From NCBI RefSeq assembly GCF_003545715.1, contig NZ_QVNU01000006.1:1-64000 (forward strand): DNA of 64,000 nt, written 5' to 3'. The DNA comes from Taibaiella koreensis (lineage in GTDB: Bacteria > Bacteroidota > Bacteroidia > Chitinophagales > Chitinophagaceae). Each line of letters opens with the position of its first letter. Position 1 is the first letter of the stretch. Position numbers and translations under genes: made by a program. A model generated the notes under the pieces. That model saw only the letters and a list, made by a program, of their open reading frames with translations. It did no database searches and was not told the DNA's origin. Below, one piece after another: positions 1 to 64,000 of the stretch.

Positions 1-195
1 GATATCGACGCTGCCGTCAAACAGGTTGGGGCTATAGAGGCTTGAAGCGCCATTGCCGCCGCCGCTGCGCGTGGCTTCCGTCTGCGCTTTGTTGCTGGCG
101 GGCGTACCGTCAAGGTCCTGGCCCCACAGGGCCGCCGGTAGTAACAGCAGGGCCGGCAATAAGGCTGGCAGCTGCCGTAAGCAGTTGGGTATCAT
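1..195 (-). CDS. N-terminal part of an exported protein (runs off the window)
   Basis: Read on the minus strand, an open frame of 65 codons starts at ATG 195-193 and continues past base 1. The first 25 or so residues form a signal peptide: an Arg near the start, then a Leu/Ala/Pro-rich core ending in ALWGQ. A Gly/Ser-rich stretch follows, then SLYSPNLFDGSVDI. This mix of a signal peptide and a Ser-rich start with a 'Y-x-x-x-L-F-x-G' strand resembles large secreted Bacteroidota repeat proteins such as RHS-like ones, but too little is visible to name the family. The partner sequence lies outside the window. Confidence 0.6.
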   Translation of the reverse strand, partial: MIPNCLRQLPALLPALLLLPAALWGQDLDGTPASNKAQTEATRSGGGNGASSLYSPNLFDGSVDI

Positions 196-348
196 AGTTT
201 GAAAAAAGGGTTTTAACTTGGCCGTAGCAACAGCCTACCCTTCCGCGCCGCAAAAATGATACCATTTTTGCAATTTTTTAAGAAAATGCTGCATTATTTT
301 TTAAATAAGTAAAAATTATTACTCGTTGTTGAAAAACAGAAAAATGAT

Positions 349-373
349 GGTTCGACTGTGCTCATCATGACGA
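349..373 (+). repeat. REP-like dispersed motif, copy 1
   Basis: Contains GGTTCGACTGTGCTCATCAT followed by GACG. It matches the copies at 548-572 and, inverted, at 41393-41417, with a few substitutions. It is intergenic, and no transposase is nearby. Confidence 0.6.
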
Positions 374-547
374 TAGCAGTAAGGCCCTACGACAAAAAAA
401 AGCAGCGACACTGCGCCGCGGCGGGAAAGAAATACAGCTACAGAATCATATTTCTTAGTGTCGTTGTATCTTTGCGGGCAAGATTTTTGTTCATACCAAG
501 GCACTAAGCATTGATAAAAAACACAGGAACCCGGATCGCCCTTTCAG

Positions 548-572
548 GGTTCGACTGCGCTCACCATGACAG
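548..572 (+). repeat. REP-like dispersed motif, copy 2
   Basis: Core TCGACTGCGCTCACCATGAC. The same string in inverse orientation occurs at 41393-41417. Intergenic position and conservation across 40 kb suggest a dispersed repeat rather than chance. Confidence 0.65.
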
Positions 573-606
573 TAGCCGCCACACTGAACGCTTCGAAACA
601 CGACAA

Positions 607-640
607 AAAAATCCCGCGGCGACAGGACGCACCGCGGGAA
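607..640 (-). terminator. Rho-independent terminator of the WxxGxW protein gene
   Basis: Stem CCCGCGG ... CCGCGGG (about 613-638) with an A-run at 604-611 on the plus strand, which is a T-run after the stem on the minus strand. It lies about 30 bp past the stop codon at 669. Confidence 0.8.
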
Positions 641-668
641 AAGAAATGCCTGCTATATAAAAGATAGC

Positions 669-971
669 CTAGCGCCAACGGCCGGGTATCCACAGATCGC
701 CGCGACGGCTATGACGCCAATGCCCCCGCGCCCATACCAGCCCGGGGCGAGGCGGGGCCGCCCAATAACCACCATGCCAGCGATAAGCCCCGCCATCCAC
801 TACCCAGTCTTCTGTTACCCATACATGCCTTGGCGAAGGGGCGACAGGGCGGGCAGTGACAACCACCTGCGGACGGGGCGGCCGGATACGTACATAGATC
901 TGCGCCTGGCTATCCATTGCCGGCAACAAAAATATAGCTGCTGCAATAATCCCTTTCTGTATCGTTTTCAT
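669..971 (-). CDS. Small exported WxxGxW/YxWxxGxW-repeat protein
   Basis: A 100-residue protein. I start at ATG 971-969 because the next residues (MKTIQKGIIAAAIFLLP, then MDSQAQ) form a clean signal peptide; an upstream in-frame start would bury it. The mature part has a Pro/Arg-rich stretch (RIRPPRPQVV). It is followed by three Trp-rich units of the form Trp-(x)n-Gly-x-Trp: about residues 66-70 (YRWHGGYW), 77-85 (VWARGHWRH) and 92-99 (LWIPGRW). This pattern belongs to the short YXWGXW/WXXGXW repeat family of periplasmic or outer-membrane proteins, whose function is unknown. The gene is monocistronic, with its own terminator at 607-640. Confidence 0.75.
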   Translation of the reverse strand: MKTIQKGIIAAAIFLLPAMDSQAQIYVRIRPPRPQVVVTARPVAPSPRHVWVTEDWVVDGGAYRWHGGYWAAPPRPGLVWARGHWRHSRRGDLWIPGRWR

Positions 972-1262
972 ATGCTGTGTTTTTAAACCACTCTGTTGAT
1001 CAGAGACGACAAATGGTCCGGGGTTAAAATGGCACTCTGCCAATTAACAAAGCTTTTTAGCCGGCTGCTTTTCCCGGCAAAGATCATGATCACCAGATGA
1101 GCAACTGGTATTTTTATAACCTCTTGTCAGAAATATACCAGTAACACTCATCAGCTAAGGTGCGACATACTGCTTCTTAGCGACATACGATCTCCTCCTG
1201 GCAACGATATATTGCCATTCTGTTCATAGGAGAAGTGGGGAAAAAAGCGGATAAGATACCAT

Positions 1263-1910
1263 TTACTCCAGGGAGCCCGCATGGTTGCGGAAAACGGCGA
1301 TGAGCTCAGGCAGACTGGCCACCTGCACTTTTTCATAGATACGCTTCTTATAGGTGCTTACCGTGGCGATATGCAGCTTAAGGGCATTGGATATCTCCAG
1401 CAGCCCAAGTCCCCTGAGCAATAAACGGGCTACTTCCATCTCCCTTTGTGACAGGAGATCGAGCGGATTATCTGATGTTTGCTTGTGGGCGCCAAGGGCT
1501 TTATGCAGCAATTTTTCTTTAACGGCATCACTCATATACCGCCCATCCTGGAGTACGGTAAGCACCGCCTTCCGTATCTGGTCGTTGTCACCATCCTTGT
1601 GCAGGTAACCATTCGCGCCTGCCTGCAGGTAACGGGGTGCATACAGGTCTTCGCGATAGGCCGAGAAGATAAGGATCCTGACGTCCGGCTGTATGCTCCG
1701 GAGATCGTCGATCACATGAAAGCCGTCGCAGCCCGGCATGTTAATATCGCAGATCACCAGGTCCACAAACCCTTTCTTCAGGGCTGCTGTCAGTGTATCG
1801 TAATCATAGGCCTGGGAAAGCGTCGCTGCCGGTATCATTTCCCGGAGCAGCAGGGAAACACCGTGCCGCACCACCGCATGATCATCTGCTATAAGCAAGT
1901 TAAGGGGCAT
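1263..1910 (-). CDS. Orphan NarL/LuxR-family response regulator
   Basis: A 215-residue two-domain regulator. Residues 1-125 form a receiver domain with the acidic pair D9-D10 (IADDHAV), a phospho-acceptor D55 in VICDINMPG, a conserved Ser/Ala switch region (FSAYRED) and Lys in YLHKDG. Residues about 150-210 form a LuxR-type helix-turn-helix (LLSQREMEVARLLLRGL ... TVSTYKKRIYEKV). I start at ATG 1910-1908; the upstream alternative is a TTG codon. No kinase gene is adjacent, so the partner is unknown. It is divergent from the AlkB-like gene at 2042, with 131 bp between them holding both promoters. Confidence 0.9.
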   Translation of the reverse strand: MPLNLLIADDHAVVRHGVSLLLREMIPAATLSQAYDYDTLTAALKKGFVDLVICDINMPGCDGFHVIDDLRSIQPDVRILIFSAYREDLYAPRYLQAGANGYLHKDGDNDQIRKAVLTVLQDGRYMSDAVKEKLLHKALGAHKQTSDNPLDLLSQREMEVARLLLRGLGLLEISNALKLHIATVSTYKKRIYEKVQVASLPELIAVFRNHAGSLE

Positions 1911-2041
1911 TGTGGCAAAGGTTAGGCAATTTTTCAAATATTGCTAACAGGCCCCTTGTAGCTTTTTTATTACAGCCCTACACTCCCGGGGTAACAGTAC
2001 CACCTGATTTAGCGGTAATTTGCAGGCCTTTTCTTATTGTT

Positions 2042-2647
2042 ATGAGCCAGCTTCACTTTTTTGAGGAACAGGAAGGCTTGTCTTTTCCCGGACAGCTGAT
2101 CGACTATTATCCCCGCTTCCTGGAAGAAGACCGGGCAGCTGCCTTGCTCGGGGAGCTCCAAAGGGATACGCCATGGCAGCAGCAGGTTGTAAAAATGTAT
2201 GGCAAGACCATACCATCGCCCCGGCTCACAGCCTGGTACGGCGACCCCGGCAGCCACTATACGTTTTCAGGTACCCGCTTTACGCCCCTGCCCTGGACAG
2301 CCACGCTGGCAAAGCTCCGGCAGATGATAGGGGCCTCTACCGGGCTACCTTTCAATAGTGTACTTCTCAATTACTACCGAGATGGTAATGATTCAGTGGC
2401 TTGGCACAGCGACAATGAGCGGGAGCTGGGCGACAAGCCCCATATCGCCTCAGTGAGCCTGGGACAAGAACGGCGCTTCGACTTTCGCAGCAGGCAGGAT
2501 CACCACAACAAGCACTCCCTGCTGCTGGGCAATGGCTCGTTGCTGCTCATGAAAGGGGACCTCCAGCAACACTGGGAACACCGCATCGCCAAATCGGCCC
2601 GCCCCATGGCGGCCCGTATCAATTTAACATTCAGAATGATCCATTAG
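2042..2647 (+). CDS. AlkB-family Fe(II)/2-oxoglutarate dioxygenase
   Basis: A 201-residue protein of the AlkB/ALKBH2-like class. Enzymes of this class oxidatively remove alkyl groups from DNA or RNA bases. Visible iron ligands are H122 and D124 (AWHSDNE), with the distal His in QHWEHRI (H180 most likely). The 2-oxoglutarate-binding Arg pair is in ARINLTFR (R192 and R198). The substrate-side motif VLLNYYRDGNDSV precedes the HxD. The length matches the short bacterial group. The start at 2042 is chosen because residues before it have no family similarity, and a TAATTTGC -7-like box sits about 30 bp upstream. It is not next to an ada-type regulator, so its induction cannot be read from the sequence. 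Confidence 0.93.
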   Translation: MSQLHFFEEQEGLSFPGQLIDYYPRFLEEDRAAALLGELQRDTPWQQQVVKMYGKTIPSPRLTAWYGDPGSHYTFSGTRFTPLPWTATLAKLRQMIGASTGLPFNSVLLNYYRDGNDSVAWHSDNERELGDKPHIASVSLGQERRFDFRSRQDHHNKHSLLLGNGSLLLMKGDLQQHWEHRIAKSARPMAARINLTFRMIH

Positions 2648-2705
2648 GGGCCGGTATTTGTTAGGTAGGTAGCTGCACTTTATGTACGGCAATTACCGGA
2701 TATCC

Positions 2706-3215
2706 ATGCATTTCCAGAGCTTGTATTTTACCGATGATGGTGTGATCCCCAACAGCAGGCTGCCGCTCCTGCTCTACAAGCATGCGCTAGGGGAATCCGG
2801 CGACCAAGCCGCGGCCATGGAGGCGCTCTTTGCCCGCAACGGGTGGACCAATTCCTGGCGCAACGGCATCTATCCTTTTCACCACTATCACAGCAATACC
2901 CACGAGGTGCTGGGCATTTATAAGGGATTTGCCCTGCTGCAGTTTGGCGGGGCAAGGGGGCGAAAGCTGATGGTGCAGCAGGGTGATATATTGGTAATAC
3001 CCGCCGGTGTAGGCCACCGGCGGCTGGAAGATGAAGGCCTCGGCGTAGTAGGCGCATATCCCGGGGGCGTCGAACCCGATCTGCTCAGGGGCGCTCCCGG
3101 CGAACGGCCCGGGGCCGACCAGCGCATTGCCACTGTAGCCCTGCCGGAAAAGGATCCCTATCTCGGCGCAGCGGCAGGCTTACTGCTTATATGGCAGGCG
3201 CCGCCTGTGCAATAA
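2706..3215 (+). CDS. YjlB-like cupin protein
   Basis: A 169-residue single-domain cupin. The motif FHHYHSNTHEVLGIYKG supplies the HxHx(n)E metal-binding triad of cupin motif 1. VQQGDILVIPAGVGHRRLE is cupin motif 2 with its His. The domain resembles Bacillus YjlB, whose function is unknown. I start at ATG 2706 because the protein then opens like the family (MHFQSLYFTDDGVIPN); ATG 2682 is an in-frame alternative adding eight residues. It follows the AlkB gene by under 60 bp, so the two may be cotranscribed. Its last 29 bp overlap the end of the convergent FAD oxidoreductase gene (stop at 3187). Confidence 0.85.
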   Translation: MHFQSLYFTDDGVIPNSRLPLLLYKHALGESGDQAAAMEALFARNGWTNSWRNGIYPFHHYHSNTHEVLGIYKGFALLQFGGARGRKLMVQQGDILVIPAGVGHRRLEDEGLGVVGAYPGGVEPDLLRGAPGERPGADQRIATVALPEKDPYLGAAAGLLLIWQAPPVQ

Positions 3216-4371
3216 TGCCCATGCTGCTTAAGTGTGCCGCAGCGTAACCGGCTGATGTGGTCATGCCTTTACCCCCGATGCCGGTAGCGATATGAATACG
3301 ATCGCCGATGCTGTGCTCAAAAATATCGAGCTCGTTGTGCTGGCAATAAAAACCGCACCAGTATTGTGCCATACGCCAATCGGGCAGGGCCACGATCTTT
3401 TGCGCCTCGGCGATCATCAGCTCGTTAATATGCATTTCATTGTAAAAAATACTCAGGTCGTCCTGGTCCAGTACCGGGGCGTATTCATGCGAGTCGCCGA
3501 TAATAATGCTGCCGTCGATCCGTTGCTTGAACAGAAGATGAATACCCCATTGCTTCAGCTCGGGCGCTACATCAAGGGGATCCAGCGCCTCGTAGGCATC
3601 GCAGGACTGAAAGCTTTCATAGCGGCGGATGCTGAGGCCGGTGAGGATATTGCCGGGCAGCTTTACCTCCGGCTGCGGATAGGTGGCCATCATATTAAGC
3701 TTGGACACCACCAGGCCGCTGGCAGCAAATAGCGCCGGGAACAGCAACTTCACATCCCTGCCGTTGCAGACCAAAGCATGTTCCCCGGTATAGACTGTTC
3801 CGCCGGCAACGGTAATGCAGGCTTTATCCTGCAGGGTCTGTATATCGATCACCGGCGTATGGTAGCAAAACTGTACCTGTGCGCCATATTTATAACGCAG
3901 GTACTCGTGCAACCGGTGGATCATGCGCTCGGGCTCGACCGACACTTCCTGCGGGAAGAAGAGTCCGCCCGCGGCATAGCTTTGCTTTACCGCAGGGTAC
4001 TTGTCCAGCACCTGTGCCGGCGTGAGCAGGTTGCTTTCATAATCATCGGCAGCAAAACGCTGCTGCATCTCTTCCAACACGGCCATTTCCCCGGCATCGG
4101 AGGCAATATAACAAGTACCATTGTTGCGGATGCTGATATCATATTCGGCCTGGATCTGCCGGTAGATCGCTGTGGCTTCACGGCCATACCGGTTCCACTC
4201 GCCCACCGGGAGCCCCGAAGTGACCACCTGCCCGAAATTCCGTACGGTAGCTTCCTGCGGCCGCTTATCCTTTTCCAGTATCAATACTTTTTTTCCCGCA
4301 GCCAACGCATGGTAAGCATGAAAAGTACCTAAAACGCCGGAGCCGGCAATAATAAGATCGAAATGTGTCAT
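3187..4371 (-). CDS. FAD-dependent oxidoreductase of the phosphonate-linked TIGR03364 (HpnW/PbfD) type
   Basis: A 394-residue DadA/glycine-oxidase-fold flavoprotein. The N-terminus carries the dinucleotide-binding motif DLIIAGSGVLG (residues 4-14), followed by the acidic end of the Rossmann strand (LILEKD). The C-terminus has the FAD-closing motif ATGIGGKGMTTSAGYA. Homologues next to phosphonatase genes are proposed to oxidise 2-aminoethylphosphonate or its N-methyl form to phosphonoacetaldehyde, replacing the PhnW transaminase. That fits the HAD phosphonatase-like gene at 14841. The start at 4371 directly precedes the Rossmann strand. The promoter region (4393-4438) carries GTTTAA and GTTTAC sites 21 bp apart, shared with the other genes of this locus. 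The exact substrate is inferred. Confidence 0.83.
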   Translation of the reverse strand: MTHFDLIIAGSGVLGTFHAYHALAAGKKVLILEKDKRPQEATVRNFGQVVTSGLPVGEWNRYGREATAIYRQIQAEYDISIRNNGTCYIASDAGEMAVLEEMQQRFAADDYESNLLTPAQVLDKYPAVKQSYAAGGLFFPQEVSVEPERMIHRLHEYLRYKYGAQVQFCYHTPVIDIQTLQDKACITVAGGTVYTGEHALVCNGRDVKLLFPALFAASGLVVSKLNMMATYPQPEVKLPGNILTGLSIRRYESFQSCDAYEALDPLDVAPELKQWGIHLLFKQRIDGSIIIGDSHEYAPVLDQDDLSIFYNEMHINELMIAEAQKIVALPDWRMAQYWCGFYCQHNELDIFEHSIGDRIHIATGIGGKGMTTSAGYAAAHLSSMGIIAQAAPAI

Positions 4372-4392
4372 AAAATAAAGCCTGATTCTTTT

Positions 4393-4438
4393 GCAAAGAA
4401 ACAAAACTTTTGTTTAATATTAATAAACATTAGTTTAC
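4393..4438 (-). promoter_or_regulatory. Promoter with GTTTAC-type operator sites upstream of the FAD oxidoreductase
   Basis: On the minus strand a -7-like box GTTTCTTTGC (4393-4402) lies about 25 bp before the start codon. Upstream of it are GTTTAA at 4412-4417, its inverted partner TAAAC at 4424-4428, and GTTTAC at 4433-4438. The first and third sites are 21 bp apart, as at 12706/12727 and 14785/14806. I infer binding by the XRE-cupin regulator encoded at 12829. Confidence 0.6.
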
Positions 4439-4461
4439 TTAATTGTTAACAGCCTATAGCA

Positions 4462-4492
4462 TCAAAAAAAAGGGAGGCAGAAGCCCCCCTTA
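4462..4492 (-). terminator. Rho-independent terminator of the LamG/FN3 gene
   Basis: Imperfect stem AAGGGAGGC / GCCCCCCTT around loop AGAA (4470-4491). A run of eight A on the plus strand at 4464-4471 becomes the T-tract on the minus strand. It lies just past the stop at 4515. Confidence 0.8.
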
Positions 4493-4514
4493 TATTTACA
4501 AAACGAAAACATAA

Positions 4515-7500
4515 CTAGTGCTGTACCACGATGCGGCCGGTAACCCTTGTACCCTTATCTGTAAAGATCTCGAGGAAGTAGATGCCATTCGTCAGCTGGC
4601 GAACGGAGAGGCTCAGCTCTTCTTTACCCTGACCATCGGCAAGCATAGCCTGCTGACCGGTGCTGCTGAACAAAGACACTGTGGCCAGGTGCTCGCCTGT
4701 CACGGCAATGCGGAAGCTTTCCTGCGCAGGATTGGGGAATACCTTCAGGTTGTTGTTGCTGCTACGACCGCTGATCCCTGTGCCCTGTTGCGTGGTAAAG
4801 TGTAGTGGTCCTACCCAGGTGCTACTGCCCAAGGCTACCGAACAGCTGTCCTGTACATAGACATCATAGGCGGTATTGGGCTGCAGTGCGCTCAGCGTAT
4901 AAGTTGTGGCCGCAACATTGGCCACCAGGGTACCGTTGCCGATGCTGAAGCCCGCTGTTCCATATTGCAGGTTGTGCTGTGCAGCGCCACCTGTGATCCA
5001 GGAGATACCGGCTGTATTGGCGGTAATATTCTGTGCCGACAAATTATAGGGCACATCGCAGGCCAGTGTGGTAAACGTAAAGGGCCCTACCCATCCGCTG
5101 TTCGGCTTATTTGAATTGCAATTGGCCCGGATGTAGAAATCATAACCGCTATTGGCGGTGATGCCGTCAAGATTAAATCGCTTCTCTCCAACATTGGAAA
5201 TGATGCCGATAGCCGGATCGCCAAAGCCCTGCAGTCCCCAGCTTACCGTATAGTCCTGCGTCACCATGCCATTATCTTCCCATTTCAGAATGATGCGGGC
5301 GCTCGTAATGCTGTCGCCGGTCACCTGGTAAGGCTTGGGGCAGGGGTCTGCAGTGGTAAAGGCATAAGGCCCTGACCATGCGCTGCCACTAGTTGCCGAG
5401 CAGGAATCCTGCATATAGAATTCATAGTCATGATCGGGATCCAGACCGGCTATTTGTGCCGTATCATTGGTTACAGAAAGTATAGTACCTGATCCCGGCT
5501 GAAAGCCCGGTTCTCCATACTGTAATACGTGGGTGGCCGCAGTACTGTTGCTCCAGGTAACACCCGCATGGGCAGTATCGGTATAGAATACGGATACACC
5601 GGCAGGGGGATTACAACCCGATGGGACAAAATCGGCCAGGAGATACTGACGGGTGCCCAGGGCCTGCTTCTTCCGCAGCTGATTGCTGCTGGTGTTATTG
5701 GTCGCCGGTGTTTGTACCCATTGGTTCGTGCTGTTGTCTTTGCGATTGTACAGGTGCACATTGGCATTATTGGCCGCAGCGGCCGGATAGCTATTGTAAT
5801 CGTAGGTAACGCGATAATCGGCGCTATTGTAATCACCGGCGGCAAACACGCCGAAATAACGGTTGGTACCACCAATGTTCTGTACACCGGCGGTATAATT
5901 GGGTACGCTGTTTACCCGGTAAGCATGCATGCCCTTTACATTGCCGGCAACACTGTCGGCAGTAAGCACTCCTTGTCCGTTGCTACCCAACGACAGCTGT
6001 ACGCCAGTCCAATCCGAGGCATAGACATATACACTGGTATCGCCTATGGCAGCGCCGGATACGCGCCAACGCGCGGGCGTTATGCCATTAAGGGTAGCGT
6101 TCCCGGCCCTGTCGCCGGCCGCCTGACCATTGCCTTCGTCAAGACGGTAATAGTTGACCAGGTTGGGTTCGTTGCCCTGCAGCTTCTGGCACATAAAGGC
6201 CTTCAGCTCTTCTTCAGTACGGGCTACTTTCCATACACGTACCTCATCCAGCACACCCTGAAAGTATTCTGAAATATCTCCCGACCAGCCGAGACGCAAC
6301 TTGCTATTGGCCATCGCATTGGGCATCACGTAGCGGTTAGGCGCGGCGATACCGTTTACATAAATGGTAATGGTATCCTGCGAACGCACCATGGCGACAT
6401 GGCTCCATTTGTTCTTTTCGATAAACGTATTCGAATTTTTCCAGCCGCCCCAGTAAAAGCCCACCGAGCCATTACCACCCGAACCAGCTGTGGTCGCGTA
6501 AAGCGCCGGCACAAAGTTGCCGTTGGTCATGATACAGGTAGAGCCGGTGATCTTTTCAGGATTGATCCAGGCTTCCCAGGTAAAATCGTTGGTATCGATA
6601 CTATGATTCACATTGGCGGCGGTCACAATGCTTTCGCTACCGTTGAAGTAAAGACCGGTACCGGCTCCCATAGACAGGTCCGGCGCGGTAGTAAAGCTGA
6701 AGGGCCCGGCCCAGGCGCTGCTGCCGATGCCGCCGCAGGTATCCTGCACATAAAAGCGATAAGCCGTATTACCGGTAAGCCCCGCAAGATCGTAGCTGGC
6801 AGCAGATAAGTTGTGCACCAGGGTTCCTGCTGCAGGCGCAAAGCTGCCGGTACCCCAGGAAAGGTTCCAGGCATTGGATCCGCCACTGGTCCAGCTTAGC
6901 GAAGCTGCCGTTGTGGTAACATTCTGCGCGTTCAATGCTGTGGGCATATTGCAGGTAGCTGCCAATACAAAATTGCCGATAAACAGCTCTTTCCTGCTGC
7001 TGTTCCCTGTAAGTTGAAGGGTATGTGTACTCATATTGTTGACCGCGCCCGTAACCGACCAGGCTACATCGGCGGAAAGCCTGTTGTACAGGCTGATCCC
7101 GGAAGCGTAGGTAAGGGCAGCCGGGAAATTGCTATAGTCGTATTGTGCATCGTAAGTGCTGCCGGGAGAGGTCATTGCCGTATCGGCGCTGAATACCCCG
7201 TAATAAACATTGTTGCCGCCTGCGCTGGGAATACCGGCAACCGTATTGGGCGCGGCATCGACGCGATAAAGATGCATGCCCTGCGATACGTCGCTGATAT
7301 TGTTCAGCAGCATATTACCGTTGGCGGGTGAATGCAGCGACAGGGATTGTCCTGAGTAAGTAGTTGCATAAACCGATACGGAAGTATCGCCTACTGGCGC
7401 ACCTGAGACCGTCCAGGAAGGTGCGGCTGCGGGCAAAGTGAAGGAAGGTGTACCGCTCACCTCGCTGGTTAAGGTATTGCCGCTACCCTCATCCATGCGG

Positions 7501-8132
7501 TAATAGAGCTTCAGACCGGCTTCGGTACCGGCCAGCTTTTTACACATATTATCACGAAGCTCGCCTGCAGAACGTGCTACACCCCATATCCTTACCTCGT
7601 CTATATTTCCCTGCATATATTCGGAGCCGTCGCCGCTGTATCCCAGCCGGAATATCGCATTGGACATCGAAGCGGTTGCATTGATGGCATAGGTATTGGG
7701 CGCCTGCACACCATTGACAAAAAAGCTGAGCGTAGTGCCATTGCGTACAATAGCTACGTGATACCATTTATCGGCAGCCAGCTTCACGCCTGAGTTTTTC
7801 CAGGAATTGCCGCCGATACCACTCCAGTAAATGCCCAGCGAGCCGAAGCCCGCCTGTGGTGCGGTGCCTCCCGTTGATACATATAAAGCTGGTGCGTAAT
7901 TGCCATTGGCCATTATACCTTTACCCGTACCGGAAGTACCATTGGCGGCTACAGAAGGCTTTACCCAGGCTTCCCAGGTAAAGTCACCGGTGCCTATGTT
8001 GTGGTTGAAGGCCGCGCTGGTTTGCATCTGATTGTTGTTAAAGCTCAGCGCCGATCCTGCTCCCTGGGCAAAGCTGCTGTTGATTGCTGCAGGGCCCAGC
8101 AGCATCAGGGCAATCGATAAAAACTTTTTCAT
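4515..8132 (-). CDS. Secreted multidomain protein: two LamG domains, FN3 repeats, T9SS type A signal
   Basis: A 1205-residue exported protein. Signal peptide at about 1-23 (MKKFLSIALMLLGPAAINSSFAQ), which decides the start at 8132. Two concanavalin/LamG-like domains lie at about 26-215 and 484-690. Both contain NFTWEAW-type strands (GDFTWEAWVKP, NDFTWEAWINP) and the EVRIWGVAR / EVRVWKVAR motif. FN3 domains lie at about 392-480, 840-928, 929-1020 and 1021-1110 and share a Y-x-x-x-V-Q-D-S/T-C motif. The C-terminal sorting domain starts at LKVFPNPA (about 1126) and ends RIVVQH. LamG and FN3 domains suggest surface glycan or matrix binding. It sits between two probable phosphonate genes but has no GTTTAC promoter sites, so its part in that pathway is uncertain. 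Confidence 0.9.
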   Translation of the reverse strand: MKKFLSIALMLLGPAAINSSFAQGAGSALSFNNNQMQTSAAFNHNIGTGDFTWEAWVKPSVAANGTSGTGKGIMANGNYAPALYVSTGGTAPQAGFGSLGIYWSGIGGNSWKNSGVKLAADKWYHVAIVRNGTTLSFFVNGVQAPNTYAINATASMSNAIFRLGYSGDGSEYMQGNIDEVRIWGVARSAGELRDNMCKKLAGTEAGLKLYYRMDEGSGNTLTSEVSGTPSFTLPAAAPSWTVSGAPVGDTSVSVYATTYSGQSLSLHSPANGNMLLNNISDVSQGMHLYRVDAAPNTVAGIPSAGGNNVYYGVFSADTAMTSPGSTYDAQYDYSNFPAALTYASGISLYNRLSADVAWSVTGAVNNMSTHTLQLTGNSSRKELFIGNFVLAATCNMPTALNAQNVTTTAASLSWTSGGSNAWNLSWGTGSFAPAAGTLVHNLSAASYDLAGLTGNTAYRFYVQDTCGGIGSSAWAGPFSFTTAPDLSMGAGTGLYFNGSESIVTAANVNHSIDTNDFTWEAWINPEKITGSTCIMTNGNFVPALYATTAGSGGNGSVGFYWGGWKNSNTFIEKNKWSHVAMVRSQDTITIYVNGIAAPNRYVMPNAMANSKLRLGWSGDISEYFQGVLDEVRVWKVARTEEELKAFMCQKLQGNEPNLVNYYRLDEGNGQAAGDRAGNATLNGITPARWRVSGAAIGDTSVYVYASDWTGVQLSLGSNGQGVLTADSVAGNVKGMHAYRVNSVPNYTAGVQNIGGTNRYFGVFAAGDYNSADYRVTYDYNSYPAAAANNANVHLYNRKDNSTNQWVQTPATNNTSSNQLRKKQALGTRQYLLADFVPSGCNPPAGVSVFYTDTAHAGVTWSNSTAATHVLQYGEPGFQPGSGTILSVTNDTAQIAGLDPDHDYEFYMQDSCSATSGSAWSGPYAFTTADPCPKPYQVTGDSITSARIILKWEDNGMVTQDYTVSWGLQGFGDPAIGIISNVGEKRFNLDGITANSGYDFYIRANCNSNKPNSGWVGPFTFTTLACDVPYNLSAQNITANTAGISWITGGAAQHNLQYGTAGFSIGNGTLVANVAATTYTLSALQPNTAYDVYVQDSCSVALGSSTWVGPLHFTTQQGTGISGRSSNNNLKVFPNPAQESFRIAVTGEHLATVSLFSSTGQQAMLADGQGKEELSLSVRQLTNGIYFLEIFTDKGTRVTGRIVVQH

Positions 8133-8183
8133 TGTCGGATTGATTTGTAAAAATTGTTTATTGGTTATCTTTTTTTTAGTGAT

Positions 8184-8305
8184 TATCCGGATATAGGAAA
8201 CAGGATACAATTTGCTTCTATATAACGGTTGCTGAGCTTGTCGAAGCACCATCTTTGTCCTTTCGACAAGCTCAAGGACCGGCTTTGTTTTCCTATATCC
8301 GGATA
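8184..8305. repeat. MITE-like long palindromic element, copy 1
   Basis: A 122-bp element with perfect 17-bp terminal inverted repeats: TATCCGGATATAGGAAA (8184-8200) and its complement (8289-8305). An inner perfect 12-bp inverted repeat is GAGCTTGTCGAA (8234-8245) / TTCGACAAGCTC (8262-8273). The core is closely similar to the element at 59343-59474. No coding sequence and no obvious target duplication were seen. It lies between the LamG gene start and the phosphodiesterase-like gene. Confidence 0.75.
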
Positions 8306-8385
8306 CTCAGACTTTTTTAAAGGCACAGCGGCCCCATTCCGCCTGCCGAAGCAGGCAGCAGCTTATTACACTACATGTGCCGGAA

Positions 8386-8417
8386 AAAATAAAGGGGCTT
8401 CCGCTGCCCCTTTATTT
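8386..8417 (-). terminator. Terminator of the secreted phosphodiesterase-like gene
   Basis: Stem AAATAAAGGGGC / GCCCCTTTATTT with loop TTCCGCT (8387-8417), within a few bases of the stop at 8422. The A-rich left side becomes a U-rich tail on the minus strand. Confidence 0.8.
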
Positions 8418-8421
8418 ATCG

Positions 8422-9711
8422 TTACTGATGGTGAAGAATTACCGGTTTGGTTGCTATTTTATCATCGGCATAGATGCGTACAAAATACTGGCCGGCCGGC
8501 AGTGGCGACAGATCCACATTCATGCGGTATTGGCTTACCATGGCAGATGGGCCTGCCTGCAGCACCAGCTTTCCGGTAACGTCGTAAACCTGGCAGCTCA
8601 CTTCTTTATTGCCTTTACCACCGTCAAACCAAAGCGATGTCCAGCCACTTGAGGGATTGGGATATACTTTTATATCCATTGAGGGCAGATTTGTCTTACC
8701 GATCGCTGTAGGCGGATGCGAAGTATCTACGGGATCGCTGGTTGTCCTGAGCGAATCCAGCCAGGATTTGCCGTCGAGATCCCATTGTTGGCGCTTCTGG
8801 GCAAAGCCTGCGCTATCCAAGTCGTCAGACAACAGGTGGTGTATGGCTGTTACGGCGATATCGCTTTGTACCGGTGTTTTGGCCAGCAGTACCGGATTCA
8901 CAGGATTGGCAGGCATCAGGTAGCTTCCGGGATCCTGGAGCGCTACCAACTGCTTGCGGCTTACATTGTTGCCGCTGCCGATCCACCAGATGTGGCGTTC
9001 GTTATCGGAGTTGCCGCCATGGGAAGTGCCTACACCGCCGTGATCGGTACAGATAAGCACCAGCCAGTCTTCATTGGCATAATTGGGACGGGCATGCAAG
9101 GCTGCCATTACGCGGCCGATGGCTGAGTCCACTTCGTGTATGGCCGCCATATAGATGGGGTTAGACGGGCTGAAACCACTGCCGTGGCCCATATTGTCCA
9201 CCTTAGCAAAATAAACGGTGATCGCATCCAGGTTGGCGTTCTGCAGCTGTGTGATCGCTGCATTGGCTACAGCAGTTACATCATTCTCTGTCCTTACGAT
9301 CTTCTGGTCAAAGCCCTCATTGGTCACCTGGGTGCTCATAGGCGCCCAGTCGACGATTTGAACGGCATACAGGTTGGGCTTCACCTCTTTTGCCCTGTGC
9401 GGGTAATAAGGATATTGACCAAAGTTGCTGCCGGCATAGCTATTATCAGTAACACCATTCTTCTGATGCCATACACCGGTGAACATAGCAGACCAGGAGG
9501 GACCGGATACGGTATAGCCGAGGTGCCAGGAATCGTAAGTGTAAAATCCGGTTGCGATCAGCTCATCAATATTGGGTGTGCTGGCAGCCTGCAGCGCATC
9601 GGAGCGCACACCATCCATACCGATGATCATTACTTTTTTCTTTTGTGAAGCAGAAGCGAACTGTGTGGTCAGGGCAACTACCGCAAGTGTGGCTAAAATC
9701 AGCTTTTTCAT
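8422..9711 (-). CDS. Secreted alkaline-phosphatase-superfamily phosphodiesterase-like enzyme with T9SS signal
   Basis: A 429-residue exported enzyme. Signal peptide 1-22 (MKKLILATLAVVALTTQFAS). Metal-binding motifs of the type I phosphodiesterase/nucleotide pyrophosphatase branch are visible: GMDGVRSD with D33, DNMGHGSG and CTDHGGVGTSHGG. The expected nucleophile position, in register with the TG of MFTGVW, is Ser69 (VSGPSW) where many family members have Thr. A T9SS type A sorting domain begins at IKVYPNPSSG and ends ATKPVILHHQ, so the enzyme should reach the surface. It lies 37 bp after the TonB receptor gene in the same direction, so they are probably cotranscribed. I infer cleavage of an extracellular phospho- or phosphono-ester that feeds the phosphonate pathway; the substrate is unproven. 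Confidence 0.85.
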   Translation of the reverse strand: MKKLILATLAVVALTTQFASASQKKKVMIIGMDGVRSDALQAASTPNIDELIATGFYTYDSWHLGYTVSGPSWSAMFTGVWHQKNGVTDNSYAGSNFGQYPYYPHRAKEVKPNLYAVQIVDWAPMSTQVTNEGFDQKIVRTENDVTAVANAAITQLQNANLDAITVYFAKVDNMGHGSGFSPSNPIYMAAIHEVDSAIGRVMAALHARPNYANEDWLVLICTDHGGVGTSHGGNSDNERHIWWIGSGNNVSRKQLVALQDPGSYLMPANPVNPVLLAKTPVQSDIAVTAIHHLLSDDLDSAGFAQKRQQWDLDGKSWLDSLRTTSDPVDTSHPPTAIGKTNLPSMDIKVYPNPSSGWTSLWFDGGKGNKEVSCQVYDVTGKLVLQAGPSAMVSQYRMNVDLSPLPAGQYFVRIYADDKIATKPVILHHQ

Positions 9712-9748
9712 TGTTATTGATTTAATATGATTTAATTTTTGGTATCGT

Positions 9749-12664
9749 TTATAAATGAAATTTGATGCCGGCATAAAACCGCTGCCTGTAATACTCCGTC
9801 AGCTGCGGCCTGTCGGGCACACCGATGTAAGTACGATAGGGTGTATTCAGTATATTGTTGGCCAGGATATAGCAATCGAAATGATGAGACACAGCAAAAG
9901 AGAACTGGTAGTCGAGGGAATATTGCGCCGCCATAAATATGTCATAGTCTGTATTGTCATGCACTACTTCATGTGTGTTGGGATCAGAAAAGAGATTCAG
10001 CTCGGTGCTGAACGCACCTGTATAATTGAGCGCCACGCAGGTACTTACCCTACCCTTTTCATAAGAGATCGAAGCATTGGCCGTGAGCGGCGTCTGGTCG
10101 GTAAGCGGCTGGCTTTTGCTGCGGCCCGGCACCTGCATGCGGGAATAGGACCAGGAAGCGTTTGCCGAAATTCCAAAACCGTTCCAGAAACCAGGAAGGA
10201 AATCCAGCTTACGATCGACCAGCACTTCGACCCCGGACACATAAGAGCTGCGGGCGTTGGCATAGCCCTTCAGGGTGTAGCCTGCTACCGATTGTGATTC
10301 GTCGATCTGGTTGGTCTTGAAAATATGATCGGTAACGTGCTTATAGTAGACACCAGCCGAGAACATGCCCTTGGTTCCCCAGAAATGCTGGTAGTTCAGA
10401 TCGAAGTTTAAAGAATAGGTTGGCTTCAGGTCGGGATTACCGAACACATAGAGGAACTGGTCCCTGACATACAAAGCGTAGCCCGGCTTGGTTTGCTCAA
10501 AATTTGGCCGGTGAAAGGTGCGGGATATAGCGAAACGGACATTCGACTTCAGGTCGGGCTGGTACAGTACGTTCAACGAAGGCAGCAAAGCAGTATAGGT
10601 GCGGTCAATATGTACCGGCGAGGCATTGACGCCCAGGGGCGCATTCTCATCGGTAACGATAGTATCGGAGGATTGCTGCAGCGAGGTATGCTCCACACGC
10701 AAGCCACCGGTAAGGGTGAGGTTGTAGCTAGGCTTCCACTCAGACATCAGGTAGCCTGCGGCAACATTTTCGGTATAAGCATAAGTAGATCCGAGCCATT
10801 GGTTGAACAGGTTGTTGTTGATATCCATAGGGAAGGCCACAAGATCGGCGCTATGCTGACCAATGAAATTGTTCATCTCGCTTTTTGTCAGTACCGGCTG
10901 AAAGGTACCTTTATAGGGTGACCCCCATTCTCTCAGGTAATTGTTACCGGGATCGAATGCCGTAGTTTGCTGATCGGACAGGTATATTTTGGGCGAGGTG
11001 ACAGGATTGAGGCGGTATTCGTAAAAGCTGATATTCCTTTCTCCTTCCTTTCTCCTGTACTTGAACCCAGCTTTGAATTTAAGCTGGTTGCTTGTCGTAT
11101 AGGTAATATCCATTTTTCCCACCACCGGGTCGCGTTCCTTTGTAACATTCATATCGGCAAACACACTGCTGAGGTAATAATCAGAAGCTGTGAGCGGCCC
11201 GGAGCCATCTATTTGCTGGTACACAGGCTGGATATTGTTGTAGTGATCGCCTCCGGTGCCGTAAGGGTTATCGATATCCAGCATTTTGTAGCCGTAGGCA
11301 TTGGGATCTACACTATTGTTAGGATCGTAGGGACCGCCAAAGAAGTTGGTCTTGATCATATCATTGTATTGCAGCAAAGGGCTTACGTACTCAATAGTAT
11401 AATTACCATTGGGTGCGCCATTGGCGGCCTGCGGTGTCTTCCCAAACTGGAAACGGTTGTAATAAGAAGCAACATGCCCTTCAATCTTCAGTTTCTCGGA
11501 AACATTCCAGGAGGCATTCAGGGCGCCGCCATAAAGCTCATGATCGTAAATACCCCTTGAATTTTGCAGGCGGATTCTCGCCCCTGAGCCATCGGACCAG
11601 TTGTAGCTGGTCCTGTTGCGGTATTCATCCTCGATCATGCGGCCGCCCAGGATCTTGGCATCCAGCTTGAAATTGTCTGTAAACTGGTAGCGGGCCGCCG
11701 CAGTGAGCCCGAAGGTTTGGCGCAGGCCTCTCACGCGATCCAGTTGCAGGCGGGCCAGGCTATGATTGTAATTGGTGCCGTAAGCGACAGAAGGCGCATC
11801 TTTTCCATAGTTCTCACCATTATAAGAACCAGATACGGTATAAGAGAACTTATTGTTATGCGAAACATTACCCCATAAAAAGCTACCGCTGTACAGCGGC
11901 TTATTGCTTAAGGCATCATACCCGCTGCTGATGTCAAGGTTAAACGTTTTTTCGGCAACGGGCTCCTTAGAAATAAAGTCGATCACGCCCCCGATGTTAT
12001 CGCCTTCCATATCGGGGGTAACCGTACGATTAATGACTATATAATCGATAAGGCTTGAAGGAAAAACTTCGAAGTTAAACACCCTCGAGGCATCTTTCTC
12101 ATCGGCAGTAGGCATCCAGTCACCATTCAAAAGGGATGTGGTCCATTCGGCAGGTGTACCACGAAGAGATATCTTGTTATCTCTTACGGTTACTCCAGGC
12201 GCCTGCCGTATTACCAGAGCCGTAGCCTTCGCCGGCGATTTACTGATGAGCTCAGACGAAAGGACGGTAAGGGTCTTGTCGGAAATATGAGTCATATTAA
12301 TAGACTTGGCCTTCCCACCCTGCCGGTAATTGCCAACGATCTTTACCTCATCGATCTGGTGACCGTTTTCTTTCAGCTGTATATCAGCCGTATTGACCGT
12401 TTGATCCTGCAACACCATAACAGGATACTCAAGTGCGTTATAACCTATATAAGTTATTTTGAGCACATGCTTACCGGTATCGACGCCCACCAGCTGAAAG
12501 ATGCCATCGATGTCGGTTGTGGTCCCTTCTTTACCATCAAGACTTACCGATACGCCGGGAAGCACTTCGGCCCCATCTCTGATGATACCTTTGACATTAC
12601 CTTTTTGCGCCATCAGGGTAACCGAACCTCCGATCATTAAGGCTATTGTAAAACCATATTTCAT
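9749..12664 (-). CDS. TonB-dependent outer-membrane receptor (phosphonate locus)
   Basis: A 971-residue receptor. Signal peptide 1-19, carboxypeptidase-like regulatory domain about 22-105 (GNVKGIIRDGAEVLPGVSVSL ... LKITYIGYNALEYPV), and plug domain about 120-235 (ALVIRQAPGVTVRDNKISLRG, then the GGVIDFISKEP strand). A 22-strand-type barrel ends in RQRFYAGIKFHL, with an aromatic/Leu terminus typical of outer-membrane barrels. It lacks an STN signalling domain. The promoter at 12687-12695 is flanked by four GTTTAC sites and is divergent from the XRE-cupin regulator. The phosphodiesterase-like gene follows 37 bp downstream. Import of a phosphonate-bearing molecule released at the surface is the inferred role. 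Confidence 0.93.
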   Translation of the reverse strand: MKYGFTIALMIGGSVTLMAQKGNVKGIIRDGAEVLPGVSVSLDGKEGTTTDIDGIFQLVGVDTGKHVLKITYIGYNALEYPVMVLQDQTVNTADIQLKENGHQIDEVKIVGNYRQGGKAKSINMTHISDKTLTVLSSELISKSPAKATALVIRQAPGVTVRDNKISLRGTPAEWTTSLLNGDWMPTADEKDASRVFNFEVFPSSLIDYIVINRTVTPDMEGDNIGGVIDFISKEPVAEKTFNLDISSGYDALSNKPLYSGSFLWGNVSHNNKFSYTVSGSYNGENYGKDAPSVAYGTNYNHSLARLQLDRVRGLRQTFGLTAAARYQFTDNFKLDAKILGGRMIEDEYRNRTSYNWSDGSGARIRLQNSRGIYDHELYGGALNASWNVSEKLKIEGHVASYYNRFQFGKTPQAANGAPNGNYTIEYVSPLLQYNDMIKTNFFGGPYDPNNSVDPNAYGYKMLDIDNPYGTGGDHYNNIQPVYQQIDGSGPLTASDYYLSSVFADMNVTKERDPVVGKMDITYTTSNQLKFKAGFKYRRKEGERNISFYEYRLNPVTSPKIYLSDQQTTAFDPGNNYLREWGSPYKGTFQPVLTKSEMNNFIGQHSADLVAFPMDINNNLFNQWLGSTYAYTENVAAGYLMSEWKPSYNLTLTGGLRVEHTSLQQSSDTIVTDENAPLGVNASPVHIDRTYTALLPSLNVLYQPDLKSNVRFAISRTFHRPNFEQTKPGYALYVRDQFLYVFGNPDLKPTYSLNFDLNYQHFWGTKGMFSAGVYYKHVTDHIFKTNQIDESQSVAGYTLKGYANARSSYVSGVEVLVDRKLDFLPGFWNGFGISANASWSYSRMQVPGRSKSQPLTDQTPLTANASISYEKGRVSTCVALNYTGAFSTELNLFSDPNTHEVVHDNTDYDIFMAAQYSLDYQFSFAVSHHFDCYILANNILNTPYRTYIGVPDRPQLTEYYRQRFYAGIKFHL

Positions 12665-12686
12665 CGCCTGAAATTTTAATTCCGAG

Positions 12687-12809
12687 GCAAAAGTAGTTTA
12701 CAGAAGTTTACAAATGCTGAACGAATGTTTACCAAATTGTTAAGCCTTACTATTTTTAGTTTACAGATGTGAAACATTGCCGAATAAATGCCGGCAGGTA
12801 ATATCTTTG
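12687..12809. promoter_or_regulatory. Divergent promoter region with four GTTTAC sites
   Basis: The minus-strand -7 box TACTTTTGC (12687-12695) serves the TonB gene and abuts GTTTAC at 12696-12701. More GTTTAC copies start at 12706, 12727 and 12759, all in the same orientation. The steps are 10, 21 and 32 bp, close to one, two and three DNA turns. The plus-strand -7 box TATCTTTG (12802-12809) serves the regulator gene, about 20 bp before its ATG. The layout suggests cooperative binding by an autoregulated HTH protein; that is inference. Confidence 0.7.
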
Positions 12810-12828
12810 TCGTTCATCAACACAAAAC

Positions 12829-13398
12829 ATGGAAGGAGCATTCTTATTGGAAGTAAGCCGGCGCATCAAGGAATACCGCCTGGAGAAAAGGTTAACAGTG
12901 CAGGAGCTGGCCGACCGGTCCGGTGTGAGCAAAGGCCTCATCTCACAAATCGAGAACGGGCGTAGCATACCCTCCCTGCCCGTCCTTTTCGGGATCATAC
13001 AATCGCTAGAAATGGCTGTGAGCAGCTTTTTCGATGGATTGAACCTGCAAACGCCCAACGTGATCGTACAGCGAAAAAAAGAATACGAATCCTTTACGAA
13101 GGAAGATGCCAAAGGCTTTCTGTACAAAAGGATTTTCGTCAAAAACGTATCGGCCTCTACACTGGATTTTGTAATCCTGGAGCTTTCCAAAAATGCGAAA
13201 CGGGAAGAAGTAAGCACCGATGCTTTCGAGTATAAGTATATTATACAAGGCGAATGCGAGTACCTGATCAACGGGGAGCGCTATGTGCTTAAAGAAGGTG
13301 ACTCTCTTTTCTTCGACGGCCGCTTGCCGCACCTGCCAAGGAATACAGGCAGCGATAAATGCATCATGCTCATCGTTTATTTCTTCAACCAGAAGTAA
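12829..13398 (+). CDS. XRE-family HTH regulator with C-terminal cupin sensor
   Basis: A 189-residue regulator. Residues about 8-62 form an XRE/Cro helix-turn-helix (RRIKEYRLEKRLTVQELAD ... SKGLISQIENGRSIPSL). Residues about 115-187 form a cupin_2 domain (FEYKYIIQGECEYLING ... LKEGDSLFFDGRLPHLPRN) likely to bind a small ligand. This PuuR-like architecture usually controls adjacent catabolic genes in response to substrate. Here it sits between the TonB/phosphodiesterase operon and the transporter/hydrolase genes. GTTTAC-type sites occur at promoters on both sides, and one such site (13395-13400) overlaps its own stop codon. It is the best candidate for the local operator-binding protein; the ligand is inferred to be a phosphonate. 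Confidence 0.9.
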   Translation: MEGAFLLEVSRRIKEYRLEKRLTVQELADRSGVSKGLISQIENGRSIPSLPVLFGIIQSLEMAVSSFFDGLNLQTPNVIVQRKKEYESFTKEDAKGFLYKRIFVKNVSASTLDFVILELSKNAKREEVSTDAFEYKYIIQGECEYLINGERYVLKEGDSLFFDGRLPHLPRNTGSDKCIMLIVYFFNQK

Positions 13399-13482
13399 AC
13401 AAATACTAAACAAAATTTTACATTAAGGTAATATTGCGGTATTACTTTTGCGCAAGATTATAAATACTAAACAATAGTTTAA
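13395..13482 (+). promoter_or_regulatory. Promoter of the DUF5690 transporter with TAAAC-type sites
   Basis: GTAAAC at 13395-13400, CTAAAC at 13406-13411 (11-bp step) and TTTTAC at 13416-13421 precede the -7 box TACTTTTGC (13443-13451). A second CTAAAC (13467-13472) pairs with GTTTA at 13477-13481 as a TAAAC-AATA-GTTTA palindrome that touches the start codon at 13482. A bound repressor there would cover the transcription and translation start. Confidence 0.6.
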
Positions 13483-14804
13483 TGTCTTTGCGCAAATATC
13501 TTTCGTTACATTCCCATTCGGTATTCTTCCTGGTGTATGCCACCGTTGCGGCATTCCTTACTTATACCTCTATGTATGCCGTGCGAAAGACCTTCACCGC
13601 CGGGACTTTTGAGGGTCAGCGCTTCCTGGGCGTAGACTACAAAGTATTGCTGGTGACGGCGCAAACGGTAGGTTATACCCTCTCCAAATGGATCGGGATC
13701 AGGATAGTGGCGGAGAATACCGCCCGCCAGCGGCCACGATATATTATAGGCCTGGTATTGATCGCCACGCTTGCCCTGAGCTTGTTTGCCGTGGTACCGG
13801 CGCCATTCAATATCCTTTGCCTTTTTCTCAATGGATTACCTATCGGTATGATCTTTGGCCTGGTATTTAATTACCTTGAAGGCCGGCGGGGTACCGAGAT
13901 ACTGGTTGTCGGACTTACGGTCACCCAGATCTTTTCGTCGGGCTTTGTAAAATCTATCGGACGTTTCCTGATCACCGGCTATGGCATTAGCGAAACACTT
14001 ACCCCCTTCCTTGTGGCGCTGGCCTTTCTGCCCATCCTGCTCCTGTCGGTATGGATGCTGGAGCAACTGCCGCCGCAGTCTGCAGCCGATATTGTGCTGA
14101 AATCGGAACGCACGCCCTTGTCGGTTACCGAACGCAGCGCGCTGATACGCCGCTATTACGTAGGTATCATCATCTTTTTATTCAGCTATGTGCTCATGAC
14201 CGCTTACCGCGATTTCAGGGATAATTTCGCCGCGGAAATATGGCAGGGGCTCGGCTATTCGGGCCACTCGGAACTATTCACACTTACGGAGATACCAGTA
14301 TCGCTGCTGATCCTGGTAATGATGCTCTGGTTCCAGAAGATAAAAGATAACCTGAAAGCCTTTAAGGTATTGCATTACATGAGCATCGGAGGAGCTTTGA
14401 TCATTCTTGCCGCTACCCTGCTTTTCTCTCTGAAGGTCATTGGCCCCATGTTATGGATCTGCAGCACGGGAGCAGGTCTCTATATTGCCTATGTACCGGC
14501 CAATTCGGTATTCTTTGAACGTATGATCGCTGTATTCCGGGAGCGTGGCAATGCCGGCTTCCTGGTGATCATGGCCGATTTCTATGGCTATTTCGGTAGC
14601 CTCTGCATTTTATTTTACAAGAATTTCGGAGAAGCAAAGCTAAGCTATAGCCGTTTCTTCGAGTACGGGTCGCTGGGTGCATCGATCCTCATTATCCTTT
14701 CCCAGGTGGGCTCACTGATATACTTCAACCGTAAGGCGAGAAATAGCCAAAGCCAGGAAAAGGAAAGTATTCTTTCTAAAAAAAGTTTAGTATTAGTAAA
14801 ATAA
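13482..14804 (+). CDS. DUF5690-type major facilitator transporter, probably for an organophosphonate
   Basis: A 440-residue membrane protein with about twelve hydrophobic segments and no signal peptide. The first helix pair is followed by YAVRKTFTAGTF. This recalls the Y-x-x-R-K-x-F motif of the organophosphate:phosphate antiporter (GlpT/UhpT) group and favours a phosphorylated or phosphonylated anion as substrate. That match is my reading, not a database result. It lies 83 bp after the regulator gene and 36 bp before the phosphonatase-like gene. Both downstream genes have their own TACTTTTGC promoter and TAAAC-type sites. The likely job is inner-membrane uptake of the substrate for the FAD oxidoreductase and HAD enzyme. 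Confidence 0.82.
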   Translation: MSLRKYLSLHSHSVFFLVYATVAAFLTYTSMYAVRKTFTAGTFEGQRFLGVDYKVLLVTAQTVGYTLSKWIGIRIVAENTARQRPRYIIGLVLIATLALSLFAVVPAPFNILCLFLNGLPIGMIFGLVFNYLEGRRGTEILVVGLTVTQIFSSGFVKSIGRFLITGYGISETLTPFLVALAFLPILLLSVWMLEQLPPQSAADIVLKSERTPLSVTERSALIRRYYVGIIIFLFSYVLMTAYRDFRDNFAAEIWQGLGYSGHSELFTLTEIPVSLLILVMMLWFQKIKDNLKAFKVLHYMSIGGALIILAATLLFSLKVIGPMLWICSTGAGLYIAYVPANSVFFERMIAVFRERGNAGFLVIMADFYGYFGSLCILFYKNFGEAKLSYSRFFEYGSLGASILIILSQVGSLIYFNRKARNSQSQEKESILSKKSLVLVK

Positions 14805-14817
14805 AGTTTACTTTTGC
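14785..14817 (+). promoter_or_regulatory. Promoter of the HAD hydrolase gene with GTTTA sites
   Basis: GTTTAG at 14785-14790 and GTTTAC at 14806-14811 are 21 bp apart. The second overlaps the -7 box TACTTTTGC (14809-14817), so a bound protein would block the promoter. The region overlaps the 3' end of the transporter gene (stop 14802-14804). Confidence 0.6.
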
Positions 14818-14840
14818 TCATTCTCTCATAATCCATATTT

Positions 14841-15551
14841 ATGCAATCGAACAGCATTCACCTGGCCTTATTCGACATGGCCGGCACTACTGTGCACGAC
14901 GAACAATTTGTAGCGAAAACCTTATGTAAAGCACTGGGCGAACATGGATACGAAGCCGTAACCCTTGATGCCGCCAACGCCGTAATGGGCATAGCCAAAC
15001 CGGTAGCGATAAAGTTGTTGCTGGAGCAGTTTTACCCCGAAGCCGCCGCAGCAGCCGATATCGTCCGTATTCATCAAAGCTTCCTCAACGCGATGATCGA
15101 CTTTTATGAGCATGCGCCGGGGATCAGGGAAATGGAAGGTGCTACGGACACTTTTCTGCGCCTGAAGGAGATGGGCATCAAGGTAGGCCTTGACACCGGT
15201 TTCAGCCGTGACATTACCGACATCATCATCGAGCGGCTGGGCTGGCACAAGCCAGGCATACTCGACGTGAGTGTGGCGAGCGACGAAGTAGCGCAGGGCC
15301 GTCCGCATCCCGACATGGTGTATAAGGCCATGGCTCTTCTGGATATTACCGATGTAAAAAAAGTAGCCAAAATAGGCGATACGCCCGTTGACCTGCAGGA
15401 AGGTAGCAATGCGGCCTGCGGCCTGGTAATAGGCGTGCTGAGCGGCGCCGCCGACAGGAGCACGCTGGAGCAATATCCCCACACACACCTGGCAAGCTCT
15501 ATCAACGAGGTACCGGATATGATCCGTGACTTTACTTTTGCAGAAGCCTGA
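14841..15551 (+). CDS. Phosphonatase-like HAD hydrolase (PhnX-like)
   Basis: A 236-residue HAD-superfamily enzyme of the TIGR03351 phosphonatase-like group. Motif I is LFDMAGTTVHD with nucleophile D12 and the Ala-Gly-Thr of phosphonatases. The cap region has VMGIAKPVAI, in which Met49 and Lys53 fall at the same positions as Met49 and the Schiff-base Lys53 of Bacillus cereus phosphonatase. The His normally at 56 is Ala here. Motif II is GLDTGFSRD and the acidic motif is KIGDTPVDLQEG. The expected reaction is phosphonoacetaldehyde to acetaldehyde plus phosphate, downstream of the FAD oxidoreductase. A strong terminator follows at 15563-15600. Confidence 0.88.
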   Translation: MQSNSIHLALFDMAGTTVHDEQFVAKTLCKALGEHGYEAVTLDAANAVMGIAKPVAIKLLLEQFYPEAAAAADIVRIHQSFLNAMIDFYEHAPGIREMEGATDTFLRLKEMGIKVGLDTGFSRDITDIIIERLGWHKPGILDVSVASDEVAQGRPHPDMVYKAMALLDITDVKKVAKIGDTPVDLQEGSNAACGLVIGVLSGAADRSTLEQYPHTHLASSINEVPDMIRDFTFAEA

Positions 15552-15562
15552 TAAAACATATA

Positions 15563-15600
15563 AAAAAGGGCCGGATCCCATATTGGATCCGGCCCTTTTT
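15563..15600. terminator. Strong, probably bidirectional terminator
   Basis: Long stem AAAAAGGGCCGGATCC / GGATCCGGCCCTTTTT with a short CATATT loop. It follows the HAD gene stop (15551) and faces the convergent NHL-repeat gene ending at 15687. A- and T-runs on both sides allow use in either direction. Confidence 0.9.
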
Positions 15601-15686
15601 ATATTCTTTTCGCCGGGAAAAGCCTTGCCGCTTCGTCAAGCTCCAGGGCCGGCAGTACAGCCCGGAGCCTGGCGAAACAGCGCTGA

Positions 15687-18314
15687 CTATTTCGTAACAA
15701 CGAATCGTATAGCCCAGACCTGGTCCTTACCTGCAATTCGTAACAGGTAAGCGCCCGAAGCTATCGCCGGCAGGTCGATCGTTTTCTTCAACCGGCCGTT
15801 AACGGTGTTCTCTTTCGATTTGTAAACCAGCTGCCCCGAATAACTCAGGACATCAAGGCTTACAGCAGGTTCGCCCACCGGACCTTCCACGGTAAAGACG
15901 CCTTTATTGGGATTGGGATAAAGCATAAAGCCTTCACCGCCGGTAATGGAAGGGATACCGGTAGTGCCATCGCTGATATGCACGATGATCCTGATCCAGG
16001 GAGAATATTGTCCCGATGTGCATTTGGTACGCACATGCAGGTAATAATCCCCGTTGATTAATCCCGTAGCGCGATACATAGTATCGTTGGTCTCTGTCCA
16101 GGAAGTGGGGTCCACAGCAGACTGATCAAATTTGTATTCGTAATGCAGGGCATCGGGTACCCTGCTCCATACAAACTTCACAGAGGTAAAGCTCACATCG
16201 GTGGTCACCAGTGCGGAGGGTACAGCGCAAGGGATCACCGGCACGGTCACATTCATTGTCACCGAGGCGATTGCCGTATCGGGCTGCGCGCAGGTCTCAC
16301 TGCTATGCAGCGTACAGGTAACCAGGTCGCCGTTGTTGAGCGCGGCATCGTTGTATACCGGGCTATTGGTTCCTACGCCAATGCCATTCTTCCGCCAGGT
16401 GTATACAGGGCTTGCGCCGCCGTTCACCGGCGTGGCGGTAAACGTAACGAGGGTGCCGGCCGTGATCGCTGTTCCCGGCATTGCCGTAATGCTCACTGAA
16501 GGCGTGACAGAGGGATTAACGGTAAGATCCAATGTAACGATGCTGTCGCATCCGCTAACTGCCGTAAATGTCTTTGTTGCTGCTGAGGGTCCACCGGCAG
16601 TAACGATGATGCCGTTCCAGGTATAGGGAAGCTGGCCGTTGCATATTGTACGGCTATCGGTCGTATTGACTGCCGTGTTCACTGTCATGGTGATGGCATT
16701 ACTGGTGACCGTAGCCGGGCTTGCGCAGCTGGCATTGCTGGTCAGCTCGAGTGTGATCACATCACCGTTAACCAGTCCGGTGCCGGTATAGCTTGTGCCG
16801 GTCCCTACTGGTGTCGTTCCCTTTTTCCATTGGTATCCCGGTGCGGCGCCACCATTAGTGATTGTGGCAGAGAAGGTAACCGGAGTGCCACTGCAGATCA
16901 CATTGCCCGGGCTTGCCGTAATGGCCGCCGTGGGTGTTACCGAAGGATTTACCGTAAGGGTAAATACCGGTGTGGAATCCTTCAACGCACCGGCAGTACA
17001 GCTAACGATCACTTTATAATAACGGGTACCGGTAATGCTGCCGGTAGCATAAGTCGCCGCGCCGGTACCCACATTGGTCCAGTTCACGTTGTCGGTGGAG
17101 GAACGCCATTGATAACTAACGCCCGATGAGGAAGCGCCGCCGAGCGTCAATGTGCTGCTCGCGGGGCTGCAGGCGGGATTGGGACCTGTAGCCGTAATGG
17201 TACCTGGGATTATCGTACTGCAGCTGGCCGCTATCTTGCGGATACGGTTGTTCAGCTGGTCGGCGACATAGATATTACCGGCAGCATCGAGCGCCAGGTT
17301 GTAGGGTGTGCTGAACTGCGCGGTAGCTGCGGGACCGTTGAGAAAGCCGGCAACGCCTGTTCCTGCTACCGTAGTAATAATACCGGTTAACGCATCTATT
17401 CGGCGGATACGGTTGTCTGACTGTGTAAAGTAAATATTGTTGGCGGGATCGATCACAATACCCAAAGGGCTCATATTGGCGGCCGTGGCAGGTCCGCCAT
17501 CACCGCTGGTACCCCCTATGCCGGTACCGGCAAATGTAGTGATGATACCGGTAAGCGCGTCTACACGGCGGATACGGTTGTTAAAAAAATCGGTGATGAA
17601 CAGGTTGCCGGCATTATCCAACGCAATGTCCCAGGGATTGGCCATCTTCGCCGCAGTAGCCGGTCCGCCATCACCGCTGAAGCCCAGGCTGGATGCACCG
17701 GGAACGCCTGCTATCGTATTAATAATGCCGGTGGTCACGTCAATTTTCCGCACCGTTGCTTGAGAAGCATATTCGGTATAATAGATATTACCGGCATTAT
17801 CTACCGCAATCCCCTGGGGATATCCCAGCTGAGAAGCAGTAGCAAGACCACCGTCACCCGTATATCCGGATGTTGTGCCTCCTGTGCCGGCTATAGTGCT
17901 GATGATGCCGGTACTAATGGTTATCTTACGGATACGCCCGCTACCATCGGTAAATAAGATGTTTCCGGCTGCATCGGTAGTGATGTCCCGCACGTCGGAT
18001 ATACTGGCTGCCGTTGCCGCGCCGCCATCGCCGCTAAAACCTGCGGTCCCGGTACCGGCAATCGTGGTAATGATATTGGTACCGACAGTTACTTTCTTGA
18101 TCCTCGTGCTCAATACACCGAAATATAGATTGCCGGAAGCGTCTGATGCGACGCAAGGGGGGAATGCGATCTGCGCCGCAGTGGCCAGGCCACCGTCGCC
18201 GGTATTACCAAATGTGCCTGTTCCCGCAACGGTTGATACGGTCTGTGCTGTAGCGGCCATGCTTCCCATACAACACAAGGCAACGTTCAGCAATAATAGG
18301 TTTAATTTCCTCAT
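15687..18314 (-). CDS. Secreted NHL-repeat protein with Ig/PKD-like domains and T9SS signal
   Basis: An 875-residue exported protein. Signal peptide at about 1-23 (MRKLNLLLLNVALCCMG), which sets the start at 18314. Residues about 24-360 hold roughly six NHL-type repeats of the form 'TIAGTGxxGFSGDGGxATAA ... DxxGNIYxTDxxNxRIRK', which should form a beta-propeller. Ig/PKD-like modules follow (repeated 'TITATGPNPACSPAS', 'VCSGTPVTFSATITNGG'), then an FN3-like domain (about 705-780). The T9SS type A domain (FMLYPNPNKGVF ... IRFVVTK) closes it. The upstream gene ends 45 bp before the start and runs the same way, so the two are likely one operon. The role is surface adhesion or binding; the ligand is not evident. 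Confidence 0.9.
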   Translation of the reverse strand: MRKLNLLLLNVALCCMGSMAATAQTVSTVAGTGTFGNTGDGGLATAAQIAFPPCVASDASGNLYFGVLSTRIKKVTVGTNIITTIAGTGTAGFSGDGGAATAASISDVRDITTDAAGNILFTDGSGRIRKITISTGIISTIAGTGGTTSGYTGDGGLATASQLGYPQGIAVDNAGNIYYTEYASQATVRKIDVTTGIINTIAGVPGASSLGFSGDGGPATAAKMANPWDIALDNAGNLFITDFFNNRIRRVDALTGIITTFAGTGIGGTSGDGGPATAANMSPLGIVIDPANNIYFTQSDNRIRRIDALTGIITTVAGTGVAGFLNGPAATAQFSTPYNLALDAAGNIYVADQLNNRIRKIAASCSTIIPGTITATGPNPACSPASSTLTLGGASSSGVSYQWRSSTDNVNWTNVGTGAATYATGSITGTRYYKVIVSCTAGALKDSTPVFTLTVNPSVTPTAAITASPGNVICSGTPVTFSATITNGGAAPGYQWKKGTTPVGTGTSYTGTGLVNGDVITLELTSNASCASPATVTSNAITMTVNTAVNTTDSRTICNGQLPYTWNGIIVTAGGPSAATKTFTAVSGCDSIVTLDLTVNPSVTPSVSITAMPGTAITAGTLVTFTATPVNGGASPVYTWRKNGIGVGTNSPVYNDAALNNGDLVTCTLHSSETCAQPDTAIASVTMNVTVPVIPCAVPSALVTTDVSFTSVKFVWSRVPDALHYEYKFDQSAVDPTSWTETNDTMYRATGLINGDYYLHVRTKCTSGQYSPWIRIIVHISDGTTGIPSITGGEGFMLYPNPNKGVFTVEGPVGEPAVSLDVLSYSGQLVYKSKENTVNGRLKKTIDLPAIASGAYLLRIAGKDQVWAIRFVVTK

Positions 18315-18358
18315 GAGGTATTTGTTTTTCTTCGGTGATTGTTCATTTGGCATCCAGC

Positions 18359-20335
18359 CTAACGTACCAGTGTCAGATCGCCTTTAAGCTTTTCTATTTT
18401 GCCGGAAGGATCTTCGGCAGAGAAAGTATAGTAATAAGTTCCCGGGTCACAAAGCTTACCGCTCATACGGCCATCCCAGCCCTGGCCGATCTGGCTCAGG
18501 TAAGGCACATGATAGATCCGCTGGCCGTAACGATTGAAGATCGCGAAGTCAATTATCTTATATTCCCGGGTAAACTGTGGCCCGAAATAGTCGTTCAACC
18601 CGTCGCCGTTGGGCGAGAAGGCTGTAGGTATAAAGATCTGCGCTTTGGGAACCACTTCCATGTATACCTTTCCGGTATCCAGGCAACCATGTTCACTTTG
18701 CCCTACTACATAGAACCAACCCGGGTTACCGGCAGTGATGGTCTGTGTATAAGCACTCTGATCGGCAAACAGGTTTTCGGGGAACCAATGCAGTACGGTA
18801 TAAGCAATATCGGCCGAAGCAGTCAGCGTGACGGGCGATCCCCTTTCTGCGGGCGCCGGGCTATAGCTTAGCTTCAGTCCGAGGTCTTCTACATGCACCA
18901 TGGCCTGCGCCGTGCCGATACAATTCAGATCGTTCACGGCATAAGCCACATAAGCGGTGGCCTGCGTAGGCTGCACCGTGATGGTATTGCCATTGGGAAA
19001 CCCGTTCCAGGACACAGTTGCCGAAGGGCTCGATGCCGTAAGCGTGATCGTGGCGCCCCGGCAAATGGTCGCATCGGCAGGATCAACAGTAATTACAGGC
19101 GTTTCCAGCACATCAAGCCATACTTTACGATAAATGCTGTCACAACCGGTGTTGGTCTTTATCGTATCGCTCACCTCCTGGCTTACGGTATAGGATATGC
19201 CCTTATAGGTTACGGTCTGGCAGCTGCTTACGGTATCGCGCAGGATAACCGGGTTGGCCGTATTGATCTGGATGAAGACGTTGCGGTATACGCTGTCGCA
19301 GCCCAGACTGGTGTGCAATGTATCCAGCAGTGTGGTAGATGAAGTATAAGTCACGCCATTAAACACCACGGCATTACAGCCGGCGATCGATTGGTTTTGT
19401 GTTACAGGTGTTACCACAGACAGATGCAATACTTCAATGCTGTCGCAACCCGATGCCGCAGAAAAAGTGTCGGCATAGGTTCCGCTTGCCGTCAGTAGTG
19501 TACCGTAAAAATTATAGCTGTTGCCTTGCAGGATACATGCTGCGGTGGTATTGGTCACATTGCCCGCGGGATTGGCCAGCATGCTGTTGATCCATGCGGT
19601 ATTAGCGGCCCCGTTTGGTACACCGGGCGTTTCATCTGCGGGGGCATTACCTACGGTATAGTCTGCTGCGCTGGTATACAAGCCGTTTGTCAGAAAATAA
19701 TTGCGGGCGCCGCCCGAGGCTGTTTTATATATAGTGGCACCTGCCGGGTTGCTTACACTACCGTAAGCGATGGCATGAACGGCAGTACCCGGGCTTGCCG
19801 GTGATACGACTACGACTGCATCGCCGGTATTGGCAAGGCCCACCGTACTCCAGTCGCCGCCCGCTATGTAGGCTGTAGTAGCCGGGTAAACATAGGTGAG
19901 CGATGAGGGTGAGGCAGGTGTCGTATTGGTATGCTCAAGCAACGTGGACGTAGAAGGAACGATGTACACGTGGTCGTTGTTGGCATCGGTCGGATCATCG
20001 GCTTGTACGATCTGTGGATTTTTGTCGCCACTGTTGTAGAGCAGAATAATCGAACCATATGGAACGCAGGACCAGTTGGGATCGTTGGTAAAACGCATAT
20101 GCCCGATCGCTATCCCCTGCCCTGCCCCGGCGCCGCACCAGCCATTGTTGTCGTCTATGATCCATCCCCTGATATCCATGCAACTGTCGCCGGAGCAATT
20201 GCGGGTACCCGCTACCACAAGCTCTATATACTCCCTGCTGCCGCTATTTCCCTGTGAGAACTCGTTAATGATCAATTGCGCCGAAGTCCGGCTCACCAGG
20301 AACAAGCAACACAGGGTTAATAGAAAAAGGCGCAT
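18359..20335 (-). CDS. Secreted LTD-like protein with type B (gliding-type) T9SS signal
   Basis: A 658-residue exported protein. Signal peptide 1-19 (MRLFLLTLCCLFLVSRTSA). Residues about 20-190 form a lamin-tail-like domain (LIINEFSQGNSGSREYIEL, DIRGWIIDDNNGW, GHMRFTND, PYGSIILLYN). The same domain occurs twice in the protein encoded at 22971. Repeated Cys-bearing units follow ('SGCDSIEVLHLSV', 'LGCDSVYRNVFI', 'TGCDSIYRKVWL'), then Ig-like domains. The C-terminus is a type B/CHU_C signal: IFIPTAFSPNGDGLNDYF ... GWDGRMSGKLCDPGTYYYTF. Type B signals usually pair with large surface adhesins such as SprB. The -7 box TACCTTTGC (20381-20389, minus) lies about 45 bp before the start. Confidence 0.9.
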   Translation of the reverse strand: MRLFLLTLCCLFLVSRTSAQLIINEFSQGNSGSREYIELVVAGTRNCSGDSCMDIRGWIIDDNNGWCGAGAGQGIAIGHMRFTNDPNWSCVPYGSIILLYNSGDKNPQIVQADDPTDANNDHVYIVPSTSTLLEHTNTTPASPSSLTYVYPATTAYIAGGDWSTVGLANTGDAVVVVSPASPGTAVHAIAYGSVSNPAGATIYKTASGGARNYFLTNGLYTSAADYTVGNAPADETPGVPNGAANTAWINSMLANPAGNVTNTTAACILQGNSYNFYGTLLTASGTYADTFSAASGCDSIEVLHLSVVTPVTQNQSIAGCNAVVFNGVTYTSSTTLLDTLHTSLGCDSVYRNVFIQINTANPVILRDTVSSCQTVTYKGISYTVSQEVSDTIKTNTGCDSIYRKVWLDVLETPVITVDPADATICRGATITLTASSPSATVSWNGFPNGNTITVQPTQATAYVAYAVNDLNCIGTAQAMVHVEDLGLKLSYSPAPAERGSPVTLTASADIAYTVLHWFPENLFADQSAYTQTITAGNPGWFYVVGQSEHGCLDTGKVYMEVVPKAQIFIPTAFSPNGDGLNDYFGPQFTREYKIIDFAIFNRYGQRIYHVPYLSQIGQGWDGRMSGKLCDPGTYYYTFSAEDPSGKIEKLKGDLTLVR

Positions 20336-20752
20336 AAATATGGAGGAGGTATTTGCTTACAGATCGCTTATAAAAACAGTGCAAAGGTACCGGGAAGGAG
20401 CAGGGAACGCAATAAGCCAATTGTTATGTATCGTACAATTGCATACATAACAAGCTAAAAAAAAGAAGATTACAGAAATAAACTAACAATTTCTTAATAC
20501 AAGAGCAATATTTCAAATGCCCTTATTGCTGCGCCGTGGAGCCCCGCTCCAACAGTTGGGCTCCAGGGCATTACTAAACGGTTAATTCTTCCGTAGCTAT
20601 CCTTTATTCCCACTTCGTTACGAATTAAGAATATGCATACATAGCGATCGTATTAACGCGCGCCCCTACGTCTCGGGTAACTTTACCCCCTGTAGTATAC
20701 TTAACCATCCTAAACTAACATTTATCCCTTCGACGGATACCAAACAAACTTT
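20336..20752. other. Divergent intergenic region with dyad and hairpin
   Basis: No gene seen. It holds the minus-strand promoter TACCTTTGC (20381-20389) of the 18359-20335 gene. A perfect 11-bp inverted repeat, TTGTTATGTAT (20421-20431) / ATACATAACAA (20443-20453), sits where a regulator would contact that promoter. A GC-rich stem TGGAGCCC / GGGCTCCA (20537-20565) has no T-tract. The last 100 bp lead into the plus-strand gene at 20753. Confidence 0.6.
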
Positions 20753-21952
20753 ATGAAAACGCTCTACATGCAAACCAAAAACCTTAAAGGTATCAGGCAG
20801 ATCGGGATAGCCGCGGCTTTGATGCTGCTTCCAGGCTTTGCGCAAGCCCAGCGGATCCTGGCCTGGCAATTCGCCAATCCTCTGCTGAACGGCGATGAAG
20901 CTACTGTGAATTCGACATCAACTGATCCACACCTGTCGACATCGGTATTGAGCAGGGTCAATGCTCCTGTGGTAACGACCCCGCAACAGCGTGCGTTTAT
21001 GAGCACTAATTTCACCCAAACTACCAAAGGCGATCAAGGGTTCATCTTCAATATTACGCCTGCTGCCACCTACAAGGTATCCTTAAGCAACCTTAGCTAT
21101 AAAGTAAGGAATTCGGGATCGATTCCTGCCGGCAGTTTTCGCTGGCAATACAGCCTGGACGGTGTCAACTTCATCGATATCGGTGCCGCAGACATCACTA
21201 TGCCTGCATCAACCATAAACGGCACAGTGCAGACACCTATCGATCTGACGGGCATTGCTGCACTGCAAAACGTAACAAGCCCTATTACCATGCGCCTTGT
21301 AGCCTGGAACCTAAGCAGTAACACAGCTATGTTTGGTATTGGACGCTCTATCACCAACGATACAGCATCCGTACTAACGGTGGAAGGTAGTGTGGTGCCT
21401 TCGGGTCCGCTTCCGGTGCAACTGCAATCCTTTATGGCAGTAGCACAGCAAAATGACGCGGATCTGAGCTGGAAAACAGCAATGGAGAAAAACAGCAGCT
21501 ACTTCACTATAGAGCGCAGCAGCAATGGAAAAGATTTTACCGGCATAGGCAAAATATCGTCAAAGAACGAAGCTAATGGAGCCCGCTATACCTACACAGA
21601 TGCCGGCGCTTTGTTGAACAGCGATCATCAATACTATCGCCTGCAATCGGTAGATAAGGATGGTACTGCTACCTATAGCAATGTGGTAAGGGTTAATGCA
21701 GGCAATGCAATACAAAAGTCCTTGCTGGTGTATCCTAATCCGGCAACTAATTCTGTGACTATCGAGACCAACCTCGACGCAGACGGTTTACTTCAGGTAT
21801 TCAATACTACAGGCCATGTAGTAGCGGAGTACAAGCTGGAGAAAGCTTTTCATAAGACTGATTTGAATACAACTTCTTTTGCTAAAGGAATATACCTCAT
21901 TAAGCTGCAGGACGGCCAACAAATCAGCACACAGCAGCTTATCGTTCGCTAA
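20753..21952 (+). CDS. Secreted T9SS type A cargo protein of unknown function
   Basis: A 399-residue exported protein. The signal peptide ends at FAQAQ (about residue 31), after an Arg/Lys-rich start. ATG 20759 is an in-frame alternative. Residues 33-210 form an N-terminal beta-rich region starting ILAWQFANPLLNGDEAT, with TFT-type strands and a FRWQYSLDGVNFIDIG motif. The same kind of opening (QWNFN ... LQYTTN) is seen in the 37370 protein. The module at about 225-315 (LPVQLQSFMAVAQQNDADLSWKT ... YYRLQSVDKDG) is the common pre-CTD domain of Bacteroidota secreted proteins. The T9SS domain starts at LLVYPNPATNS and ends QQLIVR. It has its own terminator. Confidence 0.88.
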   Translation: MKTLYMQTKNLKGIRQIGIAAALMLLPGFAQAQRILAWQFANPLLNGDEATVNSTSTDPHLSTSVLSRVNAPVVTTPQQRAFMSTNFTQTTKGDQGFIFNITPAATYKVSLSNLSYKVRNSGSIPAGSFRWQYSLDGVNFIDIGAADITMPASTINGTVQTPIDLTGIAALQNVTSPITMRLVAWNLSSNTAMFGIGRSITNDTASVLTVEGSVVPSGPLPVQLQSFMAVAQQNDADLSWKTAMEKNSSYFTIERSSNGKDFTGIGKISSKNEANGARYTYTDAGALLNSDHQYYRLQSVDKDGTATYSNVVRVNAGNAIQKSLLVYPNPATNSVTIETNLDADGLLQVFNTTGHVVAEYKLEKAFHKTDLNTTSFAKGIYLIKLQDGQQISTQQLIVR

Positions 21953-21978
21953 TATTCTTCCTTTCACCTGATCTTTTA

Positions 21979-22008
21979 ATCGCCTCCCTTCGGAGGCGAT
22001 TTTGTTTT
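21979..22008 (+). terminator. Rho-independent terminator
   Basis: Perfect stem ATCGCCTCC / GGAGGCGAT with a CTTC loop (21979-22000), followed by TTTTGTTTTG. It lies 26 bp past the stop of the 20753 gene. Confidence 0.93.
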
Positions 22009-22090
22009 GCATAATAATATATGTGCTATTGCAGGCATCGTATGGCGCTCTGTATTTTCCTCACGATGCAAAGAAAGCTGTATTGTATTT

Positions 22091-22300
22091 TACTTCCCAT
22101 AGGCGCGAAGGCATCAGGATTTTTGCCCGAAACGGTGCAGGTATGCAGAGCTATGTCTATTTTCAGCAAAGGACCAATACGTTTTTCTGCAGAGCCACAG
22201 GAATGCGGCGCTATGCCTGTTTCCCACAAAGGCGCAAAGGCAGGAAGATTTTTGCTCGCTGCAACACAGGGACGCAGTGATATGCTTGTTTCCCAAAAAG
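22091..22300. repeat. Degenerate tandem repeat, three units of 60-69 bp
   Basis: Units align on CTATG/ATATG at 22151, 22211 and 22280 and share 'TTTCCCA-AAAGGCGCAAAGGC' -like and 'GATTTTTGC' segments. Substitutions are frequent, which suggests old copies. Confidence 0.5.
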
Positions 22301-22913
22301 GTAAAGGGGCTTTATTCCGCCGATAGTATGCCGGGCCTGCTCTACGTGATTAGCCGAAAAAGCCGGAAGAAGGAACGAATCTTCAAAGGGATTTCATATC
22401 CCGGCAAAAAAACGGTCTGCAGGGAACATCTATGTGAACATAGCGCTACCACACCAGAAATTGGTCATGTCAACATATGCTGGCGCCATAGAGGCATTTG
22501 AATGCCATTGGGCCACAACTACTGTTAAGTTATTGGCATTGCTTGCAGGGTAAAGGTTTGCAACCAAAAAGCAGCCTTGAAATTGTCCCGTAGGGACAAA
22601 AGGTCTGTAGCCAAAACCATATAAACCCATAATTGCTCCGTAGGAGCAAAACAAGGCAGGCATAAATATCCTATATACATTTGGCCTCGGTTCAGACCGT
22701 TGGCGCGTTCCGACCGGCAGTCGTACAGAATGGCCCATGACCGCTTTATGAGTAGTGGTAGCCCGGATTGTGATCGCCGATCCGTTTGACGCATTCTTAC
22801 CAATCCCCAGGAATGCCATTCGATCCGTTTTACGCGCCAAGGCAATGGGCGGCGCTCCATTAATCATCAGATTGGCACATTTGTCGCAGGGTAAATGTGT
22901 TATCATTAAAGAA

Positions 22914-22935
22914 CCCCGGCCAGGAATGGCCGGGG
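22914..22935 (-). terminator. Terminator of the LTD-like surface protein gene
   Basis: Perfect stem CCCCGGCC / GGCCGGGG with loop AGGAAT. On the minus strand it is followed by TTCTTTAAT. It lies 36 bp past the stop at 22971. Confidence 0.8.
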
Positions 22936-22970
22936 CGAATATCAAAACCTTAATAAGGCAGAAAGAGAAC

Positions 22971-25028
22971 TTATTTACCTACAGTCACTTTACCAGACTG
23001 TACAGCGCCGTTGCTGATTACCTGGTAGAAATACAGACCAGGAGTGAAACCGGCAACATTGATGCTTACTTTGTTCTTACCGTTAGCGTTCTGATTGGCT
23101 ACGATACGACCGTTCATGTCGAACAGTTTAACAGCAACTTCCTGAGCGGCGGGGAACTCAATGTTCAGCACAGCTTTAGCAGGGTTGGGGTAAACTTTAA
23201 CGTCAGTAGCATTCAGGATAGCTTTAGCAGACTCTTGCTGAACTGCAGGACGAGCCTGGGCAGCACCGCAGCAAGGGAAGTCACCAGCACCGCTAGTCAG
23301 GTAAGCGAACAGGGCAGCGCTATAGTCACCTACAGTAGCAGGAGAAGTCAGAGCAGCAGCAGTGTCGAAGTTAGCGGGGTTAGCCAGTACAGAAGAAGAA
23401 GAGATAGAACCAGTAAACTTGAACAGGATCCTCTGGCCGGTAAGAGAAGAGAAAGTCTTAACGGGACCACCGATCAGGCCGGCAGCGCTGGCGAAAGCGT
23501 TAGCACCTACGTCAGTACCGTAACCGATACCATGATAGAAATCAGGACCAGCAGCATTCATAGTGTTACAACCAGGGCAACGAACCTGGAAACCATCACC
23601 TGTATTGCCCAGACCTACTGTAGCAGCATAAGAAGTAGCGGGGTTTACATAAGGAGTAGTCAGACCGTTAGGATTGCAATAGTTACCGTTAGCAGAAGTG
23701 GGGAAAGAACCATAACGCTCGATATCTGTGTTAGTGCCAGGATTGTTTACGTCGATATAGTAAACATTATGACCACCGAGAGTAGCGGTGCCGGTAGGCA
23801 GACCGATACAGTTGAAAGCACCATTGTATACCACGATGCTGGAACCTACGGGTACAGCAGCCCATTTGGCGCTGAAAGGCAGACGGAAATGGCCAGTAGT
23901 GATACCACGGCCAGTACCAGCACCTGCAGGGTTGAACGCACCATTGTTATCGTCGAGGATCCATCCACGAACGTCAACATTTTCAGCGTCGTTAGAAGAA
24001 GAGCAAGCAGCAACGGCCAGTACAACGTACTCGCACTCACCGCTAGGACCATTGCTGATCTCAGTTACAACCAGGGCGCCTTTAGGCTCGGTCATAGGAT
24101 CGGGCTGAGCGCAAGCTGTATAACGGAAACCAGTACCTGTTCCAGCTACACTGGCGATGAAAGCACCGTTGGCAGCATTGTTCTGTGAACCAGGAGTCTG
24201 AGTAGCGATAGTGGCAGTATCAGCTGACCAGTTAGCGCTTACACCAGGAGCATTTGAAGCAGAACCGGCAGTCAGGGAAAATACTTTACCAGCGAAAGTA
24301 GTGTAAGCGGGGTTAGTAGTAACTTTAGCACCACCGATACCGCTACCAGTTACAGCGTTCATCAGAGAACCGTAAGCAGCGCCAGAATAGAAAGAAGGCT
24401 CAGACTGCAGGTTGTCCAGACAACCGGGGCAACGTGTCTGAACGCCGTCACCTGTCAGGTCAGTTGCCAGGTCAACAGTGCTAAACAGACCAGGAGCTAC
24501 CAGAGCGCTGGTGCTACCGCAATAGCTACCATTGTAAGGGAAAACGCCAACGTTAGGAATGTTGTTGATATAAGCAACATAAGGGCTTTTACCTACAGCA
24601 ACGTAGATAGTACCACCTGAAGTGAAAGTACCATCTGCAGCAGCTGAAGCAGCGTTGATGCTAGCCAGGTTAGGCAGACCGGCTGCGGCAGGCTTTTGAC
24701 CAGTAGCATTGTTGAACATCAGGATCAGAGTTCCGGCGGGAACACTTGACCAGAAGCCGTCGTTCACCAGACGCAGGTGACCGGTAGTGATACCATTACC
24801 CGGAGCAGTAGTGCTGAATACGCCGTTGTTATCGTCAACGATCCAGTTACGAACGTCAACATTCTTAGTAGCTGAAGTAGAACCTACCAGCAGCTCAATA
24901 TAAGGACCTACGTTACCGGTACCTTTTGAAAACTCGTTTACCAGCAGAACGCCGGGAGTTTGGGCGAAAGAGCCGGTAGAAGCGAACAGAGCCGCTGCAG
25001 CAGCTGCAGAGAGAATTAATTTTTTCAT
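22971..25028 (-). CDS. Abundant-type secreted protein with two LTD-like domains and T9SS signal
   Basis: A 685-residue exported protein. Signal peptide 1-22 (MKKLILSAAAAAALFASTGSF). Two copies of a lamin-tail-like domain lie at about 28-200 (VLLVNEFSKGTGNVGPYIEL, VDVRNWIVDDNNG, ITTGHLRL) and 315-500 (ALVVTEISNGPSGECEYVVL, VDVRGWILDDNNG, ITTGHFRL). Each is followed by a Cys-pair motif (TRCPGCLD, VRCPGCNT). T9SS type A domain: VKVYPNPAKAVLN ... SGKVTVGK. The codons are strongly skewed to GGT, CGT, GCT, ACT, GTA, AAC and CTG, unlike the GGC/GCC/ACC-rich neighbours. That points to very high expression. A 140-nt leader with a palindromic promoter region precedes it. It could be a major surface-layer or sheath protein; the function is unproven. 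Confidence 0.9.
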   Translation of the reverse strand: MKKLILSAAAAAALFASTGSFAQTPGVLLVNEFSKGTGNVGPYIELLVGSTSATKNVDVRNWIVDDNNGVFSTTAPGNGITTGHLRLVNDGFWSSVPAGTLILMFNNATGQKPAAAGLPNLASINAASAAADGTFTSGGTIYVAVGKSPYVAYINNIPNVGVFPYNGSYCGSTSALVAPGLFSTVDLATDLTGDGVQTRCPGCLDNLQSEPSFYSGAAYGSLMNAVTGSGIGGAKVTTNPAYTTFAGKVFSLTAGSASNAPGVSANWSADTATIATQTPGSQNNAANGAFIASVAGTGTGFRYTACAQPDPMTEPKGALVVTEISNGPSGECEYVVLAVAACSSSNDAENVDVRGWILDDNNGAFNPAGAGTGRGITTGHFRLPFSAKWAAVPVGSSIVVYNGAFNCIGLPTGTATLGGHNVYYIDVNNPGTNTDIERYGSFPTSANGNYCNPNGLTTPYVNPATSYAATVGLGNTGDGFQVRCPGCNTMNAAGPDFYHGIGYGTDVGANAFASAAGLIGGPVKTFSSLTGQRILFKFTGSISSSSVLANPANFDTAAALTSPATVGDYSAALFAYLTSGAGDFPCCGAAQARPAVQQESAKAILNATDVKVYPNPAKAVLNIEFPAAQEVAVKLFDMNGRIVANQNANGKNKVSINVAGFTPGLYFYQVISNGAVQSGKVTVGK

Positions 25029-25426
25029 TTGTGTTTTTTTAGTTTGGTTTCTTTTGTTTGAAAAAATTCAGATAGGACAATGGGAACTTTTTTTCCAAAA
25101 AAATTGAGGATCGTTGGTGAAGTGGACGTGAAGAAACAAATAGTCGATAGTATCTGGTTTGGCCGGTGTATTTGCGCAAATACAGTGTAAAGTTGAACAA
25201 TAAAACCCGTTGGAAAGGCATCCCGGCCTTTGTCAAATCATTAAGTAAACCTTACCCGGAAATTAATTCTGAACCCACCCTGCGAGAAATAATATTGCGA
25301 TAATGCAGTGATAACATTGGTGTTCGTTCTTATGGGAGTAGCGCCAAACCAGGTTTTCGCCTGGCCCTGATAAAAAGGGCCATCCTCTGATGAGGACGGC
25401 CCTTACAGCTCTGGAGGTATGCTGGT
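25029..25426. other. Leader/promoter region and terminator between two T9SS genes
   Basis: No gene supported. The palindrome TGTATTTGCGCAAATACA (25167-25184) contains a TATTTGC box on each strand and could be the promoter/operator of the gene starting at 25028, giving a leader of about 140 nt. The stem GGGCCATCCTC / GAGGACGGCCC (25377-25402) is the terminator of the SprB-repeat gene ending at 25427. Confidence 0.55.
25374..25405 (-). terminator. Terminator of the SprB-repeat gene
   Basis: Stem GGGCCATCCTC / GAGGACGGCCC (one internal mismatch) with loop TGAT. It is preceded on the plus strand by AAAAA, which is U-rich when read on the minus strand. It lies 23 bp past the stop at 25427. Confidence 0.85.
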
Positions 25427-28400
25427 TTAATTACGTACAATCCTGGTTTGGTAGCGTACACCGCTATCGTCAAGGATAACCAGGTGGTACATTCCCTGAG
25501 GTATCCCCTGCAGACGCAACGTGTTCTTATTATTCCCTTTTTGCAGCGATATAGTTTGCTGTAACACCTGACGGCCTGTAATATCTATTAAGCGCAGGGT
25601 TACAACTGCATCGCGCAGGGCATCATGCTCTATGGTCAACGTTTCTTTAGCCGGATTAGGATAGCAGCTAAAGCCACGGCTGTCGCCGAATTCGAGCGAC
25701 CGCACTACGGAATAGGTTTGCTTGCCATCCCGGTCTTCCTGAAGCAGGCGGTAGTAGTTCTTGCCGGTCAACGGCGCCTGATCAGTATAAAGGTAATTGA
25801 GCGTTGCATTGCTATTACCATTCTCCGCCAGGGTACCTACATAGCCGATAGCATTATATTGCTTGCCATCGCTGCTACGCTCTATAACGAAGCGCCGGTT
25901 GTTGCGTTCAGAGGCAGTGGACCAGGTTAAAATGGCTTTATCCTGTGCTTTCTCCGCATCGAAGGAGGTCAGCTCTACCGGGAGCGGCGAACTGTTGGCA
26001 TTGTTGGCATGGATGAAGAACTGACTGAAGGAGGGCGTTGCGAAGCTTACCTTCCAGTAATTCATGATAGCATCCCATGTCACGCTCGCGGGCCGGATGA
26101 GACTGGCTATACCACCGCCAAGGGTACCACCGTCGATCTTGGTGATCACCAGCGTATCGATACCAGCCTGGTCGTTGGGCGCCTGGGGCAGCAGAGGATA
26201 GCCATGTGTTCCGGCATAGGCATTATAGGCATCAAAATCACCCTGGCGGAAGTATAAAGTAACCTGCGCAGGACCATTGTTCTGAGGTATTACTTCATAC
26301 CAGCGCGCTACATAAGGCCGGCCGCCAAATACGGGTACGCTGTTCATCACGGTTACCGTAGCCGTAACGGTACCCAGCGATGCTGTAGGCTGCAGCGAGG
26401 CAATGAGGCCACAACTGCCGTTGTAATAAGAAGTAACCGGGCCACTGGTCTGGCTTCCTGTATTGGAAGAGGCCCCGGGCGCAGAAGTACCGGCAAGATC
26501 GGTCTGGGCGGTATTGGGCGACACGACGAGCGCCACTGTATCCTTACCGGTACAACCGATGGCATCGGTAGCGGTAACTATATAGCTTGTCGTTACCATC
26601 GGACTCACCGTCTGAATGGGCCCGTTCAGGTTACCTGGTTGCCAGGTGTAGGTGAAGCCCGGCGTACCACCCGATGCAATCGCCAGCAGGGGGCTTGATG
26701 TACCGGCACATATAGAAGCGCCGGGTGCTGTATTGACCGTGATCTGTGCACTTTGACCTACCGTAGCGGTACCGGTAGTGCTGCAAGTATTCGCATCGCT
26801 GATAGCGCAGGTATAGGTACCGGCGGCAAGACCACTGGCCGTGGCACTAGTACCGCCGCTGGGCGACCAGCTATAGGTGTAAGGCGGTGTTGCGCCGCTC
26901 ACCGTTACCGTGGCCGTACCATTGGTGCCGCCGAAGCAGGATACATCCGTTTTAGAAGTGCTCACGCTGAATGCAGGCGGTGCGTTTACAGTAGCCGAAC
27001 GGGTGAAGAGGCAGTTATTGGCATCTCTGATGGAGCAGGTATAGGTATTGGCTGCAAGAACACTAGCGCTGGCAGCGGTACCGCCGCTGGGCGACCAGCT
27101 ATAGGTATAGCCGCCTGTGCCGCCGCTTATGCTTACCGTTGCGCTGCCGTTAGTGCCGCCGTTACAGGAAACATCCGTCTTGGAGATAGTCCCCGTTATT
27201 GCTGTCGGCTCCGATACGGTAATGGTCCTAGTGGCCGGACAGTTATTGGCATCTTTGATGTTGCAGGTATAGGTACCAACTGTAAGCCCCGATGCCGTAG
27301 CGCCGGTGCCGCCGCTGGGCGACCAGAGATAAGTATAGCCCGGTGTTGCTCCGGCTACAGTTACGGTTGCCGTACCTGTGTTCCCACCGTTGCACAGCAC
27401 ATCTGTTTTTGAAGTGCTCACACTGAAGGCAGGGGGTTCTCCTACCGTAGCAGAACGGATGATAGAACAGTTATTCGCATCTTTAATAGTACAAGTGTAG
27501 GTACCTGCTGCAAGGCCGGTGATCGTAGCAGTAGTGCCGCTGCCGGGCGACCAGCTATAAGTATAAGGACTGGTACCGCCGCTTGGCGTAACCGTAGCTG
27601 TACCATTACCCCCGCCATTGCACGATAAGTCTGTCTTTGAAGTGATGCCTGTCAGTGCAGTAGGTTCCGATACTGTGACCATCCTGGTGGTTTGGCAATT
27701 GTGCGCATCCTTGATCGTGCAGGTATAAGTATTGGCAGTAAGGCCCGTAGCCGTTGCGCTGGTACCACCACTAGGGGCCCAGCTGTAGGTATAAGGATTG
27801 GTGCCGCCGCTTACCGTTACGCTGGCCGAGCCATTGGTACCGGCGTTGCAGAGCACGTCAACCTTGCCCGTAGTGATCGTATAAGCAGAGGGCTGGCCAA
27901 CCGTAGCACTGGCCGACTGGGTACAGCCAATATTATCGGTTACAAGACAGGTATATGTATTTTGTGTTAACCCGGTCGCTGTAGCAGCCGAGCCGCCGCT
28001 GGGCGACCAGCTGTATGTATAAGGCACAACGCCACCGCTAACGGTTACTGTGGCCGTGCCGTCGTTACCGCCATTACAGGCAACATCTGTCTTTGAAGCG
28101 CCAACATTCATATTACTCACCGTTAGCGTTACGACATTAGAGTTAGCCGTGCCGCAGGTTCCGGTCACGATACACTGGTATTGGTAGCCGTTCATCGCAC
28201 CGGTAGCGCCGGTTACAACAAGTGTGGCAGCGGTAGCACCGCTATAAGGTGGTGTATTGCTGACATTGTTAAAACCACCACCGGTATTCACTTTCCATTG
28301 ATAAGTAATGCCGGTACCGGTTGCATTGACACCGAAAGTTGTGTTGGTGCCATTACAGATCGCCTGGTTCACGGGCTGTGAGGTAACCGCGGGTGCGGTA

Positions 28401-29149
28401 CAAGTGGCACAGCTAAAAGTATACGGCAGCGGGAGTGTGAGCGGATTAGCATCGTCAGTGTTCCAGTTGGCGACATTGAAAATAGCGGTCCGGAGAATCG
28501 CCGGAGAATTCGACACAACAGTACCGTTATAAACAGCATTGTTTACCTCAGGAACCACAGCCAAAGAATTACTGGCATTCAGCGCAGCTGGTAAGGTGGA
28601 TGCGCTTGAAGTCTGATCGCATTGCCCTAAGCTGGTTACCCAATTTCCATCCATATTAAGGCCGGTAATCAGGATCGGCGAGGCCAGTGTGCCCTGGAAA
28701 GCGAAGACCTGGTCGCCGGCAGGAGAAAGACTCATATATTGTCCCGGTGTGGAACCCTGTACCTGTACGCCGGTAACGCTGCCCACCGAAGCCGTGAGCG
28801 TAGGGCCCTGGCATTGTATCTTAACCTGCGTACCGCAGGGCAACGCGCTTGAAGTGCTCCATTTGATCACCCCGTCCGAGGCGGAACCGGTACCGACGCC
28901 ACAGGGGTTGAAATTCTGAAAACCGGTATAGCTGCCTCCTGAGCACCAGCCAAAGTCAGTAAAGCTTATCTCTGTAGTGGCGCTGACATTGGTTAGCAGA
29001 ATAAACGAAAATTCATCATTGGCCACTACGCTTGTGTTGTAGCCAACAATTGCGACGTCGCCGGCAGAAAGTGCGGTTTGTGCGGTTGCCCTGGCGCCCG
29101 TAAGCAACACAAGGAACAACGCAATCACGGAAAGGTAAAACTTGTTCAT
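25427..29149 (-). CDS. SprB-repeat surface protein with T9SS type A signal
   Basis: A 1240-residue exported protein. Signal peptide 1-23 (MNKFYLSVIALFLVLLTG). The N-terminal domain is at about 25-245 (GDVAIVGYNTSVVANDEFSFILL ... NVANWNTDDANPL). An Ig-like domain is at about 250-345. Six tandem SprB repeats of about 76 residues lie at about 346-799, each with 'SKTDVxCNGGxxGTATVTVSGG', 'PYTYSWSPSGG' and 'GLxAxTYTCxIxDANNC'. A last PKD-like unit, a beta-rich domain (WYEVIPQNNGPAQVTLYF) shared with the 41577 protein, the LPVELTSFDAEK pre-CTD module and a T9SS domain (FSCYPNPAKETL ... TRIVRN) follow. SprB repeats are known from the gliding adhesin of Flavobacterium, so a surface adhesin role is likely. 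Confidence 0.92.
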   Translation of the reverse strand: MNKFYLSVIALFLVLLTGARATAQTALSAGDVAIVGYNTSVVANDEFSFILLTNVSATTEISFTDFGWCSGGSYTGFQNFNPCGVGTGSASDGVIKWSTSSALPCGTQVKIQCQGPTLTASVGSVTGVQVQGSTPGQYMSLSPAGDQVFAFQGTLASPILITGLNMDGNWVTSLGQCDQTSSASTLPAALNASNSLAVVPEVNNAVYNGTVVSNSPAILRTAIFNVANWNTDDANPLTLPLPYTFSCATCTAPAVTSQPVNQAICNGTNTTFGVNATGTGITYQWKVNTGGGFNNVSNTPPYSGATAATLVVTGATGAMNGYQYQCIVTGTCGTANSNVVTLTVSNMNVGASKTDVACNGGNDGTATVTVSGGVVPYTYSWSPSGGSAATATGLTQNTYTCLVTDNIGCTQSASATVGQPSAYTITTGKVDVLCNAGTNGSASVTVSGGTNPYTYSWAPSGGTSATATGLTANTYTCTIKDAHNCQTTRMVTVSEPTALTGITSKTDLSCNGGGNGTATVTPSGGTSPYTYSWSPGSGTTATITGLAAGTYTCTIKDANNCSIIRSATVGEPPAFSVSTSKTDVLCNGGNTGTATVTVAGATPGYTYLWSPSGGTGATASGLTVGTYTCNIKDANNCPATRTITVSEPTAITGTISKTDVSCNGGTNGSATVSISGGTGGYTYSWSPSGGTAASASVLAANTYTCSIRDANNCLFTRSATVNAPPAFSVSTSKTDVSCFGGTNGTATVTVSGATPPYTYSWSPSGGTSATASGLAAGTYTCAISDANTCSTTGTATVGQSAQITVNTAPGASICAGTSSPLLAIASGGTPGFTYTWQPGNLNGPIQTVSPMVTTSYIVTATDAIGCTGKDTVALVVSPNTAQTDLAGTSAPGASSNTGSQTSGPVTSYYNGSCGLIASLQPTASLGTVTATVTVMNSVPVFGGRPYVARWYEVIPQNNGPAQVTLYFRQGDFDAYNAYAGTHGYPLLPQAPNDQAGIDTLVITKIDGGTLGGGIASLIRPASVTWDAIMNYWKVSFATPSFSQFFIHANNANSSPLPVELTSFDAEKAQDKAILTWSTASERNNRRFVIERSSDGKQYNAIGYVGTLAENGNSNATLNYLYTDQAPLTGKNYYRLLQEDRDGKQTYSVVRSLEFGDSRGFSCYPNPAKETLTIEHDALRDAVVTLRLIDITGRQVLQQTISLQKGNNKNTLRLQGIPQGMYHLVILDDSGVRYQTRIVRN

Positions 29150-29232
29150 AAATTTGGTAATTGGAATTGGTCAATAGAATATTCAATATATTATCAAAAA
29201 CGAGCACACCGCCGTTATCAGGCCATCGTACA

Positions 29233-30156
29233 TCACATAAATGCCATACCACTGCGTATCCCAAAGCCGGCCAATGCGAACCCGGGCAAAAAGCCTTCTT
29301 CTGTAAACACGACGTCGGCCCTGATCACCGTATTATCTTTGCAGGCGATCCTTAGTCCTTTGACTTCATCAACAGTCAATAGGGTACCGGGAGTTGCCTT
29401 GCTACCGCCTTCATCTGCTACAATACTCACATAGCTCAGACCTATCGTCCAGCCATTCAACCGGGCCGGCGCTCCTTTATTCCATGGATTGCAAGCGTTG
29501 ACCAGCCTCTGTACCGCAGCCGCATCCATACTGCTCCATTCGATCCATAGGTCCTGGGGGTTCGGCCGATCGTACCAGGAAGCCTGGGTATCATCCTGCG
29601 TCGCTTCTGTTATTGTGCCCGCTTGCATTTGCTGCAGCAGCTTTCCGCTCAGCTCCATGCCGCTAAAACCCAGCCCTGCAACGATCATTCCAAAAGTGGC
29701 CCCTGGCAGTATCGGCATTTTGCTGCTGAGCAGCATCGGTCCCTCGTCGATCCCGGCGGTCATCCGGTGGACTGTAACCCCGGTTTCTGCAACGCCGTTA
29801 CGGATCATCCAGAAAAGCGGATTCGCCCCCCGGTATTCCGGAAGGGGCGCATAATGAAAATTAATAAAGCCTGACGGTGGTATGCTTAGCACTGATTCCG
29901 GTATTTTCCAGGGGAAGGTTTTTACCCATACTGCATCTGGTCCGGTCTCCCTAACCCATGCTTCAAGGTCGGGGGCAAAAGTTGCCTTTTTGAATAGCCG
30001 CAGGGGAACGCCATATTGGTTGCACATCATATGTACCACAGCCTGAACCTCGCTTTGCCGTGCCGTCATACCGACACCCGCTATGATCTTCATCTGTAGC
30101 AATTGATTCAGTGCCGGTAGTGCCAGGCGATCGTTACAAAGGATCAGCAGCTTCAT
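29233..30156 (-). CDS. Formyltransferase-fold enzyme of the tail-collar operon
   Basis: A 307-residue protein of the methionyl-tRNA formyltransferase / GART-like fold. The catalytic block is NFHYAPLPEYRGANPLFW (Asn-x-His, then L-P-x-Y-R-G) followed by GVTVHRMTAGIDEGPML with its Asp. These match the N-10-formyltetrahydrofolate-binding and catalytic segments of the family, but the usual 'HxSLLPxxRG' Ser is changed to Tyr-Ala-Pro. A diverged C-terminal domain (about 210-307) differs from Fmt. I start at ATG 30156, right after the upstream gene's TGA; ATG 30168 would overlap that gene. It is the last gene of the operon that includes three tail-collar proteins, so sugar or peptide N-formylation of a partner is possible; that is inference. 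Confidence 0.83.
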   Translation of the reverse strand: MKLLILCNDRLALPALNQLLQMKIIAGVGMTARQSEVQAVVHMMCNQYGVPLRLFKKATFAPDLEAWVRETGPDAVWVKTFPWKIPESVLSIPPSGFINFHYAPLPEYRGANPLFWMIRNGVAETGVTVHRMTAGIDEGPMLLSSKMPILPGATFGMIVAGLGFSGMELSGKLLQQMQAGTITEATQDDTQASWYDRPNPQDLWIEWSSMDAAAVQRLVNACNPWNKGAPARLNGWTIGLSYVSIVADEGGSKATPGTLLTVDEVKGLRIACKDNTVIRADVVFTEEGFLPGFALAGFGIRSGMAFM

Positions 30157-30158
30157 GG

Positions 30159-31304
30159 TCAGGTGCATAAATAGTTATTGAACCATCCCGAGGTAATTCC
30201 CTGGGGGCGGTCTTGCAATACTTTCAGATGTTCATCCGGAGCGACAGCAACCTCATCGTGTATCTTAAGCGCCGCTTTTTTATTGCTATCGTTCAGCATT
30301 TCGGCAAAATACAAAGGGCCGTAGGCTGTTTGTGTCTGGGGATGGAAGGTTATAGCACCTCTGGGACTTTCGTAAGACCATCCTTCCTGCAGCATTTCCA
30401 TAACGGCATCCTCTTGCTTACCGGCACCGGCCAGTAGCTGTGCGCAAATGATACCGGCCTCCCAGCCCAACAGATGGAAGACATTGGCGGTTTTACCCTT
30501 TTGCTCTGCGACAAAGTCGATGAATGCTTTATTACTGTCCCGTTCCAGTACCGATGCCCAGGGTATATAGGCATAAAAACGGGCATCCGGCAGCGTATAA
30601 GTAGCCATAGTTTGCTCTTCGGCCATGAAGGCCGAGCAATGAAAAGCCATATCGCCGGGTAATTGCTCGGCAGACAAGCCATTGAGAAACAGAGATGCCA
30701 GGTAAGTGCTGAAGCAAGCGAGCACCGGCGCATTCTGTTCTTCCCGTACAGCCTTTATAAAGGGCTGTACGGAAAATTCAGATTCTTTGTAGTGGCTTAC
30801 GAAATTGTGCACAACAGCGCTACCGCCTTCTTCGGCACCACGAGCGTGCGCATTGGGCCCGCCATAACCACCGTCGTAAAATGAAGTGGCCAGAATAACG
30901 CCTTTCGCACTTTCCGCTGCCTTCCTTCCGGAAAGGTAGTTGGCATGCAAACCCTGGAGCGAAATATGCAAAGCGCGCTTGCCCGGTGCTGCATCGGGAT
31001 AATTCATGCCCGGATCCAGCACGATCAGCGTTTTACCCGCTGCATCAAACAGCGGGTATAAAGAGGCTGCATTGGCCGGAGTAAGGTAGGCAATCACGCA
31101 ATCGGCTTCATCCTGCAGCAACAGTTTTTCCGCCTTGGCGTAGATTACCTTCCTGTCTTCTCCAAAGCCGATGTTTTCGGGAATTGTCTTTATCGCTTCA
31201 AGATTATCGTATTTCAGTCTGCAGCGCAATCCGTCCAGTAAATCGAAACCCATTGCCGGATAATCGGTCGAACGTGGCAATAATATTCCGATCTTCTTTT
31301 CCAT
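30159..31304 (-). CDS. Periplasmic-binding-protein-type-1-like protein without a signal peptide
   Basis: A 381-residue protein with the Leu/Ile/Val-binding (peripla_BP_6-like) fold. It opens MEKKIGILLPRSTDYPAMG, runs through strand motifs such as DCVIAYLTPANAASLYPLFDAAGK and VILATSFYDGGYGG, and ends GITSGWFNNYL. There is no signal peptide or lipobox, so it should stay in the cytoplasm, unlike transport-linked relatives. No ABC permease or ATPase genes are nearby. It sits 26 bp after the third tail-collar gene and abuts the formyltransferase gene, which indicates translational coupling. A ligand-sensing or chaperone role for the operon is a guess. Confidence 0.8.
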   Translation of the reverse strand: MEKKIGILLPRSTDYPAMGFDLLDGLRCRLKYDNLEAIKTIPENIGFGEDRKVIYAKAEKLLLQDEADCVIAYLTPANAASLYPLFDAAGKTLIVLDPGMNYPDAAPGKRALHISLQGLHANYLSGRKAAESAKGVILATSFYDGGYGGPNAHARGAEEGGSAVVHNFVSHYKESEFSVQPFIKAVREEQNAPVLACFSTYLASLFLNGLSAEQLPGDMAFHCSAFMAEEQTMATYTLPDARFYAYIPWASVLERDSNKAFIDFVAEQKGKTANVFHLLGWEAGIICAQLLAGAGKQEDAVMEMLQEGWSYESPRGAITFHPQTQTAYGPLYFAEMLNDSNKKAALKIHDEVAVAPDEHLKVLQDRPQGITSGWFNNYLCT

Positions 31305-31330
31305 AATACTTTATTTTTTCAATTGAAACA

Positions 31331-31867
31331 TTAGCCCCTTGCAGGAAACACACCATACATGCAAATAACATAGTTAAGCCCCAGGTATGGCGGTACGATG
31401 CTATAGGCCTGGTTGTTTCCAATGTTAGACATTTGTACGGCAACGCTATAGGGTTTCATCTGCACGCCACCCGATCCGGAATAACCACTGCCATTGGCCG
31501 CATAGATGCTGCCCCCCGGAGAGGACGTATTGCCCGTGTCGTCATAGCTTGAAGAATGCGCTACGATCTGTAACGGGTGAATGTGCGCCGGCATCTGGTT
31601 TAAACTAAGGGTAACATTTTCGGAGCCGCCCATTTGACCCAGGCTGTACGGAGACAGACCCGGCCCTTGCCCTGCACCCACGACCCTTCTTCCTGAAAGA
31701 TTGGGCAGTCCGAACGTGGTGGTACCATTACCACCGTAAACAGTACCGAGTATAGAAAACAGAGCAGTGTTCTGTGCAATAGGAATAATTTGTCCCTGAC
31801 AGTAAGCCCAGTTTTTGGGGGCGAAATTGCCCGCGAATAAAGTTGTAAATCCGATTACGCCTTCCAT
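31331..31867 (-). CDS. Tail-collar domain protein 3 (MdpB-like)
   Basis: A 178-residue protein of the phage tail-collar / microcystin-dependent (MdpB) group. It starts with the conserved block TLFAGNFAPKNWAYCQGQ, followed by IAQNTALFSILGTVYGGNG and TFGLPNLSGRRVVGAGQG. The middle carries the LSLNQMPAHIHPL helix-His motif. A variable Gly/Ser-rich loop is at about 100-145. The end is the conserved PPYLGLNYVICMYGVFPARG. It has no signal peptide. It is the third of three tandem paralogues (gap of 20 bp to the second). Related phage domains form trimeric receptor-binding tips, but no other phage genes are present. Confidence 0.9.
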   Translation of the reverse strand: MEGVIGFTTLFAGNFAPKNWAYCQGQIIPIAQNTALFSILGTVYGGNGTTTFGLPNLSGRRVVGAGQGPGLSPYSLGQMGGSENVTLSLNQMPAHIHPLQIVAHSSSYDDTGNTSSPGGSIYAANGSGYSGSGGVQMKPYSVAVQMSNIGNNQAYSIVPPYLGLNYVICMYGVFPARG

Positions 31868-31887
31868 TGTTAGTTAATTTTTTAGGG

Positions 31888-32436
31888 TTAATTTCTGCTG
31901 GGGAATATTCCCTCTGTGCAAATAATGTAATTCATCGCCAGGTAAGGAGACAGATTGCTTACGGGTGTGCTACCGCCGGCTATAGGCGTGTTGCTTAGCG
32001 CGGAAGTGGGCGCCAGCTGACCATCGCCGGTCACAGTGGTATACCTGCTGCTAAAATCGGCTGGCACATTACCTGCAGGATTGCTTTGGTTGCCGGAATC
32101 ATTAAATGCACCGGGAGCACCGGTAACAGAGAGTACTACGTGGTTATGCATCGGCAGGTTGGAGGACAGCAAGGTCGTTTGCTCCGTTCCTGCAGCCTGA
32201 CCCAGGATATAATTGGGTTGACCCGGGCCCTGACCGGTGCCTACAGCCGACCTTCCCCTCAGATCGGGAAGAGCAAAGGTAGTAACGCCGTCGCCCCCGT
32301 AGGTTGTGCCCAGCAACGCGTATAAGGCAGTATTGGCAGCGATGCTCTGCAGGGAACCATTACAGAAAGCCCAGCTAAGTGGTGCAAAGTTGCCGGCGAA
32401 TATAGTGACTGTAGCTAAATAAGGATCTACAAACAT
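31888..32436 (-). CDS. Tail-collar domain protein 2 (MdpB-like)
   Basis: A 182-residue paralogue of its neighbours. Conserved blocks: TIFAGNFAPLSWAFCNGS, IAANTALYALLGTTYGGDG, TFALPDLRGRSAVGTGQG, the LSSNLPMHNHVV helix, and the terminal SPYLAMNYIICTEGIFPSRN. It differs from the first and third mainly in the Gly/Thr-rich central loop (about 100-155) and in having Glu instead of Met in the last strand (CTEGIF). No secretion signal is visible. It lies 50 bp after the first paralogue, in the same operon. Confidence 0.9.
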   Translation of the reverse strand: MFVDPYLATVTIFAGNFAPLSWAFCNGSLQSIAANTALYALLGTTYGGDGVTTFALPDLRGRSAVGTGQGPGQPNYILGQAAGTEQTTLLSSNLPMHNHVVLSVTGAPGAFNDSGNQSNPAGNVPADFSSRYTTVTGDGQLAPTSALSNTPIAGGSTPVSNLSPYLAMNYIICTEGIFPSRN

Positions 32437-32486
32437 TTTCCTGATTGATTAATAGTTAGTAAATGGGAATAAGGATCCATCCAGTA

Positions 32487-33026
32487 TTAGTTTCTGGAAG
32501 GGAATATGCCATACATACAGATAATGTAATTGAGCGCCAGGTAAGGCGATTGGTTGTTATAAGGAATGCTGGCCCCTGATACACCTATGGTAGTGTTATA
32601 GGTAGGCGCAGTCATCGTCGCATCGGGCACGCTGTTGCTATAACCGTTGTTAAGCATACCCGGAAAGTTGCCGCCTGGCTCACCGGTAGCACCATTGGTC
32701 GCATTGGCTTGCAGAGCAATGTTAGCGCTTCCGTTGTGGTTGTGCGCAGGAAGGTTGGCAATCATCAGGGTTGTGTTGGCATTACCCGACACCTCTCCCA
32801 AGACATAATTTTCGCCGCCGGCTAATTGACCTGTGCCCAAAGGCATTCTGCCACGAAGATCGGGCAGTCCAAACGTTACCCGGCCATCGCCTCCGTAAGT
32901 TGTTCCCAGCAAGGAGAAGAGGGCTGTGTTCTGGGCGATGGAGAGGAGCTGTCCATAACAATATGCCCAGTTTTTCGGAGAGAAATCGGCAGCCCATGTA
33001 GTGACTACTGCCATAGTACCTTCCAT
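32487..33026 (-). CDS. Tail-collar domain protein 1 (MdpB-like)
   Basis: A 179-residue first gene of the tail-collar operon. Conserved blocks: TTWAADFSPKNWAYCYGQ, IAQNTALFSLLGTTYGGDG, TFGLPDLRGRMPLGTGQL, the MIANLPAHNHNG helix, and the end SPYLALNYIICMYGIFPSRN. The central variable loop is Asn/Gly-rich. The three proteins share the ends and differ in the middle, as expected for a trimeric tip with a variable head. The start at ATG 33026-33024 gives the family's usual N-terminus. It is divergent from the unknown gene at 33470, with a 443-bp region in between. Confidence 0.9.
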   Translation of the reverse strand: MEGTMAVVTTWAADFSPKNWAYCYGQLLSIAQNTALFSLLGTTYGGDGRVTFGLPDLRGRMPLGTGQLAGGENYVLGEVSGNANTTLMIANLPAHNHNGSANIALQANATNGATGEPGGNFPGMLNNGYSNSVPDATMTAPTYNTTIGVSGASIPYNNQSPYLALNYIICMYGIFPSRN

Positions 33027-33469
33027 ATAATGAATCGTTTTGTGGTTAAAAAAAGATGGTTAAATTCAGTTTGGCCGGTGTGCAGTATAAAGTACCAGCT
33101 GTTGCTAATAGAATTACTACAACGACACCCCAAAAATAATCTGCGTTTGCATCAACCATGAGCGCATAATTACCTGATTCCAAAAACAGGTGTTTTCACC
33201 TGGTTATCTAAAACAAGCAATCCGTAATAAGAGTACCCGTACCAGGCTCTTCATCTACGCCCGGCAAGGCTTTGCGGAGAAAAACCATACTTTGCAAAAG
33301 ATAATTGCTGAAAAAACAGGTGTTTTCACGTGTTGTCATACGCCGGAATAAAGCCAATCTTTGCATGCAGAAAGAATAACTTAAGCATAAGATGAAGAAT
33401 GGCCGGGGTTGTTTCCGATTAGCCGTTACTTTGCGCCTCTATTCATTTAACCTTAAAAAATAAATTCTC
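33027..33469. other. Divergent regulatory region with two near-identical hairpins
   Basis: No gene seen. CAGGTG-TTTT-CACCTG (33187-33202) and CAGGTG-TTTT-CACGTG (33317-33332) lie 130 bp apart and share flanking A-runs. They could be binding sites or RNA hairpins. A TTACTTTGC -7-like box (33426-33434) precedes the plus-strand gene at 33470, leaving a leader of about 30 nt. The region separates the tail-collar operon from a signalling operon. Confidence 0.6.
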
Positions 33470-33898
33470 ATGAGCGAATTCTCACATCCGCCGGTTCCCG
33501 AGGATCAGGCAATTGCATGGACCACTAACTGGAGAAACTACTATGGCTCCATCACCGGTACCGATCCCAATGATGCCCTGAGGGCTTTCAAGATTCCCCT
33601 GGAAGATCTGCAGGCACTGGTAGATATGGCCAAGGACGATAACAATATTGATTCGGTAAGGGCTTATCTCGCGCTCACCGAAGATCGCGTGGGCGATGTG
33701 ATCAATGCCAGTGAGGTGCATATTGTGCTTGTTCCGGTAGCCAAAAACCCAAACATCATGCCACCTGTACCCGATCCCGGTATTGATATACTGCAGGCAT
33801 CGAAGGCTGGTAAAACTGTTTCTACCATCATGGACTTCACTACACCCTGCCCGGCCATGTGCGATTTTCAGAGCCCACTGTACGGCATTAAAGAATAA
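33470..33898 (+). CDS. Small unknown protein heading a sensor-kinase operon
   Basis: A 142-residue soluble protein with no signal peptide or recognised domain. It begins SEFSHPPVPEDQAIAWTTNW, has acidic helices in the middle (IPLEDLQALVDMAKDD, RAYLALTEDRVGDV), and ends with two Cys in a short stretch (TTPCPAMCDFQSPLYG). It reads like a small globular alpha/beta protein, and I do not recognise it. A -7-like box and clear start at 33470 support it as a real gene. It is 11 bp before the membrane-protein gene, so it belongs to the same unit as the kinase and regulator. A role as a sensed or secreted partner is only inferred from position. Confidence 0.8.
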   Translation: MSEFSHPPVPEDQAIAWTTNWRNYYGSITGTDPNDALRAFKIPLEDLQALVDMAKDDNNIDSVRAYLALTEDRVGDVINASEVHIVLVPVAKNPNIMPPVPDPGIDILQASKAGKTVSTIMDFTTPCPAMCDFQSPLYGIKE

Positions 33899-33909
33899 TC
33901 ACCTATCCT

Positions 33910-34542
33910 ATGCCTGGAATTTATGCTAGTATCGTTGTGCCGGGAACCATCCTGCTGCCGGTTACTATTGCTATTATCAGGCAAGGTTATCGCGAAGGCC
34001 CGGGCAAAATGATCTTTATCTACCTGCTCCTGGCCGGCTTTTTCAATATCCTGGCGGCCGTTCTGGCTGCCAGGAGTATTAATAACCTACCTTTCCTGCA
34101 CCTGTACACCGTATTGGAGTTTGGCATCATCACCGCTTTCTTTTACACCGCATCTTCTACCCTCCAGGAAAAAAAACTGATCCGCTGGCTCTGGATTCTA
34201 TTCCCTGTACTTGCCCTCCTGAACATCCTTCACTTGAACTCGATCTACCTCTATAACCTTATCCCACGCTCGGTTGAGGCCCTGATCGTTCTTATTTTAT
34301 GTATTCACTTCCTGATGAAAAGCCTGAGCTTTTCGGCAGCTCCCGTTCCTTTCTTTAATTTTGCTATAGTAGTGGCGCTGCTCCTGTACTTCTCCGGTTC
34401 CCTGGCTTTGTTTGCCTTATCCGATTTTATTATCGCCAATAAAACGATCAACCGGCTAATCTGGACTACACATGCTACCTTTGTATTAATCATGTACCTT
34501 ATTATTGCCGTAGCCTATTACAAAAACGGGAAAGAACAATGA
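33910..34542 (+). CDS. Polytopic membrane protein of the signalling operon
   Basis: A 210-residue protein with about seven hydrophobic segments (for example 6-23, 36-54, 64-81, 92-110, 118-137, 147-171, 183-203) and no enzymatic motif. The short loops and compact helix set resemble sensor-type membrane modules that sit beside soluble kinases. Its stop overlaps the start of the kinase gene by four bases (ATGA at 34539-34542), so translation of the two is coupled. It could be the input module for the kinase, which itself has only one N-terminal helix. The family name is not known to me. Confidence 0.78.
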   Translation: MPGIYASIVVPGTILLPVTIAIIRQGYREGPGKMIFIYLLLAGFFNILAAVLAARSINNLPFLHLYTVLEFGIITAFFYTASSTLQEKKLIRWLWILFPVLALLNILHLNSIYLYNLIPRSVEALIVLILCIHFLMKSLSFSAAPVPFFNFAIVVALLLYFSGSLALFALSDFIIANKTINRLIWTTHATFVLIMYLIIAVAYYKNGKEQ

Positions 34543-35354
34543 TCTACGTTTACGTTATCGTGGGAATGTGCAGTTCATTTTTATTGGCCCTGGCTCTTTT
34601 ACTTTTTTATCTCCGTTATAAGAAGAATATTCTGCAACAGCAATTCCAGATCCAGCAGAAAGAGCTGGACTATCAGAAAAAGCTGACGCAGGTAATCATC
34701 ACTTCACAGGAACAGGAGCGGAAGCGGATAGGAAAGGAGCTGCACGACGATGTGGGCAACGCCCTGGCCTCGCTTCGTCTTTACCTGGACAAGTACTTGT
34801 ACCTGCCCAACCAGGATAACGTTGCGATCAAGGAAGAATACAAGAAACGGATAGGTTCCATTTTCAATAAGCTACGTACCATCAGCCACCAGTTATCGGT
34901 TGCGGAGATCGAGCTGTTCGGCCTCCGGGAAGCCTTATTCATGCTGAGTGAGCATATCGAGCAATCGGGCGCATTTACCATTAACATCGATGAATCGAAA
35001 ATCAGGATACCGGAATCGCTGGAATACGATACCGCGGTGATCATCTACCGGGTATTCCAGGAGCTGCTGACCAATACGATCAAGCATGCCGGCGCCAATA
35101 AGGTAGACATAGGCTTTGAACAGCATGTGGTATCGGGAGAGCTTATTATCCGCTATGCAGACAACGGCAAAGGTTTGTCATCGAACACACTGCTCCACGG
35201 GCTTGGATTTAAGAACATTGAAAGTCGTTTACAGGCTGTAAACGGCTACTATAATATAGACAGGGAAACCAAAAAGGGATTCGTAATGAATATCTTTATC
35301 CCCGAATTAGAGCTAGTACGGCCTAGCTATGCGCCGGTGACCGAACCAATCTAA
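34539..35354 (+). CDS. HisKA_3-type sensor histidine kinase
   Basis: A 271-residue kinase of the NarX/DegS class. One N-terminal transmembrane helix (about 4-25) is followed by a Gln-rich coiled coil (31-58). The dimerisation/phospho-acceptor helix EQERKRIGKELHDDVGNALA has the phosphorylated His at 69. The C-terminal ATPase domain has the N-box ELLTNTIKHAGAN and the G-box YADNGKGLSS ... HGLGFKNIESR. It has no periplasmic sensor domain of its own. The partner regulator gene begins 13 bp downstream. Together with the overlapping membrane-protein gene it forms a three-component signalling unit. Confidence 0.92.
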   Translation: MIYVYVIVGMCSSFLLALALLLFYLRYKKNILQQQFQIQQKELDYQKKLTQVIITSQEQERKRIGKELHDDVGNALASLRLYLDKYLYLPNQDNVAIKEEYKKRIGSIFNKLRTISHQLSVAEIELFGLREALFMLSEHIEQSGAFTINIDESKIRIPESLEYDTAVIIYRVFQELLTNTIKHAGANKVDIGFEQHVVSGELIIRYADNGKGLSSNTLLHGLGFKNIESRLQAVNGYYNIDRETKKGFVMNIFIPELELVRPSYAPVTEPI

Positions 35355-35367
35355 ATAGTGCCTTTTT

Positions 35368-36039
35368 ATGAACCAGATCAGCTTAGCCATAGTCGACGAC
35401 CAGGAGCTATTCCGGCAGGGTATCATCGCCTTGATGAGTAAGATCCCGCAAGTGAAATTGGTCGCCGATGCCGCTTCCGGAACAGCGTTGCTCCAATACC
35501 TGGCCGGGAGCCCGCTTTTACCTGATATTGTTTTAATGGATATGGAAATGCCGGGCATGAACGGCATAGAGCTTAACCGCGCCCTCCACCAGCAATACCC
35601 CGATATCAAAGTGATTATGCTTACCCTCTACGACCAGGGACGCTATGTATTCAAAATGGTGGAGGAAGGCGTATGTGGCTACTTGTCCAAGAGTTGTAGT
35701 ATGGAGGAATTGCAGGAAGCGATCGTCAAAGTGCATACTTCCGGCTTCTTCTTCACAGACCTGATCAAAAATGCACTGCAGCAATCTTCAGATTTCAGGA
35801 AAAAGCAGCCGCTGCATTTCAACAGCAATGTGGCCGACCTTACCGTAAGGGAAAAAGAGATCATGAACCTGATCTGCAAAGAATACACCAATACCGAAAT
35901 TGCTGAGAAACTATTCATCAGCCCCCGTACCGTCGAAGGGCACCGGAACAACCTATTGATGAAGACCGGCAGCAAAAACACCGCCGGCCTCGTTGTATTC
36001 GCTATTAAGCATGGCATTTATGATGTGGTGATCCACTAG
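35368..36039 (+). CDS. NarL-family response regulator
   Basis: A 223-residue regulator and cognate partner of the kinase encoded immediately upstream. Receiver domain 1-125 with D10-D11 (IVDDQELF), phospho-acceptor D58 in IVLMDMEMPG, and Lys in YLSKSCS. LuxR-type helix-turn-helix about 155-215 (LTVREKEIMNLICKEYTNTEIAEKLFISPRTVEGHRNNL). It is last in the 33470-36039 operon. Possible targets include the divergent tail-collar operon, given the paired hairpins at 33187 and 33317; that is inference. The convergent nuclease gene ends 26 bp beyond its stop, and no terminator was seen between them. Confidence 0.92.
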   Translation: MNQISLAIVDDQELFRQGIIALMSKIPQVKLVADAASGTALLQYLAGSPLLPDIVLMDMEMPGMNGIELNRALHQQYPDIKVIMLTLYDQGRYVFKMVEEGVCGYLSKSCSMEELQEAIVKVHTSGFFFTDLIKNALQQSSDFRKKQPLHFNSNVADLTVREKEIMNLICKEYTNTEIAEKLFISPRTVEGHRNNLLMKTGSKNTAGLVVFAIKHGIYDVVIH

Positions 36040-36065
36040 ACCAAAATGCCGCGGCGCCTTGTTGC

Positions 36066-37208
36066 TTATGGCAGCTTTATTTGTCCGGGATCGGACACCA
36101 CAATCTCGGCCTTACCCTTAAATAGCTTCACCTTTCCCGTGACACAGATGTCCTTGCCGTCGAGAAATGTTTCGGGAGTATAGGAGAACCGGCTACGGTC
36201 TTCGCCGAAGATAACCATAGTAAAAGGGCTTGCAGGATAAGCCGCACCCATATTGATCAGCGTGGGTGTACCTTTGGCCTGTGCCAGGAACTTGCCGCCA
36301 TACACTTTCCCACATATGGTAACATCCTTGCCTATATATTGCTGCGCGTCTTCCGGCCGTATTGTTTTCTGCTGATCGCTTGCCGGTGTTTTTGCGTTCG
36401 CTACCGGAGAAGCTCCATTGAAAAGACTTTCGAGCAAGGCCCCCAATCTGAGCCCTGCATACAGCAATTGCGTCCGGATAAGATCGCTGTGTGCCGCGCT
36501 ATATGCGGCGTCTATCGTATTACCTTTAAAGCTGTAGACTTCCGGAAGATGCGCTCTTGATTCGGTCATCCACCGTACAAAATCGACCTGTGTCAGCGTC
36601 CGGATGGCCCCTTCGCTCAGACCACCTTTTAGCTTCAGGCAGTCTTCAAGGGAGATATGCTGTTGCTGTATGATCTGGTCGTCCCATATCCAATGCAGGT
36701 TGGAAGGCACGCCTTCAAAATCGAGCTTAATGTCGTTGCCCCCCTTATCCGAAGCATAACCGTCGTGAAGTGGTTGGTGCAGATCGCCCACTAGGTGGAA
36801 CAGGATCATCAGGTCTTTACGTGCCTGGTCGGCGCATAGCGTATTCCGGTGCCGCAGCTCGCGGCTGGCCTGAGTAAGCATGCTGACAATATTTTCTTCA
36901 CCGGAAACCTGGTATGCCTGCCCTTCGGGAATGTTGATATAATGCCAGGGCTTCATAAAATCATAGTCGTGATCGCTACGCATCTCGTCCATCCATACAG
37001 AAGCTTTTTCGGGCGTAACATTCTCCAAACATTGCTTCACTTGCTGGCGGGCCGGTTCGCTCAGGGTACGCATGGCTATCTCGGCTACGATCTCATGGCC
37101 GGTCTTGCCCCAGGCCAGGGCCTTGTCGGCAGAGCATAAAAGCCCTGCTAAGAGCGCAAAAAAGCAGGCAACTAAAGGACTGAGGCAGTCCCTGGTTATT
37201 GGCTTCAT
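36066..37208 (-). CDS. Secreted S1/P1-type nuclease with a C-terminal OB-like domain
   Basis: A 380-residue exported zinc nuclease. The signal peptide is cleaved before Trp33 (ALA-WGKTGHE), the mature Trp1 that coordinates zinc through its backbone in this family. Further ligands are visible in WGKTGHE (H38), MKPWHYINIP, FHLVGDLHQPLH and SNLHWIWDDQII. The nuclease domain ends near 265. A linker leads to a second domain at about 288-380 (YIGKDVTICGKVYGGKF ... FLDGKDICVTGKVKLFKGKAEIVV) with the repeated 'GKxVxIxGKV' strands of an OB-like nucleic-acid-binding fold. Family members cut single-stranded DNA/RNA and release 3' phosphates. The extra domain is unusual for plant or fungal relatives but seen in Bacteroidota. 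Confidence 0.9.
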   Translation of the reverse strand: MKPITRDCLSPLVACFFALLAGLLCSADKALAWGKTGHEIVAEIAMRTLSEPARQQVKQCLENVTPEKASVWMDEMRSDHDYDFMKPWHYINIPEGQAYQVSGEENIVSMLTQASRELRHRNTLCADQARKDLMILFHLVGDLHQPLHDGYASDKGGNDIKLDFEGVPSNLHWIWDDQIIQQQHISLEDCLKLKGGLSEGAIRTLTQVDFVRWMTESRAHLPEVYSFKGNTIDAAYSAAHSDLIRTQLLYAGLRLGALLESLFNGASPVANAKTPASDQQKTIRPEDAQQYIGKDVTICGKVYGGKFLAQAKGTPTLINMGAAYPASPFTMVIFGEDRSRFSYTPETFLDGKDICVTGKVKLFKGKAEIVVSDPGQIKLP

Positions 37209-37369
37209 CTAATTGGTTATTGGTATTACTGGATTGAGCCTAAAGGTAGGCATTGCGCCGGTAGCGCTGCACTACAACAGTTGCGCTGTTGCATATTTTT
37301 CATTTTCGTAACACGGAAGTCGCAATTCCATAACATTAGCCGGTAATCTTTGCCGCTTAAATATTTTCT

Positions 37370-40300
37370 ATGATGAAATCCTTTACCCGGCCGGCCCTGG
37401 TATTGCTCACCATGTGGATGAGCCAGGCCCTGCACGCCCAGAGTGTCATTACGCAATGGAACTTCAATTCCGCCACGCCGGACAACGATCTTAGCACCGG
37501 TACTACCAATCCTTCCACCGGCGCCGGTACCTTAACGGTTATCGGTGGCCTGACACCCAACTTTGCCTCCGCCAACGCCAGCGGTGGTTCCAGTGATCCC
37601 ATCACTGCCGATAATTCAGGACTGGGATTGACCAGCTTTCCAACCCAGGGCACTGCGAATAAAACAGCAGGCATCCAGTTTGCCGCAGCTACCACAGGCT
37701 ATCAGGACATCCGGATCACCTTCGACCTGCGCCATAGCAATACCGGCCCGGCCAACCTGCAATTACAATACACCACCAATATCACTGCCACCACACCGGC
37801 ATGGACCGATTTCCAGGGTGCAGCTGCTACCGGCGGAGACGCGTGGTTTCCCCGCAACTTTGACCTGAGCACGGTCCCGGCACTGAACAACAATCCCAAT
37901 GCCGGTTTCCGGATCGTATCGGCCTTTGCTTCCGGCACCAGCTACGCAGCCTCCAATAGTGGCAGCAACTATGCTCCTGCCGGCACCTGGCGTTTTGATA
38001 TGGTCAGCGTTAAAGGCACATCGACAGCAGGCGACAATACACCACCTGTAGCCAACAGCGCGGCGGCCATCAACAGCACGACTTCCTATATCAAGTTCAA
38101 CGAGCCGCTTTCAGCCGCCAGCGCCGGCACGCTGTCGCACTATACTTTTACACCTTCGCTGACGATCAGCACCGCTACCCTCAGCCCAACAGGAGATACG
38201 GTTTGGCTCAGCCATGCAGCCTTGTCCGACGGTCAGCCCTATACCCTGGACGTTAACGGTGTCCAGGACCTTGCCGGCAATACCATGAGCGCCGCCAGCT
38301 TCAACCTGCTGTTCAACGCAGCGCTGCCGCCGCTGGTGATCACCGAGATCATCCACTCTCCTAACGATATCGAGATGATCGAGATCTACAACCCTGGCCC
38401 TACAGCCATTCCCCTGGGTGGTCTGAAATGGACGGACGGTACAACCGGCGCCTTTCCGGTGATGACATTGCAACCCGACAGCGCCATTATTTTTGCCACA
38501 GCACCCACAACCGCCTCAGCAAGCCTTCATGTCAATACCGTTTATACTATCAACAATGGTCTTGGCTCTACCGACGACATCCTCGTAATTCGTAATGGTC
38601 TCAATCAGGTGATCGATTCCGTTGCTTATTATGTAGGCATCAACGGATGGCCCTCCGCCCCCACCGGTACCTATGGTTACTCCTTTGAACTGAATAATGC
38701 CACGAACGACAATAACCTCGGCAGCAACTGGGCCGTACCCCTCAATACGGTAAGCCCGCAACCTGCCGGCGGTGTGGTACGGGCCACTCCAGGCAAATAT
38801 CCTGCCCCTGCCATCGCACCCACCGCGACGGTAAGCTTTGTCGGCACCAAAACCAATGTTTCGGAGAATAGTACAGAAGTGGCCATCGTAGCCAATCTTA
38901 CCGGTGGTGGCGCCAGCCCCGCTTCTATCGACCTGGAGCTGTTACCTATCGGTACCGCCACCAGCGGAAGCGATTTTACCCTGCCTGCCGATATGCAGTT
39001 CAACTGGCCGGCTAATGCGAATAATGTAAATGACACCATCCGCATCACGATCAATAATGATGTCCTCGCCGAGCCTTCCGAATACTTTATCCTGCGCCTC
39101 AGCAATCCTGTGAACACTATAGCTCCCGGCGCTGCGGCCAACAATTTTACCGTATTCATCCAGGATGACGATTTTACTGCTCCTGCGCCCAGCAATAACC
39201 TTGTACTGAACCACCTCAATTCCTTCAGCAATGGCCCTGCCGGTCCCAATTCGGCCGAGATCGTGGTGCATGACCCCGCCTCACAACGCCTGTTCATCGC
39301 CAATTCGCTTGGCGCCAAACTGGATATTGTAGATTTTGACAATCCGGCAGCCCCGGTATTGCTTCAGTCTGTTTCGATAACGCCCTACGGCAATATCAAC
39401 TCTGTAGTGGTAAAGAACGGCATCGTAGCGGCAGCCGTAGAAAGCGCCGATCCGCAAACTGCCGGTAAGGTTGTCTTTTTCGATACCAACGGCGTCTTCA
39501 TCAACCAGGTAACGGTAGGGGCCATGCCCGACATGATCGTATTCAACCATGCCGGGACCAGAGTGCTTACGGCCAATGAAGGCGAACCCAATACTGCTTA
39601 CACTTCCGATCCCGAAGGATCGGTCTCTATCATTGATATTTCCGGCGGCATTCCAGGTCTTACGCAAGCCAATGTAAGCACGGCAGCATTTACCGCTTAC
39701 AACAGCCAGGTAGCTACGCTGAAAGCATCCGGGGTCCGTATCTTCGGCCCGGGGGCCACTGTAGCGCAGGATATAGAACCCGAATACATTACGATCTCGG
39801 CTGATGATCAGACGGCATGGGTAACCTGCCAGGAAAACAATGCCCTGGCCACCCTTGATCTGCAGACGGCGACGATCACGGCGCTCCGTCCTTTGGGCAC
39901 CAAAGATCATATGCAGACCCGGAATGCGCTCGACGCCAGCGACCAGGGCGGCGTAGTTCAGATCGCCAACTGGCCGGTTAAAGGTTTGTATATGCCCGAC
40001 GCTATCACTTCCTTTAGTACAGGTGGTCAGACTTACCTGCTCACCGCCAATGAAGGCGACTCCCGCGAATACAACGGCTATTCGGAGATCAAGCGCCTCA
40101 GCGATGCTTCCTATGTACTGGATCCCGTGGCTTTCCCATATCCTGAAGCCATTAAGGCCAATATCGGGCGGCTCAACATTACCACAGCTTCGGGCGATAC
40201 CGATAATGACGGCGACTTTGATGAGATCCACGCTTACGGCGGCCGCTCCTTTTCCATATGGAATGCTACGACCGGTGCCCTGGTATGGGACAGCGGCGAC

Positions 40301-41215
40301 GATATGGAGCAGATCATCGCACACCATCCGGTATTCGGTCCCTTGTTCAATGCCAGCAATGCCAACAATACCTTCAAGAACCGCAGCGACGATAAAGGCC
40401 CCGAGCCGGAAGGGATTACTGTAGCCACGATCAACAATAAAGTATATGCTTTTGTCGCCCTGGAAAGGATCGGAGGCTGCATGGTGTACGACATTACCAA
40501 TCCGGCGGCTCCCGTATTCAGCGACTATAAGAATACCCGTACCATCGCCTCTTATGGCGGCGACCAGGGTGCGGAAGGTATCATGTACATCAAGCCCGAA
40601 GATTCACCCAACGGTTCCGGAATATTGATCCTGGCCAACGAAGTCTCCTCCACGCTGGCGATCTTCCAGGTACAGGACAATACGCCGCTGGCGATCAAGC
40701 TCACCGGTATCCAGGCAACGAATGTGAACAGCCGCAACCGCATTGACTGGAACAGCGCCAGCGAAGACATCGGTGATAGGTATGAGCTGGAAAAAAGCAC
40801 CGATGGACAGCACTTCAACACCCTGGCCGGGATTACAGCAAAAGGTAATGCCGCCGCTTATACTTACTGGGACGAGCAACCAGCCACTGGCTGGACCTAT
40901 TACAGGCTGAAGCTGAGCAATACCGGCAACGACTATAGCTATAGCCAGATCGTAAAGGCCTACCAGGAAAAGGACAATGCCTTCCGCCTGAACGCCTATC
41001 CCAATCCGGCCAGCGATGCCCTGGTTGTATCCGTAAACCAGTTTGATCATGAAGCTACAGTGACATTACGCGATGTCAGCGGCAAAATAGTGCTGCAGGA
41101 ACAAATGACAGCACCTTCTGTCCGGTTGGATATGAAGCGCATGCCCGCAGGCATTTATATGCTGCACTACAAAGACGGTGCGCATGCCGTGCATATGAAG
41201 CTAAGCAAACAATAA
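37370..41215 (+). CDS. Choice-of-anchor I secreted protein with LTD and Calx-beta domains, T9SS signal
   Basis: A 1281-residue exported protein. Signal peptide 1-24 (start at 37370 or the adjacent ATG 37373). Domains in order: an N-terminal beta domain (25-218); a SbsA-like Ig domain (about 220-315, PPVANSAAAINST ... VQDLAGNTMS); a lamin-tail domain (about 320-450, PLVITEIIHSPND ... IEIYNPGPT); a Calx-beta domain (about 480-605, ENSTEVAIVANLTGG ... VFIQDDDF); a choice-of-anchor I beta-propeller (about 610-1105, ending DGDFDEIHAYGGRSFSIWN ... EGIMYIKPEDSPNG); a pre-CTD module; and the T9SS domain (FRLNAYPNPASDAL ... HMKLSKQ). The promoter box TAATCTTTGC lies about 25 bp before the start. A surface-exposed calcium-dependent adhesive or hydrolase-like propeller is likely. 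Confidence 0.92.
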   Translation: MMKSFTRPALVLLTMWMSQALHAQSVITQWNFNSATPDNDLSTGTTNPSTGAGTLTVIGGLTPNFASANASGGSSDPITADNSGLGLTSFPTQGTANKTAGIQFAAATTGYQDIRITFDLRHSNTGPANLQLQYTTNITATTPAWTDFQGAAATGGDAWFPRNFDLSTVPALNNNPNAGFRIVSAFASGTSYAASNSGSNYAPAGTWRFDMVSVKGTSTAGDNTPPVANSAAAINSTTSYIKFNEPLSAASAGTLSHYTFTPSLTISTATLSPTGDTVWLSHAALSDGQPYTLDVNGVQDLAGNTMSAASFNLLFNAALPPLVITEIIHSPNDIEMIEIYNPGPTAIPLGGLKWTDGTTGAFPVMTLQPDSAIIFATAPTTASASLHVNTVYTINNGLGSTDDILVIRNGLNQVIDSVAYYVGINGWPSAPTGTYGYSFELNNATNDNNLGSNWAVPLNTVSPQPAGGVVRATPGKYPAPAIAPTATVSFVGTKTNVSENSTEVAIVANLTGGGASPASIDLELLPIGTATSGSDFTLPADMQFNWPANANNVNDTIRITINNDVLAEPSEYFILRLSNPVNTIAPGAAANNFTVFIQDDDFTAPAPSNNLVLNHLNSFSNGPAGPNSAEIVVHDPASQRLFIANSLGAKLDIVDFDNPAAPVLLQSVSITPYGNINSVVVKNGIVAAAVESADPQTAGKVVFFDTNGVFINQVTVGAMPDMIVFNHAGTRVLTANEGEPNTAYTSDPEGSVSIIDISGGIPGLTQANVSTAAFTAYNSQVATLKASGVRIFGPGATVAQDIEPEYITISADDQTAWVTCQENNALATLDLQTATITALRPLGTKDHMQTRNALDASDQGGVVQIANWPVKGLYMPDAITSFSTGGQTYLLTANEGDSREYNGYSEIKRLSDASYVLDPVAFPYPEAIKANIGRLNITTASGDTDNDGDFDEIHAYGGRSFSIWNATTGALVWDSGDDMEQIIAHHPVFGPLFNASNANNTFKNRSDDKGPEPEGITVATINNKVYAFVALERIGGCMVYDITNPAAPVFSDYKNTRTIASYGGDQGAEGIMYIKPEDSPNGSGILILANEVSSTLAIFQVQDNTPLAIKLTGIQATNVNSRNRIDWNSASEDIGDRYELEKSTDGQHFNTLAGITAKGNAAAYTYWDEQPATGWTYYRLKLSNTGNDYSYSQIVKAYQEKDNAFRLNAYPNPASDALVVSVNQFDHEATVTLRDVSGKIVLQEQMTAPSVRLDMKRMPAGIYMLHYKDGAHAVHMKLSKQ

Positions 41216-41239
41216 GATTGTAAGTACCTGCTATCGAAA

Positions 41240-41272
41240 GGAGCTGCCGGCTGGCAGCTCCTTTCTTTTTTA
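41240..41272 (+). terminator. Terminator of the choice-of-anchor I gene
   Basis: Perfect stem GGAGCTGCC / GGCAGCTCC with a GGCT loop (41240-41261), followed by TTTCTTTTTT. It lies 25 bp past the stop at 41215. Confidence 0.93.
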
Positions 41273-41392
41273 AGACTTGTATAATCGTTAAGCAACAGAA
41301 AGCGGTACGGCACATCGGTAACCCCTTTCACCGTGCGGACCGCTATTGTGTTCCGACCGGCAGGTTGCGGCGCTGCAGGAAGCGGGAAACCA

Positions 41393-41417
41393 CTGTCATG
41401 GTGAGCGCAGTCGAACC
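41393..41417 (-). repeat. REP-like dispersed motif, copy 3 (inverse)
   Basis: The reverse complement carries the TCGACTGCGCTCACCATGAC core of the motif at 548-572, with no mismatch in that 20-bp core. It is intergenic and 41 kb from its match. Confidence 0.7.
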
Positions 41418-41523
41418 ATGAAAAAGGCAATCCGGACGCCATAGATTTTTGCCGTGCTCCAGCGCAGCTTAGCAAGACAAAAATTCAGCGCTCCGACCGG
41501 CAGATTGCCATCTGTCCAAGGAC

Positions 41524-41555
41524 AAAAAAATAGCCGCCTCCTGGGAGGCAGCTAT
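41524..41555 (-). terminator. Terminator of the exported-protein operon ending at 41577
   Basis: Stem TAGCCGCCTCC / GGAGGCAGCTA (one mismatch) with a T-run on the minus strand (A-run 41524-41530). It lies 21 bp past the stop at 41577. Confidence 0.85.
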
Positions 41556-41576
41556 GCACACATTTATCTTTCCTTT

Positions 41577-42740
41577 CTATTTTTTGTAGACTTTAAGGGT
41601 TTGGCTATGGTGGCTATCCTGGTATTGCACCAGGTAAAATCCTTGCGCCAGGTGCTTCATGGAAAGCATAGTGCTGCCGTTCCCTGGTTGGGTCGCAAGC
41701 AGCTGCCGGCCCATGGCATCCATCAGCAGGAGCTTGCCATCCTGTCCGCCGCGGATCGAGATATTAAGATAATCGCCGGCCGGATTAGGATAGGCATTCA
41801 TAGCGAATGCTTCGCCCTTCATGGTTGCCGCAACAATACGCGAGTAAGTTCCTGTACCTTTTTCAGCATTGTCGAGGTACAGGCGATAATAGCTGACGCC
41901 GGTATAGGGCTGCTCATCGATAAAGCTATATTGCGAAGGCGCCTTCCCTTTCGCATCGAGCGAGCCGATGGTTTCAAAATGGCTGCCGTCGGTGCTCCGT
42001 TCTATACGGAACTCATCTCCCGCCGCTTCACTCAATGTACTCCATTCAATACGGTTACGATTACCGGCGTTCTGAGCAGTGATATCGCCCAGGACGATCA
42101 GCAAAGGCGTGCTGTTTAAGGTGTGGGCAAAAAAACCGGAAAATCCGGGCGTGGTAAAGGTCACTTCGTAAAAGCCGGCGCCATTATGTACAATGCTGCC
42201 GGGCGTCAATACTTCTTTGACGGCATCGTTATACTGACCGTTCGGACCTGTGGTACCGTCTGAGGGCAGACCATGAAATACTGTGATCCTAAGATTGGGA
42301 TTGGTAGCAACATCGATCGGCGGATAATCGCTGTTGCCGAGCGTTGCTGCCAAGGTATTGTAAGCATCGAAATCGGCCTGGCTGAAATACAGGGTAACGG
42401 TGGCGCTCTGCTGGGCGTTCTGGCTGGGATGCAATTCGTAGTAGCGTCCTACAAGGGGCTGCCCGTTGAACAGGAAGGCAGCGTTATTTACCGTAACCGA
42501 AGCCGTTACATTGCCCAGGTTGGCAGCCGAGCTGATAGTGCCTATCATCTCGCAATTGTGGTTGGTCGTGTACTGCGTGGTACTGCCCGGGCCCTGCGGC
42601 TGCGGCGCGGCCACATAGCTGGCGGAAGGTATGCTTGCAGGCGTTACGACGATTGTTCCGCTGGCGATCTGCGCATACAGGCTATTGCCCAGGAAAAGTC
42701 CGGTCAGCGCCGCTGTTATTGTATTTCGTTTCAAACACAT
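41577..42740 (-). CDS. Secreted T9SS type A protein
   Basis: A 387-residue exported protein. Signal peptide 1-23 (MCLKRNTITAALTGLFLG), which sets the start at 42740. The N-terminal half (about 24-210) has a beta-rich region (GTISSAANLGNVTASVTVNNAAFLFN) and the 'RYYELHPSQN ... VTLYFSQADFDAYNTLA' domain. The SprB protein (25427) has a related copy of the latter, 'RWYEVIPQNN ... VTLYFRQGDFDAYNAYA'. A pre-CTD module (about 238-300, RNRIEWSTLSEAAGDEFRIERS) and a T9SS domain (FAMNAYPNPAGDYL ... QTLKVYKK) follow. It is last of three genes in a row on the minus strand, 101 bp after the second. Confidence 0.88.
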   Translation of the reverse strand: MCLKRNTITAALTGLFLGNSLYAQIASGTIVVTPASIPSASYVAAPQPQGPGSTTQYTTNHNCEMIGTISSAANLGNVTASVTVNNAAFLFNGQPLVGRYYELHPSQNAQQSATVTLYFSQADFDAYNTLAATLGNSDYPPIDVATNPNLRITVFHGLPSDGTTGPNGQYNDAVKEVLTPGSIVHNGAGFYEVTFTTPGFSGFFAHTLNSTPLLIVLGDITAQNAGNRNRIEWSTLSEAAGDEFRIERSTDGSHFETIGSLDAKGKAPSQYSFIDEQPYTGVSYYRLYLDNAEKGTGTYSRIVAATMKGEAFAMNAYPNPAGDYLNISIRGGQDGKLLLMDAMGRQLLATQPGNGSTMLSMKHLAQGFYLVQYQDSHHSQTLKVYKK

Positions 42741-42841
42741 CGTAGGTAATGATTTAATAGTGTAAAGAGCATAAGCCCACCGGGCGGTTATAATACGCGC
42801 CGTTCCCGGCGGGCTTATGCAAGCGTCAGGCAACGGATGCC

Positions 42842-43771
42842 TTATTGGTTGATGCAGCCATTGGCATCGGTAATCTTGGTCAGGTCATAAGTAATGGTAG
42901 CAGAAGGCATGCCTAAAGAAATAGCCGCGCCATTGGCAATACTGTTGTAAGTATTCGGTGTGGTGCCGTCGCTGATCACAACATCGAAGGGTCCGGTACC
43001 GGCAGTGCTGTTGTAAGTAACCTGTGCTGTAACGCCGGAACAGATAGGTGTAACGCCTGTGATGGTGGCGTTGGGCTTGGGATAAGCGGTAATGGTAAAG
43101 TCACCGCCGTTGCCTGTGCTGGCGCAAGTCCTCCCGGCATCGGTATAGCTGGCCGATACGGCTATAGCAGCCACTTTATTGGCAGCGGTGGTATTATCAA
43201 GGGTAAAGCCCGCAATGCTGGCTGTACCGGAAGTTGTAGCAAGACCTACCGCATCGCCGGTAGCGGTCCAGCTATATACAGTGCCTGCAGGATTATTGGT
43301 CCCGGTAAAGCTTATGGCCGTAACAGGGGTGCCGTTACAAGCCAGTACCGGAGCGGTTGCTGCAATAGTAGGTACCGGCACTACAGACAGTGTAAAGGAT
43401 ACAGGCGTACCCTCGCAGGTACCGTTGGTAGGTGTTATGGTTATGGTTTGGGCAATGGTGGCGTTGGTGGCATTGGTTACCAGGAAGGCAGGGATGGACG
43501 TCACGCCGGTAAGGTTGTTAAGGCCGATGCCAGTACCGCCGCTTACATTAAAAGTGGCGCTATTGCTACCGGTAAGGGTAATCGCAGTGGTGGTGGCGCC
43601 GGCGCAATACGCTACGTTGGTGGGAGCGGTTGCAGAAGGAGCCGAAACAGTGATCGTTGCAGAGGATATCTGTGCTTTAGCCTCATTGACGTTCAGGAAA
43701 GCGATTGCTGATAAAGCGCCGATTGCGGTAAAGCGTTTAACGATCGAAGAAGTGTTCATGTTACGTTGCAT
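42842..43771 (-). CDS. Exported Ig-like protein lacking a T9SS signal
   Basis: A 309-residue protein. Signal peptide about 1-34 (a MQRNMNTSSIVKRF start, then ALSAIAFLNVNEAKA). I start at ATG 43771; ATG 43759 is equally possible. The mature part is four Thr/Ala-rich Ig/PKD-like modules with paired Cys (AYCAGATTTAIT, TCEGTPVSFTL, LACNGTPVTAI, PICSGVTAQVTY). It ends abruptly in TYDLTKITDANGCINQ with no YPNP sorting domain. The neighbour at 43816 ends the same way (QITSSEGCVNP). Both lie in one minus-strand row with the T9SS protein at 41577. Export by Sec is clear; the final location is not. Confidence 0.8.
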   Translation of the reverse strand: MQRNMNTSSIVKRFTAIGALSAIAFLNVNEAKAQISSATITVSAPSATAPTNVAYCAGATTTAITLTGSNSATFNVSGGTGIGLNNLTGVTSIPAFLVTNATNATIAQTITITPTNGTCEGTPVSFTLSVVPVPTIAATAPVLACNGTPVTAISFTGTNNPAGTVYSWTATGDAVGLATTSGTASIAGFTLDNTTAANKVAAIAVSASYTDAGRTCASTGNGGDFTITAYPKPNATITGVTPICSGVTAQVTYNSTAGTGPFDVVISDGTTPNTYNSIANGAAISLGMPSATITYDLTKITDANGCINQ

Positions 43772-43815
43772 TTTTGATTTGGGTAGATTATGTTTTATTG
43801 GATTGGTAAAAAAAC

Positions 43816-45684
43816 TTAGGGATTGACGCAACCTTCGCTGCTGGTGATCTGTACCAGCTCGTATTGATTGGCGCCGGCGGCCGGTAGCTGACTGGCATCG
43901 GGTGAAAATGAAGCGCCTGAGGCGATATTGGTATAGCTGAAGGTATTGTTGGCCTGTACCTGTTTGATCAGAAGGCTGAAGGGACCGGCTGCGGCACCGC
44001 TACTATTGAAACGAAGCGCCGCCGTACTTTCCTGCCCCGGACAGAGCACGGCCTGCAACGCCAGCAAGTCGCCTGTAGGCGCTGCTTTTACAGTAAAGGC
44101 CGCCGTGCTATCACTGATCACAGCGCCGTTGATCACCCTGATGCGATAACCGCTGCCCGCTGCAGTACCTGCCGGCACACTTACCGATATGGGGCTGGCA
44201 CTGCCGGAGCCTATTACTGCGGGACTGCTAAAGGAGCCGGAAGCGTTGCTTAGCTGAACGGTATAGACGCCTGCGCTTAGTGTAGTCGCAAAGCCTATGC
44301 TGGTGGTCGCAGCTGTACCGTTGCAGAAGGCGGCGATGGCGTTGCCCGCCACACCGGTGATGACGCCGGTAACTGCTGCTGTAGTGACACAGGCTGCTGC
44401 GCCTAATGCTGTTTCTTTATTGTCGTTGTTTCTCGCTTTTACCTGGAAGCAATATTGGGTAGCCGGCTCCAGACCGTTTGCGGTAGCCGTCCAGCTGTTA
44501 TAGGGTTGCCACACCGCTGTCGTCCCCAGGCTTCCATTGGCCTGTACCCATTTGCCGGTCGTACTTTCCCATACCGCATACTGGGTTGTATTGGTACCGG
44601 CGCTACCGTTAGGGTTGCTGTTCTCATCAATAATGAAATCGATCTTATGTTCCTGGTCAGTGCTGCTCTGATCGGCGAATATGCCGGGCACCGCAGCCAG
44701 CGTAGTCGTATCGTACAAGGTACCGAAGCTGGTGCCTATCCCATTGGTGGCATAAGCTTTGAAGTAGTAATGTGTGTTAGGCGAGAGCGTAGTCAGGTTT
44801 GTGGTATAAGGGCCTGTACCCGTCCCGTTATTGGTCTGGTTGCCCAAGGCTGTGGTCTCGCCCCAGGCAAGGCCCTTTGCGGTAACCGTGCTGCCACCAT
44901 CACTGGAAACATTGCCACCGGAGGTAAAGGAAGCGGCTGTCACACCGCTGCCCCTGGTGGTGCTCACCGCAGGTGCGGTAGCCGCAGCGGCAAAGGTAGC
45001 TATCGCGCTTAGGTCATCGACCGCCAGGCCATGATCATTGCCTGAATCGTCTTTATCATACCATCGCAGCATGATAGTACCATTGGGCGCGATACTCAAA
45101 CCGGTAATGGTTGCGGTGATACCAGCTACCTGGTTGGCGGCGGTGTTGCCGTTCAATGCAGCCGCAGAGGATGTGTGGATGGGACTCTTGAAATCCAGAG
45201 TGCTAACCGCGGTATAACTGCCGGAATTGATCGTGGTTGACGCGGTTGAGTAAGCAAAGGCAAGACTTTGGACAGCAGCGTTACCGCCATTGCGCCATTG
45301 TTCGCCGGTATAGGTGATCGTGATGCTGGTGATATTGCTTGTTCCTGTGTTTTTCAGCAGCACACCATAATAAAGATCGTCTGTTGTTCCCGAGGCGACT
45401 GAACCCAAAGCTCTTTCATTTGAGCCGCTGGCGCCGAAGCTATACAAGGAACCGCCATTAGAAGATCCCGTTCCGGCGTTAAGCCCGGTGGTACTCGATG
45501 CGTAATACCAGCCGGCAAGTGTGCTGTTGTTAGCCCAGGTAGTATTTGAAGTCGGCAGGCCGTCAAAGTTCTGTGTATAGGTAGGGTTCGCATTGGTCAA
45601 ATTTTGCGCCCTTCCCTGAATACCCAAAAGCATTGTTAAAGAAAATAGAAGACCAAGCTTCGAAATACCAAAATTGCAATTCAT
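43816..45684 (-). CDS. Exported multidomain protein lacking a T9SS signal
   Basis: A 622-residue protein. Signal peptide about 1-27 (MNCNFGISKLGLLFSLTMLLG), which sets the start at 45684. The N-terminal 200 residues form a jelly-roll-like region common ahead of lamin-tail or endonuclease domains in Bacteroidota (YTQNFDGLPTSNTTWANN ... GTTDDLYYGVLLKNTGTSNITSITITYTGEQWRNGG). FN3-like units (SFTSGGNVSSDGGSTVTAKGLAW, HYYFKAYATNGIGTSFG) follow, then Ig-like modules ending in QYELVQITSSEGCVNP. No catalytic motif was seen. It is the first gene of a three-gene row, and its stop lies 44 bp before the next start. Confidence 0.83.
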   Translation of the reverse strand: MNCNFGISKLGLLFSLTMLLGIQGRAQNLTNANPTYTQNFDGLPTSNTTWANNSTLAGWYYASSTTGLNAGTGSSNGGSLYSFGASGSNERALGSVASGTTDDLYYGVLLKNTGTSNITSITITYTGEQWRNGGNAAVQSLAFAYSTASTTINSGSYTAVSTLDFKSPIHTSSAAALNGNTAANQVAGITATITGLSIAPNGTIMLRWYDKDDSGNDHGLAVDDLSAIATFAAAATAPAVSTTRGSGVTAASFTSGGNVSSDGGSTVTAKGLAWGETTALGNQTNNGTGTGPYTTNLTTLSPNTHYYFKAYATNGIGTSFGTLYDTTTLAAVPGIFADQSSTDQEHKIDFIIDENSNPNGSAGTNTTQYAVWESTTGKWVQANGSLGTTAVWQPYNSWTATANGLEPATQYCFQVKARNNDNKETALGAAACVTTAAVTGVITGVAGNAIAAFCNGTAATTSIGFATTLSAGVYTVQLSNASGSFSSPAVIGSGSASPISVSVPAGTAAGSGYRIRVINGAVISDSTAAFTVKAAPTGDLLALQAVLCPGQESTAALRFNSSGAAAGPFSLLIKQVQANNTFSYTNIASGASFSPDASQLPAAGANQYELVQITSSEGCVNP

Positions 45685-45980
45685 AATTACATGTTTTTCA
45701 TTAAACATGGCGTAAAAGTAGCGTCACGGTATGATGGAATTGTTAAATAAATGTTGTTGTTTTGTTATTGATTTCACAAATAGAAAATTGCCGATCAGCC
45801 TTGATATTGAGTGTGCCGAAAGGATAGTTGTAGAATGATGTCAGAAAAACGCGGCGGCCGTCAGTGGACCAATTCGCGCCATGCCCTTGTACCAGGTTGG
45901 TCAATTAGAAAAATTTGCATAAGGAGTTAGTCATTGAAATTCCCTTGGCCATCATGCGATCCGGACTTATCTTTAGCCTC

Positions 45981-46634
45981 ATGGAAGAACAATTGCCTAC
46001 CCTGCCCCAGCTTGATGACCAGGAGCTGCGGGTGCTCGGTTCCCTGATCGAAAAATCCAGGATCACGCCGGAGTATTACCCTATGACCATCAACGGGCTT
46101 ACTGCCGCCTGCAACCAGAAAACCTCCCGCAGGCCGGTGGTGCAGTACGATGAACAAACTGTAGTATTGACGCTGGACCGGCTAAAACGGAAAAGCCTTG
46201 TGGCTACTGTAACCGGCGGCGGTAGCCGTGTAGTTAAATACAAACATAATATAGGACTGAATTACCAGTTGTTGCCCGAGGAGCTGGCCGTACTGTGCAT
46301 GCTGCTGCTGAGGGGCCCGCAAACCCCGGGAGAGCTTAATAGTAATTCGGGACGATTATACGAATTCGATTCGCTGGAAGAAGTCCAGGCTGTACTGGAG
46401 AAACTCGCCGGCGCACCGGCGCCTTTCGTAGAACAGCTGCCCAGGCAAACCGGTCAGAAAGAAATGCGCTACAGGCACCTGATGGGTGGCACCGCAGAAT
46501 GGGAGGATATCGAGAGCGGCCCTACCGGTACCACAAAAGAAAGTGCAGTAGAGCAACGGCTTTCGGTTGTAGAGCAGGAGTTGGCCGACCTCAAGGAACA
46601 ATTCAACCGGTTGATGAAAGAGCTGATGGGCTGA
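45981..46634 (+). CDS. YceH/DUF480-family protein
   Basis: A 217-residue cytoplasmic protein of the conserved YceH family, whose fold is two winged-helix domains. The signature start is DDQELRVLGSLIEKSRITPEYYPMTINGLTAACNQKTSRRPVV, and the second domain is YQLLPEELAVLCMLLLRGPQTPGELNSNSGRLYEF. An acidic coiled coil ends the protein (EQRLSVVEQELADLKEQFNRLMKEL). The start at ATG 45981 gives the family N-terminus, and a TTATCTTTAG box lies immediately upstream. The biochemical role is unknown. A GC-rich hairpin at about 46672-46725 may end the transcript. Confidence 0.92.
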   Translation: MEEQLPTLPQLDDQELRVLGSLIEKSRITPEYYPMTINGLTAACNQKTSRRPVVQYDEQTVVLTLDRLKRKSLVATVTGGGSRVVKYKHNIGLNYQLLPEELAVLCMLLLRGPQTPGELNSNSGRLYEFDSLEEVQAVLEKLAGAPAPFVEQLPRQTGQKEMRYRHLMGGTAEWEDIESGPTGTTKESAVEQRLSVVEQELADLKEQFNRLMKELMG

Positions 46635-46671
46635 TACACGAAATGAAACAGGCCGCTAAAGACAACTTTAA

Positions 46672-46726
46672 GGCGCAGGGGATTGAACGGTGTTGGCACA
46701 AACCGGTCACCCGGTTCCCTGCGCTT
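46672..46726 (+). terminator. Possible terminator after YceH
   Basis: Stem GCGCAGGG (46673-46680) / CCCTGCGC (46717-46724) with a long loop that itself folds (ACCGG/CCGGT), followed by TTTT. It lies 38 bp past the stop. Confidence 0.5.
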
Positions 46727-46859
46727 TTAATACGATCATATATCGTAGCCCTTTCTCTCTTACCCCTGCAGTGACCAATGATCCTGTTGCGCCTGCATGA
46801 TCGGATCCATTACGCGTCATTGCTCTCCCGAACCTTTCCTGGAACACCAACGAAACGGA

Positions 46860-47228
46860 TCAATAGGAGATAGAAATATAATAGCCATCGGGATCTCTCA
46901 GCGAAAACTCCTCCAGTCCCGAATTACTATTGAGATGCGGCTCCTCCTCGATTACGGCGTCGAGCATCTGCGCCCTGCGCCATATGTCGCTCAGGTTTTC
47001 CACCTTAAAATAGAGGATCATGCCGTTTCCGGCTGCGATACCAGGGTCGGTAAGCGTAGGATGGCCATGATCGCCCCAGTGATGCAGGCAAAGCATAATC
47101 TCTTCCTGCCCGTTACGCAGGATCTCAAAGACAGATCCGCCATGGCTGCTACGACAGCCCAGCAGCTGCTCGTACCATGCTGCGCTACGCCTCACGTCTT
47201 TTACAGCAAGAATAACTTCGGTGTGCAT
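46860..47228 (-). CDS. VOC/glyoxalase-fold protein
   Basis: A 122-residue single vicinal-oxygen-chelate domain protein. The first beta-alpha-beta unit is HTEVILAVKDVRRSAAWYEQLLG; the second ends LEEFSLRDPDGYYISISY, with the family's 'F-x-x-x-D-P-D-G' motif. A Glu in the last strand is expected for metal binding, and His2, His51 and Glu114-type positions are candidates. It could be a glyoxalase/dioxygenase-like or antibiotic-binding protein; the substrate cannot be told. The start at ATG 47228 gives the family N-terminus. Three copies of an AAGGTAGCTTA-like box lie upstream (47252-47296). Confidence 0.85.
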   Translation of the reverse strand: MHTEVILAVKDVRRSAAWYEQLLGCRSSHGGSVFEILRNGQEEIMLCLHHWGDHGHPTLTDPGIAAGNGMILYFKVENLSDIWRRAQMLDAVIEEEPHLNSNSGLEEFSLRDPDGYYISISY

Positions 47229-48048
47229 GCTTTTATTTTTTGCCTTGTACGAAGGTAGCTTAAAAAGGTAGCTTACATACCCTAAAAGGTACCTTATCAT
47301 TATAGGAAGAAGATGTTCTATGCATTTCATTTATCAATATATTTAAATTATAAACAGCGCGGTTAAAGAATAGAGTCATCTTGTTAAGCCTATCAGCGCA
47401 ACTGATCAACCTATCATACTTTAGCCACAAAGACAACTATTTAAATACTCTTAGTAATAATACTAGCAATGGCCTATGCATCTTTCTCCGGAAAAAATCC
47501 TCATTCATTATTTAACAATTAATTAAACAGTTACGGTAAAATAAAGTAAAATATAAATTTATAAACTAAACAAAAATAATTATGTAAAATAGACAATAAA
47601 ATACAATATATAATGCGAAGATGTTTCACAATTAGAGATACTCCCTTGTAATTCTTCAATATAGCTGTCGTATAAATGCTACAAAATAAAAGAAAGGCTG
47701 ATTAAAATGCATAATAAACACTGTACGCCTGCTATTTTATCTCACACTTCGAATATTAAATGTTAGAAAAACATTAACACACCATCTACTTTTGCATCGT
47801 CATTTCTTACAGGTTTTTACCTGGCTTTAGGGGGTGAGAGAAGAAGCACGCTCCCACAAACGAATAACTTATTCAGCGCCCGGTACTGGTAAGATTTGAA
47901 CGAGAGAAAAAGGATTTTCCCGGATTAGCCTTTCATTCAAATTGAATAAAAAATCATGTGAAAACATGATGGGGATCGCTTTGTGTTTTTAAAAATGAAT
48001 TAATAAATTTTATATACAACCAACCCACCTTTGTTATTATTATCCTTT
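47229..48048. other. AT-rich intergenic region and long leader of the SdrD-like gene
   Basis: About 820 bp without a gene; 47320-47820 is visibly richer in A+T than the genes around it. Near its left end are three direct copies of AAGGTA(G/C)CTTA (47252-47262, 47265-47275, 47286-47296) upstream of the VOC gene. A TACTTTTGC box at 47787-47795 is the likely promoter of the gene starting at 48049, leaving a leader of about 245 nt. The leader contains a perfect hairpin ATCATGT-GAAA-ACATGAT (47953-47970). No riboswitch family was recognised. Confidence 0.6.
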
Positions 48049-51000
48049 ATGAAACCATTCCTTTTCCACAACACACTTAAGATAAGCCGGGTATTGATAC
48101 CTCTGGCGGCCTTAGGTCTTGGCAGCCAGGCTATGGCCCAGGCGCCATCATCGCTGAGCTATCCTACGCCCAGTGTATTTATTGCCAATGTAAGCAATGT
48201 CTTCCTTTCTCCTAACCTGGCGGGCAATGCCACAAGCTATAGCATTGCGCCAACGCTACCTGCCGGCCTGAGCTTCAATCCGAATACCGGCGTCATCGCC
48301 GGCGTTCCCACTGTAGCCAGCGCTGCAACCGACTATACGATCACCGCCCATGGCGCCGGATCTCAGTCGGCCAGCTTCCTGGCCGGCATTCAGGTAACCA
48401 ACAATTTTTTCAACAACAACTACTCCTCGATCAAATTCGGAGGTCCTGGTGTTATAGTGCTTAACGGCGCCGACAGCAGCACCATCAGCAATACCTCCAA
48501 CACCAGCGTGGGCCGGGCCGTGGGCGATGTGGTCGTTTACCGCAACGTCGCTACGCTCAGTGGCCAGGCGATCGATTGTATTGTGAAGACAGTAGCCATG
48601 AACGGCGTTGTGAGCTGGACAGCTTACGACCAGGCCAGCCCCAACGGTGGCGGCTACAGCGACAACGATCCCGCCTTTTTCTCACCCCAGCTTAAGTTTG
48701 CCAACGGTACTTCCAGCGGCCCCGGCGGCACCATCCAGTTCAACTTCCAGTTCATCCTGGGCGGCACTTATCGCGTAGCCACCCGCAGCGGCCTGCCTGT
48801 GGTACTGCAGAACGTGAAGATCAATACTTACGATATCGACGGCAACGGGGACAACAATTCCAACCAGATCAATGAATTCGGCGGCTTCTCTACCAGTGAG
48901 GTGGGCAATCCTACCACCTTGCAGACACCTGTCTATAACGCCAACACGGGTCTGACGACTTACCGCTCCAGCACCGACGACAATAGCATGAGTGCTACTG
49001 CAGATGCTACCCGTGTACGCATCACCTATAACAACATCAGCGACTTCAGCATCCGCCTGGGCGGCGGCGGCACTGCCTATTTCTTCCTGGACTTCAGCTC
49101 TGGCCCGGGCTTTACTACCGCCGTAACCACGACGGCACCCAGCATCGACCTTGATACCACAGTGCTTGGCGTCAACAATACTGGTTCGGGTTGCGGCACC
49201 AACTTGTCTTTTACGCCTCCCGGCCAAAACAATATCAGGGCTACGGGCAACCTTAACCGCCTTACGGTAAGTTTCCCCACTGCGGATATATTGGACGGCG
49301 CCAGTGAAAAACTTATTGTTAAAGGAGCCACCAACGGTAGCATTGCGCTCAACAGCAATCCCAATATTACCAATCTGGGCCTTAATAGCGTTAACTACAC
49401 GGTAGCCGGCACCCTGGCCAACGGTGTGCGCACCCTGACCTTTACCCGAAACAGCGGTGCCTTTACCGTCGATAATGCCGAGGCCCTGCTGGATTCGCTG
49501 CAGTACAGCAATACGGATGCCACGCCTACGCCCGGTAGTCGCAATTTTACCGTAAACGTAAGGAACACTGCTTTTGAAAGTCCCAATGCCGTTTTTACAG
49601 CTACGCTAAACTGTGTCTCCATCAAAGGCCATGTATACCACGACATCAACGGCATGGCCGATACCCTGGTCAATGCCACCGGAACCAGCCAGTTTGCAGC
49701 CGGCGATCTTTATGTGGTGCGTGTCGATCCGGCCAATAACCATGTGATCGATGTACAACCCATACAGGCCGGGGGCGGCTTCAGCTTCGGTACCGTAACG
49801 CCAGGCGCTTATGCCCTCTACGTAAGCACCACCGCTCCCGCAGTGGGCAATACCTTTACAGCAGCTACCTTCCCCGCAACTTACAAGCCTACAGGCGAGC
49901 ACCTGGGCGCCGGTACCGGCGACGACCGCCTTACCGATGGCAAGCTGCTTATCACCGTAGGCTCTGCCAGCGTAACCGATGCCAATTTCGGTCTTCAGAT
50001 CCCGCCCGTTTCATCCAATAATACCATTGCCAATATCGCTAACCCTGGCGGCTTTAACGACTACAGCCTGCCCGGCAATGCCTTCCCGGCAAGCGATGCC
50101 GACGGCAAGGTAGACAGCATACGCATTACTGCTTTCCCTACCGGCGCCAATTATATCAAGATAGGCAATACGGTGTATACCAATGGCGGTACTTGTCCGC
50201 CCCAGGTAACCAGCTGTACCGCCTGGCCCGGCAGTGTGGCCGTAGCTATGAACAACGGTCAGCCCGTACCCGTCATTTCCGTTGACCCCATACAGGAAGG
50301 TGGCGCTACTGTGACCATTCCTTTCAAAGCCCTGGACGATGCCCGCGATAGCAGCAGCGCCAACACGCTCACGCTTCAGTTTGTAGGCAGCAGCTATTAC
50401 AATATCAGCGGTAAGGTATGGAACGACGCTAACGGCAACGGCATCCAGGATGCAGGGGAGAATACCATTAATACAGCTGACAATGGCCAGACGCTTTACG
50501 CCGTGCTGATCCAGAATACCCATACTTATTCCGGCGCGCCGACCATACTGATGTCTGCACCGGTAAATGCCAATACCGGCTATAGCTTCAGCAATGTGCC
50601 TGCAGGCAACGACTATGCCGTTCATATCGCATCGCTGACTGCGGCCCCTGAAAACGGTGCAGCCCAAAGTAAAGTGGTACCGCACCTGCACCCTGCATGG
50701 ACCAGCGTGAGCACCAATGCCGACGGCAACATCAGCAGCTACCTGAACACGAACGATCCCGCAGTCGCCATCCCGAACCTGACCGGCTCCAAAACCAATC
50801 ACAATATCGGTCTTGACCGCCTGCCCGAAGCTGCCGACGCGTCTGCTAACGTACACTATCCTTCACTGGGCACCCTGTATACACTTGACGGTAACGGCAC
50901 CAATGCTCCCGCTCCCGCCGCTACCGATCCCGAAGACGGACCGCTGGGTGCAGGCAATACGATCGTGATCACCACCTTGCCCTCGTTTACGACATTGCTG

Positions 51001-51720
51001 TACGATGGCCAGCCGGTAACCCTGAACCAACAGATCAGCAACTTCGAACCATCCAAGCTGCAGATCAAAATAACAACGGCAACTATAGGCCAATCCGGTA
51101 CATCGTTCCAGTTTAGCTACGCCGATGCCGCTCGTGTAACCGATCCTACTCCTGCCACTTATGCTATCAGCTGGGGTGCTCCCCTACCTGTGACTATGGG
51201 TAGCTTTAAGGCCATAGCCGAAGGCAGCGCCGTACGACTGGACTGGATCACGTATTCTGAAAAGAACAACCTGGGCTTTGCTATCGAACGCAGCAACGAC
51301 AGCCGTCACTGGATTGAGATCGGCTTTACCGGTACAGCGGCTGATGGCGGCAACAGCAACGAGCGCCTGGATTATAGCGCCTATGATAACAGCCCGGTTT
51401 CCGGTCTTAACTTCTATCGCCTGAAACAAACCGACAGGGATGGCCACTATACTTATACAGAAGTGCGCCAGGTATCCTTCGGTAAAGAGAACGCTATCAA
51501 TATCTATCCCAACCCGGCTACCGATATCCTGAACATCACCGTCGGCGACTGGAAGGACATTACAGATGTACGTATTCTCGACATCAACGGCAAGCAGGTA
51601 TTCCAGGCCAGAGAAGCCAGCAATGGCATTAGCCTGGGCAAGCTTTCCCGCGGAACCTATATGCTCCAGGTAGAGCAAACCAATGGCAACATTACCCAAT
51701 TCAAGATCGTGAAGCTATAA
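48049..51720 (+). CDS. Large SdrD-like secreted surface protein with T9SS signal
   Basis: A 1223-residue exported protein. Signal peptide about 1-30 (MKPFLFHNTLKISRVLIPLAALGLGSQAMA, cut before QAPSS). I start at ATG 48049; ATG 48031 adds six residues. Domains: a putative Ig/He_PIG unit (about 35-115, LAGNATSYSIAPTLPAGLSFNPNTG), a large beta region to about 520, a first SdrD-B-like domain (about 525-650, IKGHVYHDINGMADT), and a second (about 785-910, ISGKVWNDANGNGIQDAGENT). A LPVTMGSFKAIAEG pre-CTD module and a T9SS type A domain (INIYPNPATDILN ... FKIVKL) follow. A strong terminator lies at 51741-51767. A surface adhesin role is likely. Confidence 0.9.
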   Translation: MKPFLFHNTLKISRVLIPLAALGLGSQAMAQAPSSLSYPTPSVFIANVSNVFLSPNLAGNATSYSIAPTLPAGLSFNPNTGVIAGVPTVASAATDYTITAHGAGSQSASFLAGIQVTNNFFNNNYSSIKFGGPGVIVLNGADSSTISNTSNTSVGRAVGDVVVYRNVATLSGQAIDCIVKTVAMNGVVSWTAYDQASPNGGGYSDNDPAFFSPQLKFANGTSSGPGGTIQFNFQFILGGTYRVATRSGLPVVLQNVKINTYDIDGNGDNNSNQINEFGGFSTSEVGNPTTLQTPVYNANTGLTTYRSSTDDNSMSATADATRVRITYNNISDFSIRLGGGGTAYFFLDFSSGPGFTTAVTTTAPSIDLDTTVLGVNNTGSGCGTNLSFTPPGQNNIRATGNLNRLTVSFPTADILDGASEKLIVKGATNGSIALNSNPNITNLGLNSVNYTVAGTLANGVRTLTFTRNSGAFTVDNAEALLDSLQYSNTDATPTPGSRNFTVNVRNTAFESPNAVFTATLNCVSIKGHVYHDINGMADTLVNATGTSQFAAGDLYVVRVDPANNHVIDVQPIQAGGGFSFGTVTPGAYALYVSTTAPAVGNTFTAATFPATYKPTGEHLGAGTGDDRLTDGKLLITVGSASVTDANFGLQIPPVSSNNTIANIANPGGFNDYSLPGNAFPASDADGKVDSIRITAFPTGANYIKIGNTVYTNGGTCPPQVTSCTAWPGSVAVAMNNGQPVPVISVDPIQEGGATVTIPFKALDDARDSSSANTLTLQFVGSSYYNISGKVWNDANGNGIQDAGENTINTADNGQTLYAVLIQNTHTYSGAPTILMSAPVNANTGYSFSNVPAGNDYAVHIASLTAAPENGAAQSKVVPHLHPAWTSVSTNADGNISSYLNTNDPAVAIPNLTGSKTNHNIGLDRLPEAADASANVHYPSLGTLYTLDGNGTNAPAPAATDPEDGPLGAGNTIVITTLPSFTTLLYDGQPVTLNQQISNFEPSKLQIKITTATIGQSGTSFQFSYADAARVTDPTPATYAISWGAPLPVTMGSFKAIAEGSAVRLDWITYSEKNNLGFAIERSNDSRHWIEIGFTGTAADGGNSNERLDYSAYDNSPVSGLNFYRLKQTDRDGHYTYTEVRQVSFGKENAINIYPNPATDILNITVGDWKDITDVRILDINGKQVFQAREASNGISLGKLSRGTYMLQVEQTNGNITQFKIVKL

Positions 51721-51737
51721 GCGCACACTCATACTGC

Positions 51738-51772
51738 TGAGGGCCGCCCGGTTGTTCCGGGCGGCCCTTTGT
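51738..51772 (+). terminator. Terminator of the SdrD-like gene
   Basis: Perfect stem GGGCCGCCCGG / CCGGGCGGCCC with a TTGTT loop (51741-51767), followed by TTTGTG. It faces the convergent DUF4249 gene ending at 51799. Confidence 0.9.
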
Positions 51773-51798
51773 GCTATACTGAGCCCCGTATATAAGGA

Positions 51799-52704
51799 TC
51801 ACTTTAGAAGCAGGTATTCTTTTGAAGCCGTAGCTCCTACAATACCGAAGCCGTTTTGAACATTGCCGAAAACATTGACCTTCTCCGCTGTGGGATCGTC
51901 CAGGGTCTGCAGCGCTTTGTCGTAGGTAGACAGGTATTGCCAGGCTGCATCTGATAGCACATTTACTTCCAGCACCAGGGAATCGGCCTTGATGCGCGGC
52001 GAGGAGCGTAGCACGTACAGCTGCCGGAAGCCGGGGGGAATGCTTTGACCCGAGAGCAGTCCCATGAACATATGGGATGCTTTATCGAAAATAATGTCCG
52101 GGGGCGCGTTCTTATCTCCCAGCCATAGCTGCTGCCGTTCGTACCGGATAACTGTCTGCCCCTGCTCTGTTGTGGTATAGTTGTACAGCATATAGGCCTT
52201 GAACACATAATGCGCCGGGCGATTACCTGTATTGTGCAGTATAAAGCTGAAGTTAAGCTCGCTGTCGCCATCAGCAGGCATTTCATACACCTTTTGTTCC
52301 GAAACCGTGAAAGTGTTCCGGTCCGGTACCGTATCGATACCTTCTGCTATAGGATAACCCGGCACCTCGAGACTAAGGCGATATTGTCTTCCTTTTTGTA
52401 CCTTATGCGTACTCCTGAAGAAAGCGGTGGTATAAAAAGAGAACGGCTGCAAGGTTTCCTGGTAAACCCCATCCTCATATAGCTTTACGATCGCGCCTTC
52501 CGGCGCGCTGAAACTATCGGGCTGAAAAATGGCCATCTGCCTTGTCCAGCGTCCCGACAGCGAAGCGCGGGCATAGATAACACTGTCTTCCGAAAAGAGC
52601 GCATTCAAAACGGGTTTCTTTTCAGCATCCGGTATAGGTATGCTCAGCTCTTTGTGGCAGGCTGTAAGCGCCAGGCAGGACAATAGTATGATGCATTTTT
52701 TCAT
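51799..52704 (-). CDS. DUF4249 lipoprotein partner of the TonB receptor
   Basis: A 301-residue lipoprotein with lipobox LTAC at 13-16 and Cys16 (MKKCIILLSCLALTACHKE). The body matches the DUF4249 pattern: PDAEKKPVLNALFSEDSVIYARASLS at the start, 'GAIVKLYEDG' in the middle, and 'VLEVNVLSDAAWQYLSTYDKAL' near the end. Such proteins are encoded after TonB receptors and are thought to be surface or periplasmic lipoproteins that help capture the receptor's ligand. It is last in the ECF-sigma/FecR operon, 11 bp after the receptor gene. The ligand is unknown. Confidence 0.88.
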   Translation of the reverse strand: MKKCIILLSCLALTACHKELSIPIPDAEKKPVLNALFSEDSVIYARASLSGRWTRQMAIFQPDSFSAPEGAIVKLYEDGVYQETLQPFSFYTTAFFRSTHKVQKGRQYRLSLEVPGYPIAEGIDTVPDRNTFTVSEQKVYEMPADGDSELNFSFILHNTGNRPAHYVFKAYMLYNYTTTEQGQTVIRYERQQLWLGDKNAPPDIIFDKASHMFMGLLSGQSIPPGFRQLYVLRSSPRIKADSLVLEVNVLSDAAWQYLSTYDKALQTLDDPTAEKVNVFGNVQNGFGIVGATASKEYLLLK

Positions 52705-52715
52705 AAGCGATCTAT

Positions 52716-54986
52716 TCAGAAACGGAAACTCCAGGATACCGAGGGCAATACCGGCAGCAGGCTATAGCCGGAAATATAAACCCTGTTGTCGCTATAGCCA
52801 TCTACACTGTAATTAAAGAGGTTCTTCCGGTTATAGACATTGTACACGCTCAAAGTCCAGGTCCGGACGCGGCCATTTGCCTTTTCCTTGATAAAATGAA
52901 TGGCCAGGTCCAACCGGTGGTTAGCCTGGATACGGATGTTATTCCTACCCGGCAGGTACTGGATCATGTCTGGCGCCAATACCGTACCAAACTTCGATAA
53001 GCTTTCGTATTGCTGTGTCGGAATCGTGTATGGCGAAGCGCTCTGGTAAATAAAGGCGGCAGACAATTCAATTCCCGGCCGCCAGCGAAAAACACCTACC
53101 AGGTTAAGGGTGTGGCGGCGATCGTACTTATAGGGAAAAGTTTGTCCGCCGTTGACACCTGGTATCTGCCGGCTGGACCAGGCCAGGGTATAACTCATCC
53201 AGCCGGTAACACGACCGGTAGTCTTTTGCAGGAAAAGCTCGGCGCCATAAGCACGGCCCTTGCCCGCAGCTACCTTCTGCTCCCAATTGTCGTCGGGGTC
53301 GGTGGCCAGGTAGCTCGCTCCGTCTTTGTATTCCAGCACCTGGTCCATGGCTTTATAATACACCTCGGCGGTCAACGCAAGCTGATGCTGCCAGAGGCTT
53401 CCGCTTAAACCCAGGGCTACCTGCCGGGCCTGTTGCGGAGCAATGTTCCGGGTTGCAGGAACCCATAGATCCGTTGGCAACGCGATAGAATTGGCGGAAA
53501 GCAAATGCAGGTATTGTGTCATGTCAGCGTATGAAGCCTTGATACTCCAGTCGCTTGTCAACAAGTAGCGCAGGCTTAGCCTCGGCTGCAAAGACGCATA
53601 GTGCTTTCCCTGGACAAAAAAGGCGCTGGCATGTAAGCCCAGATTAGCCTTCAGATGCTCACCCAGAGACAGCTCATCTTCTGCGTACAGATCCGCTTCC
53701 GAAGCCGGGATATCCGAGTCGATATCAACGGCCCGTACAGGGCCGCTTTCCGTGGTTTCCCGCATATAGCTGGTACCCGGCCGGAACAGATGCTGCGTGT
53801 ACATGAGCCCCAGCCGCAATTCTTGCCGGGCAGAAAGCTGGTAGTGCACATCGGTCCGGGCGGTATAGTCCCGGATACCGGAACGCAGATCGAGATCGTA
53901 CCCCGACAATTTATCTTTAAAGATGTCTTCCTGGCTGCTGCCCAGTTGCAGCTGGTACTGTACGGCAGACAAAGCGACCGACCAATGCAGGTTTTGTGAG
54001 AAGGTGTGTTGCCAACGTAGTACGGCAAAGGCATTGCGCCACTGCAGGCTATTGTCGGCAGCCGAGCTGCCATCGCCGGAAGAGCGCTCGTCGAGCGTCT
54101 TTAAGCGGAAATGATCGCCGCCATAATAAGCGCTCAGGCTCAGCTGGTCTTTTGCAGAAAGGTGATGTTCCAGCTTCAGATTGAAATCGTAAAAATACAG
54201 GGACACTTTTTTTACAGAGGGTTCGATGATGCGGATGACCGGCGCCCCATACAGATCGTGATAGGTACGGCGCCCGCTGAACAGGAAAGTCGTCTTATTC
54301 TTTTTGAGTGGGCCTTCAAGGGTCAATGAGGACGACAGCAGGCCCAGGGAAATGTTCCCCCCGATACGCCCGGTATCACCGGTCTTTAAGCTTATATCGA
54401 CCACTGAGGAGATACGGCCGCCAAAACGCGCCGGGAAAGCGCCTTTGTACAAGGTAACACCATCGATGGCCGCCGCATTGAATGAAGAGAAGATGCCCAG
54501 CAGGTGGGAAGGATTGTACAAAGGCGCCCCGTCAAGCAGAATAAGGTTCTGATCGGGCGTGCCACCCCTCACCAGCAAGGCGCTGGTACCTTCGGCGCCC
54601 TGCTGCACGCCCGGCAGGGTTTGTAAGGCTTTCAGCACATCGGGCTCACCGAAAAACCGGGGCAAGGCGGCAATTTGCGCGGCGCTCAGTGTGATCCGGC
54701 TCATGGGTGCTGTTACAGGATCTTCCCGGTTGCCGGTGATCTGCACCCCATGCAGCTCATGAATAGGTTGGTCATTTCCGCTGCTGTCTGCTATCTCTTC
54801 CGGCCGGTGAAGTGATACGGCAGCCGTGGCACTGTCCCGGGACTGTTGACCCGTACCGGCATTCCCGCTACGGACAGGCGCTTGCGCGTGGACAGGCGCC
54901 GCACAGCCCAGGCAAAACCATATCCAGCCGATAGTAAAAAACAAACCATAATATTGCATCATATGCCGACAGACCTTAAGGTCCAT
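52716..54986 (-). CDS. TonB-dependent receptor without STN or regulatory domain
   Basis: A 756-residue outer-membrane receptor. I start at ATG 54986; ATG 54962 and 54959 are possible and lie closer to the hydrophobic signal segment (YYGLFFTIGWIWFCLGC). The plug domain is at about 105-215 (GEPDVLKALQTLPGVQQGAEGTSALLVRGGTPDQNLILLDGAPLYNPSHL), followed by a barrel ending YSLLPVLPSVSWSFRF. The N-terminal STN and carboxypeptidase-like domains usual for receptors paired with FecR are missing. They appear instead in the separate protein encoded just upstream (55040-56920). The DUF4249 gene follows by 11 bp. Function: uptake of an unidentified ligand, with signalling shared between two proteins. Confidence 0.88.
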   Translation of the reverse strand: MDLKVCRHMMQYYGLFFTIGWIWFCLGCAAPVHAQAPVRSGNAGTGQQSRDSATAAVSLHRPEEIADSSGNDQPIHELHGVQITGNREDPVTAPMSRITLSAAQIAALPRFFGEPDVLKALQTLPGVQQGAEGTSALLVRGGTPDQNLILLDGAPLYNPSHLLGIFSSFNAAAIDGVTLYKGAFPARFGGRISSVVDISLKTGDTGRIGGNISLGLLSSSLTLEGPLKKNKTTFLFSGRRTYHDLYGAPVIRIIEPSVKKVSLYFYDFNLKLEHHLSAKDQLSLSAYYGGDHFRLKTLDERSSGDGSSAADNSLQWRNAFAVLRWQHTFSQNLHWSVALSAVQYQLQLGSSQEDIFKDKLSGYDLDLRSGIRDYTARTDVHYQLSARQELRLGLMYTQHLFRPGTSYMRETTESGPVRAVDIDSDIPASEADLYAEDELSLGEHLKANLGLHASAFFVQGKHYASLQPRLSLRYLLTSDWSIKASYADMTQYLHLLSANSIALPTDLWVPATRNIAPQQARQVALGLSGSLWQHQLALTAEVYYKAMDQVLEYKDGASYLATDPDDNWEQKVAAGKGRAYGAELFLQKTTGRVTGWMSYTLAWSSRQIPGVNGGQTFPYKYDRRHTLNLVGVFRWRPGIELSAAFIYQSASPYTIPTQQYESLSKFGTVLAPDMIQYLPGRNNIRIQANHRLDLAIHFIKEKANGRVRTWTLSVYNVYNRKNLFNYSVDGYSDNRVYISGYSLLPVLPSVSWSFRF

Positions 54987-55039
54987 TCTGACGCGGCACT
55001 TAAGCGTTACCCTACCTTTCTTTGAAAAAATGCCGGAAA

Positions 55040-56920
55040 TTACCGGGCAGGAGTGGTTGCAGGTTTGTGGCTCCAGGAGATGCCGTAAGCAAGGCAAGCG
55101 CCCAGGTGGATCTCCTGTACACCAAAAAAGTCGCAACGCATACTGAAGTCCAGCTTATCGCCAAGGTTGATGCCTATGGAGGGCGCCAGGTTTACCACCA
55201 TTCGCTTCTGCTCGATGATTTGGCCTCCCGATAAAAAAGCGCCTCCTGCTTCGACAGCTACATACAGCAATCGTTCCTGGAATACTTTCAATCCTGCCGT
55301 AAGCGGTACGATCTTCATAGGGTATCCGTCGACCCAAACGTAGCCCGATGAAAGGGTAAAAGCGATGTCATCGAAGAGGTATTTTTCAGCCCTGACCAAC
55401 AGCCGGTAGGAGCTATTCTGAAAGCCCATAAGAGCACTAAGCCCGACACCGCCTCCGAAAGCCAGCGTCCAGCCGGCACGATAACGCGACCGGGGATTGT
55501 CGTAACGATACCTGGGATCAAATGTAAGCCCCAGCTCCCAACCCGGCCAGGTCCTGGTCGCATTTTGATGGTCGCCGGGATGCAGATAAGGTAGGTTCAG
55601 CAGGTTCTTAAAGCCCTCCTGTGAAGGCCCGTACCGGTTCTTATACCAATTGAGCACAGGGCCTGCGCTAATGCTGAAATAGCGGGACAGCCGCCATTCG
55701 GGCAGCAGCTTCAGTTGCGCCAGCCGGTTCTCGAAGCCTACTCCGCCATCTACCAGATGATAGCTTACCTGAGTCGCCAGCCGTAGCCGCCGGCTTAGGA
55801 TAAAGTCGTGACCCAGGCCAAGCCCTACTGTGATCAGCAAATTGTTGCCGGAAATATTATAGCCCAGCATCCAGATATTGTACAGGTTGGCATTCCCGGT
55901 TTTCAACGCAATATTGGCATTGTTGATATTGTTGCTGTAGAAAGAAAAACGGCGGTATCCATTGCTCCCCTTAACTACATTAAGCAAGCCCAGCGACCAA
56001 CCCGTAGTGCTGTCGGCAATATTGATCACGCCCACCTGCAAGCCCCGGTTGATACGGGCGTAGTTGAAGCAACCGACCTGCCCTCCCATCATATGGCCTT
56101 CCGTCTTATTGATCACGCCTGCAAACTGCAGTCCCTTTAGGGTGTCCTTCACTTCATTGTGGATAGTAGTAAATTGAATGCCGCGATACGAGCGCGCGGC
56201 ATAATTCAATACCAGCGATAGCTGCAAGGGCTGCACCTCGCCCGTATTGATATGCAGGAGCCCGCCCATCTTGACACCAGATGTATTGAGGTCGGTCATA
56301 TGCCTCAAGGCGCCTTGCCTGCCGCGGCCAGCGGGATCATCTTCAATAGCCACCTCAGGCAGGTAAATGACTTCCTGCACCATGGCGATATCAGGCATAG
56401 CGGATTGACCGCCGGCGGGTATCTGTTGTGTTGTATAGCCGACTTTGGAAAAACTGATGCGATGATCGCTGCCTGTTGCCGGCAGACTGATCCGGTACCT
56501 GCCCCTTTCATCGGAAACAACCATTTCTACCGGTCCTTTGACCGTAACCGCGGCCAGTGGTGTACCATCGGCAGCATCCTTTATTCTTCCCGAAACAATG
56601 ACCCGTGGCGAAGGCTTCAATACGATATAGCCCTGCTCCTCGCTATAAGTATACGCTTGATCAAGCAGGTCGTCCAGGATTGCCTGCACAGTCTTGTCCC
56701 GGTACCGGAGACTTACCATTTTATCCGGCAAAACACCGGTCTCAAACGCAAAATGACAACCACAGCTACGTCCCAATGCATCCAGGGCCGTGGATAGTTG
56801 TTGCTCGGGTAGCTGCAGGGACACGATCTTCCCGAGGCATTGCGCCTGCGTATCTACTGCACACAGCAACAGCAGTCCTATCCCTATTTTCAGAAGTATA
56901 CGAGCCCGCATCAGGGGCAC
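55040..56920 (-). CDS. STN plus carboxypeptidase-like regulatory domain fused to a LA_2272-type barrel
   Basis: A 626-residue exported protein. Signal peptide 1-26. STN domain about 30-100 (LPEQQLSTALDALGRSCGCHFAFETGVLPDKMVSLRYRDKTV). Carboxypeptidase-like regulatory domain about 108-190 (VSGRIKDAADGTPLAAVTVKG). From about 200 there is a beta-barrel with alternating 'GLQxGVINIAD / GLLNVV' repeats of the LA_2272 surface-repeat type (IQFTTIHNEVKDTLKGLQFAGVINKTEG ... VGCFNYARINRGLQVGVINIADSTTGWSLGLLNVV). In typical ECF/FecR systems the STN domain is at the start of the TonB receptor. Here it is on a barrel with no plug, directly between FecR and the receptor gene. It may be a stand-alone signal transducer. 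The stop lies 53 bp before the receptor start. Confidence 0.85.
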   Translation of the reverse strand: MPLMRARILLKIGIGLLLLCAVDTQAQCLGKIVSLQLPEQQLSTALDALGRSCGCHFAFETGVLPDKMVSLRYRDKTVQAILDDLLDQAYTYSEEQGYIVLKPSPRVIVSGRIKDAADGTPLAAVTVKGPVEMVVSDERGRYRISLPATGSDHRISFSKVGYTTQQIPAGGQSAMPDIAMVQEVIYLPEVAIEDDPAGRGRQGALRHMTDLNTSGVKMGGLLHINTGEVQPLQLSLVLNYAARSYRGIQFTTIHNEVKDTLKGLQFAGVINKTEGHMMGGQVGCFNYARINRGLQVGVINIADSTTGWSLGLLNVVKGSNGYRRFSFYSNNINNANIALKTGNANLYNIWMLGYNISGNNLLITVGLGLGHDFILSRRLRLATQVSYHLVDGGVGFENRLAQLKLLPEWRLSRYFSISAGPVLNWYKNRYGPSQEGFKNLLNLPYLHPGDHQNATRTWPGWELGLTFDPRYRYDNPRSRYRAGWTLAFGGGVGLSALMGFQNSSYRLLVRAEKYLFDDIAFTLSSGYVWVDGYPMKIVPLTAGLKVFQERLLYVAVEAGGAFLSGGQIIEQKRMVVNLAPSIGINLGDKLDFSMRCDFFGVQEIHLGACLAYGISWSHKPATTPAR

Positions 56921-56934
56921 AAATGTAAGCGGAT

Positions 56935-57909
56935 TTATTTGAGTATAATCCGCTTACCCTGCGTTTCCACTTGCAAGTCAAAGATATTGCACACCACCGC
57001 CAATATCTCGTCTAAAGAGCGATCCTCAAATGCAGCATCCAGCTTTAATGCCTGCTTTGCAGGGTCGGCGATAACGATCTCGCGATCAAAAGCCTTACCC
57101 AGCACCACAACCAGCTGGTTAAGCGGTGTACCTTTACAGATAAAACGATGCGTGCGGTAATAATTATACAACAGGTCTTCCTGCCGGGTTTTTACAGGAG
57201 GCGCCGTATCGCCCAGCGCCAGGCCCCTCTGCCCCGGACGCAGATCGACGGCATACTGGTCGCGTCGCATTTCTACCTTCCCGGTCTCTACAATAACTTC
57301 AGTACTGTCTTTGCCCTGAGCAACATTGAAGGAAGTACCCAGCACTTTTACCCGGACATTCCCGGCCTTCACCATGAAGGGATGTGCCGCATCGTGTTGC
57401 ACCTTAAAGAAAGCTTCTCCCTCCAGTGTTACCTCCCGCTTGCGCGGGTAGCCGGCCTCATACTGGATCACGGAAAACCTGTTCAGCGTAATCACGGAGC
57501 CATCGGGTAAGGTATCGGTCACTACACGGTTACCGGCGCTCAGTATTACCGGTTTGTCGCCCTTTCGCCATAACAATAGCAGCGGCACGGCAAGAAGGAT
57601 CGCTAAGACGGCAGCCACAGCGGCCAGCTTCAGCGGCCGCAGGCCCGACCGGCGCGGCAAGGGAAGCACATTGTCTTCTGCCAGCCGCTGCTGCAATGCT
57701 TGCCACTCTGCTTCAATATCGACAGAAGGCGCCCGGGACAGGCCCATGCTTTGCCGCTTCAGGAAAGCCAGCTGCGACAGGTAGTGCCTGTTGTCCCACG
57801 ACGCTGCCAGCCATGCCTCTACCTGCGCCCGCTCTTCCGGCGTCGCTTCATCGTAGAGATAGCCGGTCAGCAACTCATCGCTTACCGGGTTATTAGGGTC
57901 CTGTTGCAC
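56935..57909 (-). CDS. FecR-family anti-sigma/signal-transducing protein
   Basis: A 324-residue inner-membrane protein. The N-terminal cytoplasmic domain (about 1-88) binds the sigma factor. A single transmembrane helix at about 93-114 (LKLAAVAAVLAILLAVPLLLLW) is followed by the periplasmic FecR domain (about 120-220; TLPDGSVITLNRFSVIQYE, VTLEGEAFFKVQHD, VKVLGTSFNVA) and a C-terminal DUF4974-type domain (about 240-324, GTPLNQLVVVLGKAFDREIVIAD ... ILAVVCNIFDLQVE) that contacts the STN domain of the outer-membrane partner. Its start overlaps the end of the sigma gene by 17 bp. It passes the ligand signal from the surface to the sigma factor. Confidence 0.95.
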   Translation of the reverse strand: MQQDPNNPVSDELLTGYLYDEATPEERAQVEAWLAASWDNRHYLSQLAFLKRQSMGLSRAPSVDIEAEWQALQQRLAEDNVLPLPRRSGLRPLKLAAVAAVLAILLAVPLLLLWRKGDKPVILSAGNRVVTDTLPDGSVITLNRFSVIQYEAGYPRKREVTLEGEAFFKVQHDAAHPFMVKAGNVRVKVLGTSFNVAQGKDSTEVIVETGKVEMRRDQYAVDLRPGQRGLALGDTAPPVKTRQEDLLYNYYRTHRFICKGTPLNQLVVVLGKAFDREIVIADPAKQALKLDAAFEDRSLDEILAVVCNIFDLQVETQGKRIILK

Positions 57910-58474
57910 AAAAAATAATTTTTAGTCCTGTATAAATGAAGATCAGCAAGGGTAAATAGTCACTCAGTGCTACCCGTAGCTGTTTCAGCGCATGGGTAAT
58001 GTGCTTTTCCACTGTTTTCACGGTAACACCCATACGATCGGCAATCTCGCGGTAACGCAAGCCCTCCGTGCGGCTAAGGTTGAAGGCCTGACGGCATTGC
58101 GGCGGCAGCGCTGCGATACCTGCGGCAAGCCTTTGCTCCAGCTCCGATAATTCTCCTGGCACCCCGGCCATCGTATGCTCCTGCCGCAGCCGGCTATGTA
58201 CTTCGTATTTTCTCCGGTTCTCTTTTTTTCGATACTGATCCATACACTCATTATGTACGGAACGATAGAGGTAGGCCGTAAGGGATTGACCAATCCGCAG
58301 CTCCTCCCGCTTTTTCCACAATTTATAGAATACTTGCTGGACCGCCTCCCTTCCCTCCTCAGGATCGGCTACCAGGCTGCAGGCATAGGCATGCAACGCC
58401 TCAAACTGTGTTTTGAAAGCCTGTTCAAATACTTCAGCCGATAAATGCGTGACCGCGTGGTTCAAATACTCCAT
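57893..58474 (-). CDS. ECF-type RNA polymerase sigma factor
   Basis: A 193-residue sigma-70 of the Bacteroidota FecI-like class. Region 2 is at about 20-90 (QFEALHAYACSLVADPEEGREAVQQVFYKLWKKRE ... AYLYRSVHNECMDQYRKK). Region 4 is at about 120-175 (IAALPPQCRQAFNLSRTEGLRYREIADRMGVTVKTVEKHITHALKQL) with the HTH that reads the promoter. An unusual hydrophobic tail (about 177-190, YLPLLIFIYTGLKIIF) follows region 4. It heads the operon sigma-FecR-STN protein-TonB receptor-DUF4249, so ligand binding at the surface should switch on these or other uptake genes. Confidence 0.94.
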   Translation of the reverse strand: MEYLNHAVTHLSAEVFEQAFKTQFEALHAYACSLVADPEEGREAVQQVFYKLWKKREELRIGQSLTAYLYRSVHNECMDQYRKKENRRKYEVHSRLRQEHTMAGVPGELSELEQRLAAGIAALPPQCRQAFNLSRTEGLRYREIADRMGVTVKTVEKHITHALKQLRVALSDYLPLLIFIYTGLKIIFCATGP

Positions 58475-58619
58475 GTACTGCCGGGAAGGCGCCGTCGGGG
58501 CTGTTTAAGGTAAAGACGTCTCACCGGATCCTTACCCTACCCCGGGGGCATGGCCGCTGCGAAACTAAGCATTCTGATCCTGCCGGGAGTAAATAACACT
58601 TGCACAGCAGGATACATCT

Positions 58620-59156
58620 TTATTTATTCAATCCCTTGCCCAGCAGGAACGTTCCGGTAGAAATCCCCATCAACGTATAGGTGGTAGTGTCAAATTCGGG
58701 ATACTGCATATGCGGCAGGAAGGCACTGACGTAGATCACGACATAGACAAATGTGAAAATGAGCTGCTGTAGCCGAACGAGAGACAGCTGGTTGTTATCG
58801 TCTTTAAGCAGATCGGTCCAGAATCCGCTACTGTTCAGGTGTACGGCCTTCAGCGAAGGCGCAGTGCCCGTCTTCTGCGTGGCAACAATCACTTCTGCCG
58901 TCATGGCTGTGGCGCCTGAGATGCCCAGCAAAACGAGCGACGTATTGTTGATGCCGGGTATGTGATCGGGAGAAAAACCCCAGTAGAGAACGAAGGCCGG
59001 CAGGATGACCAGCGTCCATATCCAGAGCTGGAATTTATGGAAGCTGTAGGGCTTCCCGGGAGCGCTTCCTTCTTTCAGCAGATCGGAGCGCAGACCAATG
59101 AACAGCAAAACAAGGAAGCTGAGCGCGGCCAGGATAATAGCAATAATCTTTTCCAT
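58620..59156 (-). CDS. Unknown small inner-membrane protein
   Basis: A 178-residue protein with four clear transmembrane segments (about 4-24, 45-62, 75-93, 135-150) and possibly a fifth near 160-175. It has no signal peptidase site and no recognised domain. Loop residues are mixed, with a Lys/Pro-rich loop (SAPGKPYSFHKFQ) and a Thr-rich end (FDTTTYTLMGISTGTFLLGKGLNK). No enzyme motif was found. It is a lone minus-strand gene between the ECF operon and a repeat element, and the context gives no function. Confidence 0.75.
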   Translation of the reverse strand: MEKIIAIILAALSFLVLLFIGLRSDLLKEGSAPGKPYSFHKFQLWIWTLVILPAFVLYWGFSPDHIPGINNTSLVLLGISGATAMTAEVIVATQKTGTAPSLKAVHLNSSGFWTDLLKDDNNQLSLVRLQQLIFTFVYVVIYVSAFLPHMQYPEFDTTTYTLMGISTGTFLLGKGLNK

Positions 59157-59479
59157 CGTCAGGTGTGTTTAAAATGGTTTGTTGGCGCCTACAAGTTACG
59201 GATTAAGGGAAGCAACCGCAACCCCCATTTTGGTGCCCCGCTATACTATCCTGTTGCCGGATTTATCGAAACCAAAGAGCGGCTGCCTATATACAGGCAA
59301 CCGCTCTTTCTGATCGTTAACGTGTTATATTATTTTTACTAACTATCCCGACATAGGAAACATTGGTCAAATTCGTCTTGATAACGGCTGCTGAGCCCGT
59401 CGAAGCACCATTTATAGCTGTCCTTTCGACATGCTCAAGGACCGAAGATTACTTTGTTTCCTATATCGGGATAGTCACT
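59157..59479. other. Intergenic region holding the second MITE-like element
   Basis: No gene. It contains the palindromic element at 59343-59474, whose right end is 5 bp from the stop of the minus-strand T9SS gene at 59480, so its hairpin may act as that gene's terminator. A smaller stem GAGCGGCTGCCTATATACAG / AACCGCTC-type pairing at about 59277-59310 may terminate towards the membrane-protein gene. A frame at 59363-59665 is not called because it lies on the element and the opposite strand. Confidence 0.55.
59343..59474. repeat. MITE-like long palindromic element, copy 2
   Basis: A 132-bp element with 19-bp terminal inverted repeats: CTATCCCGACATAGGAAAC (59343-59361) and GTTTCCTATATCGGGATAG (59456-59474), one mismatch. 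The core from ATAACGG through GCTGAG, GTCGAAGCACCAT, CCTTTCGACA and GCTCAAGGACCG matches the copy at 8184-8305. The arm sequence near the tips differs between copies, yet each copy stays self-complementary, which suggests the hairpin is under selection. Confidence 0.75.
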
Positions 59480-61099
59480 TTATTTTTTTACAAACTCCAG
59501 CCGTTGGATACGACCTCCGTCTGCAAGCGTGATATAATAGATACCCGGCACCAGCGCCGCCACGTCCAGCGAAGCAGTACTTCCCGAAACACGGCCTTCG
59601 GCAACCAGGCTGCCGCTGATGTTAACGATCCGGTACGCCGCTTTATCCGCGCCTTCGAGGGTTAAGCCTCCCGCGGTTGGATTGGGATACAGCTTTAAAG
59701 CCGATTCGCCGGTAGCTTCGCCGATACCGGTAGCCCCTGGCTTATAGCCGGTAACGGTTGGCTTCAGCTTGTACCAAACACCGGTGCCGCCATCCCACCA
59801 GGCGGTAAACATGAAATTACCGGAATTGCTGCAGCTGCTGATGGCGATGGGTACTTTGGTTACCGCCATACCAATTGCGGTTGAATTGGCAATGTAATAG
59901 TTAGGAGCAGAAGTGCTGATCATACCGCTAAAGGCATCGATAGCCTGGGTCACATAGCCCAGTTGCGTATTGTACCACCCGATATTATAATTGCGGTTGC
60001 AGACCGCGCCGCCGGGGCGTCCTGCGCCGGCACACACGGCTACGGCATAATTATCTGAGCCTGGCACCATCGCCGCTGTACAATTAAAACCACCACCGAT
60101 CGCAGGATTGATCTCGTAGATCTGGTGCGTGGTACCATCGAAGAAGATGCCACCGATTACCCAGGGAACCATTCCCGAACCGGTAGGATTATAAGCCATG
60201 GCCTCGATACGCGGCAATAGGGCGCCGGTGGTACCGGGAGGGTTAGGAACAGGATTGATAACGGTACCACCTATGGGCGGTGCAATGGGCGATGCCGCGG
60301 CATTCATACGCAACTCTGCCTGGAACAAACCAAGAAAAGCATCGCCATAAACCAGGTAAATATGTTGCAGGTTGGTCACAGGGTCGAAGGATACGGCCAC
60401 ATCTGCGCCGGAGCCACAATGCCCGCCGGAGGTAATAGGCGTTACCGGCGACAATGCGCCAGGGTTGGAGATATCGCCATGAACCTCGTAGATATTGATC
60501 ACAAAGGGCGATACCGTAGGATCGTCAAGCTGTCCGTAGGTGATCACGAACTTGTGCATGGTAGGCAGGCCGGATATAGGGGCCGTAAAATCGGGCAACA
60601 TATCTATGTGCGGGAAATAGCCTCTCTTAGAGGTTAGCACCACCGATTTGAAAGGCTGCAAAGTGATGGAACCGGTATTGGCCCCAAGGATAAAATACGT
60701 GTCGAAGGTAACGAACTGGCTGCTGTTGAGGTATACTACTGACAAAACATATCTGCCATTGGTAGGATCGTGTGCGATTACCACATCGGGAACACATTCA
60801 ACAAAGGAAGGGATATGCAGAGAAGCACTGCCGCCGATATTATTGGTGACTTTGATATCGACACCGGAATTAGGTGGGTAGGGATCCCAGGCTACGGCTT
60901 TGATCTGGTTGCCGCCGGGCAATTCCAGCATGTCTGCATTCAAGGTGTAGATCTGCTGTGTAAAGGACGCATAGCTAAGATCCGTAGTAGTAGGAAATAC
61001 AGGCACCTGAGCCTGGACTTGTGTGCCCATAAGCAAAGTGCCACAGGCCAGGAAGAGCGTTTTAAGCTTTCCTGAAAATTGTTTTGGTTGGTTGTGCAT
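59480..61099 (-). CDS. Secreted T9SS type A protein, propeller-like
   Basis: A 539-residue exported protein. Signal peptide about 1-30 (MHNQPKQFSGKLKTLFLACG ... QVQAQ). The body of about 430 residues has regular beta strands with 'DPTNGRYVLSVVYLNS', 'DPVTNLQHIYLVYGDA', 'YNPTGSGMVPWVIGGIFFDG' and 'GWYNTQLGYVTQAIDAF' spaced like blades of a beta-propeller. No catalytic motif was seen. T9SS type A domain: LKLYPNPTAGGL ... LEFVKK. It is alone on the minus strand and may use the palindromic element at 59343-59474 as a terminator. Confidence 0.86.
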   Translation of the reverse strand: MHNQPKQFSGKLKTLFLACGTLLMGTQVQAQVPVFPTTTDLSYASFTQQIYTLNADMLELPGGNQIKAVAWDPYPPNSGVDIKVTNNIGGSASLHIPSFVECVPDVVIAHDPTNGRYVLSVVYLNSSQFVTFDTYFILGANTGSITLQPFKSVVLTSKRGYFPHIDMLPDFTAPISGLPTMHKFVITYGQLDDPTVSPFVINIYEVHGDISNPGALSPVTPITSGGHCGSGADVAVSFDPVTNLQHIYLVYGDAFLGLFQAELRMNAAASPIAPPIGGTVINPVPNPPGTTGALLPRIEAMAYNPTGSGMVPWVIGGIFFDGTTHQIYEINPAIGGGFNCTAAMVPGSDNYAVAVCAGAGRPGGAVCNRNYNIGWYNTQLGYVTQAIDAFSGMISTSAPNYYIANSTAIGMAVTKVPIAISSCSNSGNFMFTAWWDGGTGVWYKLKPTVTGYKPGATGIGEATGESALKLYPNPTAGGLTLEGADKAAYRIVNISGSLVAEGRVSGSTASLDVAALVPGIYYITLADGGRIQRLEFVKK

Positions 61100-61246
61100 A
61101 GAAGTGGTTTTTCATGCGTGAAAAAATAAATTCAGTATAAACTTAAGGTATAAACCGGCACTTGCTCCCGCCTTACATACATTATTTGCCTCAAACATCC
61201 ATCTTGATTATAGCTATGCTTACTGTCCGTGATCTACTGCTGTTAT

Positions 61247-61272
61247 AAAAAAACAGAGCCGTTATGGCTCTG
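61247..61272 (-). terminator. Terminator of the GNAT gene
   Basis: Perfect stem CAGAGCC / GGCTCTG with a GTTAT loop (61254-61272). The A-run at 61247-61253 becomes a T-tract on the minus strand. It lies about 27 bp past the stop at 61299. Confidence 0.88.
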
Positions 61273-61298
61273 CTTCTTCATGAATATTGATCATTAAA

Positions 61299-61853
61299 TT
61301 ATTCCGGGATACTCCGCCCGGGCTGCCTGTCCTCACGACGGATCTCATAAACAAAGTTAAGCCGCGGAGGCTCGCCATAATAAGCTACCTCTTCTTCTGC
61401 AATCTTAACCGCACCGAGGCGGCCAATAGCCGTTTGAGAACGATAATTGGTAGCGCCGATATGGAAGCGTACCTTATCTGCAAACTGAAAAATATAATCC
61501 AGCATAAGGCGCTTGACCATGGGATTCAGGCCTGTGCCCCAGAAGCGACGGGCATAAAATGTATAGCCAATAAAAATGCTTCTGTCTTCTTCACGGTAAT
61601 CGTAGAAGCGGGTACTGCCCGCGATCGCGCCCGAGCTTTTATCGACGATCTTAAACGCACCTTTGCTCTGTATGGCGCCGTCAAAGAAGGAACGAAAAAC
61701 CGCTTTTTGCCAACGGTCCTTATTAGGATGCTGCTCCCATATTTTCTCATCAGCCGCCACCGCATATAGATCTTCAAAATCTGTTTCCCACAAGGGCACT
61801 AGCAATACGCTTTCATTTTCCAATACCGGTTGTATAGAGAAGTCCATTCGCAT
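61299..61853 (-). CDS. GNAT-family N-acetyltransferase
   Basis: A 184-residue acetyltransferase of the RimJ/RimL-like group. The start is LENESVLLVPLWETDFEDLYAVA, with strands KIVDKSSGAIAGSTRFYD and SIFIGYTFYARRFWGTGLNPMVKRLMLDYIFQ. The last holds the acetyl-CoA-binding 'R/Q-x-x-G-x-G/A' motif as RRFWGTGLN. The conserved end is NYRSQTAIGRLGAVKIAEEEV. Such enzymes acetylate protein N-termini or small molecules; the target is unknown. I start at ATG 61853; ATG 61847 is the alternative. It has its own terminator at 61247-61272 and is not linked to neighbours. Confidence 0.9.
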   Translation of the reverse strand: MRMDFSIQPVLENESVLLVPLWETDFEDLYAVAADEKIWEQHPNKDRWQKAVFRSFFDGAIQSKGAFKIVDKSSGAIAGSTRFYDYREEDRSIFIGYTFYARRFWGTGLNPMVKRLMLDYIFQFADKVRFHIGATNYRSQTAIGRLGAVKIAEEEVAYYGEPPRLNFVYEIRREDRQPGRSIPE

Positions 61854-61974
61854 ATAAATTTAAGAGCACAAAGGTAGGGTTCCAATTGCGTAACCCTTGA
61901 ATGATAAGGATTGCGTAACCCTTAATTGCCATTCTTTAACATTATTCCTCTTGGCTGGCATGTACAAGTTTATC

Positions 61975-61983
61975 TACTTTTGC
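61975..61983 (+). promoter_or_regulatory. -7 promoter box of the small exported protein gene
   Basis: TACTTTTGC matches the Bacteroidota -7 consensus TAnnTTTG and lies 8 bp before the ATG at 61992, so the leader is very short. Confidence 0.6.
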
Positions 61984-61991
61984 CTACTGTA

Positions 61992-62402
61992 ATGAAGTGG
62001 CTCATCAGAGTGGTTCTCCCACTGTTTTTACTGCTGTTTAGCGGATACTATAGTCTGTATGCACAAGGGCATCAGGATGAGTTACACCTTTGCCCGCAGT
62101 TGATCACGACAGCTGATTTTTTTCTGCCTCCGATCGGGGTACAGCAAGCAGATGCTCAACTTACCATCTGGCAAACCTTTGCCGAAAGAGGGAAAGAAAA
62201 ACTCGAAACCACAGACAATGAAGATGAGGAAGAAGAAGTAACGGCAGTAAAGAAATGCCTGTATAATGGCAATTACTTCGCTGCTTACTTTGCCAGGGCG
62301 CCAGGTGCCTATACCGCTACCGATATACAGCCCGTTTCTCACCATCTTTTTTCCTATTCTTCCCTTCAGAGATATATCCTGCTTCGTGTGATCAGGATAT
62401 AA
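61992..62402 (+). CDS. Small exported acidic protein of unknown function
   Basis: A 136-residue protein. The signal peptide is about 1-24 (MKWLIRVVLPLFLLLFSG ... LYAQ), which decides the start at 61992; the -7 box just upstream agrees. The mature part has a Cys in LHLCPQLI and an acidic run (DNEDEEEEVTAVKKCLYNG). It ends in Tyr/Leu-rich strands (YSSLQRYILLRVIRI). No domain was recognised. A GC-rich hairpin (about 62411-62440) follows. The RND adaptor gene starts 168 bp later in the same direction but probably from its own promoter. Confidence 0.72.
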   Translation: MKWLIRVVLPLFLLLFSGYYSLYAQGHQDELHLCPQLITTADFFLPPIGVQQADAQLTIWQTFAERGKEKLETTDNEDEEEEVTAVKKCLYNGNYFAAYFARAPGAYTATDIQPVSHHLFSYSSLQRYILLRVIRI

Positions 62403-62407
62403 TTCCT

Positions 62408-62440
62408 TGCTGCCGGCGCATTACGCCCGGCTTTTCGCTT
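62408..62440 (+). terminator. Possible terminator before the RND operon
   Basis: Imperfect stem GCCGGCGC / GCGCCCGGC-type pairing (about 62411-62430) followed by TTTTCGCTTTTCC. The pairing includes a bulge, so the call is moderate. Confidence 0.5.
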
Positions 62441-62570
62441 TTCCTATATTCCTGCCTGATCAACCCTTGCAAGTACGCCGAAAAAGGGTTGCTGGGAATA
62501 TTTTGCCTGTATCCAACCGTCCATAAATAAACATTCAGAAAATCCAAGATTGCTTCAAAGCTGAAATCTT

Positions 62571-63650
62571 ATGAAGAGAACACTCATGCTGATGAGCTTG
62601 TGCGCCTTATTGTGCCACACAAGCTGTCGTTCGAAAAAGGAAGAGAAGGAGCCTGAAACCAAGCTCCTGGTAACGAGTCCGATCACGCTGGACACGACTA
62701 TCGTTAACGAATATGTGTGCCAGATCCGTTCGATACGGCATATCGAGCTCAGGGCCCAGGAACGAGGGTATATAGAGAAGATATTCGTCGATGAAGGACA
62801 ATTTGTAAAAAAAGGGCAGCTCCTGTTTCAGATCATGCCCAGGCTCTATGAGGCAGAGCTTTCAAAAGCGCAGGCCGAAGTACGCTTTGCCGAGATCGAA
62901 TACCAGAACACCAAACGGCTTGCCGACAGCAGCGTAGTGGCGCCCAACGAACTGGCCATGACCAAAGCCAAGCTGGACAAGGCCAAGGCCGAGTCGGCCC
63001 TGAGCCAGGTCCATCTTCAATTCACCGAGATCAGAGCGCCTTTCGACGGCATGATCGACCGCTTTATGGTGCGGCCGGGTAGCCTGGTGAGCGAAGGCGA
63101 CTTGCTGACTACACTTTCCGACAACAGCAAGATGTGGGTTTACTTCAACGTGCCCGAAGCGGAATACCTGGATTTCAAGAGTAAGATAAGCGCCGAACAT
63201 CCTTCGGTAAGTCTCGAGATGGCCAACCATAAAGAGTTTGGTCATCCCGGAACAGTGGAGACCATCGAAGCCGACTTCGATAACGAAACGGGCAATATCC
63301 CTTTCAGGGCCACCTTCCCTAATCCCGAAGGCTTGCTGCGCCATGGCGAAACCGGCAATATCCATATGCTGGCGCCGATTAAGAATGCCACCATCATACC
63401 ACAGAAAGCCACTTTCGAGATCCTTGATAAAAAATATGTTTATGTCGTAGGCTCCGACAATCGTGTAAAAGCACGTGAGATCACAGTAGGCGCCGAGATG
63501 GAAGACCTGTATGCCGTTACTGCCGGCCTGAAGGATAATGAGAAGATATTGCTGGAAGGTCTTCGGAAGGTGAAAGAAAATGATAAGATCACTTATGAAT
63601 ACGAAGCGCCACGCTCGGTGATCGCCCAGCTAAAGCTGCATGCAGAATAA
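62571..63650 (+). CDS. RND efflux periplasmic adaptor (membrane fusion) lipoprotein
   Basis: A 359-residue adaptor of the AcrA/MexA type. Lipobox around Cys19 (LLCHTSC). The barrel-lipoyl start is ITLDTTIVNEYVCQIRSIRHIELRAQERGYIEKIFVDEGQFVKKGQLLFQI. The alpha-hairpin (about 95-150) is KAQAEVRFAEIEYQNTKRLADSSVVAPNELAMTKAKLDKAKAES. The returning lipoyl half is IRAPFDGMIDRFMVRPGSLVSEGDLL. A beta-barrel and membrane-proximal domain end in TVGAEMEDLYAVTAGLKDNEKILLEGLRKVKE. The transporter gene follows by 24 bp. Together they should form a tripartite pump; the outer-membrane factor would lie past the window. Confidence 0.95.
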   Translation: MKRTLMLMSLCALLCHTSCRSKKEEKEPETKLLVTSPITLDTTIVNEYVCQIRSIRHIELRAQERGYIEKIFVDEGQFVKKGQLLFQIMPRLYEAELSKAQAEVRFAEIEYQNTKRLADSSVVAPNELAMTKAKLDKAKAESALSQVHLQFTEIRAPFDGMIDRFMVRPGSLVSEGDLLTTLSDNSKMWVYFNVPEAEYLDFKSKISAEHPSVSLEMANHKEFGHPGTVETIEADFDNETGNIPFRATFPNPEGLLRHGETGNIHMLAPIKNATIIPQKATFEILDKKYVYVVGSDNRVKAREITVGAEMEDLYAVTAGLKDNEKILLEGLRKVKENDKITYEYEAPRSVIAQLKLHAE

Positions 63651-63674
63651 TTAAGCAACCTAAAAAGCAAGACG

Positions 63675-64000
63675 ATGTTCAATAAATTCATAAAAAGGCC
63701 GGTCCTTGCGATCATCTTATCGGTGGTGATCATCTTCATGGGGGTGCTGGCCATCAATACGCTTCCGGTATCGCAGTTCCCTTCCATCGCGCCACCTATG
63801 GTTGTGGTAAACGTGGCGTACCCGGGCGCGAGCGCCGATGTATTGGTCAACTCGGTGCTTATTCCTATGGAAAAAGCCATCAACGGTGCACCCGGCATGA
63901 AGTACATGACCTCTGATGCCACCAGCGCCGGTGAAGCAACCATCCAGGTAGTATTTGACCTGGGCACCGATCCCAACCAGGCGGTAGTGAACGTGAAGAA
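63675..64000 (+). CDS. RND efflux pump inner-membrane protein (5' part, runs off the window)
   Basis: The first 108 residues of an AcrB-type HAE1 transporter. MFNKFIKRPVLAIILSVVII is the cytoplasmic start and first transmembrane helix. The periplasmic porter domain begins with NTLPVSQFPSIAPPMVVVNVAYPGASADVLVNSVLIPMEKAINGAPGMKYMTSDA, where the 'Q-F-P-x-I-x-P-P' and 'Y-P-G-A-x-A' motifs are diagnostic. The start at 63675 fits the family. It is cotranscribed with the adaptor gene. The gene continues beyond base 64000. Confidence 0.94.
   Translation, partial: MFNKFIKRPVLAIILSVVIIFMGVLAINTLPVSQFPSIAPPMVVVNVAYPGASADVLVNSVLIPMEKAINGAPGMKYMTSDATSAGEATIQVVFDLGTDPNQAVVNVK

Follow-up and report, generated by a model that had tools for sequence, protein, structure and literature searches.

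A conserved operon of six genes in Taibaiella koreensis encodes three tail-collar proteins (p1, p2 and p3), a periplasmic-binding-fold protein (PBP), a formyltransferase and, as its sixth member, a giant T9SS-secreted repeat protein at 25427–29149. We give a probability of roughly 40% to the reading that the collar proteins, probably all three kinds together, form one metal-bound trimer that serves as the ligand-binding tip of an adhesin on the cell surface and is modified by an N-acyltransferase. The collar domain family is already known; the multi-gene locus and its rules are new.

The five genes from p1 to the formyltransferase are all real and lie on the minus strand of the window, by which we mean the whole 64,000-nucleotide stretch analysed, with transcription running from 33026 to 29233 in the order collar, collar, collar, PBP, formyltransferase. 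The collar genes encode p1 (179 aa, 32487–33026, PF07484 88.4 bits), p2 (182 aa, 31888–32436, 89.3 bits) and p3 (178 aa, 31331–31867, 84.2 bits), with gaps of 50 bp between p1 and p2 and 20 bp between p2 and p3. The PBP gene (381 aa, 30159–31304) follows p3 after 26 bp and overlaps the formyltransferase gene (311 aa, 29233–30168) by 10 bp, and the giant gene, also on the minus strand, begins 83 bp beyond. A sequence-only reading had described three collar ORFs of about 180 residues with matching ends and divergent centres, closely followed by a binding-fold protein without a signal peptide and a formyltransferase-fold enzyme. All of this held, the collar ORFs being 178–182 aa and scoring 84–89 bits against a PF07484 cut-off of 24, the ends and centres appearing in the alignment as described, and the two downstream proteins carrying the respective Pfam domains.

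Homology of the collar proteins to the receptor-binding head of T4 gp12 spans nearly the whole head, beyond the 57-aa collar. Positions 5–171 of 179 in a profile of 24 collar proteins matched positions 14–196 of 198 in 1ocy (E = 1e-08), and this profile alignment places the collar HxH motif on the HKH of T4 gp12, which we take to be its metal-binding ligands. An HxH motif within residues 71–125 was present in all 132 collar units from 44 trios. In the window it is encoded at 32736–32744 (p1), 32140–32148 (p2) and 31577–31585 (p3), and H95 and H97 of p1 and H97 and H99 of p2 were invariant in the eight rows aligned. Structure prediction of the collar monomer was too poor for a fold search (pLDDT 48, pTM 0.17). 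Unlike T4 gp12, the collar proteins are stand-alone genes of ~180 aa, usually three paralogues, and have no shaft. The homology and the aligned ligands suggest that the three genes may each supply one chain to a single metal-bound trimer of the T4 short-tail-fibre head type, without shaft or baseplate.

The collar protein carries a phage domain and hits PHROGs tail families, as might be expected of a prophage or tailocin tail remnant retained by chance, yet this explanation is highly improbable and was rejected on several counts. A PHROGs scan of 20 ORFs from the window, including one for a collar protein, turned up no further convincing tail genes, which agrees with the earlier claim that other phage structural genes are lacking and sets the locus apart from phage T4. 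The protein at 4515–8252 matched “virion structural”, “baseplate” and “major tail” PHROGs, but its Pfam domains are LamG, fn3 and a T9SS sorting domain. Gene order is kept across distant genera, partner types recur across phyla, and PBP matches were absent from all phage records searched. Collar matches occurred in 321 phage records, all below 60% identity, and the collar profile retrieved 140 relatives from viral contigs, of which 80 loci were kept. Beyond the three collar genes, the T. koreensis genome has no PF07484 match.

Trios were also present outside the phylum of the window, in Deinococcota, Pseudomonadota and Bacillota. Hand-grouping of short-collar clusters in 149 genomes of the window’s class gave 12 triplets, five pairs and four singles (n = 21), three being both the commonest and the largest number. 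The p1, p2 and p3 proteins each fall in a clade of seven rows, with support of 91, 95 and 96, respectively, p1 grouping with L004–L009. Separate clades were also seen within cluster types (39 label changes vs 63.1 when shuffled, 0 of 200 shuffles as low), but across the whole tree p1, p2 and p3 are not one-to-one, the starred branches forcing at least 7–8 changes per label. Instead of mixing, each gene could form its own trimer with its own ligand, giving three adhesive tips of different specificity, a somewhat unlikely arrangement which does not conflict with the tail remnant above or with the cytosolic assembly and the modified scaffold discussed below. The divergent centres fit different ligands, and in L083 and L098 each of the three collar proteins has its own Sec-like signal. 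Furthermore, L028–L032 carry otherwise the same operon with one collar gene (two loci) or two (three loci), hence mixed chains are not obligatory there. Homotrimers sit less well with the ceiling of three genes, with the fusion of three collar units into one 547-aa protein in L090, and with L075, L089 and L091, where a complete Tat-like signal is found on p3 only. No relative of the three-in-one protein was found in the viral contigs searched.

The five-gene order, which the sequence-only reading had proposed looking for in other genomes, is present in 17 distinct loci, and in all 16 where the sequence continues a giant or GN-domain gene follows on the same strand. Across 49 trio loci, a formyltransferase was found in 21, a GNAT acetyltransferase in 16 and both in none, while eight had neither of these nor a PBP; the PBP loci L040 and L041 are without a formyltransferase. 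An ORF of at least 450 aa or a GN ORF lay within 4 kb of 43 of the 49 trios. In some other phyla the large neighbour gene is on the opposite strand (Comamonas, Paenibacillus and Ensifer), a point against the adhesin-tip reading. In the class sample, a PBP, formyltransferase or GNAT was beside 12/12 triplets vs 3/9 pairs and singles (Fisher p = 0.0015, under a grouping picked after the loci had been seen). Neither the giant secreted protein in the same gene run nor the wider family in which GNAT replaces the formyltransferase had featured in the sequence-only reading.

Other modifying enzymes are encoded near some trios. Asp/Asn hydroxylase genes are recurrent neighbours, and L085 carries on a single strand the trio, a formyltransferase, an HprK-like kinase, a sulfotransferase-like protein, PqqD, B2 and AsnB, with similar gene sets near the trio in L073, L086 and Azospirillum L099. 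The collar proteins could accordingly be imagined as targets or carriers for enzymes of ribosomal peptide chemistry, namely the formyltransferase, GNAT, hydroxylase, lasso-type AsnB, B2 and PqqD, the modified protein or peptide serving in signalling or antagonism. The lasso-type genes, however, occur in four of the loci examined and are absent from the window operon, and we judge the explanation improbable.

The operon enzyme has the N-terminal catalytic and C-terminal domains (PF00551 and PF02911; 74.1 and 40.3 bits) of methionyl-tRNA formyltransferase (Fmt) and the ArnA formyltransferase domain. It also shares with them N103, H105 and D141, invariant in the six rows aligned and presumably the Asn-x-His and Asp catalytic residues, as in Fmt. 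Of 29 copies, 26 showed the catalytic pattern; it was missed in L073 and in two fragments at contig ends. A housekeeping role as Fmt was rejected, as the enzyme scores 114.8 bits against TIGR00460, far under the cut-off of 201.5, and a separate canonical fmt (274.6 bits) is encoded elsewhere in the genome. In the adhesin-tip reading the formyltransferase, or GNAT elsewhere, might N-acylate a component before export, or might make a small N-acyl ligand held by the PBP.

The PBP scored 64.4 bits for Peripla_BP_6 (cut-off 31.7), its domain beginning at residue 4. Its AlphaFold2 model (pLDDT 86.7, with residues 370–381 below 50) has the type I periplasmic-binding fold, with 4ey3 as top Foldseek match (E = 1.6e-19, TM 0.73) and the cytosolic amide sensor AmiC at rank 12 (E = 1.1e-16). 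This fold is common to ABC solute-binding proteins and AmiC. By comparison with these, the PBP lacks a signal peptide, the operon encodes no permease or ATPase, and a C-terminal tail with the motif W-x-N-x-Y-x-C, in the part of low model confidence, is conserved in 29 of 31 matches. The PBP was rejected as an ordinary ABC transporter subunit; in the adhesin-tip reading it would act with the trimer complex via this tail.

The giant protein (1240 aa) consists of an N-terminal domain of ~250 aa, SprB repeats (221.8 bits) and a T9SS C-terminal sorting domain (Por_Secre_tail, 51.9 bits); judged by eye, its N-terminus is hydrophobic and signal peptide-like, ending in AQT. The repeats and sorting domain are shared with SprB-type T9SS adhesins of Bacteroidota, whereas the collar-operon location and the N-terminal domain are not. 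The latter was found in 11 loci and in L191, each time within the giant of this operon, with no Pfam family in the nine members scanned and no meaningful match in the PDB (one match, E = 0.048). Giant T9SS proteins are common in the window, which counts against the adhesin-tip reading. With the trimer as the ligand-binding tip of the adhesin, the giant protein encoded downstream would be its stalk and anchor.

Evidence on export is mixed. None of the five window proteins has a signal peptide, and no Tat-like gene was found in the window, L004–L009 or L033–L039. TatC is encoded in the genome. Collar relatives with signals make up five trios (the Sec-like L083 and L098 and the Tat-like L075, L089 and L091), all without PBP, formyltransferase and GNAT. 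These are hence not close models of the window operon and their export may not carry over, which takes weight from the adhesin-tip reading and adds it to a cytosolic one. Tat-like signals also occur on proteins encoded beside GNAT- or PBP-type trios, and on the PBP itself in L092 and L082, two distant PBP relatives beside GNAT-type trios. A crude count of Tat signals near trios (11/194 ORFs) vs further away (8/282) was not significant (p = 0.15); inspected by eye, L027 and L095 among the eight distant positives look real, the rest being shadow ORFs or membrane proteins. The Ruegeria pomeroyi exoproteome includes the pfam07484 collar protein YP_165745.1, according to a passage of PMC4949626.

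In lineages of the window type, the trio, PBP and formyltransferase may be a cytosolic assembly that senses metals or ligands or modifies small molecules, with the giant protein merely a co-regulated neighbour. The lack of export signals, the different type of the signal-bearing trios and the resemblance of the PBP to AmiC are in its favour, as are the two-component genes that adjoin the operon divergently on the plus strand. These encode a histidine kinase (34539–35354; HATPase_c, HisKA_3) and a LuxR-type response regulator (35368–36039; Response_reg, GerE), both candidate regulators of the operon with homologues adjoining it in L004, L009 and L027–L031. A neighbouring divergent module, also on the plus strand, includes a 142-aa protein (33470–33898), with homologues adjoining the operon in L004 and L027–L032, and a 210-aa protein of membrane-bound look, by eye (33910–34542), with a sequence homologue in L004 only. 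We consider the cytosolic assembly somewhat unlikely in view of the Sec or Tat signals on collar relatives, the Tat-like signals on the two distant PBP relatives and the giant or GN-domain gene downstream in every one of the 16 loci. The earlier suggestion of a domesticated tip is partly supported: it gained from the gp12-head homology, the conserved order, the signals in some relatives and the exoproteome report, and lost from the missing signal peptide here. Under the adhesin-tip reading, the complex would in some relatives be exported by Sec, or already folded by Tat with one signal common to the chains.

A search of the literature, apart from preprints and most subscription papers, returned no recognised description of the trio locus. 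Collar-domain or phage-tail-like genes are known from bacteria outside phages, as in the window, namely RhiB of Rhizobium leguminosarum, where rhiABC is under quorum-sensing control, and MrpB of Microcystis. The passages concerned describe a single collar or tail gene beside RhiA or MrpA, with no mention of a trio or of a PBP, an acyltransferase or a giant protein. Our literature comparisons draw on passages of PMC13133039, PMC3174227, PMC10949449, PMC4949626, PMC4149787 and PMC11448079.

A wider and, taken whole, unlikely proposal is that a homotrimeric phage head became a three-gene heterotrimer which folds and is loaded with metal in the cytosol, formylated or acetylated, and exported complete, in several lineages by Tat with one signal on a chain or partner, as the tip of giant surface proteins, forming an unnamed cross-phylum organelle. 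If true, bacteria of at least four named phyla would be using the receptor-binding tip of a phage as a recognition device that stands alone, equipped with a modifying enzyme and an export solution of its own. This would also provide a natural heterotrimer whose ancestor was a homotrimer, offer a clean way to test Tat export of complexes bearing one shared signal, and give a function to many genes outside phages that are labelled merely “tail fiber protein”.

The three phage-tail-collar proteins (PF07484; p1, p2 and p3 in gene order) lead an operon on the minus strand of the window, at 32487-33026, 31888-32436 and 31331-31867, followed by a periplasmic-binding-fold protein (PBP, 30159-31304), a formyltransferase (29233-30168) and a giant of 1240 aa (25427-29149) that combines SprB repeats with a T9SS sorting domain. 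The gaps in transcription order are 50, 20, 26, -10 and 83 bp, and the trio accounts for every PF07484 match in the whole Taibaiella genome. A histidine kinase, a LuxR-type regulator and proteins of 142 and 210 aa form a divergent module, common to L004 (L numbers denote collar-type loci from other genomes or records); as homologues of the kinase and regulator adjoin the operon in L009 and L027-L031, this module may control the operon. T9SS sorting domains are common in other window proteins (4515-8252, 15687-18353, 37370-41215, 48031-51720, 59480-61099), some with LamG, NHL, lamin-tail, Calx-beta or Ig-like domains.

The five-gene order picked out in the sequence-only reading recurs in relatives. 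A PBP-based genome scan gave seven loci, five with the complete order and two (L008, L010) where the contig stops in or before the formyltransferase. PBP was encoded at E ≤ 1e-30 in 16 of 395 genomes drawn from the phylum, the window's own counted, always directly after collar genes (three in eleven, two in three, one in two), and the formyltransferase came after it in 14, L040 and L041 being without one. Among all loci examined, which were found via PBP or collar genes and so do not sample either at random, the order occurred 18 times; 17 of these are distinct, L008 and L188 apparently being a single contig, identical in length and proteins. The next same-strand gene was a large ORF of at least 553 aa in 15 of the 16 loci with continuing sequence; L191, the remaining one, has a GN-domain ORF of 291 aa there.

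An N-terminal domain of ~250 aa, with a consensus like L-x-x-GDI-x-F-x-G-Y ... FSFVLL ... I-x-FTD-x-G, is common to the giants of many window-type clusters and is present at this operon position in 12 loci (window, L004, L033-L041, L191); we found no Pfam family and no convincing PDB relative for it. In L005-L007, L009, L027 and L190 the domain model did not match the giant in the corresponding position, and by eye these proteins have the appearance of secreted repeat proteins. Part of the giant gene in L038 (10540-12195) is unknown bases in the stored genome.

A profile built from 24 collar proteins matched almost the entire head of the T4 short tail fibre (1ocy 14-196, E 1e-08), aligning the collar H-x-H with the HKH of gp12, and H-x-H within residues 71-125 was kept in 132/132 units from 44 trios. 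Profile and motif together establish head homology and a metal motif, and the collar proteins very probably trimerise. A single chain modelled with AlphaFold2 reached a poor pLDDT of 48, which an intertwined trimer or just a thin alignment may explain, so this model weighs neither for nor against trimerisation.

Three was also the usual copy number. Short collar ORFs in 149 class genomes (open frame <265 aa, strong match; grouped by hand, leaving out longer frames and any match that was partial or weak) formed 21 clusters: 12 triplets, five pairs, four singles and none larger. PBP, formyltransferase or GNAT adjoined 12 of 12 triplets versus three of nine pairs and singles (Fisher p 0.0015, for a grouping chosen after the loci were seen), and L090 carries three collar units fused as one 547-aa protein. 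In a tree of 132 units the window group split into separate p1, p2 and p3 clades of seven rows each (support 91, 95, 96), as did L033-L039 (93, 96, 85), and over the whole set of units position labels changed 39 times versus 63.1 when shuffled (0 of 200 shuffles as low). The labels were not one-to-one over the whole tree, and some trios clustered by genome (L027, L083, L098 wholly; L010, L074, L082, L090 in part), so by this topology three collar genes have been reached, or homogenised, more than once. One or two collar genes suffice in L028-L032. Within the single genus of L027-L032, one, two or three stand in an otherwise same operon, and the closeness of the three L027 copies in the tree has the look of a recent re-triplication. 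We lean modestly towards mixed chains in the collar trimer.

The window formyltransferase retains N103, H105 and D141, and the catalytic pattern was found in 26 of 29 copies, the misses being L073 and two contig-end fragments. The enzyme is distinct from the housekeeping Fmt. The PBP model was good (pLDDT 86.7) and had mostly aromatic-acid-binding proteins as top fold matches, urea-binding proteins and AmiC also ranking close. In this model confidence is low over the last twelve residues, but 29 of 31 copies close with W-x-N-x-Y-x-C or something similar, the exceptions being the two Tat-type copies; conservation of a tail that lacks predicted structure suggests that it docks to a partner. By eye, the motif (window 30162-30197, and homologues) resembles NYIIC near the collar C-terminus.

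Trios extend to plasmids, occurring in nine of the ten records opened from 70 with a collar match. The Deinococcus order is large gene-trio-PBP-GNAT; the others are from Comamonas, Paenibacillus, Pseudoalteromonas, Aminobacter, Ensifer, Tateyamaria, Azospirillum and Rhizobium, and a Hymenobacter plasmid has a single collar gene between two large genes. GNAT accompanies eight of these nine trios by annotation or profile, Tateyamaria being without it. Across all 49 trio loci examined, not a random sample, at least one of PBP, formyltransferase and GNAT was present at 41 and none at eight (L074, L075, L081, L083, L089, L090, L091, L098). Within 4 kb, formyltransferase occurred at 21/49, GNAT at 16/49 and both at 0/49; PBP co-occurred with formyltransferase in 18, GNAT in two and neither in four. 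Since each of the two enzymes attaches a small acyl group, most often to an amine, they may fill one role. A large or GN ORF lay within 4 kb of 43/49 trios, sometimes on the opposite strand, a count that shadow ORFs in high-G+C loci can inflate.

DUF6916 and Asp/Asn hydroxylases were other recurrent neighbours, as were lasso-type AsnB/B2/PqqD genes, present in four loci. The lasso-peptide-like sets contain or adjoin trios (L085:146-7360, L073:5381-11861, L086:4829-11275, L099:489-7666) and comprise AsnB, B2, PqqD and an HprK-like kinase, L085 adding a sulfotransferase-like protein. Asp/Asn beta-hydroxylase (L008:1877-5053, L010, L073, L082, L095, L190, L191, L195) often comes with a weakly sulfotransferase-like protein and a 160-180 aa HEAGH-motif protein.

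No signal peptide was seen on the five window proteins (trio, PBP, formyltransferase). In relatives, where signals were judged by eye and with scripts rather than a dedicated predictor, Sec-like signals start all three collar proteins in L083 and L098, and L075, L089 and L091 have a twin-arginine motif with hydrophobic core on p3 only, their p2 having the RR motif without the core. These five loci, all without PBP, formyltransferase and GNAT, establish that export is possible for collar trios, though not that it extends to the window type. Tat-like signals within 1.5 kb of trios occur on PBP in L092 and L082, on DUF6916 in L081, and on other neighbours in L010, L040, L041, L072 and L076-L079; PBP or GNAT is present at most such loci. 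A signal moving between proteins would be expected were a single one enough for a folded complex. Enrichment of Tat-like signals by distance from trios was not significant (11/194 versus 8/282, p 0.15), and the stretches examined at the window, L004-L009 and L033-L039 contained no Tat-like gene; TatC is encoded in the window genome. Related Tat-signal proteins, metallophosphatase-like by eye, adjoin three trios (L041:4341-5333, L072:8280-9221, L010:3496-4206), and the two scanned (L041, L072) matched no Pfam family. Independently, a published study of Ruegeria pomeroyi reports a pfam07484 protein in the exoproteome of this bacterium, which earlier seawater experiments had also yielded (PMC4949626).

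Comparison of these loci establishes a conserved gene order, a usual number of three and export signals in some relatives. Beyond this, three different collar chains would form one trimer, which in Taibaiella would sit at the cell surface and dock on the giant, with N-acylation of a component; we put the whole chain at about 40%. Bacterial collar proteins are already known (RhiB and MrpB). Searches of open-access literature, most subscription papers and preprints being outside their reach, turned up no recognisable description of the trio locus. We therefore regard the locus, whose proposed function is putative, as new in its arrangement.
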